Origin: Terriglobia bacterium
GTDB taxonomy: Bacteria; Acidobacteriota; Terriglobia; Acidiferrales; UBA7541
NCBI GenBank assembly: GCA_020072765.1
Contig: JAIQGD010000019.1
Location: 1-33,943, forward strand
DNA length: 33,943 nt
Direction: 5' to 3'
In this document: positions 1 through 33,943 of the stretch, piece after piece
How the letters are laid out: every line of letters starts with the position of its first letter
How positions within the stretch are numbered: the first letter of the stretch is position 1
The notes under the pieces: model-generated
The model's input: only the letters and a program-made list of their open reading frames with translations
The model's database searches: none
Told to the model about the DNA's origin: nothing
Translations under genes and position numbers: made by a program

Positions 1-812
1 ACGTACATCTGCAGCTCCATGAAGATCTTCTCTTCTCCGGCGGCCGTGCCGCGCGCGATCTGATGCACGCCCGCGACGCGGCCCGCAGCCACCTCCAGGA
101 ACGGCGTCTTGATTTTCTCCGCGGCGATCACGGGCTCGATGCTCTCGGAAATGTCGTCGACCGCGAAGCCCAGGCTGTCGGCGACCATCGCCACCGATTC
201 CGGCAAGCCGTGATGCTTGATGATCCCGGCGGCGACCTGCTCGCGGAATTCCTCGGGCGTCATGCCCGCGCCGATTTTTTTCTGCAACGGCAGGCGGCGC
301 TTCGAGGCGTCCACGATGCGCACCGCCCGCGCCGAATCCACGCGCTGCGCCGCGGCCGAAAGCACCAGCACCAGCTTATCCATCACAAATCCCGGATTGA
401 CGCCCGTGCCCACCAGCGCGACGCCTTCCTCCTTCGCGGCGGCGTCGAGCTGCGCGGAAAGCTCGGGATACTTGCGGAACGGGTAGGCCAGTTCTTCGCA
501 GGTGGAAACCACGCAGCAACCCGCGGAGATGCACGCGAGCAGCTCGTCCATGACGTGCGGCAGATGCGAGGAAGTCGTATGGATCACGACGTCCACGTGC
601 TTGCCGAGCACCGCGGGCGCCCGCGCCGAAAGCGCGATGCCCCACGGGGCGTCCGGCGCGCCCACCACTTCGCCCAGGTCGCGCCCCGCCTTGCCGGGAT
701 CGCGGTCAATGGCTCCGGCAATCTCCACCGAGGCCTTCTGCCGCAGCAAGCGAACAATCGAGGCGCCGATGGGCCCCACTCCAAACTGCACGACGCGAAT
801 CTTTTTCTTCAC
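1..812 (-). CDS. NAD(P)-binding dehydrogenase, DapB-like / diaminopentanoate dehydrogenase type (3' end cut by window)
   Basis: The frame is open from a GTG at 812 to the window edge, giving about 270 residues without the natural stop. It begins VKKKIRVVQFGVGPIG, a Rossmann nucleotide-binding start with a GxGxxG motif. Further along are the motif STCEELAYP and the segment GTGVNPGFVMD, which I associate with 2,4-diaminopentanoate dehydrogenase and dihydrodipicolinate-reductase-N-domain amine dehydrogenases. The likely reaction is NAD(P)-dependent oxidation or reduction of an amino or imino acid; the substrate cannot be read from sequence. The start is supported by AAGGAAG six bases before the GTG. 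The next gene upstream on this strand (88 aa, ends at 1101) is 288 bp away, so they are probably not tightly coupled. It is unlikely to be the lysine enzyme DapB itself, because the length and the CEE motif differ. Confidence 0.75.
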   Translation of the reverse strand, partial: MKKKIRVVQFGVGPIGASIVRLLRQKASVEIAGAIDRDPGKAGRDLGEVVGAPDAPWGIALSARAPAVLGKHVDVVIHTTSSHLPHVMDELLACISAGCCVVSTCEELAYPFRKYPELSAQLDAAAKEEGVALVGTGVNPGFVMDKLVLVLSAAAQRVDSARAVRIVDASKRRLPLQKKIGAGMTPEEFREQVAAGIIKHHGLPESVAMVADSLGFAVDDISESIEPVIAAEKIKTPFLEVAAGRVAGVHQIARGTAAGEEKIFMELQMY

Positions 813-993
813 GGTGGCTTCCTTGCTCTGGAGAGAAACCCTAAATTACGGCGTTCTCCCGCGGAGTGCAACCAGTTTCGGGAAATGCCGCCGACAGGCG
901 AAGGCGATCGGAGGAAAATCAGCGAAAAGCCGGTTCAGCGCGGAAGCGCCGGGGACCGCCACGACGTCACGCCGCCTACTGATCAGCCCGTAG

Positions 994-1014
994 GGGCGCG
1001 GCACTGCCGCGCCC
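994..1014. other. perfect GC-rich hairpin in the 813-1100 gap
   Basis: GGGCGCGGC and GCCGCGCCC form a 9-bp perfect stem with a 3-nt ACT loop. It lies about 90 nt beyond the stop of the 88-aa gene on the minus strand. No T-run follows on either strand, so it is not a classical intrinsic terminator; it may be an intergenic palindromic element. I see nothing else in the 813-1100 gap. Confidence 0.5.
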
Positions 1015-1100
1015 GCCCGGCTCTGGCAACGCCTCGGGCGCGATTCTGCGCCGCGTTCCCCCAGCTTCAGCCTGTTCTGGATTGTGGCGGGAAATTCGGG

Positions 1101-1367
1101 CTAGAAACGCGAGCGCGTGGCGCGGATGTATTCCCGCAACGCGGAAACATTCGGGCCGTAGGCGCCCACGCGTCCGGCATCCACGGGCAAGCCGAGGTTT
1201 TCCGCTTGTTCGATGGTCAGGCCGGCATCATCGAGCTCGGCGAGGCTGTAGCCTTCGGCGGGCTCCAGGCGATTGCGCCACGAACGGTCCACCGGGCGCA
1301 GCGGACGCGGCATGTGCCGCTTCCTCACCACATCGAAAAAACTGTGCCAGTCTCGCCGGCTCCACAT
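1101..1367 (-). CDS. small protein resembling ribosomal protein eL13 (L13e)
   Basis: This 88-aa frame starts with ATG at 1367, six bases after a clear GGAGGA ribosome binding site. The longer in-frame extension upstream is compositionally poor and was not used. Residues 20-34 are basic and proline-rich. Residues 35-80 carry EPAEGYSLAELDDAGL, then LGLPVDAGR, then NVSALREY. This matches the order and spacing of the eukaryotic eL13 core, in which a GFSLEEL-type helix is followed by IGI-VD-RR and NV-RLKEY. Eukaryotic eL13 is a large-subunit protein that bacteria lack, so a ribosomal role here is not implied. A small RNA-binding or ribosome-associated function is a guess. The gene is divergent from thiI, a tRNA-modification gene. 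Confidence 0.7.
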   Translation of the reverse strand: MWSRRDWHSFFDVVRKRHMPRPLRPVDRSWRNRLEPAEGYSLAELDDAGLTIEQAENLGLPVDAGRVGAYGPNVSALREYIRATRSRF

Positions 1368-1702
1368 CGTGTCCTCCCCTGCGCCCTGAGCCCATTGGAT
1401 GCGCCCAAAGCGGTTCGGGTAGCAAAAAATCCGCGTGCCGGGGGCCCCACTTCGCTCGGTACAGGAACGGTGCCGATTGTAACCCCGGACGCAAGCAAAA
1501 GTCGCTGTCGTACTGCGCGTGTATCCAGTGAGTACCGGTCCCGCCCCCCGGGCCACCGCGCGCCACGCCTCGCCGCCGGGCCAGCCCCCAACGAACTCGA
1601 ACGCGCTACACGCCCCGGCGCGCGGCTGCTATACTTTCTGAAAGCCGATCGAGATCGTACCGGCCGCACGTTACGAGGCTATGTGAACCGCGAGAAATCC
1701 GC
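1368..1702. promoter_or_regulatory. divergent promoter region between the eL13-like gene and thiI
   Basis: This 335-bp gap between two divergent genes must hold both promoters. On the plus strand TATACT at 1630-1635 is a reasonable -10 for thiI, but no good -35 lies 16-18 bp upstream. On the minus strand TACAAT near 1475-1480 could serve the eL13-like gene, again without a convincing -35. I see no RNA gene or repeat here. Confidence 0.35.
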
Positions 1703-2956
1703 ATGAGCAATCCGGTCATCGTCGTCCACTATCACGAGCTGTGGCTCAAGGGCGGCAACCGCAAATTTTTTCTCGGCAAGCTGTTCACCGCGCTGCGCCA
1801 GAGCCTCGGCGGAGTTCCCGTCGAGCGCATCGAGCAGCCCGGCGACCGCTTCGTGGTGCGCCTGGGCGAGGGCGCCTCGGTCGAAGAAGCCATCCGGCGC
1901 GTCCAGCGCGTGCTCGGCGTGGCCTACTACGCCGTGGCCCATCCCGTCGAGCGCGACATGGAAACCCTCTGCCGCGCCGCCTGGGACGAAGTCTCCCCGC
2001 TGCGCTTCGCCAACTTCGCCGTGCGCGCCAAGCGCAGCGACAAATCCTTCCCCCACCCGGTCACCGAGATCGAGTCCACCGTGGGGCGCCACCTGCTCGA
2101 ACAACTCCGCGCCCAGGGCCGCGACGTCCGCGTGCAATTGAAAAACCCCGAGCTGACCTGCCACATCGAAGTCACTCCGGGGCCGCTGCTGGTCTACGCG
2201 CGAAAGATTCCGGGCCCGGGAGGCTTGCCGGCCAACACCGCCGGGCGCCTGGCCTGCCTGCTCTCGGGCGGTTACGACTCCGCCGTGGCCGCCTATCACA
2301 TGATGAAGCGCGGCGCGCATCTCAGCTTCATCCACTTTTACGGCACGGGCGCCGAGCCGGGCGAATCCTCGCTGCACGTGGCCAGCGGACTGGTGCGCGC
2401 GCTGGTGCCCTATCAATTCCGCGCCAAACTTTACCGCGTGCCCTTCGAAGCCATTCAGCGCAACATCGTCCAATTCGCGCCCGAAGGCGTGCGCATTTTG
2501 CTCTACCGGCGGATGATGCTGCGCATCGCCGAAGTCCTGGCGGGCCGCGACCACGCCCTGGCGCTCGTCACCGGCGACAGCCTCGGGCAGGTGGCCTCGC
2601 AGACTCTGCGCAATCTGGTGGCCGTCGACGCCGCCGCGCGCATGCCCGTGTTCCGCCCGCTGATCGGCGCCGATAAAATGGACATTATCGAAACGGCGCG
2701 CAAAATCGGAACCTACGATATTTCCTCGGAGCCCTTCCACGATTGCTGCCCCGTGTTTATGCCGCGCACGCCGGAACTCTCCGCGCGCCCGGCCGAACTC
2801 GCGGAAGCCGAAACCAAGCTCGACATCAACTCGCTGATCCAGCTGGGTCTTCGCGGAACCACCATCGAGAGGTTTTCGTACGCGGAAGGGCGCGTGGAAG
2901 CCACCGAGCCGAAGCCGCTGGTGCGGGCCGATCAGCAGCACACCGCCATGGCCTGA
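1703..2956 (+). CDS. thiI: tRNA 4-thiouridine synthetase ThiI (short form)
   Basis: This 417-aa protein has an N-terminal ferredoxin-like/THUMP region (about 1-165) followed by a PP-loop ATP pyrophosphatase domain with SGGYDSA at 188-194. The usual family motif is SGG-DSPVA, so the YDSA variant is slightly unusual. A DCCPVFMP segment with the family's conserved cysteines follows near residue 350. ThiI adenylates U8 of tRNA and transfers sulfur to make 4-thiouridine, and in some bacteria it also serves thiazole synthesis. The C-terminal rhodanese domain of the E. coli protein is absent, as in many short ThiI proteins, so sulfur would have to come from a separate cysteine desulfurase or sulfurtransferase. 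ATG at 1703 is preceded only by a weak GAGAAA. The gene is convergent with the RRM gene. Confidence 0.9.
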   Translation: MSNPVIVVHYHELWLKGGNRKFFLGKLFTALRQSLGGVPVERIEQPGDRFVVRLGEGASVEEAIRRVQRVLGVAYYAVAHPVERDMETLCRAAWDEVSPLRFANFAVRAKRSDKSFPHPVTEIESTVGRHLLEQLRAQGRDVRVQLKNPELTCHIEVTPGPLLVYARKIPGPGGLPANTAGRLACLLSGGYDSAVAAYHMMKRGAHLSFIHFYGTGAEPGESSLHVASGLVRALVPYQFRAKLYRVPFEAIQRNIVQFAPEGVRILLYRRMMLRIAEVLAGRDHALALVTGDSLGQVASQTLRNLVAVDAAARMPVFRPLIGADKMDIIETARKIGTYDISSEPFHDCCPVFMPRTPELSARPAELAEAETKLDINSLIQLGLRGTTIERFSYAEGRVEATEPKPLVRADQQHTAMA

Positions 2957-3076
2957 ACGCGCATGCGCACACGTCCACGCGCCTGCGGCTCTTGGCAGCC
3001 TGGCGCATGACCCCGTACAGCCCCGCCCCAGAAGGATCTGCGCCGTTAATTTACAATGAAAAGTAGGAAGGGGAGC

Positions 3077-3457
3077 TTACCGATCGCGCCCGCCGTAGTC
3101 GCCGCGTCCGCCGCGCCCGCCACCATGGCCGCCGCGCCCGCCGCCACCACCGCCGCCGCCCCGGCCCCCGCGTCCGCCGCCACCACCCGCTCCACCGCCT
3201 TCACGCTGCGGCCGCGCTTCGTTGACCACCAGGGCGCGGCCGAGAAAGTCCTTGCCGTTGAGAGCGGCAATCGCCTTTTCCGCTTCCGCATCGTCGTGGA
3301 ACTCCGCGAATCCGAAGCCGCGCGGTTGCCCGGTAAAGCGATCGCGCAGCAAAGTCAGAGAATCCGGCTGTGACCCGATTTCCGTAAACAGAGCCTGCAC
3401 CTGCTCTTCCGTAGCCTTGAACGAAAGATTACCGACGTACAGTTTCTTCACGGTCAT
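3077..3457 (-). CDS. glycine-rich RRM-type RNA-binding protein
   Basis: This 126-aa protein has one RNA recognition motif (residues 4-83) with RNP2 LYVGNL at 6-11 and RNP1 RGFGFAEF at 46-53. An Arg/Gly-rich tail (about 86-126) follows, made almost entirely of GGGR-type repeats. Such single-RRM glycine-rich proteins occur in cyanobacteria and several other phyla, bind RNA and are often cold-responsive. The start is ambiguous. ATG at 3457 lies one base after AAGGAG, which is too close, whereas GTG at 3451 has a 7-base spacing and gives VKKLYVGNL. Translation may therefore begin two codons later than annotated. The product is probably cytoplasmic. The gene is convergent with thiI across a 120-bp gap. 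Confidence 0.88.
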   Translation of the reverse strand: MTVKKLYVGNLSFKATEEQVQALFTEIGSQPDSLTLLRDRFTGQPRGFGFAEFHDDAEAEKAIAALNGKDFLGRALVVNEARPQREGGGAGGGGGRGGRGGGGGGGGRGGHGGGRGGRGDYGGRDR

Positions 3458-3948
3458 GCTCCTTGTGCCCCCAGTTGCATGAGGGCACGTCTGCGAGGCT
3501 GAAGAGGCAGGATCCCGGCCGCGGGCAGTCAGCAATGCGCCGGCCACTCGAGGCTGAAGCACGCGCTCCAGCAGCTCACGAGCATCTTGCTGCAACTGGC
3601 CCCCGCAGTCAACCCTTGCCGTGTGGCGCGGCCCGTACCCGCAAGGCTGCGGGCCCGTGGGAAGATTTCTTCAGAGCCATCTTCACGCAAGGGTAACTAC
3701 GCTTCGCGCGGAACTCCCTCCGGCACGCCTCTACAAATTCACCGGCGCGCCAATCGCAACCTCGTGGGCACGACGAGCCGTCGCTGTTCGTGGTGGGATG
3801 TTTGCGTGGTCATGCCAAATCCCCACGACGAGAAAATCGCTCGTCGTGGCTACCGTGCATGACTGGTGATTCGTGCGCTGGTTTTGTAGCGGCCGGTCCT
3901 GCGACGCGGGACCGGGCAGATGCCGCGCTTGGGTTCCGCAACAGCCTC
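3458..3948. other. intergenic region between the RRM gene and argJ, with two strong hairpins
   Basis: This 491-bp region lacks a convincing gene. It holds two perfect inverted repeats. CCACGACGAG/CTCGTCGTGG (3823-3849) is a 10-bp stem with a 7-nt loop. CCGGTCC/GGACCGG (3893-3915) is a 7-bp stem that begins 34 bp past the argJ stop. Either could end or stabilise the arginine operon transcript, though neither has a T-run. A third small stem, CCCGCA/TGCGGG near 3640-3655, lies upstream of the RRM gene and could belong to its leader. Confidence 0.5.
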
Positions 3949-5166
3949 TTAGGTGCGGTAGCTGGCGTTGATGTGGATGTATTCCTGCGTGAAGTCGCAG
4001 GTCCAGACGCGGGCCGAGCCGCGGCCGGAATGCAGATCGAGGCGGACGGTGACGTATTTCTCGAGCATCTTTTCGTGCGTGGCGGCTTCGTCGAAGGTGT
4101 GCTCGCGGCCGCCGCGGCACACGGGAATCCCCGCGATGGAAATGTTGGTGCGCTCCGGGTCGAAGTGCACGCCGGAACGCCCGGCGGCCGCCAGGATGCG
4201 GCCCCAGTTGGGGTCCGCGCCGGCAAATGCCGTCTTCACCAGCGGCGAATTCGCCACCGTGCGGGCCAGCTGGCTGGCGGCACGATCCGAAGGCGCCCCG
4301 TGGACTTCGATTTCGATCACGCGCTGCGCGCCTTCGCCATCCTCGACAATCGCCAGCGCCAGCGAGCGGCAGACGTCTTGCAGGGCGGCGCAAAAACTCT
4401 TGTAGCCGGCGCTTTTCACGCCCTCGATGGCCGGCGCGCCGGACTGGCCGTTGGCCAGCACCGTCACGGTGTCGTTGGTCGAGGTGTCGCCATCGACGGT
4501 GATGGAATTGAACGTCGGCCCCACCGCCGCCCGCAGCGCGCGTGAAAGCAGCGCGGGCGAGATGGCGGCGTCGGTGGCCAGAAACGCCAGCATCGTGGCC
4601 ATGTTCGGATGAATCATTCCCGAGCCTTTGGCGCAACCGAGCACACGCACCGGTTTCCCGCCGATGCGGCACTGCGCGTTGGCCCACTTCGGGCGCGTGT
4701 CCGTGGTCATGATGGCGCGGGCGAACTCCTCGAACGCGCCGGAATCCGCGCTGCGCGCGCCCACCAAATCGGGAACGGCCTGCAGAATTTTCTCGACGCG
4801 CAGCGGCGCGCCGATCACCCCGGTCGAACACACCAGAAACTGGGTGCGGTCCAGGCCTCCCATCTCCGCGGCCAGCTTGCTGGCGGCGGCCACCGAAGCG
4901 GGATAGCCGTCCTCGCGCGTGCAGCAGTTCGCGTTGCCGGAGTTGACGATCACGCCGCGCATTTTGTGCCGCGCCTTCCGCAAATGTTCGCGCGAGGCGA
5001 TGACCGGCGCCGCCACCACTTGGTTCGTCGTGAAGACCGCGGCGGCCGCCGCGGGAGTTTCGCTGATCAGAATCCCCAGATCGAGCCGCGACCTCTTCAA
5101 GCCGCAGTGCGTGGCGGCAAACGTGAATCCCCGGGGGACGTCCGAAGCGGAAAGGTGCGGGTTCAT
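3949..5166 (-). CDS. argJ: ornithine acetyltransferase / ArgJ
   Basis: This 405-aa protein catalyses transfer of the acetyl group from N-acetylornithine to glutamate, recycling acetyl in arginine synthesis. Bifunctional members also use acetyl-CoA. The precursor normally cleaves itself before a catalytic threonine. Here the motif KGSGMIHPNMATMLAF gives Thr191 as the predicted nucleophile. TSTND and the C-terminal NASYRT ending are also present, and length is normal. ATG at 5166 overlaps the upstream acetyltransferase stop by 4 bp (ATGA), which fixes the start. It is the last gene of the arginine operon. Because a separate GNAT acetyltransferase precedes it, ArgJ may be monofunctional here, with the GNAT enzyme priming the cycle; that is inference. 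Confidence 0.95.
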   Translation of the reverse strand: MNPHLSASDVPRGFTFAATHCGLKRSRLDLGILISETPAAAAAVFTTNQVVAAPVIASREHLRKARHKMRGVIVNSGNANCCTREDGYPASVAAASKLAAEMGGLDRTQFLVCSTGVIGAPLRVEKILQAVPDLVGARSADSGAFEEFARAIMTTDTRPKWANAQCRIGGKPVRVLGCAKGSGMIHPNMATMLAFLATDAAISPALLSRALRAAVGPTFNSITVDGDTSTNDTVTVLANGQSGAPAIEGVKSAGYKSFCAALQDVCRSLALAIVEDGEGAQRVIEIEVHGAPSDRAASQLARTVANSPLVKTAFAGADPNWGRILAAAGRSGVHFDPERTNISIAGIPVCRGGREHTFDEAATHEKMLEKYVTVRLDLHSGRGSARVWTCDFTQEYIHINASYRT

Positions 5167-5675
5167 AGGGCCGCCGCGTGTCTTGCCGGAACACCCAGCG
5201 CCGGCACCGCGATGCGTTCGGGAATCACCGTGGCGATGACGCCCACGAGTTTGCACGCCCGCCGCTTGGGACACGCGCGGCAATCGCGCTCGGTCTTTTG
5301 CAGGAGCGACTGCCGCCGGACGCCTTCAAACCCGTGGCGCTGAAAAAACTCCGGGGCGTGCGTGACGGCAAACAGCTGCGCGACGCCCCGGCGGCGCGCC
5401 TCGGCGAACGCAAATTCGATGAGCTGCGAGCCGGCGCTGCGCCCGCGATTTCCGGGGTCCACGGCAAGGGAGCGAACTTCGGCGAGAGTGGGGCCATAGC
5501 TTTCCAGCGCCACGCAACTGGTCACCTGGCCCTTTTCCTCGAGGACCAGAAAGTGGCCGATGTCCCGGTGAATCTCCTCTTCCCCGCGCGGCAATAGCAG
5601 CCCCTGCGCCGCATAGTGCGTGATCAGCCGGTGAATCGCGCCGGCGTCCGCCCTTCTGGCTTTGCGCGCCCTCAT
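5163..5675 (-). CDS. argA: GNAT N-acetyltransferase, short N-acetylglutamate synthase type
   Basis: This 170-aa protein is a stand-alone GNAT fold with no amino-acid-kinase domain. The acetyl-CoA loop is RSLAVDPGNRGRSAGSQL (about 68-85), and FFQRHGFEGV follows near residue 110. A cysteine cluster, DCRACPKRRAC, near residue 130 resembles the C-x2-C-x5-C segment of short ArgA-like synthases. The expected reaction is acetyl-CoA plus glutamate to N-acetylglutamate, the first step of arginine synthesis. Its ATG at 5675 overlaps the argH stop by 4 bp and its own stop overlaps argJ. The operon position supports the role more strongly than the sequence alone. Confidence 0.85.
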   Translation of the reverse strand: MRARKARRADAGAIHRLITHYAAQGLLLPRGEEEIHRDIGHFLVLEEKGQVTSCVALESYGPTLAEVRSLAVDPGNRGRSAGSQLIEFAFAEARRRGVAQLFAVTHAPEFFQRHGFEGVRRQSLLQKTERDCRACPKRRACKLVGVIATVIPERIAVPALGVPARHAAAL

Positions 5676-7081
5676 GGGTTCTCCTCGAGCTGGACCAACC
5701 GGGCCTGGAACTCCTTGAGCGCGGCCCGCACCGCTCCGGGGGCCGTTCCGCCGGCGATGCCGCGCCGGGCCAGCGCCGATTCCAGCGTCAACACGGTTTC
5801 GACTTCCCGGCCGAACACCGGCGAAAACTCGCGCAACCGCTCCAGCGGCAACTCGCGAATGGATCTTCCATCCTGTTCGGCCGCGCGCAGCAGCTTTCCG
5901 ACGATCTCATGCGCCTCGCGGAAGGGAATATCCTGCGCCACCAGATAATCGGCGACTTCGGTCGCCACCAGCGCGGGGTCTTGCGCCGCTTCGCGGAGGC
6001 GCGCTTCGCGGAAGCCGGTGGCCGCCAGCGTCGCCGCGGCGATCTGCGTCATCGCCAGAGCCTGATCGTAGGCCGCGAAAAACGGTTCCTTGTCTTCCTG
6101 CAGGTCGCGCTGGTAACTGGTCGGCAGGCCCTTGCAGGTGGTGAACACCGAAACGAGCGCGCCGTACATCCGGCCCGTCTTGCCGCGAATCAGTTCCCAG
6201 GCATCGGGATTTTTCTTTTGCGGCATCAGGCTGCTGCCGGTGGAGTATTCGTCGGGCAAATCGATAAATCCGAATTCCGGCGTGGCGAACAGCACCATGT
6301 CCTCGGCCAGCCGCGATAAGTGCGTGGCCAGCGTCGCCAGGGTGAACAGCGCCTCAAGGGCGAAGTCGCGGTCGCTGACGGCATCGAGGCTGTTGGCCGA
6401 GATCCGCGAAAAACCGAGGTCCTGCGCCAGCGCCTTCCGGTTGATCGGAAAGGCGCAGCCCGTCAGCGCGCCCGAACCCAGCGGGCAGACGTCGGCACGC
6501 GCCGCGGCGGCCGCCAGGCGTTCGGCGTCGCGCTCGAAGGCCTGGCCATGCGCGAGAATCCAGTGGGATAGCAGCAGCGGCTGCGCGTGCTGCAGATGGG
6601 TGGTGCCGGGCATGGGCACGCCGAGATGGCTCTCGGCTTGCGACGCGATGGCTCGCAGCAGCGCGGCGACGGCGCGGCGCATCTCGCCCGCCGCTTGCTT
6701 GACGTACATCCGGAATTCGGTGGCCACCATTTCGTTGCGGCTGCGCCCCGTGTGCAGCTTCGCGCCGAGCGGACCGAGCTTCTCGATCAGCGCGGTTTCG
6801 GCAAAGTGATGGACGTCTTCCGCGTCCGAGGCGTCCAGCCAGGCGGCGTCCGACTGCGCCCGCGTCTCGATCTCGTCGAGCGCGGCCACAATGCGCCGGC
6901 TCTCCTCCTGCGTCAGAATCCCCGCGGCGGCAATGGCGCGCGCCCAGGCGCGATCCAGCGCCAGCTCCTGCGGCAGGAGCCGGCGATCGTATTGCCACGA
7001 ACGCTCGAATTCGTAGAAGGAAGCGTCGGGGGGCCGTTCGAAGCGGCCGCCCCACATTTTTGCGCCGCCGGCGGAGGTCAT
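5672..7081 (-). CDS. argH: argininosuccinate lyase
   Basis: This 469-aa member of the fumarase/aspartase superfamily cleaves argininosuccinate to arginine and fumarate. The N-terminal MWGGRF typical of ArgH is at 9-14, TGRSRN at 111-116, and THLQHAQP around the catalytic histidine near 162. The superfamily signature [12 protein letters not shown] is at 282-293. Length is normal. ATG at 7081 overlaps the argG TGA by 4 bp. The second ATG eight codons later, directly before WGGRF, is the alternative start. The downstream acetyltransferase overlaps its stop, so the whole block is probably translationally coupled. Confidence 0.97.
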
Positions 7082-8274
7082 CTCGGAGCCGCCTCGGGGG
7101 GCACGGTGATCGGAAGCGCGAAGAGATTGATGAAGCCTTCGGCGTCCTTGGGGTTGTAGCCGGCCATGCTGAAGCTGGCGAGGTTGGTGCGGTAGAGCGA
7201 GTAGGGCGACTGGCGCGACGCCACGTTGACGTTGCCCTTGAACAGCGACAGCGTGACCGAGCCGGTAACGCGGCGCTGCGCATGGGTGAAAAACGCGTCG
7301 AGCGATTCGCGCAGTGGCGTGAACCACATGCCGTAGTACACCATTTCCGCGTAGCGCAGCGAAAGGATCTGCTGGTAATGCGCCGTCTCGCGGTCCAGGC
7401 ACAGCGATTCCAGCTCGCGGTGCGCGGCGACCAGCAGCGTTCCGCCGGGCGTTTCGTACGCGCCGCGCGATTTGATGCCCACGAGGCGATTTTCGACAAT
7501 GTCCATGCGCCCCACGCCGTTGGCCGCCGCGACGTCATTCAACTGCTCCAGCAGCGCCAGCGGAGCGAGCTTCTTGCCGTTCACCGATACCGGGGTTCCC
7601 TGCTCGAAGCCGATCTCGACCGTCGCGGGCTGATCGGGCGCCTTGGCGGGCGAAGTGACCCACTGCCACATGGCCTCTTCCGGCGCGTTGACCGGATCTT
7701 CCAGAACGCCGCCCTCATGGCTCAAATGCCACACGTTGCGGTCGCGGCTGTAGATATTCTTCTTGGTCTGCTCGACCGGAATGTTGTGCGACTGGGCGTA
7801 GGCGATGGCCTCTTCCCGCGAGGAAATCTTCCATTCGCGCCACGGCGCGATGATGGTCAGTTCAGGACCGAGCGCCTTGGCGGCCAGCTCGAACCGCACC
7901 TGGTCGTTGCCCTTGCCGGTGCAGCCGTGGGCCAGCGCATCGGCCCCGACTTTTTTCGCCAGCTCGACCTGCCGCTTGGCCAGCAGCGGCCGCGCAAAGG
8001 AAGTGCCCAGCAGATATTTGTGCTCGTAGACGGCGCCGGCGCGCAGCGTCGGCCAGATGTATCCCGTGACGAATTCCTCGCGCAGATCCTCGATGTAGGA
8101 AGCGCTGGCTCCGGTGGCCAAGGCCTTCTTGTTTGCGGCCTCGAGGTCCTCGCGCTGGCCGAGATCGCCGATCATGGCGATTACCTCGCAGCCGCCGTAG
8201 TTTTCCTTGAGCCACGGAATGATGATGGAGGTGTCCAGCCCTCCCGAATATGCCAAAACCACTTTCTTGGGCAA
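7078..8274 (-). CDS. argG: argininosuccinate synthase
   Basis: This 398-aa enzyme condenses citrulline and aspartate with ATP to form argininosuccinate. The N-terminal ATP pyrophosphatase P-loop is SGGLDTS at residues 10-16. The core contains [13 protein letters not shown] and [14 protein letters not shown], both strong family signatures. The start codon is TTG at 8274, preceded by AAGGAG at six-base spacing. That Shine-Dalgarno overlaps the argF stop (TAAGGAG), so the genes are 10 bp apart and coupled. No nearby ATG gives the family's [11 protein letters not shown] start, so TTG is well supported. Its stop overlaps the argH start. Confidence 0.97.
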
Positions 8275-8284
8275 CGGCTTCTCC

Positions 8285-9232
8285 TTAAGTGAGCAGGGTG
8301 TGCAGGATCGCCTTCTGCACGTGCAGGCGATTCTCCGCTTGGTCGTAAATAATCGAGTGGGGCGAGTCGATCACACCCGGGGTGACTTCCAGTCCCCGGT
8401 GCGCGGGCAGGCAGTGCAGGAAGACGGCATCCCGGGCGGCCTGCGCGAACAGCGCTTCATTCACCTGATAGGCGGCAAAGGTAACCTCGCGCTTGGCGGT
8501 TTCGCTCTCCTGTCCCATGCTCGCCCAGACGTCGGTGTAGACCGCTTGCGCCCCGGAGACGGCTTCTTCCGGCGCGCGCAGAATTTCGATCTTGCCGCGC
8601 GTTTCGCGCGCCACGCGCTTGGCCTCGGCCACAATCGCGGCGTTCGGCTCGTAGCCTTCCGGCGTGGCCACGCGCACGTGCGCTCCGCAGCGCGCCCCGG
8701 TAACCAAAAGCGAGTGGCACATATTGTTGCCGTCGCCCACGTAGGCCAGCTTGAGCCCGCGGAGCCCGCCGAAGCGTTCCTCCAGGGTGAAGAAATCCGC
8801 CAGCGCCTGGCAGGGGTGAAACTTGTCCGACAACGCATTAATCACCGGAACGTTCGCGTTGCGGGCCAGTTCGTCGAGCGCTTCCTGCGCAAACACGCGC
8901 GCGACGATGCCCTGCACCCAGCGTTCCAGATTCTTGGCGATGTCGCGGATGGGCTCCCGCTCGCCGAGCCGCGACGCCGTATGATCCAAAAAGATGACCG
9001 TGCCGCCGAGATTGGCAATGCCGGTCTCGAAGGTCACGCGCGTGCGCAGCGAGGGCTTTTCGAAAATCATGGTGAGCACGCGGCCGGCCAGCGCGCTGCG
9101 ATAACCGTCGGGATGCGCCTTGATCTGCGCCGCCAGGCGGAAGAAATCGCGCAACTGCGCCGGAGTCCACTCCGCGCCGGTCAGCAGATCGTGTTTCAAT
9201 GCAGTCGGTGTCGCTACGGCGTCCATATTCAC
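8285..9232 (-). CDS. argF: ornithine carbamoyltransferase
   Basis: This 315-aa enzyme makes citrulline from ornithine and carbamoyl phosphate. The carbamoyl-phosphate loop SLRTR is at 61-65, HPCQ at 139-142, DVWASMG (ornithine loop) at 234-240 and HCLPAHRG at 273-280. HCLPAHRG favours a true ornithine transcarbamylase over the N-acetyl- or N-succinyl-ornithine variants. The first start, GTG at 9232, overlaps the argD TGA by 4 bp; ATG at 9226 two codons on is the alternative. The product is cytosolic and usually trimeric. Confidence 0.96.
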
Positions 9233-10542
9233 CTCGCCGCAGCCCGAAGGATGGGCTGCGCATGCGCCGCGGCCTGGGCGCCCTGCGAAGAGGCGGCGGC
9301 CGCGGACTTGGCCGCGCGCTTTAGCACGGCCTCGAATCTCTTCAGGAACTCGGCCACGTCCCGCGAGGAGATGATGAATGGCGGGAGCAGCCGCAAAATA
9401 TGATCGTGCGTGCAGTTGATCAGCAGGCTGCGGCGCAGCGCTTCCTTGACGAACGGGGCGCCTTCGATGACCAAGTCAATGCCCAGGATCAGCCCTTCGC
9501 CGCGCACCTCGCGGATGAACTCATGCCGCGCCGCGAGCTTTTCGATCCCGCCGCGGAGTTCGGCGCCGCGGGCGCGCACGTTGGCCAGCAAATCCTCTTC
9601 CTCGACCACGGTGAGGAATTCCAGCGCCACCGCGCAGACCAGCGGACCTCCGCCGAACGTCGAGCCGTGCAAGCCCGGCGTCAGCGCGGAGGCGAACCTC
9701 TCGCTCGCCAGGAACGCGCCCAGCGGCAACCCGGCGGCCAGCGGCTTCGCAATGGTGACCACATCCGGGAGCGAGCCGAATCTCTGATAGGCGAACTTCC
9801 GGCCCGTGCGCCCCAGGCCGCTCTGAATCTCGTCGGCAATCAGCGCGGCGTCGTATTGCGTGGCCAGGGCGCGCGCCCGCTGCCAGAACGCCTCGCTCAG
9901 CGGGACAATGCCGCCCTCTCCCTGAATCGGTTCGACCACCAGGGCGCAGACCGTGTCGTCGAACTTCGCTTCGAGATCGGTCACATCGTTGAAGCGGACG
10001 AATTCCACGCCGGGGATCAGCGGGGCGAACGGCTCCCGGTATTTCTGCGTGTGCGTGATGGAAAGCGCGCCCATGGTGCGCCCGTGAAAGGAATTTTCCA
10101 GCGCCAGAATGCGCGTCTTCGGCGCGCCGCTCGCGGAGGTTTTGCCGTGCGCGTGCGCCCGCGCGAGTTTCAGCGCTCCTTCAATCGCCTCGGCGCCGCT
10201 ATTGGCGAAGAACACGCGGTCCAGTCCCGACCACTCCGCCAGCTTGCGCGCCAGCCGCGCCTGGTAGGGGTTGTGAAACAGGTTGGAGACGTGCGTGGCG
10301 CGTCCGGCCTCGCGACGGATGGCGCGCACGATCCGCGGATGCGCGTGGCCCAGCGCGTTGACCGCGATGCCCGCCAGAAAATCGAGATATTCCCGCCCCT
10401 GCGAATCGTACAGGCGGCAGCCGCGGCCGTGCGTGAACACCACGGGCGGGCGGCGGTAGGTGTTCATCACGTAGCGCGCTTCGTCGGCGCGGATCTTCGC
10501 GGGCGAAAGGCGTGCGGTGGTGGTGCTCTTTTTCTTGGCCAT
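9229..10542 (-). CDS. argD: acetylornithine aminotransferase (class-III PLP enzyme)
   Basis: This 437-aa protein is a class-III aminotransferase converting N-acetylglutamate semialdehyde to N-acetylornithine. Landmarks are NSGAEA near 114-119, SFHGRTMG near 151-158, DEIQSGLGRTG at 237-247 and the PLP-binding lysine K266 in TIAKPLAAG. It is somewhat longer than typical ArgD because of an alanine-rich tail after residue 400 (AAKSAAAASSQGAQAAA). The tail looks unstructured and may be dispensable. The start is ATG at 10542, five bases after the argB stop. A paralogous ornithine aminotransferase is possible, but the operon position favours ArgD. Confidence 0.94.
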   Translation of the reverse strand: MAKKKSTTTARLSPAKIRADEARYVMNTYRRPPVVFTHGRGCRLYDSQGREYLDFLAGIAVNALGHAHPRIVRAIRREAGRATHVSNLFHNPYQARLARKLAEWSGLDRVFFANSGAEAIEGALKLARAHAHGKTSASGAPKTRILALENSFHGRTMGALSITHTQKYREPFAPLIPGVEFVRFNDVTDLEAKFDDTVCALVVEPIQGEGGIVPLSEAFWQRARALATQYDAALIADEIQSGLGRTGRKFAYQRFGSLPDVVTIAKPLAAGLPLGAFLASERFASALTPGLHGSTFGGGPLVCAVALEFLTVVEEEDLLANVRARGAELRGGIEKLAARHEFIREVRGEGLILGIDLVIEGAPFVKEALRRSLLINCTHDHILRLLPPFIISSRDVAEFLKRFEAVLKRAAKSAAAASSQGAQAAAHAQPILRAAAR

Positions 10543-10547
10543 GGCGG

Positions 10548-11378
10548 TTAGGCGACCCCGCGGGCTGCTTTGGCTCTCGTTGCTGCGCGCATGACAGGCA
10601 GCACGCGCGTTCCCGGGCAGCGCCCGCTGCTGGCGGCCGCGAGCAAAGCGCGGGGCTTGGTCCCGCCGACGATGCGCACTTCGGCGACACCACCGGCCAG
10701 CGCGCGTTTGGCGGCTTCCAGCTTCAGAATCATTCCTCCGGACACCTTGTTGCGGCGAATCAGATCCTCAATCTCCGTTCCGCGGACCGCGCGCAGCACC
10801 TTTTCGCCATCCAGCACGCCGGCCACGTCGGTGAGAAAGATCAGGCGTTCGGCGTGGATGAATTCCGCGGCGGCCGCGGCCATGTGATCGGCGTTGATGT
10901 TGTACAACTCGCCGTCGGCGCCCAGCCCCATGCAGGAAGCCACCGGCACGATGCCTTCCCGCCAGAGCGAGCGCAGGAAATCCACGTTGACCTCGGTCAG
11001 ATAGCCGACGAACCCCAGCCCGCCCTCGCAATCGTCGGCCTGCATTGGCTCGGCCAGAAAGCAGGCCGCGTCGGCTGCGCTGATGCCCACGGCGGGCTGG
11101 CCCGCCAGCGAGATCGCTCCGGCCAGCTTCTTGTTCAGCAGCCCGGCGAAGACCATCACCGCGGCGTCGCGCGTCTCGCGGTCGGTGACGCGCAAGCCGC
11201 TGAAGAAACGGCTGGTGATGCCCATGCGCGCCAGCGTGGCCGTGAAGATTTTTCCTCCGCCGTGCACGACCAACAGCTCATGGCCGGCGTGGGCGAGTTC
11301 GGCGATCTGCCGCGCAATTCCCTGCACGTCTTCCTCGCGTTCCAGCAGCGCCCCTGCAATCTTGATGACCATTCTCAT
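10548..11378 (-). CDS. argB: acetylglutamate kinase
   Basis: This 276-aa amino-acid-kinase-fold protein phosphorylates N-acetylglutamate, usually the feedback-controlled step. VHGGGK lies at 38-43, INADHMAAAAA in the second half, and SGGMILKL near the ATP site. Two deviations stand out. The start reads KIAGALLE where most family members have KIGGNAL or similar, and the common MIPK is MILK. The key lysines are retained, so activity is expected. It lacks the long N-terminal helix of arginine-inhibited hexameric kinases. ATG at 11378 overlaps the argC stop by 4 bp (ATGA), which rejects a 30-residue N-terminal extension in the same frame. Confidence 0.94.
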   Translation of the reverse strand: MRMVIKIAGALLEREEDVQGIARQIAELAHAGHELLVVHGGGKIFTATLARMGITSRFFSGLRVTDRETRDAAVMVFAGLLNKKLAGAISLAGQPAVGISAADAACFLAEPMQADDCEGGLGFVGYLTEVNVDFLRSLWREGIVPVASCMGLGADGELYNINADHMAAAAAEFIHAERLIFLTDVAGVLDGEKVLRAVRGTEIEDLIRRNKVSGGMILKLEAAKRALAGGVAEVRIVGGTKPRALLAAASSGRCPGTRVLPVMRAATRAKAARGVA

Positions 11379-12415
11379 AGCAATCCCGCCGTTTCCGGAT
11401 ACCCGCGCATCCCATTCAGATTTTGCACCGCTTGCCCCGCCGCGCCCTTGCCCAGATTGTCCAGGCACGACACCACCACCAGCCGCTCGCCCGCTGCGTC
11501 GAGCGCAAAACCGATATCACAGAAATTCGTGCGGGCCACATGCTGCAGCTCCGGCAGCGTGCCCGCGGGCAGAATCCGCACCATCGGCCGCCCGTTGTAA
11601 AACTTGCCGTACAGCGCTTCGATTTCCTCCGCCTTCCGCGCCGGCTTCAGCCACCCGTACAGCGTCGACAAAATGCCGCGGGCCACCGGCAACAGGTGCG
11701 TCGTGAAGACGAAATCCCCGGCCGCCAGGCCCAGATGCTCGGTCACCTCGGGCGTGTGGCGGTGCGTGAACAAATTGTAGGCCCGGAAATTTTCGTTCAC
11801 CTCGACGAAGTGCGTGTCGCGCCTCGGTTCCTTGCCCGCGCCGGTCACGCCCGACTTGCAGTCGCAGACGATCCCCCGCGCCGCGTCCATCCACCCCGCA
11901 GCGACCAGCGGCCGCAAGCCCAGAATCACCGAGGTCGGGTAACACCCCGGATTGCCGACCAGCCGCGCCTTCGGAAGCGCGTCCGCGTACAGCTCGGGCA
12001 ATCCGTAGACCGCCTCGGCCAGCGTCTTGGCGTCGGGCGCCGGAAGTTTATACCACTGCGCGAACGTCTCGGGGCGCTGAAAACGAAACGCCCCGCTCAA
12101 ATCCACGATCCGCAAGCGCGGATTGGCCGCCAGCAGCGCCGGCACCATCTCGAGCGAAGCCTCGTGCGGCGTGGAAAGGAACACGACCTCCGCGCCGCTC
12201 GCGGCCACGGCCTCCACCGACAGCGGGCGGCAGGGCGCGTCGCCCCAGCCGCGCAGCTGCGGGAAAAGCTCCGTCAGGCAGCGCACGTTCGCGTGCGCCT
12301 CGCGGAGAAAAAACGTCGGACTCTCGATGTGGGGATGCCGCAGAAGGAGGCGGGCCAGTTCGTATCCTGCGTAGCCCGTGACTCCGACGACGGCGACCCG
12401 TACGGGGTCGTTCAT
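11375..12415 (-). CDS. argC: N-acetyl-gamma-glutamyl-phosphate reductase
   Basis: This 346-aa NADPH-dependent reductase makes N-acetylglutamate semialdehyde. It begins MNDPVRVAVVGVTGYAG, with the Rossmann glycine motif at 11-17. The catalytic cysteine is C158 in VGNPGCYPTS. The segment HRHTPEV, which contains a histidine typical of the family, and a YNLF motif are present. ATG at 12415 overlaps the argR TGA by 4 bp; a 13-residue extension upstream would run into argR and was not used. Length is normal for the type-1 family. Confidence 0.96.
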   Translation of the reverse strand: MNDPVRVAVVGVTGYAGYELARLLLRHPHIESPTFFLREAHANVRCLTELFPQLRGWGDAPCRPLSVEAVAASGAEVVFLSTPHEASLEMVPALLAANPRLRIVDLSGAFRFQRPETFAQWYKLPAPDAKTLAEAVYGLPELYADALPKARLVGNPGCYPTSVILGLRPLVAAGWMDAARGIVCDCKSGVTGAGKEPRRDTHFVEVNENFRAYNLFTHRHTPEVTEHLGLAAGDFVFTTHLLPVARGILSTLYGWLKPARKAEEIEALYGKFYNGRPMVRILPAGTLPELQHVARTNFCDIGFALDAAGERLVVVSCLDNLGKGAAGQAVQNLNGMRGYPETAGLL

Positions 12416-12864
12416 CGGAGCATTTCCTCCACGCGCTTCTGAATGGCCAGGCACGCCCGGCGCGAAGACGCGATGATCAGCACCGTGTCGTCGCCCGCCA
12501 GCGTCCCGGCAACTTCCTTCCAGTGCTCGCCGTCCACCGCGGCGGCCAGGGGCTGCGCGCCGCCGGGCGGCGTCTTCAGCACCAGCATGTTCTGCGCCGG
12601 GCGGATATCGAGCAGGAATTCCTTGAAGGCATGGGGCAGCGTCGGCAGCGGAGACGCTTCATCGGCCGCCGCATCGGCCAGCGGGCGGTAGCCCGCGGTG
12701 GTCTTCACCAGCCGCAGTTCGCGCAGATCGCGCGACAGCGTGGCCTGGGTCACGCGCACACCCAGATGGCCGAGCTGGCGGCGCAGCTCGTCCTGGCTGG
12801 CCACGGCCTGCCCCGTGAGGAGCTTCAAAATCTGTCCGTGCCGGAATCGTTTCTGTACGCCCAT
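12412..12864 (-). CDS. argR: arginine repressor ArgR
   Basis: This 150-aa transcription regulator heads the arginine operon. The N-terminal winged helix (about 8-65) includes QATLSRDLRELRLVK, the ArgR recognition helix. The C-terminal domain (about 80-150) contains NMLVLKTPPG and GTLAGDDTVLIIA, the arginine-binding and oligomerisation motifs. In the known family, arginine-bound hexamers repress arginine synthesis genes. Being first in the operon, with palindromes over its promoter, suggests autoregulation together with argC through argJ. The start is ATG at 12864 after AAGGGA. Confidence 0.95.
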   Translation of the reverse strand: MGVQKRFRHGQILKLLTGQAVASQDELRRQLGHLGVRVTQATLSRDLRELRLVKTTAGYRPLADAAADEASPLPTLPHAFKEFLLDIRPAQNMLVLKTPPGGAQPLAAAVDGEHWKEVAGTLAGDDTVLIIASSRRACLAIQKRVEEMLR

Positions 12865-12877
12865 GTTCCCTTTATGC

Positions 12878-12908
12878 GTGATTATTCATCACTTTGCATA
12901 ATCATACA
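12878..12908. promoter_or_regulatory. two candidate ARG boxes (ArgR operators)
   Basis: Box 1 (12878-12892) is GTGAT-N5-ATCAC, a 15-bp palindrome with an AT-rich centre that contains TGAATAA on the minus strand. Box 2 (12896-12908), minus-strand GTATGATTATGCA, overlaps the -10 element. Both resemble the known ArgR half-site pattern TGAAT/ATTCA. Tandem boxes over the -10 and start point are the usual arrangement for repression. The match is by eye only. Confidence 0.6.
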
Positions 12909-12928
12909 ACAGCCCCGGCGGGTGTCAA
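12894..12928 (-). promoter_or_regulatory. sigma-70 type promoter of the arginine operon
   Basis: Reading the minus strand, TTGACA (12928-12923) is followed after 16 bp by TATGAT (12906-12901), close to the sigma-70 consensus. Transcription would start near 12894, giving a leader of about 30 nt before the argR ATG. No other promoter is obvious within the overlapping operon. Confidence 0.75.
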
Positions 12929-13199
12929 GAACTTCTCGCAACAATTATGCTTCCCCGCGCACGGCGGCGCGCGCGAGCAGTCCGCGCCACGGTCGCGTGC
13001 CGGGATGAAACAGATGCTGCGCAACGGGACACGCGCCCATCGCTCTTCCTCCCCATCCACGCACCGCGCCGCTGTAACGCACACAGCAGACGCGTCTTGC
13101 CGCAGGGAACATTTCGCGGGCGAGAGGCGCATTGGCGCGCCGCTTGCAGGAATCTCCGCGGGCATGGCGCGCAACACAATCAGCGGGTGTGCCAGCACG

Positions 13200-14477
13200 A
13201 TGACCGCGAGGCGGCGATGCTACCGGATCGCGGGCCCACTGCTGGCAGCTTTTCTGATCGCCGCCGGGATTGCTGCGCCGTGCCGAGCGCGACAGACCGC
13301 CCGCGACTGGCAAGCCGAGGTGCGCAACGCCGCCGCCGCGCACGACTGGGCCGGCGCGCTGCGCATTGTCGATGGCGAAATCGCGCGCGCGCCGAAAGAC
13401 ATGGACATCCGCGCCTGGCGGGCACGGGTTCTGCTATGGGCCGGCCGGCTGACGGAAGCGGAGCGGGAATTCGCCGCCCTGGTGCAGGCCGTCCCGAACG
13501 ATCCGGACGACTGGATGGGCCTGGGGACCGTGTACCTGCAGCAGCGTCGCCTGCCGGACGCGCTCCGCGCCATGGACCGCGCCGTCGCTCTCGATCCGAA
13601 GCGCTCGGACCTGCGCGCCGCCCGCGCGCGCGTCCTGGTGGCCATGGGCGAGCCGCGCCAGGCGCGCCTGGAATTTCAGCAAGTGTTGAGACAGGACCCC
13701 GCGAATGTGGCGGCGCGCGACGAACTCGCCTCGCTCCGCAACGACACCAAGCACCAACTCCGCTTCGGCGCCGAAAACGACCTGTTCAACTTCACCGGTG
13801 CGAACCACAGCCAGTGGCTGAGCCTGATCTCCCGATGGTCTCCCCGCTGGACGACGTCCGCGGCGGGAAATTTCTACCAGATCGCGGGCGTCGGCGCGGG
13901 AAAATTCACGGGCGGCGTCACGCGGACGGCGGCGCGCTGGGGTTCGCTCACCATCGGCGGCGCGGTGGCGCGCGATAACGCGGTGGTGCCGCGCGCCGAG
14001 GCCTTCTTCGCGGCCGACCGGGGCTGGGCCGTCAGCCAGGACAATGTCCTGCGCGGCATCGAACTCACCTACGGCCAGCACTGGTATTGGTACGCCACGG
14101 CCCGCATCCTGACGTTCGACGAGACCGCTTTCGTCTATCTCCCGCGCGAATGGTCCTGGTCGATTCGGCTCACGCAGGCCCGCAGCCAGTTCCCCGCCAC
14201 GCCCGCGGACTGGAAACCTTCGGGGATGACCCGCCTGGCCTTTCCCCTCACGCACGCGGGCGCGCGGCGCCTGTTGGGAAACATCTTCTTCGCGGCCGGC
14301 ACCGAGGACTTCGCGCAGATCAGCCAGATCGGAAGTTTCGCCTCGCAAACCTATGGCGGCGGATTCCGGTTCCAGCTCAACGCGCGCCACGATATCACCG
14401 GCTACGCCAGCTACCAGAGGCGCACACGGAATCGCACGGACACCAACTTTGGAGTCACCTATGGGATCCGCTTTTGA
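13200..14477 (+). CDS. YaiO-like outer-membrane beta-barrel protein with N-terminal TPR repeats
   Basis: This 425-aa protein has a signal peptide at 1-30 (RRR start, hydrophobic core, ending APCRA). TPR-like helices occupy about 35-155 (e.g. AEREFAALVQAVPNDPDDW and DALRAMDRAVALDPK). About 270 residues of alternating beta-strands follow and end GVTYGIRF. A terminal phenylalanine is typical of outer-membrane barrels. The arrangement matches the YaiO family of outer-membrane proteins. The start is uncertain: ATG at 13164 adds 12 residues and has AGGA at long spacing, while 13200 gives a cleaner signal peptide. The stop overlaps the next gene by 17 bp. With a HEAT protein and a glycosyltransferase downstream, a role in glycan export or outer-membrane assembly is inferred, by analogy with PgaA-type TPR barrels. 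Confidence 0.82.
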   Translation: MTARRRCYRIAGPLLAAFLIAAGIAAPCRARQTARDWQAEVRNAAAAHDWAGALRIVDGEIARAPKDMDIRAWRARVLLWAGRLTEAEREFAALVQAVPNDPDDWMGLGTVYLQQRRLPDALRAMDRAVALDPKRSDLRAARARVLVAMGEPRQARLEFQQVLRQDPANVAARDELASLRNDTKHQLRFGAENDLFNFTGANHSQWLSLISRWSPRWTTSAAGNFYQIAGVGAGKFTGGVTRTAARWGSLTIGGAVARDNAVVPRAEAFFAADRGWAVSQDNVLRGIELTYGQHWYWYATARILTFDETAFVYLPREWSWSIRLTQARSQFPATPADWKPSGMTRLAFPLTHAGARRLLGNIFFAAGTEDFAQISQIGSFASQTYGGGFRFQLNARHDITGYASYQRRTRNRTDTNFGVTYGIRF

Positions 14478-15681
14478 GAAATTGTTGACGCTGGGCCCGG
14501 CGGCCATTGTCCTGGAGGTCATCCTGGTCGCGGCGGCCGCCGACGGCCTCTTGCTGGGTTTCATCCTCCTCCGCAGGGCCTACCGCAAGCGCTACTTCGC
14601 CAAACGCGACCGCCGCGTCTACGAGTTCCGGCAAGAGTGGGACGCCCTGATCTCCGGCGAGGTGCCGTACGACACCTGGCGGACGCGCGCCTTTGACCGC
14701 CGCATTGTCGAAGAAATCGCGCTGGACGCGCTGGAAGCCGCCAAACCGAACGACTCGGCCCGCCTGCTCGCCTTCCTGCGCGCCACCGGACTGATCGAGA
14801 AACGCATCTTCGAGGCCCGGAAGCATCGCGGGTGGCGACGCCAGCGCGCGCTGGTGGCCCTGGGCCGCACACGCGCTCCCGAGGGAATTCCCGTCCTGGC
14901 CGAGGCGCTGCGCGATCCCAATCCGGAAACGCGGAACGCCGCGCTGCGCGGCCTGGGACGCATGGCCTCACCCGAGGCCGGAAACGAAATTCTCCTCTGG
15001 CTCGGCGAGGCCGGCCTGCAAGTCTCTCCCCTGCCGCTGCAAAACGCCTTGATCAACTGCTGCCGCGAGCGTCCCCAGATGCTGCTGCCCTATCTGCGGT
15101 ACGCGGGCCGGCCGGTGCGCGAGGTGCTGGCCCGCGTCTTCGGGGAAATCGCGACGGGAGCTCTGGAAGAGGAATTGATGGCGCTGGCCAGCGACGAACT
15201 CCCGGAATTGCGGGCGGCCGCGGCGCGCGCCCTGGGCCAGGCGGGGCAACACACCCCGGTGATGGAAACGCTGTCCGAACTGGCGCGCGACGCGGTTTGG
15301 TACGTGCGCCTGCGTGCCGTGGTGGCGCTGGGAAGAATTCCCCAGCCGGAAGTCATCCCTCCGCTTCTGCACGCGCTGCGGGATCCCAACCGCCTGGTGC
15401 GCATGCGCGCCGCCGAGGGATTGGCGGATCAACGCGGGGAAATGGCTTCCGTCTTCGCGGAGGTCGTGGCGGCCCAGGATCCCTACGCGCTGTACGCCTA
15501 TCTGGCGGCGATCGAAAACGCCGGCCTGCGGCAAACGCTCGCAGCCGACTTGCAGCAGCGTGAATCCCGCGGCGGCTTCGACGCCGGACCGTTATTGGCC
15601 GTGCTCCGCGCCGGCAAGCTGGCCGCGAAAGCGTCGGCCACGCCTCCGGCGAATACTCCCGCCCCGGTGAGCCCATCATGA
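14461..15681 (+). CDS. membrane-anchored HEAT-repeat protein
   Basis: This 406-aa protein has one N-terminal transmembrane helix (about 10-37, AAIVLEVILVAAAADGLLLG...) followed by a basic RRAYRKRY stop-transfer segment. The rest consists of HEAT/PBS-lyase-type helical pairs such as ALVALGRTRAPEGIPVLAEA and RAVVALGRIPQPEVIPPLL, mostly after residue 110. The C-terminus is alanine/proline rich. HEAT solenoids are protein-interaction scaffolds, and the domain probably faces the cytoplasm beside the glycosyltransferase. ATG at 14461 lies inside the YaiO-like gene, and its own TGA overlaps the next ATG (ATGA), so the three products are probably made together. No enzyme motif is visible. Confidence 0.85.
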   Translation: MGSAFEKLLTLGPAAIVLEVILVAAAADGLLLGFILLRRAYRKRYFAKRDRRVYEFRQEWDALISGEVPYDTWRTRAFDRRIVEEIALDALEAAKPNDSARLLAFLRATGLIEKRIFEARKHRGWRRQRALVALGRTRAPEGIPVLAEALRDPNPETRNAALRGLGRMASPEAGNEILLWLGEAGLQVSPLPLQNALINCCRERPQMLLPYLRYAGRPVREVLARVFGEIATGALEEELMALASDELPELRAAAARALGQAGQHTPVMETLSELARDAVWYVRLRAVVALGRIPQPEVIPPLLHALRDPNRLVRMRAAEGLADQRGEMASVFAEVVAAQDPYALYAYLAAIENAGLRQTLAADLQQRESRGGFDAGPLLAVLRAGKLAAKASATPPANTPAPVSPS

Positions 15682-17090
15682 TCCGGCTTCTGGATTGGGC
15701 CAACCACGGATTCTTTGTCTACTACCTCGTCTGCAATCTGATCTATCTGATGCTGCTCCTGATCGCGCTGAAGACCACGGCTCTGCATCAACTCAAGCTC
15801 CGGTCGCTGCGCTTGGCGTGGTTCCGGGAATCGCCGCTGGTGCCTCCCATCACCCTGCTGATGCCCGCGCACAACGAGGAACAGTCCATCTGCATGGCCG
15901 TCCGCAACGTTCTGGACCTGGATTTTCCGGAGTTGGAGGTGATTATCATCAACGATGGGTCGCAGGACCGCACGCTGAAAGAATTGGAAGGCGCGTTCCG
16001 GCTGCGCCGCGTGCACGCCGTGTACGTCGCGCAGGTGCCCAGCGCCCCCGTGCGGGGGCTGTACCGCAGCGACGCCGACGCGCGGCTGGTGGTGGTCGAT
16101 AAGGAGCCCGGCGGGAGCAAGGCCGATGCGGTCAACGCCGGGTTGAATGCAGCCACGTCTCCCTACGTCTGCGTGGTGGATGCCGACTCGATCCTGGAGC
16201 GCGACTCGTTGCTGCGGATCATGGTGCCGGTCCTCGCCGATCCCGAACGCGTGGTGGCGGTGGGCGGCATTGTGCGCGTCATCAACGGCTCGGACATCGC
16301 CGGCGGGCGCCTGCAACGCGTGCGCCTGCCGCGCAAAAGCCTGGAAGTGATTCAGGTGGTCGAATACCTGCGCGCCTTCCTGATGGGCCGGGAGGCCTGG
16401 GCGCAACTCAACATGCTGATGATTATCTCCGGGGCGTTTGGTCTGTTCCGCACCGATCTGGTCCGCGCCGTGGGCGGCTACCGGCCCGCGGCGATTGGCG
16501 AGGACTTCGATCTGGTCGTGCGCCTCCACCGTCATCTGCTGGAGCACAGTGCGCGGTACCGAATTTCGTTTGTGCCCGATCCCGTCTGCTGGACCGAAGT
16601 GCCCGCGGACCTTCGCTCACTCGGGAGGCAGCGCGCGCGGTGGCACAAGGGCCTGCTGGACGTGCTGCGGCGGAATGGCGATATGCTTTTCCGCCCTCGC
16701 TACGGCCGCATCGGATGGCTCGCGCTTCCCTACCTGTGGGTGTTCGAGTTTTTCGCCCCGGTCATCGAACTGGGCGGCATCGCGACAATCATCCTCGCGG
16801 CCTGTCTCGGCGCTCTCAGCCACCGCTTCTTCGTCGAGTTCCTGATCTTCGGCTACGTCTTCGCCACGGTGATTTCCATCGGCTGCGTCCTGCAGGAGGA
16901 GATCACCTACCGGCGCTACAACGACTGGAAAGACGTGCTGCGCCTGGTGACCTACTGCTTCCTCGAGCATTTCCCCTACCGGCAGCTCCACATGATTTGG
17001 CGGCTGCAAGGGGCCTGGCAGTACCTGCGCGGCGACGTCGCCTGGCGGCCCATGAAACGCCAGGGCCTGGAATCCCCCCACACGCGCTGA
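15678..17090 (+). CDS. processive family-2 glycosyltransferase, membrane-bound
   Basis: This 470-aa protein has an N-terminal transmembrane helix (about 11-32) and a GT-A catalytic domain. Visible motifs are PAHNEE near 63-68, NDGS at 92-95, DAD at 168-170 (metal/UDP binding), GED at 274-276 and QRARW at 318-322. That is the D,D,D,QxxRW signature of processive synthases such as PgaC, cellulose or hyaluronan synthase. Three or so hydrophobic segments after residue 345 form the membrane portion. It probably polymerises a UDP-sugar into an exported glycan; the sugar cannot be inferred. Coupling to the HEAT and YaiO-like genes suggests one synthesis/export machine. Confidence 0.9.
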   Translation: MIRLLDWANHGFFVYYLVCNLIYLMLLLIALKTTALHQLKLRSLRLAWFRESPLVPPITLLMPAHNEEQSICMAVRNVLDLDFPELEVIIINDGSQDRTLKELEGAFRLRRVHAVYVAQVPSAPVRGLYRSDADARLVVVDKEPGGSKADAVNAGLNAATSPYVCVVDADSILERDSLLRIMVPVLADPERVVAVGGIVRVINGSDIAGGRLQRVRLPRKSLEVIQVVEYLRAFLMGREAWAQLNMLMIISGAFGLFRTDLVRAVGGYRPAAIGEDFDLVVRLHRHLLEHSARYRISFVPDPVCWTEVPADLRSLGRQRARWHKGLLDVLRRNGDMLFRPRYGRIGWLALPYLWVFEFFAPVIELGGIATIILAACLGALSHRFFVEFLIFGYVFATVISIGCVLQEEITYRRYNDWKDVLRLVTYCFLEHFPYRQLHMIWRLQGAWQYLRGDVAWRPMKRQGLESPHTR

Positions 17091-17422
17091 CCGCTGCGCG
17101 CCGTCTCTCAGCTTGTGAAGAAACGTGCATTTTAGGGGGTCGGAACTTCAGCTCCGACATCAGCGGCGCCTTTTCATCAGGGGTTTTCGCGGTTTGTGCG
17201 TCCCGACGTCTTGTCTCGGGAAACCCCTGAAGGGCCGATTTCGACTCTTTCCGCAGGCCGTTCTGCCGCCAGGGCGCCGGCTCTCTGCGCAAAACAGTCA
17301 TCGGGCGAAGGCTCGCGCCGGCTCCTCGCTGTTCAGTCCCTTCCGAGGCGTGCTAGAATCATCTTGCGTGTTTTCCGCGCAGCCTCACCGAACTCAGCCG
17401 CCACGGCCCCGGTGAGTGTTGT
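17091..17422. other. gene-free gap with nested hairpins upstream of tRNA-Val
   Basis: This 332-bp gap holds a small hairpin, GTCGGA/TCCGAC (17139-17158). A larger nested one follows: outer stem TCAGGGGTT/AACCCCTGA (17177-17185 with 17222-17230, 9 bp perfect) and inner stem TCCCGA/TCGGGA (17201-17206 with 17216-17221). It may end the polysaccharide operon or be a structured intergenic repeat. The rest shows no convincing gene. The tRNA promoter should lie just upstream of 17423, but I could not pick out a clear one. Confidence 0.5.
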
Positions 17423-17499
17423 AGGCCCGTAGCTCAGTTGGCTAGAGCGCCACCTTGACACGGTGGAGGTCTGCGGTTCGAGCCCGCACGGGCCTACCA
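17423..17499 (+). tRNA. tRNA-Val (anticodon GAC)
   Basis: This 77-nt cloverleaf has an acceptor stem AGGCCCG/CGGGCCT, D-arm GCTC-AGTTGGCTA-GAGC, anticodon stem CCACC/GGTGG with loop TTGACAC (anticodon GAC, reading GTC/GTT valine codons), T-arm TGCGG-TTCGAGC-CCGCA, discriminator A and encoded CCA at 17497-17499. All stems are perfectly paired. Its 3' part is duplicated twice downstream, which marks it as an integration target. Confidence 0.96.
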
Positions 17500-17544
17500 T
17501 TTGTTTGCACTGCTGGGGCATCGAGCGGGCCGACCGGGTCGGCC

Positions 17545-17579
17545 AGGTCTGCGGTTCGAGCCCGCACGGGCCTACCATT
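17545..17579 (+). repeat. exact 35-bp copy of the tRNA-Val 3' end (att-like, copy 2)
   Basis: It is identical to 17467-17501, covering the variable region, T-arm, 3' acceptor strand, CCA and two further bases. It is immediately preceded by a hairpin GGCCGAC-CGG-GTCGGCC (17528-17544) instead of an anticodon arm, so it cannot be a functional tRNA. Confidence 0.93.
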
Positions 17580-17626
17580 CTTTTGAATGACTTAGGCCAC
17601 AGTCGTGACTCGCCGCTTCAATTCTT

Positions 17627-17650
17627 ACCTGTGATTTCCTACCTGTGATT
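17627..17650 (+). repeat. paired direct repeat, ACCTGTGATT twice at 14-bp period (copy a)
   Basis: ACCTGTGATT occurs at 17627-17636 and 17641-17650. The same pair at the same period recurs at 22144-22167 and, with one changed base per unit, at 23871-23894. It lies about 50 bp after the tRNA-end copy 2. The arrangement resembles arm-type binding sites next to a recombinase core site. Confidence 0.85.
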
Positions 17651-17679
17651 GGGTATTTCCTACTTTTCCTGCGAACCGC

Positions 17680-19512
17680 TTACTTCTCGAGCAGCCCAGC
17701 AATCGCCTGCCAGTCGAGCTGCCGGATCAGTTTACTGACCGCCACGCAGTTTCCGGGATCTTCGCGCAAATGCTTTTGCTCCGCCAAGGACTGCGTGGAG
17801 TTGAGGATGTCATCCACATAAATGATTTGTAGCGCCGAACGCGGCAGCTTCGGATTCAGCAGCTTCGGATTGCGCTCCACCACTCTCCGGCAGCCGGCCG
17901 TGCCCGGCCGCTGTATTTTCCAGCCCTCGATCGAGTCATGCGGCGGGGCATCGGCCAGCACGCAAGCCGGCGCGTCGAGGACGCTCCGGTCGCCCGAGTC
18001 CAGCATCGCCTGCGCCTCTTTGTAAGTCTGCGCGTCGGCCTGCCGCCGCGCCAGCTCCTTCGGATCGTTCGTGCCGAATTGCAGCTCCTCGCGCGCACCC
18101 TCTTCCCATGCGCGGTGCATGGCCTCCAGGTGCCGCGCCTCGTATTCCGCGCCGGAGCCCCCCTTGGCCCGCACCGCGGTTTCCTCCTTGCGCCGCTTGG
18201 CCATCTCCTCGGGGCGTAAGTAATCCTCATTCCTTTTTTTGGCTTCCACGTCGGACTTCTGGGAAGATTCCACCCGGCTCTTATACGTTGGCAGCAGGTA
18301 TTTCAACAGCCGCTCCATCGTGATCGGAACCCACAGCTCGTCCCCCGGGCGCGCGATCACCAGCATCGCCCTCCCCTCCCCGTAGACCGGAAGGCCCCCA
18401 ATCTCGCCGATTTTCCTCGGCTCGATGAAGAACTGGCCTCGGGCATCTTCGTAACGGACACCCACTATGGGGGGGATGTTCACATGAAACCGCAGCCCGC
18501 AATTCACTTCGCCTTCGGTGAGATAGCGCGTCTGGATCTCCCCCGTGGCCTTCAGCCGCACCCGCCTCTCGAAATATCCCGGAAAGCTGAAAAACGTGTC
18601 CGCTCGCAGCGGCAGCCCTTCCGCCAGATACTTCTTCAAATCCGCAGTGGCCTCGAACGAATACCGCGAGGAGCTAGAATAGACGTCGAATCCCCTCGGC
18701 GGATTCAGCAGCGCCGCTTTCTTCACCACCTCGTTAATGCGCTGCAAATTGGCCATGAGCGCTTTACTCTCCGTTGGCGTGGTCTGCAGCTCGCGGGCGA
18801 CAGAAGGGTTGGTGGTCTGAAGCCACGGCAGGAATTTTCCGTCATGATCCGGCACGAAGCCTTCGTCCTTCTCCCCAGGAGGGTGCGGTAAGGGAGGGAG
18901 CGGCTCAGGGACCAACTCACCCGTGTTCACAGCCTTGGCCTCCCGTGCCTTGCCGGTGGCGGCAATTTTCGCCTCCAGCGCCGCGGTGTCCGTCGTCAGC
19001 TTGTTGTTGTAGGCGAGCCGCCGCGCCCGCTCGTAGGCTTTGACCGCTTCCAGGTACTCCCCGACGGCCGCGAGGCCATCTCCATACTTGACCGTTTGCT
19101 CATAGTCCTTCATTGGAGCGAGCGCTGCTTTATCCGGTGCGGACGCTGGAGCCACCGCACTCTTCGCCGGTTCCGCTTCACTCTGCGTGGGCGCAGCCGC
19201 TGGAGCGGGAGCATTCTTTTTCTCATCCCGCACCTTTCGCGCCGCCGCCAGCTTCTTGTCCAGCGCCGCCTTATCGATATCGAGCTTATTGTTGTAGGCC
19301 ACCCGCCCGGCCCGCTCGTACTGCAAGACCGCTTCAAACGCGTTCCCCGCGGTCATCAAATCGTCCGCGCGGCGGACGGTCTCGTCATAGTCTTTCTTCG
19401 CCGCGTCCGTGGATGATTGACAGAAGGCTGCTGGCGAAAGGATGACCACGGCGGGTCCCGTGCCGATTCCCAGCAGCATGATCAAGCCAAGCAATTTCCC
19501 GCGCTTGCTCAT
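17680..19512 (-). CDS. secreted protein with an internal tandem duplication, family not recognised
   Basis: This 610-aa protein has ATG at 19512 after GAGGA, and a signal peptide over about 1-32 ending AAFCQS. Residues 41-97 and 136-192 are two aligned copies of one helical unit (DYDETVRRADDLM... and DYEQTVKYGDGLA...). Each contains a YERA-R-AYNNKL core, 95 residues apart, joined by an Ala/Pro/Glu linker. They look like TPR-type pairs. A probable beta-rich middle domain (about 325-450) and a charged, helical C-terminal half follow. No catalytic motif is visible. The gene is divergent from the other secreted TPR-type gene at 19794, and both sit inside the tRNA-end repeats. A partner role for the two proteins is inference. 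Confidence 0.8.
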   Translation of the reverse strand: MSKRGKLLGLIMLLGIGTGPAVVILSPAAFCQSSTDAAKKDYDETVRRADDLMTAGNAFEAVLQYERAGRVAYNNKLDIDKAALDKKLAAARKVRDEKKNAPAPAAAPTQSEAEPAKSAVAPASAPDKAALAPMKDYEQTVKYGDGLAAVGEYLEAVKAYERARRLAYNNKLTTDTAALEAKIAATGKAREAKAVNTGELVPEPLPPLPHPPGEKDEGFVPDHDGKFLPWLQTTNPSVARELQTTPTESKALMANLQRINEVVKKAALLNPPRGFDVYSSSSRYSFEATADLKKYLAEGLPLRADTFFSFPGYFERRVRLKATGEIQTRYLTEGEVNCGLRFHVNIPPIVGVRYEDARGQFFIEPRKIGEIGGLPVYGEGRAMLVIARPGDELWVPITMERLLKYLLPTYKSRVESSQKSDVEAKKRNEDYLRPEEMAKRRKEETAVRAKGGSGAEYEARHLEAMHRAWEEGAREELQFGTNDPKELARRQADAQTYKEAQAMLDSGDRSVLDAPACVLADAPPHDSIEGWKIQRPGTAGCRRVVERNPKLLNPKLPRSALQIIYVDDILNSTQSLAEQKHLREDPGNCVAVSKLIRQLDWQAIAGLLEK

Positions 19513-19596
19513 TGCTCGTCCTCCTCTTTTGCGGAGGGAAACCCTTCTTTGCCAGCGTTTCCAGCGAAGTGCTTCGCTCGGCATTCCGTTCGTTCC

Positions 19597-19625
19597 TATA
19601 TATGCCAACCCGCCGGCGTCTGCAA
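19597..19625 (-). promoter_or_regulatory. candidate sigma-70 promoter for the 610-aa secreted protein
   Basis: On the minus strand TTGCAG (19625-19620) and TATATA (19602-19597) are separated by 17 bp. Transcription would start about 80 nt upstream of the ATG at 19512. Confidence 0.5.
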
Positions 19626-19630
19626 GTCGA

Positions 19631-19661
19631 TTGACATTTTCGCCCTACGCTGTGCTAAGGT
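19631..19661 (+). promoter_or_regulatory. candidate divergent promoter for the 750-aa secreted protein
   Basis: TTGACA at 19631-19636 is perfect. The best -10 is TAAGGT at 19656-19661, with a TG just upstream but a long 19-bp spacer. It lies back to back with the minus-strand promoter, only 5 bp away, so the two genes may be co-regulated. Confidence 0.4.
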
Positions 19662-19793
19662 GGCCCTGCTTGGCTGGCCTATGGCTCGTTCAGGCTCATC
19701 GGGTCCTTACTACCCGCTTCGCTTCTGCGACCCAACGAAGAAACCCCGCCAAGTTCAAGCACCGGCTCGCCACTCTGTTTAGGAGGATCCGCC

Positions 19794-22046
19794 GTGACCC
19801 TGCCCCGCGCCAGCTCCGCTTCCACAGCCGCGTGCAGCGCGCGAACTTTCCTGCTGCTCATCGCGCTTTTGATGCCGTCGTTTTCTCTCGCCCAGGATTA
19901 CCCCGCTCCGAACCCACAGAGCGCCATGCAAAACTCCATCGCCACTTTGGAAGAGCGCATCGCGACTTTGGAAAGCCAAATTGCTGACGCCGAAAGCCAG
20001 AACCAAACTGCCAGGGCTCAACTGTTGCAGCAGCAGGTAGCCATGTATAAGAAGGCGCTGGCGACGATGCAAGAAAAACTGAAGGCCATGCCCAGCGCTT
20101 CACCCGGGAACTCGCAGGCCGCTGCCGCTTCGGCCGGGCCGTCTCCTCGGCTCCCCAAAAGAGACGCCGCCAAGATTGCCACGCTGCACACAGCAATTCT
20201 CTCCGACTCGGAATTGCGCGCCTTTCTCGTGAAGACGCAGGAGATGGTCGACCGGCGCATCGCCGCCAAAAAACGCGCTCTGGCCGAGCAGCTTTTCAAG
20301 TCGCTGAAATCCAAACCGGCTTCCCCGGCGGAACTTTCCGCCGCCGCCAATGGCCTGTGGTCCGCCGGCCAGTCCGCCGTGGCTCTCTGGCTGATGGGCA
20401 AAGCGACGATCGAAAATCCCGGTCCCGACAACCTGAATAATTACGCCGCCTTTCTCGTCATGGCCGGTGCCCCGGAATCCGCTCTGCCCATCCTCTGGAA
20501 GCTTGACCAGCAGTATCCCGACAACAGCACCGTCCTGAACAACATTGGCCAGGCCTGGTTTGACCTGGGCGATATGGACGAGGCTAAAAAATACCTGGAT
20601 AAGGCCGTGCGCCGCTTCCCCGGCCACCCCCAGGCCAACCGCTCCGAGGCCCTGATCGAGGAGTCTAAGGGAAACAAGCAGGCCGCCGTCACGTACCTTA
20701 AGAATTCCCTGAGCGAGACCTACAGCGATGACCGGGAGCAAGATCTCGAGCGCCTCGGCTCTTCGTTGGACCCGGACGAACTCAGGAAGAGCCTGGGCAT
20801 GCACAAGGATCCTCTCGGCCTGGAGAAATTTAATTACCCTCGCTGGCCCAAGAACACGGACCAATCCGATGAGGACGTGAAGAAATGGGATGACTTTCAC
20901 GACGCCATTTCCGCCGAGAATCGGACCCTGGATGGGATGATCAAATCACTGCAGGACAAATTGAAGAAAAAGCAGGAAGCGAATTCGCAGCCAGGGAATG
21001 GCGTTGGTCTTGTGTTCGGCGGCGGAACGGATGTCACCGAAAACATTTCAAATGACAGCGGCCCCTCGCAGGGCAGCGGAGAGGTGGACTTTCCGTCGCC
21101 CTATTTTAGGCGCGCGGTGCGGCTCCAAAACGACGCCTTCGAGCGCTATAAAGCGTTTCGAAGACATTTCGATGCGCAGGCCCCCGAAACGAGCCGAAGC
21201 CTGGACGCCCTGGAGAAATCGAGCAGTAGCGAGAGCGCCGCCGTGGGGTACAAATACGCCAATATGCCCGAACGCCCGGGGATGGATGAAGCGGAGTGCG
21301 GCGAGACGAAGGCCATCTACAACCCATATCTCCAAAACGCCAACACCATCCTGGAGGGCCGGGCAGTTGCTTACAGGGATGCTGGCCGCAGCCTTCGCGA
21401 TGACATCAGTTTTGCCCGGCAGTTTATCCTCGATCCCGACGCGTACCAATTGGATAAGCTTGAAAACAAAAAGGAGTTTTTGGGCGACTTGACCGCCGTT
21501 GCAAGTCCTATTTTCCGCACCGCCGGCGTGTGCAGCGAGGGGCCGGGAGAAGAGGGCGGCCTCAATCTGCCCGATTTCGACGACATCCACTGCCCCCCCG
21601 ACAAACATATCAAGCTGAATCTGCCCATGGTGCAATGGGAATTCACCTGCACGCAGGCCAGGCTGAAGTACGACATTGTTTATTTCAAGGGCAAGGAGTT
21701 CGAGGACCTGCGCACTGGAGCGACGAAGGGCAACGTGGATTTCATGTTGTCCGCTGGCATGGGCAAGGATGCCGAATTAGGACCGATCAAAGGCGAGTTC
21801 CGTGCCGGCGTCGGTCTGTCTATCGACTACGACAACGGCGGTGTCAGCGACGTGGCCCTGGTGGCTGTGGTCAAGGGAGAACTGGCGCCCAAATTGGATT
21901 TCGATCCCACGGAACTCCCCGGCCGCCATGGAGCTGCTTTCGGAGAGTTTCCATCTGTGGAAGCCGGGGTCGAAGCCAGGGCGGGATGGAACGCCGGTCC
22001 TTCCATTCACGGCCAGGGTTTGTTGGGCGGGGGAGAGGCGGAGTAG
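19794..22046 (+). CDS. secreted coiled-coil/TPR protein, family not recognised
   Basis: This 750-aa protein starts with GTG at 19794, seven bases after a perfect AGGAGG. The signal peptide is about 1-33 (LLLIALLMPSFSLAQ). A heptad-like coiled coil follows (about 44-102, IATLEERIATLESQIADAES). TPR-like repeats lie near 190-300 (VLNNIGQAWFDLGDMDEAKK). A charged, Lys/Asp-rich middle leads to a cysteine-containing segment (about 500-630). The last 120 residues are rich in short glycine-bounded strands (FRAGVGLSIDYDNGGVSDVAL), suggesting a beta-structured end domain. No catalytic motif is visible. Export to the periplasm or cell surface is expected. It shares an intergenic region with the divergent 610-aa gene. 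Confidence 0.8.
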   Translation: MTLPRASSASTAACSARTFLLLIALLMPSFSLAQDYPAPNPQSAMQNSIATLEERIATLESQIADAESQNQTARAQLLQQQVAMYKKALATMQEKLKAMPSASPGNSQAAAASAGPSPRLPKRDAAKIATLHTAILSDSELRAFLVKTQEMVDRRIAAKKRALAEQLFKSLKSKPASPAELSAAANGLWSAGQSAVALWLMGKATIENPGPDNLNNYAAFLVMAGAPESALPILWKLDQQYPDNSTVLNNIGQAWFDLGDMDEAKKYLDKAVRRFPGHPQANRSEALIEESKGNKQAAVTYLKNSLSETYSDDREQDLERLGSSLDPDELRKSLGMHKDPLGLEKFNYPRWPKNTDQSDEDVKKWDDFHDAISAENRTLDGMIKSLQDKLKKKQEANSQPGNGVGLVFGGGTDVTENISNDSGPSQGSGEVDFPSPYFRRAVRLQNDAFERYKAFRRHFDAQAPETSRSLDALEKSSSSESAAVGYKYANMPERPGMDEAECGETKAIYNPYLQNANTILEGRAVAYRDAGRSLRDDISFARQFILDPDAYQLDKLENKKEFLGDLTAVASPIFRTAGVCSEGPGEEGGLNLPDFDDIHCPPDKHIKLNLPMVQWEFTCTQARLKYDIVYFKGKEFEDLRTGATKGNVDFMLSAGMGKDAELGPIKGEFRAGVGLSIDYDNGGVSDVALVAVVKGELAPKLDFDPTELPGRHGAAFGEFPSVEAGVEARAGWNAGPSIHGQGLLGGGEAE

Positions 22047-22333
22047 TTCTTTGCCAGCCATGCGCCTTTTGCCATGAAATTGAGCTGAACGATCACCGCA
22101 CTGAGCCGCACCCCTTTGGTCGTGATTCGCCGCTCGTGTTTCTACCTGTGATTCCCTACCTGTGATTGCGTGTTTTTCGCTGCATCAGCGGGAATCGACG
22201 ACTCCGTTCTGGACGAGTTGCAGTGGTTGTCGCGGCGACATGCGGGTTCAGCGAACACGCTGCCAGCGGACCCCATACGAAAACGCGATCAGGAGAACAA
22301 CGCGAACCGCGTCATCGCAACTCCTCCGTAAAT
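22047..22333. other. gene-free gap carrying repeat copy b
   Basis: No gene is seen here. Downstream of 22105 the sequence GTCGTGATTCGCCGCT resembles the flank after tRNA-end copy 2 (GTCGTGACTCGCCGCT, near 17602-17617). The paired repeat follows it. So this may be a decayed junction whose tRNA-derived core has been lost. Confidence 0.5.
22144..22167 (+). repeat. paired direct repeat, ACCTGTGATT twice at 14-bp period (copy b)
   Basis: The units are 22144-22153 and 22158-22167, identical to copy a, and preceded by the same CGTGA(C/T)TCGCCGCT flank. This copy lies between the secreted TPR gene and the CapA-like gene. Confidence 0.85.
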
Positions 22334-23575
22334 CTAGTGCCCGCTTTTTACTTTGACCGTCGCCGTCTCGCCCTTGAGCTCTATCTCTGTCCCAAAGGGT
22401 TTTGAGGCGTCCGCCATCCGCTGCAGGATATCGCGCGCCTTTTGGCCTGTCGTCGGCGCCGGCAAGCCGCGCGTGTCGATGAACCGGTTATTCGCATAGA
22501 TGTGGTAAGGATCGGGCAAGCCCTCGCCCACGTAATTCATAGAGATCGGCTGCAACGTGATGGATTTGAGGTTACTCCCCTGAAATTCGACATAGGCCAC
22601 CACGCTTTCCCAAGTGATGGGTTCTTCGATCCTCCAGAGCCCGGGAGACACGTTGAAAATAAAATTGCCTAGATCGTAGAAAATCGGCTTCCCGTGATAG
22701 ATCTCCAGGCCGTGCAGCAGCGGCGCCCCGTGCATCACGATGATATCCGCGCCCGCATCTACCTCGCGGTGCGTCCATTTTTTCAGCCATTCACTCGGGG
22801 CCAGCCGCTCCGGCAACTCCTCCTCAAACATCGCCAGGAACGCCCTGTTCGAGAAGACGTGATTGTGCTGGTACACGATGACGACATCCGCGTGTTTCCG
22901 GGCATCTCTTATGCTCCGAAGAATTTGTTCGGCGTCCTCCTGGTTCGGCTCATTTTGCACTCCTGGCGGAAGGTCATCAAACGCCTCGTTCTTCTTGTCC
23001 CCCATTTGAATGCGCAACTCATTCACGCCGGGCCGGTCCACCGTCGCACTACCTCCCTCCTGGATCGCTCCCGACGCACTCGCCACCAGGGCCACCGTAC
23101 CCTTCGGCGTGTGCAAGTAACCCGGCGCCACGGCTTGATCTGCATTCCGTCCGATCCCCGCATGAACGATCTTCCGTTCCTCCACCTCACGAAGCGTGTT
23201 TTCAATGCCCGTCCGCTGGAAATCAAAAGAATGATTGTTGGAAAGAGACAGCAGATTGAATCCAAACGTCGCGAGCGCATCGAGCGTTTCCGGCGGCGAG
23301 AGAAATCCCTCGTCCTCCGGGGCCTTATCTCCTTTTTCGGCGATGGTGGCCTCGAAGTTGGTGAACTTCACGTCTCCTTTCATCAGCGATTGGACCGCCG
23401 GCACGGCCGCCGGCGCGGTTGCGCGGATATCTGAACGGATCATCGACTGCCCGGCCAAAGTGATCAGCATCGGCTGCGACTGCGGCCATAGAGTCGCTCC
23501 AGCAGCAAGCGCCATCGCGAGACAAATTATCGCAAGCACGTAGCGATTCGATTTCGAGGTTGCTGCCATGTGCAT
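22334..23575 (-). CDS. CapA/PgsA-family metallophosphatase-like secreted protein
   Basis: This 413-aa protein has a signal peptide or anchor at about 11-33. It resembles the CapA family, associated with poly-gamma-glutamate synthesis and with a calcineurin-like metallophosphoesterase fold. Supporting motifs are FTNFEATI (71-78, family NLE), LSNNHSFDF (111-119), ADIIVMHG (276-283) and HGKPIFYDLGNFIFN (294-308). Some usual metal ligands differ. The N-terminal GDv-f-R is AGQSMIR, and the usual GHHPH segment reads MHGAPLLHG, so catalytic competence is uncertain. ATG at 23575 follows GGGGG directly, while a second ATG at 23569 has better spacing. The pgsB/pgsC ligase genes are not in the window. 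Confidence 0.82.
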   Translation of the reverse strand: MHMAATSKSNRYVLAIICLAMALAAGATLWPQSQPMLITLAGQSMIRSDIRATAPAAVPAVQSLMKGDVKFTNFEATIAEKGDKAPEDEGFLSPPETLDALATFGFNLLSLSNNHSFDFQRTGIENTLREVEERKIVHAGIGRNADQAVAPGYLHTPKGTVALVASASGAIQEGGSATVDRPGVNELRIQMGDKKNEAFDDLPPGVQNEPNQEDAEQILRSIRDARKHADVVIVYQHNHVFSNRAFLAMFEEELPERLAPSEWLKKWTHREVDAGADIIVMHGAPLLHGLEIYHGKPIFYDLGNFIFNVSPGLWRIEEPITWESVVAYVEFQGSNLKSITLQPISMNYVGEGLPDPYHIYANNRFIDTRGLPAPTTGQKARDILQRMADASKPFGTEIELKGETATVKVKSGH

Positions 23576-23776
23576 CCCCCAGTTTTTGGCGACTGCCTGA
23601 GACTTCTTATCTCATCATTTCAGGGCTCGACGGAGTCTGCTGTTTGCGCGGCGATGCGTGCCGTAGCTTCGAATTGCGTCGCCAATCCTAACACGCCTGC
23701 GCATTCCACAAACTGTCCGCTCGCGGCCGAGCTCGTTCGGACAGCACACTTCGGCTCGGCCATGGGCGCACTTCCG

Positions 23777-23828
23777 TTGACACGGCGGAGGTCTGCGGTT
23801 CGAGCCCGCACGGGCCTGCCATTTGTTT
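23777..23828 (+). repeat. 52-bp near-exact copy of the tRNA-Val 3' half (att-like, copy 3)
   Basis: It aligns with 17455-17506 with two differences by eye: GGTGG becomes GGCGG, and CCTACCA becomes CCTGCCA. It runs from the anticodon loop through CCA and the ATTTGTTT that follows the tRNA. The 5' half of the tRNA is absent. Confidence 0.93.
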
Positions 23829-23870
23829 CAATGTCTTGCGCCACACGCATATTTCTCCGCGCGATTTCCT

Positions 23871-23894
23871 ACCTGTGTTTCCCTACCTGTGTTT
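23871..23894 (+). repeat. paired direct repeat, ACCTGTGTTT twice at 14-bp period (copy c)
   Basis: The units are 23871-23880 and 23885-23894, differing from copies a and b by one base each (A to T, changed in both units). It lies 42 bp past the end of tRNA-end copy 3, comparable to the spacing at copy a. Confidence 0.85.
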
Positions 23895-23963
23895 CGTTTT
23901 CTTGTTGGGCTAGGAGGGACTCCCGCGGCAGGCGCCGCATCGGCACACCGAACAGCAACGGAC

Positions 23964-26897
23964 TTAACGAAGTTGGCGGTCCGAAACCGTCGAGGACGAC
24001 AGTTCCAGGTTGCACTGGGCGAGGTGGCGCGAGACTTCAAGGGGAAGCGTCGTTTCGGCCCCGATGGTGTTAATGCGTGCAGGGTTGGAGATATTGTTCC
24101 ATGCATGGAGGCTTTTCTGGAACCACTCGCTCGCCTCCTGCAACTCGGACATTTTCTGTTTCCTTGTGCGACTGCTGTCAGCGAGTTGTTCGGCGAGCAT
24201 GCCTTCTCCGGTGTATGTTTCCGCCAAAGCATATAGAACATCTTGATCGTCCGGACTGGCATGGGAAAGGGGGCCGAGCAGCGCCAACGATTGCTCATAT
24301 TGTTGCCTGGCTCTTTCCGTTTGACCGAGCTTGAGAAGAGATCCCGCCAGACGCTCCGTGACGGAACAGAAATAGAACTGCGTCTCCAAGTCGTTCGAGC
24401 CGCCGGCGCGCACCGCACTCAGGAACTCCTGGCCCGTTGCATACTCGAGCGACGCCGCGCGAATCTTGCCTTGGTGCTCCAGCGCTTCGCCCATCCACAT
24501 ATGGAAGACACCCTGAAGAGTGCGCATGAGCGGCGTTTGTGATGGTTCGCCTGCAACTGCCCCGAGGGTTTTGCGCAGGTAGCGGATGCCTTCTTCCACT
24601 CGGCCCTCTTCCACCAAGGCCAGGCCGAGCTCCGCGCTACTTGTTATTTCCGCTCGGCGCAGAAATTCGTTTTTTGGATCCATGGCCTTCAGCCGCGCGG
24701 CCGCTTGCTGGGCCTTCGCGTAATAACGGACCGCTTCCGCGTTCTGGCCCTCCAACAAGTAGACGTCGCCGATCTTCGAAGTCAGGATCGTTGCGTTCGA
24801 GGCAAAGCGGATATTGTCTCCCTTGGGATTCAACGCATCCAAGATGTCGACGCCACTGCGGTAGTAGTTCAAGGCAGCAGCACGATTCCCTAGCTTGAAT
24901 ACGGCATCGCCCAGGACCCCATTTATTACAGCTCCTTGCGCTTGATAACTTAGATTGGCGGGAGCGAGCTGAACAGCACGCTGACGGAGAAGAAGGGCCT
25001 TCTGAAGGTCAGCCACGCCTCCGGATGCTGTGCCGATGCTCCCCATGGCGCCTTCGCCGACCTGCAGCATTCCCAGATTTACATGCCCGCGCATGGACTG
25101 CACAACGATCCGGACGTCGTCGGGGCTGGCAACGGCTTCCTGATCCAAGATGGCGAGCGCCTTTTTGCAGTAGTCAAATGCCGCCGCCACGTTGCCGGCG
25201 GCGGCTCTCTGAAAATCAGAGTAGTCCAGATAGGCGGCGGCCAGTTCCACCTGGTCTGCGCTGTTCCTCGGATTTAAGCGCGCCAACGACTCGCGCAACG
25301 CAAGCGATTTTTGAAAGCTGGCCAGTGCAGACTGTGTGTCGCCGAGATTGGGGTCCTGAGGATTTCCCTGAAGGGACCCAATGCGGCTGTACGCGGTGGC
25401 CAGCTCACGAAGCAGGCTGGGTTCGTTTCCCGATTCCGTAGAGAGGCTATCCAAATATTCCAAGGATCTCTGCAGGATGAGTTTCCGGGCCTGGGTAGCG
25501 CCCGGCAGGTTTGCAATCGAGTCGTGCACTTCAAAAATAAGAGAGTTGGCCAGCTTGCGCACATCGTTAAATCGGGCTTCCGCGCGCCGCCGGTTGGCCT
25601 CTGCGATGCGCGCTTCGCGCACGGTTACGGCGACGCCGGTGACCAGTGTGATCAGAACCAGCGCGGCTGCGGCGACACCCGCTTTGTGCCTCCTTACGAA
25701 CTTTGCGGCGCGATAGCTCCATGTCCCTTTTCTTGCGGAGACCGGAATCCCCTCCAGGTGGTTGCGCAGGTCTCCCGCGAAGTGTTCCACCGAGGCGTAA
25801 CGCAGCGCGGGTTCCTTCCGTAGCGCCTTCAACAGGACAAAGTCGAGGTCACCGCGAAGCCGGCGCTGTAACCGAAGGGGCGACACTTCTCGCGTACGGC
25901 TGACGGTTTCAGCCGTCAGCTCGCGCAACGCTCCGTCCTGCAGAACACTCTCGGTGCGCTCCACGGAAGTGCTGGGCCGCTCGGGCTCGTCGTGAGTGAT
26001 GGCTTCCGCTAGTTTCCCCGCGGTCCGCTTATCGACGCGGTAGGGAGAGCGGCCGGTGAGCAGTTGATACAGCACGACTCCGAGGGAATAGACATCGGTC
26101 GCGGTGGTGATCGGCTCGCCACGAATCTGCTCCGGGCTCGCATATTCGGGAGTCATGGGCCGGAGCACCGTGGCCTCGGTGGCGCCGGAAGCATCCAGGA
26201 GCTTGGCGATGCCGAAGTCCAGCAGCTTCGGCGTTCCCTCTTGCGTGACGAGAATGTTGCTGGGTTTTATATCCCGATGAATCACCAGATGCTGATGCGC
26301 ATATTGCACGGCCCCGCAGACCTGGCCGAACAACTGCACACGCTCGGTCACGGTCAGTTTCCGCGCGTCGCAATAGGCGTCGATGGGCTGCCCTTCCACC
26401 AGTTCCATCACGAGATAGGGGATGCCGTCGTCGGTCGTGCCGCCATCAAGCAGTCGGGCAATGTTCGGATGGTCCAGGCTGGCGAGAATCTGGCGCTCGT
26501 TGCGAAATCGTTCCAGGAGCAAGGCCGTGTCATAGCCGCTGCGGACCAATTTGAGAGCGACCTTCTTCTCATACGTTCCATCGGCGCGGAGGGCGGCGAA
26601 AACCTCGCCCATCCCCCCATGTCCGATTTCATCTCCGACCAGATAGGGGCCGATTCGGCGGCCTGCGCGGACATCGGCGCGCGGTGTGGTGTCCGCTGCT
26701 CGCTGGGCCACTGCGCCCGCGACGTTCAGGAATTGGCTGCCGGCTTCGTGGTGGGAGGCGATCAGAGACTCCACTTCGCGGCGCAGTTCGGAATCCCCGG
26801 CACAGGCCTCGTTCAGATACTGCTCGCGTTGCGTGGTGGCGAGCGAAAGCGCCTTTTCCAGGACTTCGCTGATCCGTTCCCATCGTTCCGGGGTCAC
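23964..26897 (-). CDS. transmembrane serine/threonine protein kinase with C-terminal TPR region
   Basis: This 977-aa protein has an N-terminal helical region (1-75), then a Hanks-type kinase domain. Its glycine loop is GHGGMGEV at 92-99, invariant lysine K116, catalytic HRDIKPSN at 207-214, DFG at 227-229, and SPE in place of APE at 254-256. All catalytic residues are present. A transmembrane helix lies at about 406-426. About 550 residues of TPR-like helices follow, probably outside the membrane. GTG at 26897 overlaps the sigma factor TGA (GTGA), so it is the preferred start, and the two genes are co-translated. Such kinases phosphorylate Ser/Thr targets; the overlapping sigma factor is the obvious candidate target or partner, but that is inference. 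Confidence 0.93.
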   Translation of the reverse strand: MTPERWERISEVLEKALSLATTQREQYLNEACAGDSELRREVESLIASHHEAGSQFLNVAGAVAQRAADTTPRADVRAGRRIGPYLVGDEIGHGGMGEVFAALRADGTYEKKVALKLVRSGYDTALLLERFRNERQILASLDHPNIARLLDGGTTDDGIPYLVMELVEGQPIDAYCDARKLTVTERVQLFGQVCGAVQYAHQHLVIHRDIKPSNILVTQEGTPKLLDFGIAKLLDASGATEATVLRPMTPEYASPEQIRGEPITTATDVYSLGVVLYQLLTGRSPYRVDKRTAGKLAEAITHDEPERPSTSVERTESVLQDGALRELTAETVSRTREVSPLRLQRRLRGDLDFVLLKALRKEPALRYASVEHFAGDLRNHLEGIPVSARKGTWSYRAAKFVRRHKAGVAAAALVLITLVTGVAVTVREARIAEANRRRAEARFNDVRKLANSLIFEVHDSIANLPGATQARKLILQRSLEYLDSLSTESGNEPSLLRELATAYSRIGSLQGNPQDPNLGDTQSALASFQKSLALRESLARLNPRNSADQVELAAAYLDYSDFQRAAAGNVAAAFDYCKKALAILDQEAVASPDDVRIVVQSMRGHVNLGMLQVGEGAMGSIGTASGGVADLQKALLLRQRAVQLAPANLSYQAQGAVINGVLGDAVFKLGNRAAALNYYRSGVDILDALNPKGDNIRFASNATILTSKIGDVYLLEGQNAEAVRYYAKAQQAAARLKAMDPKNEFLRRAEITSSAELGLALVEEGRVEEGIRYLRKTLGAVAGEPSQTPLMRTLQGVFHMWMGEALEHQGKIRAASLEYATGQEFLSAVRAGGSNDLETQFYFCSVTERLAGSLLKLGQTERARQQYEQSLALLGPLSHASPDDQDVLYALAETYTGEGMLAEQLADSSRTRKQKMSELQEASEWFQKSLHAWNNISNPARINTIGAETTLPLEVSRHLAQCNLELSSSTVSDRQLR

Positions 26898-27472
26898 GGC
26901 TGCTCGCTCCGGTTCATCTCGCGGAAGAGCCAGGCACGCGCCGTGGTCCAACTGCGCTTAACCGTGGCGGGGGAGACTCCCAGCACTTCCGACGTATCTT
27001 CAATCGAAAGGCCCGAAAAAAAACGGAGTTCGACAATTTCGCTCTGCTGTGGATTGAGTTGCGCCAGATTGTTCAACGCGCTATCCAGCGCCAGGATGTC
27101 CAGGTTCTTCCCCGGGGACCCGGCCACGGCTTCGTTCAGAGACAGCGTGAGCGAGTTGCCGCCACGTTTGGCGGCCCGGTTCGTTCGGGCGTGATCCACC
27201 AGGATCTGGCGCATGAGCCGCGCGGCCACTCCGAAAAAGTGGGCCCGGCTTTTCCATTCGGGAGGATTCTGACCTACCAGGCGCACGTAGGCTTCATGCA
27301 CCAGCGCCGTGCTTTGCAGGGTGTGATCGGGGCGTTCCTGGCGGAGGTAGTGCCGCGCCAGGCGGCGGAGTTCCTCGTAGACCAGCGGCATGAGGGCGTC
27401 CAGCGCTTCGCGGTCTCCCGCGCGCCACCGAACCAGGAGATCCGTGACCTGCCTGGGAGATCCGTTCTGCAC
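26894..27472 (-). CDS. ECF-type RNA polymerase sigma factor
   Basis: This 192-aa protein has sigma region 2 (about 8-80, including LVHEAYVRLV) and region 4 (about 130-190, LRFFSGLSIEDTSEVLGVSPATVK). It resembles the ECF group often found next to Ser/Thr kinases. No anti-sigma gene is adjacent. I chose GTG at 27472, six bases after GGAG, although the frame stays open to a TTG at 27538. A near-perfect promoter at 27510-27538 overlaps the upstream TTG and ATG codons, so transcripts would begin after them. The resulting length is normal for the family. Confidence 0.88.
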   Translation of the reverse strand: MQNGSPRQVTDLLVRWRAGDREALDALMPLVYEELRRLARHYLRQERPDHTLQSTALVHEAYVRLVGQNPPEWKSRAHFFGVAARLMRQILVDHARTNRAAKRGGNSLTLSLNEAVAGSPGKNLDILALDSALNNLAQLNPQQSEIVELRFFSGLSIEDTSEVLGVSPATVKRSWTTARAWLFREMNRSEQP

Positions 27473-27509
27473 GTGTGTCTCCGGCCGTGGGGAAGAGCGC
27501 TCGCGGCGC

Positions 27510-27538
27510 ATCATAGGGAATCGCCGACGGGTTGTCAA
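27510..27538 (-). promoter_or_regulatory. near-consensus sigma-70 promoter of the sigma factor-kinase operon
   Basis: On the minus strand TTGACA (27538-27533), 17 bp, TATGAT (27515-27510). Expected start of transcription is near 27503, with a leader of about 30 nt to the GTG at 27472. Confidence 0.75.
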
Positions 27539-27584
27539 TCCGCTTGAAACGCCGTGATTTAGGGCCGCCCGGACGGTTTCTTAG

Positions 27585-27660
27585 AGAATTGTACTGCTCG
27601 GTGAGCCAATCTCTCCCGTTTTTCCGCATATGTAGGGCAGAAAGGGTAGATAGGTAGTCC
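27585..27660 (+). repeat. degenerate copy of repeat R1 (R1c)
   Basis: It shares CTCGGTGAGCCAAT, TTTCCGCAT and AGGGCA in the same order and spacing as R1a and R1b, with many other differences. It lies between the sigma factor promoter and the gene at 27758. Confidence 0.65.
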
Positions 27661-27757
27661 GCAGGGGGCCACAGCCGGGTCTGATCTCGCTGGCGAAACC
27701 TTGGATCAGCTCTAGTGGCTGTCGATTGCGTTCCGCCCGTCACCGCAAGGAGTGACT

Positions 27758-29413
27758 ATGCCATCCCAATCATTGCGCTGTGTCTGCTTGTTCGCGGTCC
27801 TGTTTGCCGCCACGGGGGTCCAGGCCCAGGACCTGCACATCAAGAAAAACGTCTCCGTGGGAGGGAATTTCGTCTCCACCACGGAGACTTCCATCAAAGG
27901 CGCTCGCGAGCGCAGCGTGGATCAAGGACCCAACGGAAGCACCATCACCCTCAGGCAATGCGACCTCAAGCGCACCCTGACGGTGAACGAGCAGGCCCAG
28001 ACCTACCTGGCGTCCGACGATCCCCAGGACGAGAACGCCGTCAGGGCCGCGGCCCTGGCGACCGGTGCGCCGGCAGCAGAGGTCTCTGGAGGAAAGATCA
28101 CCGTGACCACCACGATCACCGACACCGGCGAGCGCAAGCCGATGTACGGCTATCAGGCGCGGCACCTGAAAGCCAAAGTCGTCCAGGAGCCTTCGGCGGA
28201 CGCCTGCACACAGGTCCGCCAGTCGTTTGACATCGATGGCTGGTTCGCCGACATCTCCAAAGAGCATGCGGCATGCTCGGTGTTAGCTCCTGCCGTTCAA
28301 CAGGGCACGGGCTGCCATGACACGGTGATCTCCCGCCGCAATGGCAGCGGCAAGGCGGGCTACCCGCTGCAGGAGAACATCAGCATGCCCACCCCAGACG
28401 GTGGTACGACGACGGTGACCATCCAGGTTTCGGAATTGACGAAACAGGAGCTCCCCGCCGATTTGTTCGACGTGCCGTCGGGGTACCGGCAGGTCAGCTC
28501 GCGTGCCGAACTCAACGGCGCATCCATGGCTCCACAACAGGCGGCAGGCACGCCCATGCAGCCGGGAGCGGCAGGCAACGGCCCAGGCCAGCAGTCAGCG
28601 GCTCAGCAGATAATGAACAACCCGAACCCCGGCGCGCGTTCCGCCGCCGGCCAGCAAGGGGCATGGCAGGCGGTCAATCAGTATGGAATCCCGCATGGCA
28701 ATGCGCCGATGAACGCACCCATGGGAGGGATGTCTCCGACGATGGGAATGCCCGGTATGGGTGGTCCACCGGCGGGCAGCACAGCGGTGGCCGCGCCTCA
28801 GGCGCTCGGGCCGAAGGCGCCGGGAAAAATCCGTATAGGTGTCGCATCCCCGGACGCGCAAGTGGGCCAGGGCAACAACGCGGGAGCGGACTACAGCACG
28901 CCCATCCGCAACGCCGTCGTCGCGTTGATGAGCGGACCAGCGATCGAGATCGCCGCCCTCGACTCGCGCATTGCGATCCAGGTGCAGGCCGAGGCCCAGC
29001 AAAAGCAGTGTGATTATGTTCTGTACTCCAGTGTGGCGCTGAAACACAGCTCGGGGGGAGGCTTCGGCAAGTTCATGAAGATGGCTGGACCCCTCGCCAG
29101 TGTGGCTCCCATGGCTGGCGGGATGGGCGGCGCCATGGGCGGAGCCGTGGCCGCTCAGGCTGCCGGGGCTGCGGCTTCGGCGGCCGCCATGTCGGCGCAG
29201 CAGCAGGCCATGAGCCAGCTCTCCGGCTTCAACGGCCAAATCAAGTCGAAGGACGACATCACCATGCAGTACCAGCTCGTCCCCACCGGGGGATCTTCGC
29301 CCCGGCTGCAGAACACTCTGAAAGCGAAGGCGAAGTCGGATGGCGAAGACGTACTGACGCCGCTGCTTCAGCAAGCAGCTACAAACGTCCTGACCGAAGT
29401 CACCAAGAAGTAG
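27758..29413 (+). CDS. secreted two-domain protein of unknown function with Gly/Met-rich linker
   Basis: This 551-aa protein starts with ATG at 27758, five bases after AAGGAG. The signal peptide is 1-23 (GVQA-QDL). The N-terminal domain (about 25-240) is beta-rich (DLHIKKNVSVGGNF, MYGYQARHLKAKV) and resembles lipoprotein-like periplasmic domains. A Gly/Met/Pro/Gln linker (about 250-345) follows. The C-terminal domain starts KIRIGVASPDAQVG and contains QKQCDYVLYSSVALKH, a Gly/Ala/Met-rich stretch and a final VLTEV. I recall similar C-terminal domains in other acidobacterial secreted proteins but cannot name the family. No catalytic motif is seen. A terminator hairpin follows at 29424. Confidence 0.82.
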   Translation: MPSQSLRCVCLFAVLFAATGVQAQDLHIKKNVSVGGNFVSTTETSIKGARERSVDQGPNGSTITLRQCDLKRTLTVNEQAQTYLASDDPQDENAVRAAALATGAPAAEVSGGKITVTTTITDTGERKPMYGYQARHLKAKVVQEPSADACTQVRQSFDIDGWFADISKEHAACSVLAPAVQQGTGCHDTVISRRNGSGKAGYPLQENISMPTPDGGTTTVTIQVSELTKQELPADLFDVPSGYRQVSSRAELNGASMAPQQAAGTPMQPGAAGNGPGQQSAAQQIMNNPNPGARSAAGQQGAWQAVNQYGIPHGNAPMNAPMGGMSPTMGMPGMGGPPAGSTAVAAPQALGPKAPGKIRIGVASPDAQVGQGNNAGADYSTPIRNAVVALMSGPAIEIAALDSRIAIQVQAEAQQKQCDYVLYSSVALKHSSGGGFGKFMKMAGPLASVAPMAGGMGGAMGGAVAAQAAGAAASAAAMSAQQQAMSQLSGFNGQIKSKDDITMQYQLVPTGGSSPRLQNTLKAKAKSDGEDVLTPLLQQAATNVLTEVTKK

Positions 29414-29423
29414 CAGCCAGTCT

Positions 29424-29458
29424 GGGGCGGGAGTAGTTTAAGAGGTCCCTCCCGCCCC
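29424..29458 (+). terminator. probable intrinsic terminator after the 551-aa protein gene
   Basis: GGGGCGGGAG (29424-29433) and CTCCCGCCCC (29449-29458) form a 10-bp perfect stem with a 15-nt loop, starting 11 bp after the stop. A short TTTT follows a few bases downstream. The T-run is weak but the stem is strong. Confidence 0.65.
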
Positions 29459-29543
29459 CCCGTTTTGCGTGCGCAAGCACCACAGCGGGGCATCAAGGCG
29501 TGGCTTCACTGCGCCAACACGCTCCGAGAAACGGAGGCCTGCC

Positions 29544-31025
29544 ATGAAAGCAAACACCAAGACAATCATCGTGGTTGCCGCGATTGGATTCATTTTGCTG
29601 ACAGGTATGCGATTCATGTCATCGTTCCGCAAGCCGGCGCCCTCACCGCAAGCCATGAGCCCGTTTGGCCTTTTTGGTCAGCCCGGGTCGGCGATCCCAG
29701 GCTTGAGCAAGGCAGGCGTGGATGCCACGGTTTTCAGCCTCATGAGCCAGTATGGGCTGGACATGCGCACTGCGACCTACCTGGCGCAGGCGAAGATCCG
29801 CGTGATCAGCCAAAGCAACACAGCCGCGCATCTCATCCTGACTTTTCCGGACAACCTCATCGCCGACGAAACCATCACCCTCACCCCCGGTGAGCAATAC
29901 ACACCGACTGCCGCCGAACTGGAGGAAGCCACGCGGTCGGGTGTGCTCATCTACAACCGGAAGTTTTCGGCAAAAGCGGAGGGCGCGGATGAAACACGAA
30001 TCACCTTGCAATATTTCGTTCCCTACAGCGCCGTTCCAGCAGAGTTGCAGCAGACGATCCGTGGCCAGGCTCCCTCGGCACAGTGGTGGGACCTCGTGCC
30101 TTCGGCATGGGCGCAGGAAAGTGGCGAGATGGGCGCGGGGGTAGGTGTTTCCTCAAGTTTTGGTGTTGCCAAAGCAGGCGTTGGCGCCCTTTGGAATATC
30201 GCGAGTGCGTTCAGTAAGAGCCAACAAAATCAAAGCTGGATGCAACAGATGGATGCACTGCAGAATTGCGCACAAAATCCTACCAACCCGGTGACCCAAA
30301 AGGCGTATCAAGATAATCCAGCTTACCGGGAACAAACCGTCTCGGGTGTGCAGCAGGCGCGCTCGGAAGTACAACAAGTCACGGGAATGAGATTCCTGAA
30401 CCAGGGGGTCGCAACCGCAACCGGCCTCGTGGGTGGTCCCTTGAAACTGGTGACCGCGCCCGTTTCCATGTGGAATGACAGAGCGTTAAAGGATATTGCC
30501 GATCAGCAAATCCGGGATGTGGCGAAATCAGTCGATTGCGACCCAGCACCGACGAATAATCCCCTGCATGTTGACCCTCGGGAACATGCCGACGGCACGA
30601 TCCAGTACCACTACCATAGGGAGGGTTATCAAGGCTTCGATGAAGATGACCGGTTTTTCAAGGGCCAATTCAATATCCAGTCCCCTCTGCCCGGCTATTA
30701 CACTGTGACCGGCACAGGCCCCTTTAAGACCAGAGCGAGATCCTCGCAAGCCGGCACCAAAAGTACGTGCCAGGGCCACGAGCGAATAGGAGGCGGGGGT
30801 CCCCCCAGCACGTTCCAGATCGGGGGTGGCGTCACCGACGGCGAATGCGACGTCGTCGAGCGCGGCCGAACCACCCACGACCAATATGGGGGCGGCGCAG
30901 CTGGTTTCGAGTGTTCTTTTCACAACTTGGACTTTGTCAATGGCGGCCGCTATTCGTCTACCGGAGATGGTCTGGACGGGCAGTACGGCGTATGCACACT
31001 GGAACTTACCCCCCAGCAAAAGTGA
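29544..31025 (+). CDS. membrane-anchored or secreted protein of unknown family
   Basis: This 493-aa protein starts with ATG at 29544, seven bases after GGAGG. One N-terminal hydrophobic helix (about 7-22) is a signal anchor. A first region (about 50-165) looks alpha/beta and mentions no known motif. Residues near 180-195 read VPSAWAQES, oddly like a second signal-cleavage site in mid-protein. A Gly/Ala region and a Gln-rich helical stretch (about 205-330) follow. The last 130 residues have four cysteines (TCQGHE, ECDVVE, ECSFHN, VCTLEL) in a Gly/Thr-rich, probably beta-structured domain, where disulfides are plausible. I do not recognise the family. It lies between a terminator and repeat R1a. 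Confidence 0.75.
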   Translation: MKANTKTIIVVAAIGFILLTGMRFMSSFRKPAPSPQAMSPFGLFGQPGSAIPGLSKAGVDATVFSLMSQYGLDMRTATYLAQAKIRVISQSNTAAHLILTFPDNLIADETITLTPGEQYTPTAAELEEATRSGVLIYNRKFSAKAEGADETRITLQYFVPYSAVPAELQQTIRGQAPSAQWWDLVPSAWAQESGEMGAGVGVSSSFGVAKAGVGALWNIASAFSKSQQNQSWMQQMDALQNCAQNPTNPVTQKAYQDNPAYREQTVSGVQQARSEVQQVTGMRFLNQGVATATGLVGGPLKLVTAPVSMWNDRALKDIADQQIRDVAKSVDCDPAPTNNPLHVDPREHADGTIQYHYHREGYQGFDEDDRFFKGQFNIQSPLPGYYTVTGTGPFKTRARSSQAGTKSTCQGHERIGGGGPPSTFQIGGGVTDGECDVVERGRTTHDQYGGGAAGFECSFHNLDFVNGGRYSSTGDGLDGQYGVCTLELTPQQK

Positions 31026-31087
31026 CGTTTGAAACAGTTCCTTTCCGGCAAAATCCACTGCCTGAGAAGGGGAGCTTTGCCGTGAAA

Positions 31088-31231
31088 TGGTCGTGCCATG
31101 GCACGGCCCTCGGAGAACTTCGAAGCGTTCGCGATTCCCGGCCTGTTCGCAAACTATTTTGCGGTTCGGTGAGCCAATTGGCCACGCTTTTCCGCATGTA
31201 CAGGGCAAAGAGGCCGGAGGGAGTCAACCTT
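31088..31231 (+). repeat. repeat R1, copy a
   Basis: This sequence of about 144 bp recurs at 33784-33926. It starts with an inverted repeat, CGTGCCATGGCACG (31092-31105), and contains TTCGCAAACTATTTTGCGG and TTCGGTGAGCCA. A degenerate copy is at 27585. The two good copies look roughly 80-85 percent identical by eye. Confidence 0.85.
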
Positions 31232-31232
31232 C

Positions 31233-31353
31233 GCGGTATCCCGGTCCACCCCGAAGGGGCCGGGAACAGTCACCGTGACGTCAACGATGGGAACGGATTC
31301 GAAGACGACGACGATCGGCATTAACGTGAAATGACTTGCGATGTCCGGGCGGT
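31233..31353 (+). repeat. repeat R2, copy a
   Basis: This 121-bp sequence recurs at the same length at 33514-33634, roughly 90 percent identical by eye. It contains a CCCC-GAA-GGGG mini-hairpin and a GTCAC-C-GTGAC palindrome, both conserved in the other copy. Confidence 0.9.
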
Positions 31354-31445
31354 GTGAGGTACGTATGTCTGCAACTCGGCTGGTTGTTCGATGAAGGCGC
31401 GAGTTTCGAGGGCGCGGCGCCTCCAATACAATCGGAGGAACGGCG

Positions 31446-33455
31446 ATGAAAGCAAAAGCGAGAGAGTCCGGGATTTCTTTTGTGCGATTTCTAGCTGCGC
31501 TGGCGGGCTTGCGGCCTGGCGAATTCGGAGCCACCTCGGGCCAAAAGAAGCCCTGCCTGCGGGGGATTAGGCCAGCGGCAGCAAGCGCTGCACTCGCACT
31601 GTTACTTCTTGCAGCCACGGCGCTCTGGACTCGACCAGCGCTGGCGCAGACTGTCCTCACGCCTCAGCCCGGCCCGGCGCTCGCCATCACTTCCGTGCCC
31701 GTCAACACCATCTATCCCGGCGATCATTACGACCCGCACGTGGACGGCAACTGGGTCGTCTACACCTCAGACATCGAGATTCACTACTACGATTTGGGGA
31801 CCGGTACGGATGCCGGCATCCCGATGGACACATCGCTTCAGGATTTATTGAGTGATGTTCAGGGCGGGAGGATCGTCTACAGCAGAGTGCTCCCAGACGG
31901 CACGGTTGCCATAATGCTCTTCGACATCACCAGCGGAACGCGGACGGAAATCGACCCTCAGCCCGGCCACACGCGCTTTAGCGCCAAGATTGGCGGCGAC
32001 ACGATTGTGTATGTGGACTCGAACTTGGCGACCGGGGGCGAAGTCATCGTTTACGATCTGCCAACGAAAACCCCAACGCGGCTTACCAACGATTTGGAGA
32101 TCGATCAAAATCCCAGGCTCTCTCGAGATGGAAACACGCTGGTCTGGGAGCACTGTCAGAGCACTGGCACTCTGTGTGACATCTGGCAGGCGGTGAAGTC
32201 GAATGGAACGTGGACGGTCAGCGTGGCCAGCAACGATCCTTCTCACGAAGAATTCCCTGACACCAACGGTAACCTGATTGTCTATGACTCGGATCGCCCG
32301 AATGGCGCCGGCGACATCTTCTACCGGCCGGTCAGCGGCGGGACGGAGACTCAGATTCAACTGCCGGGGATTCAGATCAACCCCAAGATAGCCGGCAGCT
32401 ACGTCGTCTTCGAGAGTCGCAATGGCGGCCTCGGCGACATTTTTCTCTACGACATCCTCGCTAATCAATTTTATAACCTCACCAACACAAGTTCTCTCAA
32501 CGAGGAACTCGACACCCTCACGCTCCTTCCTTCGGGCGAGGTGATCGTCGTCTACGACTCGGATGAACACGGCACCACTAATCGATCGGTTCACGCCTTG
32601 CGCTTTATGGGACCGTCCTCGGCTCCGAACCAACCGCCCGCGCCGGCGATCGTTTCGTCTCCCGCAAACCCCACGAATCTGGCCTCCGCGTACTTTACGT
32701 ACTCCGACAGCGAAAGCGGCGTGACCTTCCAGTGCAGCCTCGACGGGCAGGCGTTTTCGCCGTGCGCCAGCTCCGGTGTGAACTACACGGTTGCTGACGG
32801 CTCGCACACCTTTGCCGTCAAAGCCGTGGATAGCTTGGGGACGGCCAGCGTTCCGGCGTCCGATGCATGGGTTGTGGACACGGTGCCGCCTTCCATTTCC
32901 ATTGTTGCCCCGGCAAACAACGCCAGCTACGTCCTCAACAGTTCACTCCATGCGACGTACTCCTGCACGGACAGCGGCACAGGCGTCGCGGCGTGCGCGG
33001 GAACCGCGGCCAACGGCGCGGCGATAAGCACCGCTTCCGCTGGAGCAATGAGCTTCACCGTGAACGCCAGTGACAACGCGGGGAATACCGCGAGCCAGAG
33101 CGTGAGCTATGCCATCAGCTATAACGTCTGCCTGCTCTATGACCCCACCAAGGCAAGGAAGAGCGGCAGCACCTATCCGATCCAGATTCAGCTCTGTGAT
33201 GCAGCCGGCCACAATGTTTCCTCCTCGGGAATCATCGTTCAGGCCCTGTCCGTGACCAGGCTGACCACCAATGCGCCGGGAGTCCTGGATGACGCTGGCA
33301 ACTCCAATCCTGACTTCGATTTCCGCTACGATTCCGGCCTCGGCGGCTACATCTTCAACCTAAAGACGACCGGCTTTTCAACCGGCACCTACAACCTGAA
33401 CTTCAGCGCCGGTTCCGATCCGGTAGTCCATTCGGCTCCCTTCCAAATCAAATAG
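31446..33455 (+). CDS. secreted beta-propeller (TolB/PD40-like) protein with Ig-like and C-terminal domains
   Basis: This 669-aa protein has ATG at 31446 after GGAGG. An unusually long N-region leads to the signal helix at about 40-68 (LALLLLAATALWTRPALAQ). Residues 75-400 form repeated WVVYTSD-, RIVYSR-, TLVWEH-, LIVYDSDRPN- and YVVFESR-type blades, as in TolB/PD40 propellers. Residues 405-560 are two Ig-like or bacterial cell-surface modules (FQCSLDGQAFSPC; ISIVAPANNASYVLNS). The final 110 residues (CLLYDPTKARKSGSTYPI to the end) are a domain I associate with acidobacterial exported proteins. No enzyme motif is seen; binding or adhesion at the cell surface is likely. Direct repeats R2a and R2b bracket the gene. 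Confidence 0.88.
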   Translation: MKAKARESGISFVRFLAALAGLRPGEFGATSGQKKPCLRGIRPAAASAALALLLLAATALWTRPALAQTVLTPQPGPALAITSVPVNTIYPGDHYDPHVDGNWVVYTSDIEIHYYDLGTGTDAGIPMDTSLQDLLSDVQGGRIVYSRVLPDGTVAIMLFDITSGTRTEIDPQPGHTRFSAKIGGDTIVYVDSNLATGGEVIVYDLPTKTPTRLTNDLEIDQNPRLSRDGNTLVWEHCQSTGTLCDIWQAVKSNGTWTVSVASNDPSHEEFPDTNGNLIVYDSDRPNGAGDIFYRPVSGGTETQIQLPGIQINPKIAGSYVVFESRNGGLGDIFLYDILANQFYNLTNTSSLNEELDTLTLLPSGEVIVVYDSDEHGTTNRSVHALRFMGPSSAPNQPPAPAIVSSPANPTNLASAYFTYSDSESGVTFQCSLDGQAFSPCASSGVNYTVADGSHTFAVKAVDSLGTASVPASDAWVVDTVPPSISIVAPANNASYVLNSSLHATYSCTDSGTGVAACAGTAANGAAISTASAGAMSFTVNASDNAGNTASQSVSYAISYNVCLLYDPTKARKSGSTYPIQIQLCDAAGHNVSSSGIIVQALSVTRLTTNAPGVLDDAGNSNPDFDFRYDSGLGGYIFNLKTTGFSTGTYNLNFSAGSDPVVHSAPFQIK

Positions 33456-33513
33456 AAAGGCTCCGTTTCACCCGTGAACGAGGGAATCGCAAGGCCGGAC
33501 TGGTTGCAGCACC

Positions 33514-33634
33514 GCGGCATCCAGGTCCACCCCGAAGGGGCCGGGGACAGTCACCGTGACGTTAACGTCGGGAGCGATTTCGAAGACGACGACGATCAAC
33601 AGTAACGTGAAATGACTTGCGATGTCCGGGCGGT
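33514..33634 (+). repeat. repeat R2, copy b
   Basis: This is the same length and orientation as R2a (121 bp), with about a dozen differences by eye. It begins 58 bp after the stop of the propeller gene. Confidence 0.9.
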
Positions 33635-33783
33635 TTGCTCCGGCGAGTGGCTGCCATCGAATTTGCCGTCGCATCGCGCTCCGCCGGCGGGTGTCAAAGT
33701 TGGCAATCCGCCCGCGTTCTACGAAATTATCCCGCAGTAGTGTGACGTGCCTTTGTGTCCCACGAAAGGGCGACAATGCGGAT

Positions 33784-33926
33784 TGGTCGTGCCACGGCAC
33801 GGCTCCAGACGCACTTCGAAGCGTTCGTGATTCCCTGCCTGTTCGCAAACTATTTTGCGGTTCGGTGAGCCATTTGGCCCCGCGTTTCCGCATGTGCAGG
33901 GCAAAGAGGCCGGAGCGAGCCAACTT
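33784..33926 (+). repeat. repeat R1, copy b
   Basis: About 143 bp, same orientation as R1a. The leading inverted repeat is kept as CGTGCC-AC-GGCACG (33788-33801), with only its two central bases not palindromic. The strongest block is GTTCGCAAACTATTTTGCGG followed by TTCGGTGAGCCA. Confidence 0.85.
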
Positions 33927-33943
33927 TCCGCGCCACAGTGGGC

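Follow-up and report, generated by a model that had tools for sequence, protein, structure and literature searches.

A tRNA-Val(GAC) gene as the probable attachment site of tandemly inserted elements in an Acidobacteriota genome

Genes and features of the locus

The window (the whole stretch of DNA that was analysed, 33,943 nt) comprises positions 1-33,943 of the forward strand of contig JAIQGD010000019.1, from the Terriglobia bacterium assembly GCA_020072765.1 (GTDB lineage Bacteria; Acidobacteriota; Terriglobia; Acidiferrales; UBA7541). The contig is designated C40, a second contig carrying parts of the array C150, and the genome G000. Comparisons were made with 19 genomes of the genus, 88 other genomes of the family, 95 genomes of the order and all GTDB species contigs; labels beginning with L and G denote loci and genomes of relatives in these comparisons. 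The window genes at 1-12885 form a block that adjoins tRNA-Val in other members of the genus, and which was judged to be arginine biosynthesis from its N-acetyl-gamma-glutamyl-phosphate reductase homologue. The features beyond this block are as follows.

12894-17090, + strand: three ORFs (the first TPR, the last glycosyltransferase 2) that separate tRNA-Val from the arginine block
17423-17499, + strand: intact tRNA-Val(GAC) (ARAGORN), the putative integration target (attB/attL side)
17528-17544, + strand: perfect hairpin of 17 nt (GGCCGAC-CGG-GTCGGCC) within the 45 bp that separate copy 1 from copy 2
17545-17579, + strand: short core copy 2, which opens unit 1 and covers the 3' end of the tRNA from position ~45 onwards
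17625-17650, + strand: direct-repeat pair 1, TTACCTGTGATTTCCTACCTGTGATT, 47 bp after CCA; putative integrase arm-type sites
17680-19512, - strand: secreted protein without a family, 610 aa long, or 642 aa if read from an upstream TTG
19794-22046, + strand: secreted 750-aa TPR protein
22142-22168, + strand: direct-repeat pair 2, which opens unit 2 and has lost its core
22334-23575, - strand: CapA/PGA_cap-like protein (Pfam)
23777-23821, + strand: core copy 3, tRNA-Val positions 34-78 with two changes (alignment to the tRNA)
23869-23895, + strand: direct-repeat pair 3, CTACCTGTGTTTCCCTACCTGTGTTT, which opens unit 3, 47 bp after CCA
23964-26951, - strand: Ser/Thr protein kinase with TPR, its stop codon facing repeat pair 3
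26894-27538, - strand: ECF sigma factor, upstream of the kinase
27752-33943, + strand: array probably continuing as far as the contig end, with ORFs of 553, 518 and 669 aa
30897-31232, + strand: repeat that matches the first 336 bp of C150 (reverse strand) at 97% identity

The original prediction placed three copies of the tRNA-Val 3' end at this locus, and all were found exactly there. Positions 17467-17501 are repeated without change at 17545-17579, and 17455-17506 recurs at 23777-23828 with 96% identity (two changes); the chance level of such copies was 0 in 100 shuffles. Only the 3' portion of the tRNA had been said to be copied, and this also held, with copy 3 covering positions 34-78 and its copied part beginning at position 34 in the anticodon loop (TTGACAC...). 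The short copy 2 does not have the form of a normal attR. The 'tRNA-Gly' called by ARAGORN at 23729-23821 was rejected as an artefact of core copy 3. A hairpin and a shortened second T-arm similar to window positions 17500-17544 lie directly behind tRNA-Val in G057 (L191), which belongs to another genus.

Past the tRNA ends lies CTACCTGTGATTYCCTACCTGTG, a tandem direct repeat of two 9-bp repeats 14 bp apart. Four such pairs were found in the genome, all within the array, compared with 0 for the reversed control pattern. The fourth is on C150, where it too follows a tRNA-Val end at a distance of 47 bp; this contig has one further tRNA-Val end, which lacks a pair. Homology from unit to unit ends where the repeat pair ends. 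The initial listing of the locus, which took the interval from copy 2 to copy 3 as the unit, had missed the pairs behind these two copies, the pair at 22142, the probable extension of the array to the contig end and its other half on C150. In all, at least five cores and at least four pairs make up the array, which runs past the end of C40.

The 610-aa gene has its stop codon 30 bp after repeat pair 1. No full-length homologue of its product was found in the 88 other family genomes, where partial matches occurred in G029 (N-terminal, 50% identical) and, weakly, in G008; the 750-aa protein gave nothing beyond weak TPR matches in the 19 genus genomes. These two had been described as TPR-type secreted proteins, which was borne out for one with detectable TPR and not for the 642-aa ORF, which had no Pfam match. 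The CapA-like protein said to lie between copies 2 and 3 was confirmed as PGA_cap. Its homologues (60-66%) were found in five genus genomes, with fragments in a sixth, and no tRNA-Val core was present within roughly 1.5 kb of flank in the five genomes examined, so the CapA gene is not exclusive to the array. By inspection, the 610-aa, 750-aa and CapA proteins have signal-peptide-like or membrane-anchor-like N-termini. The cargo on C150 consists of an NHL/HYR-repeat protein, a PQQ/cytochrome c protein and a DUF5916 protein. The proposed envelope cargo is part of the load, which also includes the kinase and ECF sigma factor and the PQQ/cytochrome c and NHL/HYR proteins. No conjugation family was found among the Pfam matches of the main ORFs. 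PADLOC matches of the kinase to PD-T4-6 were set aside as generic kinase similarity.

The part of the array on C40 has a G+C content of 59-60% (60.5% at 23830-33943), versus 66.5% in the upstream chromosome. A further copy of the repeat at 30897-31232 (94%) occupies 33784-33943, the end of C40, and the repeats shared by the contig ends (94-97%) are consistent with C150 continuing C40. The genes past the last C150 core stand directly after a tRNA-Val core in G062, and in G075 the C150-side chromosomal genes and the arginine block are on opposite sides of tRNA-Val. From this synteny in G062 and G075, C40 and C150 are taken as two sides of one array, and C150 is best read as the far side of the tRNA-Val locus. 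The array is thus probably longer than 25 kb; counting all sequence as far as the contig ends, C40 would contribute about 16.4 kb and C150 about 11 kb. The repeats of about 150-340 bp (30897-31232, 33784-33943 and the C150 end) adjoin Ig-like/beta-propeller repeat ORFs.

tRNA-Val sites and integrases in relatives

A search of relatives for an empty site, as had been proposed, found one almost empty in G075, where 57 bp separate tRNA-Val from the arginine block; the tRNA is opposite in orientation relative to the flanks, so that the comparison is not base-precise. The direction of tRNA-Val with respect to the arginine block varies in the genus (L097, L098, L096, L099 and L100 versus the window, L114 and L106). 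Since it points towards the block in some members and away in others, tRNA-Val has been inverted relative to its flanks. In G082 (L124:6566-10639), homologues of the ORFs at 12894-17090 sit between two tRNA-Val cores and are followed by a different repeat pair.

Outside the window's genome, the pair was found among the 95 order genomes only in G006, G008, G025 and G037, at tRNA-Val loci. The scan of all GTDB species contigs recovered it on 8 contigs, all of Acidobacteriota; on seven of these it lies 22 or 47 bp past a tRNA-Val core, and the eighth, L028, has no core. The distance from CCA to the pair was 47 bp in 7 copies and 21-22 bp in 5. Because most loci of this class were found via the repeat itself, its conservation is not taken as evidence of selection. 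The repeat was not found in viral contigs, and phage and plasmid records gave no match to core plus repeat, only ordinary tRNA similarity.

Other cargo behind tRNA-Val, the second sign looked for in relatives, was also present, with cores starting at position 34. Fragments of the tRNA-Val 3' end aligning from 34 to 78 occur in many genomes across the family with a common start base. At other tRNA-Val ends of the family, at least six further classes of repeat pair occupy the corresponding position (TTTGTGTCGTTGTTTGTGTCG, TCCGTACCGCTCTCCGTACCG, GGCTCCAAATGGCTCCA, TTGCTCCAAATTGCTCCAA, CTTCACCTGTAATTCTTCACCTG and ACGCCCGATAACGCCCG). Perfect 9-bp pairs stood behind 24 of 81 tRNA-Val ends versus 1.3% of random windows; the window's class accounts for about half of the 24, mostly found by the repeat, which leaves the other half, not selected for it, as the unbiased excess. 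On these comparisons, tRNA-Val is an integration hot spot across the family.

At least 8 of 103 tRNA-Val ends (L098, L108, L119, L133, L140, L141, L173 and L189) have a GIY-YIG-type gene starting about 10-30 nt past the CCA of tRNA-Val or of a displaced core. The one in L119 follows a displaced core and may therefore itself travel with the core. Two displaced cores (L173:12022 and L143:7661, in G008 and G085) are closer to the tRNA of other species than to that of the host, possibly a trace of interspecies transfer.

The predicted lack of an integrase between copies 2 and 3 was confirmed, and none was found elsewhere in the window or in the C150 stretch (L013). The search proposed for an integrase beside the same core elsewhere in this genome found none: the five non-Xer tyrosine recombinases are all at other tRNAs (Lys, Ser, Pro, Ala and Thr), on C78, C95, C114, C118 and C62, each at a different tRNA gene. 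The use of tRNA genes as integration sites is general in this genome. An integrase could be hidden in the assembly gap between C40 and C150. Relatives do have integrases at tRNA-Val. In L105, L130 and L119, repeat pairs lie inside the 3' end of a tyrosine-integrase gene (Pfam PF00589) that converges on the tRNA, and in L106 and L117 they lie in integrase remnants; the integrases at tRNA-Val in L126, L117 and L106 are decaying. In the order-wide scan, the window's repeat class was confined to tRNA-Val loci without an integrase, and no integrase carried it. Viral contigs contained no close relative of one tRNA-Val integrase.

Origin of the array

Our main reading, to which we give a probability of about 0.78, is that tyrosine integrases use tRNA-Val(GAC) as an attachment site, and that several elements were inserted there one behind another (tandem accretion). 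An incoming element would join at the anticodon loop, at position 34 of tRNA-Val, and would supply a replacement 3' half that restores the tRNA, with the earlier 3' half being pushed to the far end of the element. Each unit would then consist of a tRNA 3' core (once lost, once shortened), about 47 bp, the repeat pair and passenger genes. The pair is probably an arm-type binding site of the integrase, because similarly placed pairs in other classes lie inside tyrosine-integrase 3' ends, where they match arm-type sites in position and form; with no integrase of the window's class found, this assignment is made by analogy with those classes.

The near-empty site, the differing cargo and the shared start at position 34 all support the attL/attR-type integration by a tyrosine recombinase that was proposed at the outset. 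Compared with a tRNA-integrated island, the array has the direct repeat of the tRNA 3' end at its borders and an empty or differently filled site in relatives (the tRNA orientation differing in G075), and neither the window nor L013 has its own integrase beside the att site. The units keep their cores and lack integration and transfer genes on the sequence seen, the gap between C40 and C150 lying outside it. To judge from the sequence, they are non-autonomous elements of the CIME kind that have been stacked by accretion.

As the units of the window carry no integrase, they would have been inserted by an integrase acting in trans or by that of an adjoining element acting in cis, or have lost their own integrase later. 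Mobilisation of this kind, and any mobility of the units today, are inferences. Whether the units are dead or are cassettes mobile in trans is about equally likely. Under the first alternative, held at somewhat less than even odds, full islands lost their integrase and mobility genes after insertion and the passengers became fixed behind the tRNA. The changes in core 3, the loss of the core before pair 2, the truncation of copy 2 and the integrase decay at tRNA-Val in L126, L117 and L106 agree with this. Against it, no integrase remnant was found in the sequence examined of roughly 15 units of the window's class from several genera, and in most of these a passenger gene ends near the repeat, where an integrase would be expected.

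The second alternative, a similarly tentative one, is that integrase-less cassettes still move in trans and use tRNA-Val as an integron-like landing site. A uniform minimal module (core, 47 or 22 bp, and pair) accompanies unrelated cargo in several genera, the unit in G037 is just 725 bp with a single gene, and a displaced core in G008 and another in G085 resemble the tRNA of other species more closely than the host's own; the matching integrase, however, was not found in the order-wide scan, and no excised circle was seen. A broader form, in which tRNA-Val(GAC) is an integron-like anchor throughout the family, with unrelated integrases sharing the site and integrase-less units of core, arm site and 1-3 genes being moved in trans, we consider rather doubtful.

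Segmental duplication through ordinary homologous recombination, without site-specific integration, would suit the short tandem copy 2 just 78 bp from copy 1, and is very improbable given that the copies start at one tRNA base in many genera and are then followed by integrase-type modules; the uniform start at position 34 was the reason for rejecting simple tandem duplication. Equally remote is a role of the tRNA fragments and repeats as regulatory or terminator elements of flanking convergent genes: most passenger genes behind the window's repeat class do converge on the repeat, but the spacing to the CCA end is fixed, repeat periods need not be multiples of three, and the repeats of other classes coincide with integrase 3' ends.

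Tandem accretion at tRNA-Val would explain how genes for the envelope, for signalling and for redox functions can be gained at a single fixed position in little-cultured Acidobacteriota. The core and repeat pair offer a sequence tag by which such units may be found in any genome, and integrase-less units with arm sites would allow a direct test of cassette-like exchange in trans by tyrosine integrases beyond classical integrons.

Comparison with known systems

The mechanism is known in kind, and the locus and the retention of an arm-site module in integrase-less units appear to be new; no paper on this tRNA-Val locus was found in the open-access literature searched. Prochlorococcus tycheposons are tRNA-targeted islands with cargo and tyrosine recombinases, like the tRNA-Val array, from which they differ in phylum. 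Integron arrays were used as a working analogy, since they share ordered growth at one anchor and a short recombination module per unit. The module at tRNA-Val appears to be a double-strand repeat pair, whereas that of the integron is the folded attC. The integron uses IntI, and among the tyrosine recombinases found here, which are Xer-like or tRNA-sited, none was identified as IntI.

The nearest precedents are the ssrA island array and the accretion model of ICEs and IMEs. In Dehalococcoides, many tandem islands lie behind one RNA gene with copies of its 3' end as borders, 15 ssrA islands lack an integration module and were suggested to be cis-mobilizable by accretion, and one relative has the att repeat inside its integrase gene (McMurdie et al. 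2011, PMC3146451). That system uses a serine integrase (DsiB) and a tmRNA target, whereas the tRNA-Val array involves tyrosine integrases, copies starting in the anticodon loop and a paired repeat kept in most units. In CIMEs and accretion of the ICESt1 type, attachment sites are kept, integration genes are absent and elements stand in tandem at one site, and unrelated integrases can share one target (PMC5704250). The CIMEs described there are mainly decayed ICEs or IMEs, whereas the main ORFs of the tRNA-Val units include no recognised conjugation gene, and several of the units hold only 1-3 genes.

Follow-up and report, generated by a model that had tools for sequence, protein, structure and literature searches.

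The paired repeats behind the tRNA-Val(GAC) gene of a Terriglobia bacterium (genome G000, 3.78 Mb) are very probably arm-type sites, namely putative P' arms of stacked, tRNA-targeted integrative elements that resemble cis-mobilizable elements (CIMEs) in this genome. This reading rests on the sequence and position of the repeats within the window (the whole analyzed stretch of 33,943 nucleotides), their fixed distance from tRNA ends in related genomes, an integrase gene beside the same pair elsewhere, and equivalent pairs at other tRNA genes.

Paired Repeats behind tRNA-Val

Three exact pairs of the form ACCTGTGWTT-N4-ACCTGTGWTT were detected in the window at positions 17627–17650, 22144–22167, and 23871–23894, just where the original prediction had placed repeats with a 14-bp period. 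No further pair was found in the window at up to three mismatches. The conserved unit comprises 11 bp (TACCTGTGWTT) and a 3-bp spacer, retaining the period of 14 bp, and the true pair starts are therefore 17626, 22143, and 23870. One further exact pair (pair d, C150:56826–56849, minus strand) was identified on another contig of G000, again 48 bp past a tRNA-Val end copy, and an additional match with two mismatches is located on C21 (locus L005) without a tRNA. Chance repeats would at best account for a few isolated matches lacking a tRNA (L005, L035, L143, L081, L086, L089, L090, and L092). Against chance stand the four exact copies in G000, three of them at tRNA ends, the absence of any pair in 100 dinucleotide shuffles of the window, and a reversed-pattern control that gave no match in G000 and the other genomes scanned with it. 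For the tRNA-linked sites, chance is already refuted, and as a general account it has next to no probability.

The features of the array are as follows:

12412–12864, minus strand: argR (gene name assigned from homology to other members of the genus), flanking the array on the left and closing the arg cluster that extends from 3949
17423–17499, plus strand: intact tRNA-Val(GAC), the putative insertion target (ARAGORN)
17500–17544, plus strand: probable remnant of a GIY-YIG mini-element; the hairpin GGCCGA-CCGGG-TCGGCC (17528–17544) replaces the anticodon arm
17545–17585, plus strand: tRNA-Val 3'-end copy 2, which forms the core of unit 1, with its CCA ending at 17577 (BLAST, flank list)
17578–17625, plus strand: linker of 48 bp between core and pair a
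17626–17650, plus strand: putative arm pair a, TACCTGTGATT TCC TACCTGTGATT
17680–19608, minus strand: cargo, 642-aa protein with no Pfam family
19794–22046, plus strand: cargo, 750-aa TPR protein
22143–22167, plus strand: putative arm pair b, an exact pair with no core within 130 bp upstream
22334–23575, minus strand: cargo, PGA_cap-family protein
23777–23828, plus strand: tRNA-Val 3'-half copy 3, anticodon loop onward, with its CCA ending at 23821 (BLAST, flank list)
23870–23894, plus strand: putative arm pair c, TACCTGTGTTT CCC TACCTGTGTTT, 48 bp past the core
23964–26951, minus strand: cargo belonging to the next unit, a TPR-repeat protein kinase
26894–27538, minus strand: cargo, ECF sigma factor
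27752–33455, plus strand: further cargo, three ORFs (553, 518, and 669 aa)

The hairpin form of 17528–17544 also occurs in L047, L049/L109, and L052, and a GIY-YIG ORF is present at the equivalent place in L049 and L052. The att cores of the array were located by BLAST at 17545, 23777, C150 56944, and C150 51079. Five tRNA-Val 3' ends are present on the two G000 contigs, and a pair follows every end copy but the last, as would result from the stacking of several elements. The tandem accretion originally suggested is supported by this arrangement, and the array proved longer than the window showed. Cores were found at unit ends as expected for CIMEs or tandem accretion, pair b being the exception; the unit between c and d spans a contig gap, and some units of this kind measure 0.6–1.1 kb and carry one gene.

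Exactly 48 bp separate pairs a and c from the final A of the respective tRNA-end CCA, a value that replaces the approximate 42–47 bp given originally. Pair b, already noted as having no tRNA-end core, keeps the flank GTCGTGATTCGCCGCT (versus GTCGTGACTCGCCGCT in copy a) and is 84% alike to pair d over 88 bp from the pair onward; it apparently marks a boundary whose core was lost or eroded. Decayed-looking units comprise pair b, the second pair of G021, and L078b. The A to T change in both units is real for copy c, with (T,T) as the third-last bases of units 1 and 2; these are (A,A) in a and b, and (A,T) in d and most relatives. The concerted evolution of the two units suggested on the basis of this change was rejected on 19 aligned sites, a set that excludes the degenerate second pairs found in G021 and G358 as well as the tRNA-less matches listed above: the commonest state is TACCTGTGATT in unit 1 and TACCTGTGTTN in unit 2, and the third-last bases are alike only at a, b, L078b, and c.

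Distribution and Register of the Pair

To determine the distribution of the pair, 84,980 species (257 Gb) were scanned for exact matches, and 15 stretches were obtained. All 11 acidobacterial stretches lie at the 3' end of tRNA-Val(GAC) or tRNA-Ala(GGC), and none of the four stretches from other phyla lies at a tRNA end. In a second search, two out of nine matches had no tRNA end, namely pair b and a site in G392 resembling chance. Many loci unrelated to tRNA genes, the finding named beforehand as contrary to the prediction, were not encountered in these searches. A scan of viral contigs for the pair pattern returned one match, without a tRNA.

A core occurs at a set distance upstream in 17 of the 19 sites compared (pair b and L078b being without one), and the gap between tRNA end and pair amounts to 48 bp at nine sites, 49 bp at two, and 22–23 bp at six. 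Within the 48-bp class, the mean likeness is 55% for the linkers and 30% for the DNA past the pair, the conservation of the pair itself being inflated because the sites were found via the pair. Decayed-looking units such as those named above would suit a non-functional leftover, that is, a duplicated stretch hitchhiking with the tRNA-end copies. However, the register is kept within 1 bp per class while the linkers diverge, across tRNA-Val, tRNA-Ala, and two families (G358), which makes a leftover extremely unlikely.

The location close downstream of tRNA genes could also reflect a signal for transcription or processing that belongs to the tRNA gene or the next gene and travels together with the tRNA end. 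This is very unlikely, since the pair is absent past tRNA-Val in most relatives (present in 2 out of 41 genomes of one set and 5 out of 89 of another), also follows bare 3'-end copies (a, c, d, L079, L083, L087, L091, and L095), and is succeeded by genes that differ between sites and lie on either strand.

Integrases Accompanying the Pair

At locus L084, tRNA-Ala is followed by the pair and an intact 421-aa tyrosine integrase gene converging on the tRNA (Pfam E-value 1e-24; catalytic residues R252, K286, H363, R366, H390, and Y400). This was the only intact integrase beside the pair among 12 pair-bearing genomes searched, none being found beside this pair at any tRNA-Val; remnants of an L084-type integrase were detected in L077 and L078. 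An N-terminal domain of three strands and a helix is predicted for residues 48–103, and the model of the protein was aligned by Foldseek with the Tn1549 and lambda integrases; the Pfam arm-binding model matched one homolog only, below the cut-off. A P-side arm of this type precedes one distal core only (L083), and one of the sister type precedes three.

Related integrases beside other tRNA genes come with a tandem pair of their own at the corresponding position. Tandem pairs were found past 24 out of 31 integrase-adjacent tRNAs versus 9 out of 29 others (p = 6e-4, automatic split), which supersedes an earlier count of 19/20 versus 3/22 with hand-picked controls. Without sites of the present motif, the values were 21/28 versus 3/23 (p = 1.4e-5), in a set formed by hand by dropping L084, L080, and L077 together with L085, L078, L003, L142, L088, and L082, with L096, likewise of this motif, kept among the controls. 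Together with the fixed register and the tRNA end at 17 of 19 sites, the L084 integrase and the equivalent pairs argue for the originally proposed candidate role as an arm-type site beside a core. Direct repeats arranged in tandem with constant spacing would also suit an accessory factor acting in this recombination module (an excisionase/RDF or a host DNA-bending protein), in which case the pair would still mark the element end. We consider this improbable: the pair varies with the integrase type, equivalents occupy one place beside each integrase gene, and a host factor would more likely retain one motif.

No integrase gene was detected in either the window or L022, and no relatives of the L084 integrase were found in G000 at E ≤ 1e-20. 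Seven Phage_integrase matches were considered as a resident integrase of G000, none of which fits the array; five are near other tRNA genes (Lys, Pro, Ala-TGC, Ser, and Thr), and the stretches around the remaining two lack a tRNA. A search for close viral or phage relatives of the L084 integrase gave only one locus of 26% identity on viral contigs and 485 phage records, all below 60% identity and at about 25% among the matches listed.

Proposed Integration of the Elements

On the arm-site reading, a lambda-type (bipartite) tyrosine integrase would dock on each pair with its N-terminal domain, and the element would enter tRNA-Val(GAC) in its 3' half, the strands probably being exchanged in the anticodon loop. 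Such an event would restore the tRNA, leave a 3'-half copy at the far end of the element, and place the arm pair within the element at a constant 48 bp from its tRNA-side end; several elements would have been stacked behind one tRNA in this way. The G000 units are best viewed as CIME-like cassettes, either stranded or movable only with an integrase provided in trans.

An array-free relative, G010, possesses one core, and argR directly adjoins tRNA-Val. According to a gene-order comparison made with proteins, argR and a response regulator are about 0.9 kb apart in G010; in G000, the distance would be about 34 kb given adjacency of C40 and C150, which is presumed here. The tRNA orientation in G000 is opposite to that in G010, which counts against the preferred explanation.

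Whether such arrays form a tRNA-anchored cassette system of Acidobacteria is a more speculative matter. Integrase-free units sharing one attachment module would be captured in trans by an integrase recognizing one arm address at Val and Ala, an integron-like array on lambda-type recombination; we regard this as rather doubtful. The module, equally tentative, would consist of the tRNA 3' half, a fixed 23- or 48-bp register, and the 14-bp-period arm pair, with some units being single-gene and 0.6–1.1 kb long. Since two tRNA targets share one arm site and an intact integrase accompanies one of them, the system lends itself to asking whether a single integrase serves in trans.

Such arrays are not described in the portions of PMC3174227, on islands of an acidobacterial genome, considered here. 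The pair and its fixed register provide an address label for locating tRNA cassettes that lack an integrase and are passed over by island finders relying on integrase genes, and open a test of how soil Acidobacteria acquire gene content.

Comparison with Known Systems

In Tn916, L5, and lambda, arm-type repeats near the core are bound by the N-terminal domain of the integrase. The present pairs, as putative arm-type sites, are likewise short repeats located within the element and close to the core; they differ in their 14-bp period. Their sequence is unlike any arm-type site we could name, and no description of the motif was found in the literature searched. For KplE1/IntS, the relevant part of PMC2951348 likewise describes short arm repeats that lie within the element, close to the core, and to which the N-terminal domain of the integrase binds.

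CIMEs, defined together with tandem accretion in a section of PMC5704250 (citing Pavlovic 2004 and Bellanger 2011), are att-bounded units that lack integrase and transfer genes and are stacked at one site. The units here are likewise att-bounded and stacked, with no integrase gene detected in the window or L022, and may lack transfer genes too. In contrast to CIMEs, some units here span 0.6–1.1 kb with one gene, and the arm site is recognizable and common to two tRNA targets; any ICE or IME ancestry of the units would be hypothetical. The Dehalococcoides ssrA islands, as far as outlined in PMC3146451, also form a tandem stack behind a single RNA gene; 15 islands have no integration module and are read there as possible CIMEs. 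However, a serine recombinase is involved there versus a tyrosine integrase of another kind here. With the tDNA islands of Islander, as characterized in part of PMC4383910, the array shares the restored tRNA, the 3' fragment displaced to the far end, and the anticodon-loop site class. Islander admits an island only with an integrase gene of its own and, in that part, lists only four tandems of three or more, whereas no integrase gene was found in the present array.

The working mode is known, the variant being very small packets without an enzyme gene of their own. Integron cassette arrays consist of small units with a shared recombination site, arranged head-to-tail behind one anchor. The stacked units of this study share these traits; their anchor, however, is a tRNA gene, and the L084 protein scores far below the integron-integrase cut-off (68 versus 265 bits).

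Tandem Pairs and tRNA Ends in the Genome

The original prediction placed pairs of a short repeat (two ACCTGTGWTT units at a 14-bp period) at three positions of the window, pairs a, b, and c; these positions proved to be exact, and shuffled sequence yielded none. In the corresponding genome (G000; 3.78 Mb, 152 contigs, the window being contig C40), the sole further exact pair, d, was located on contig C150. Five tRNA-Val 3' ends were detected at E below 1e-11, namely an intact gene and two copies (cores) in the window and two copies on C150:

Window, 17423-17499 (+): intact tRNA-Val(GAC) gene
C150, 56944-56892 (-): tRNA-Val 3'-end copy, with pair d at 48 bp
C150, 51079-51025 (-): last tRNA-Val 3'-end copy, without a pair

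A tRNA-Gly predicted by ARAGORN at 23729-23821 of the window is probably spurious, being built on a tRNA-Val 3'-half copy.

Association of the Pairs with tRNA Ends across Genomes

An exact scan of the genome_contigs collection, which may omit records of the window's own genome, recovered 15 stretches with the exact pair. Eleven originated from acidobacterial MAGs, and in each of them the end of a tRNA-Val(GAC) or tRNA-Ala(GGC) lay immediately upstream; ARAGORN identified an intact gene in seven cases, and the other four were 3'-end copies. No tRNA end was found at the other four, i.e., two near-identical Bacteroidetes loci, Pseudoscardovia, and Rickettsiales. Allowing up to one mismatch, nine matches in six genomes were obtained among 399 genomes of the class, seven of them at tRNA-Val ends, the remaining two being pair b and a site in genome G392. 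The pair began 48 bp past the tRNA end at nine sites, 49 bp at two, and 22-23 bp at six (for genome G021, the distance was printed as 24 in one comparison anchored one base later). The long and short registers are approximately 25 bp apart, and a tRNA-proximal block resembling TTTTCAATNACTTAGC occurred only in the long one.

Integrases Associated with the Pairs

At locus L084 (JASHRE010000139.1), the following order was observed:

Intact tRNA-Ala
Pair with a third unit
Gene for a 421-aa tyrosine recombinase, directed toward the tRNA

The recombinase possesses the full catalytic set (alignment of 16 sequences), and both Pfam and PHROG class it as an integrase. Its structural model (mean pLDDT 79) matched the Tn1549 integrase best (Foldseek, 6en2, E 7e-12). 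The predicted N-terminal domain of three strands plus a helix may resemble known arm-binding domains, a comparison aided by the Foldseek alignment of the model with full-length lambda integrase (1z1b, E 2e-9). The Pfam arm-binding model was matched by one homolog only, with a score below the cut-off. Among 12 pair-bearing genomes searched, only that of L084 (G110) encoded the intact gene at high identity; remnants were present in stretches L077 and L078, and contig L080 breaks off within the 3' end of such a gene. G000 contained no homolog at E<=1e-20.

At the same threshold, homologs were found in 36 of 89 family genomes. A tRNA lay within the stretch at 20 of the 30 homolog loci given, adjoining the gene's end in 19, and at most such loci a tandem pair followed 25-84 bp past the tRNA (CAACCCACA, CAACCCGAA, AAGGGGCAC, TTGCTCCAA, and others). 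When tRNAs were split automatically, a tandem pair (at least 8 of 9 bases repeated) followed 24 of 31 integrase-adjacent tRNAs versus 9 of 29 others (p = 6e-4), or 21 of 28 versus 3 of 23 without this motif's own sites (p = 1.4e-5), both p values being optimistic because many loci are related.

Furthermore, tRNA-Val elements of the genus to which the window belongs are marked by a sister motif, TTTTGTGAC, with a 12-bp period. In genome G008, this motif is immediately followed by an integrase gene, and candidate P-side arms were located approximately 174-201 bp ahead of distal cores in three stretches (L097, L104, and L111). On contig C249 of G008 (L098), the integrase ORF (1711-3006) runs through the arm pair into tRNA-Val (1693-1769) on the opposite strand, its stop falling inside the tRNA gene. 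On contig C114 of G000 (L018), the integrase near tRNA-Pro is accompanied by a perfect 9-bp tandem pair of its own, TGTAGTGAC, with a 12-bp period.

Array in G000 and Its Surroundings

Genome G010 has a single core, its tRNA-Val lying between argR and a response-regulator gene approximately 0.9 kb apart. In G000, C40 carries argR on the left side of the tRNA, and C150 carries the same regulator along with the kinase on the right side of the last core; stretches 94-97% alike recur at the neighbouring contig ends. The simplest reading is that a single interval of approximately 34 kb runs across C40 and C150. As the tRNA is oriented oppositely in G000 and G010, this reading also requires an inversion, and the tRNA with its array seems inverted: comparing window 12864-17423 with L105, L106, L108, L109, and L110, tRNA-Val is directed away from argR in G000 and G007 and toward it in G010, G001, G009, and G004. 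The glycosyltransferase block at 12894-17090 was absent from the relatives' stretches examined. The core-bounded units are:

Unit a-c: 6.2 kb; may comprise two units, given pair b inside it
Unit c-d: contig gap within
Unit d-last: 5.9 kb

The cargo looks ordinary (TPR protein, PGA_cap, a kinase plus ECF sigma factor, PQQ dehydrogenase, and DUF5916). Longer direct repeats of a second family (D1-D3, 74-97% alike) occupy intergenic positions in the window's right half and at the C150 end:

Window: 27588-27645, 31088-31356, and 33492-33928
C150 stretch L022: 16866-17216

Small Cassettes and Possible Mini-Elements at tRNA-Val

Small units between tRNA-Val ends were also detected in other genomes:

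G065: 0.6 kb, one SnoaL-like gene
G021: 0.73 kb, one DUF4440 gene; second pair degenerate
G358 (another family): 1.05 kb; beyond it lie a second core, whose pair is degenerate, and a third core

No integrase relative was found in these three stretches.

Insertions of approximately 0.3 kb directly 3' of tRNA-Val in L047, L049/L109, and L052 carry an ORF for a GIY-YIG nuclease (Pfam E 3e-16 in L049 and 2e-13 in L052), the frame of which is broken in L047. At their end stands a tRNA 3' half in which a hairpin replaces the anticodon arm; the stem of this hairpin is conserved, and its loop varies. A probable remnant occupies 17500-17577 of the window. Each insertion may represent a tRNA-gene mini-element of the homing type, and the papers listed in literature searches included none on it.

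Comparison with Known Systems

Judged from sequence, pair and core would work like a lambda-type attachment site. Two features of arm sites, position and a neighbouring integrase, were found, and the N-terminal domain and P-side arms are candidates for two more. Some pairs and cores have decayed, which suggests that the array is at least partly fossil. Islander tDNA islands need an integrase, and the units, in which none was found, fall outside that definition; identity with integron cassettes was not established. The att-site part of the CIME definition, the part tested, applies to the units, which are best described as CIME-like cassettes.
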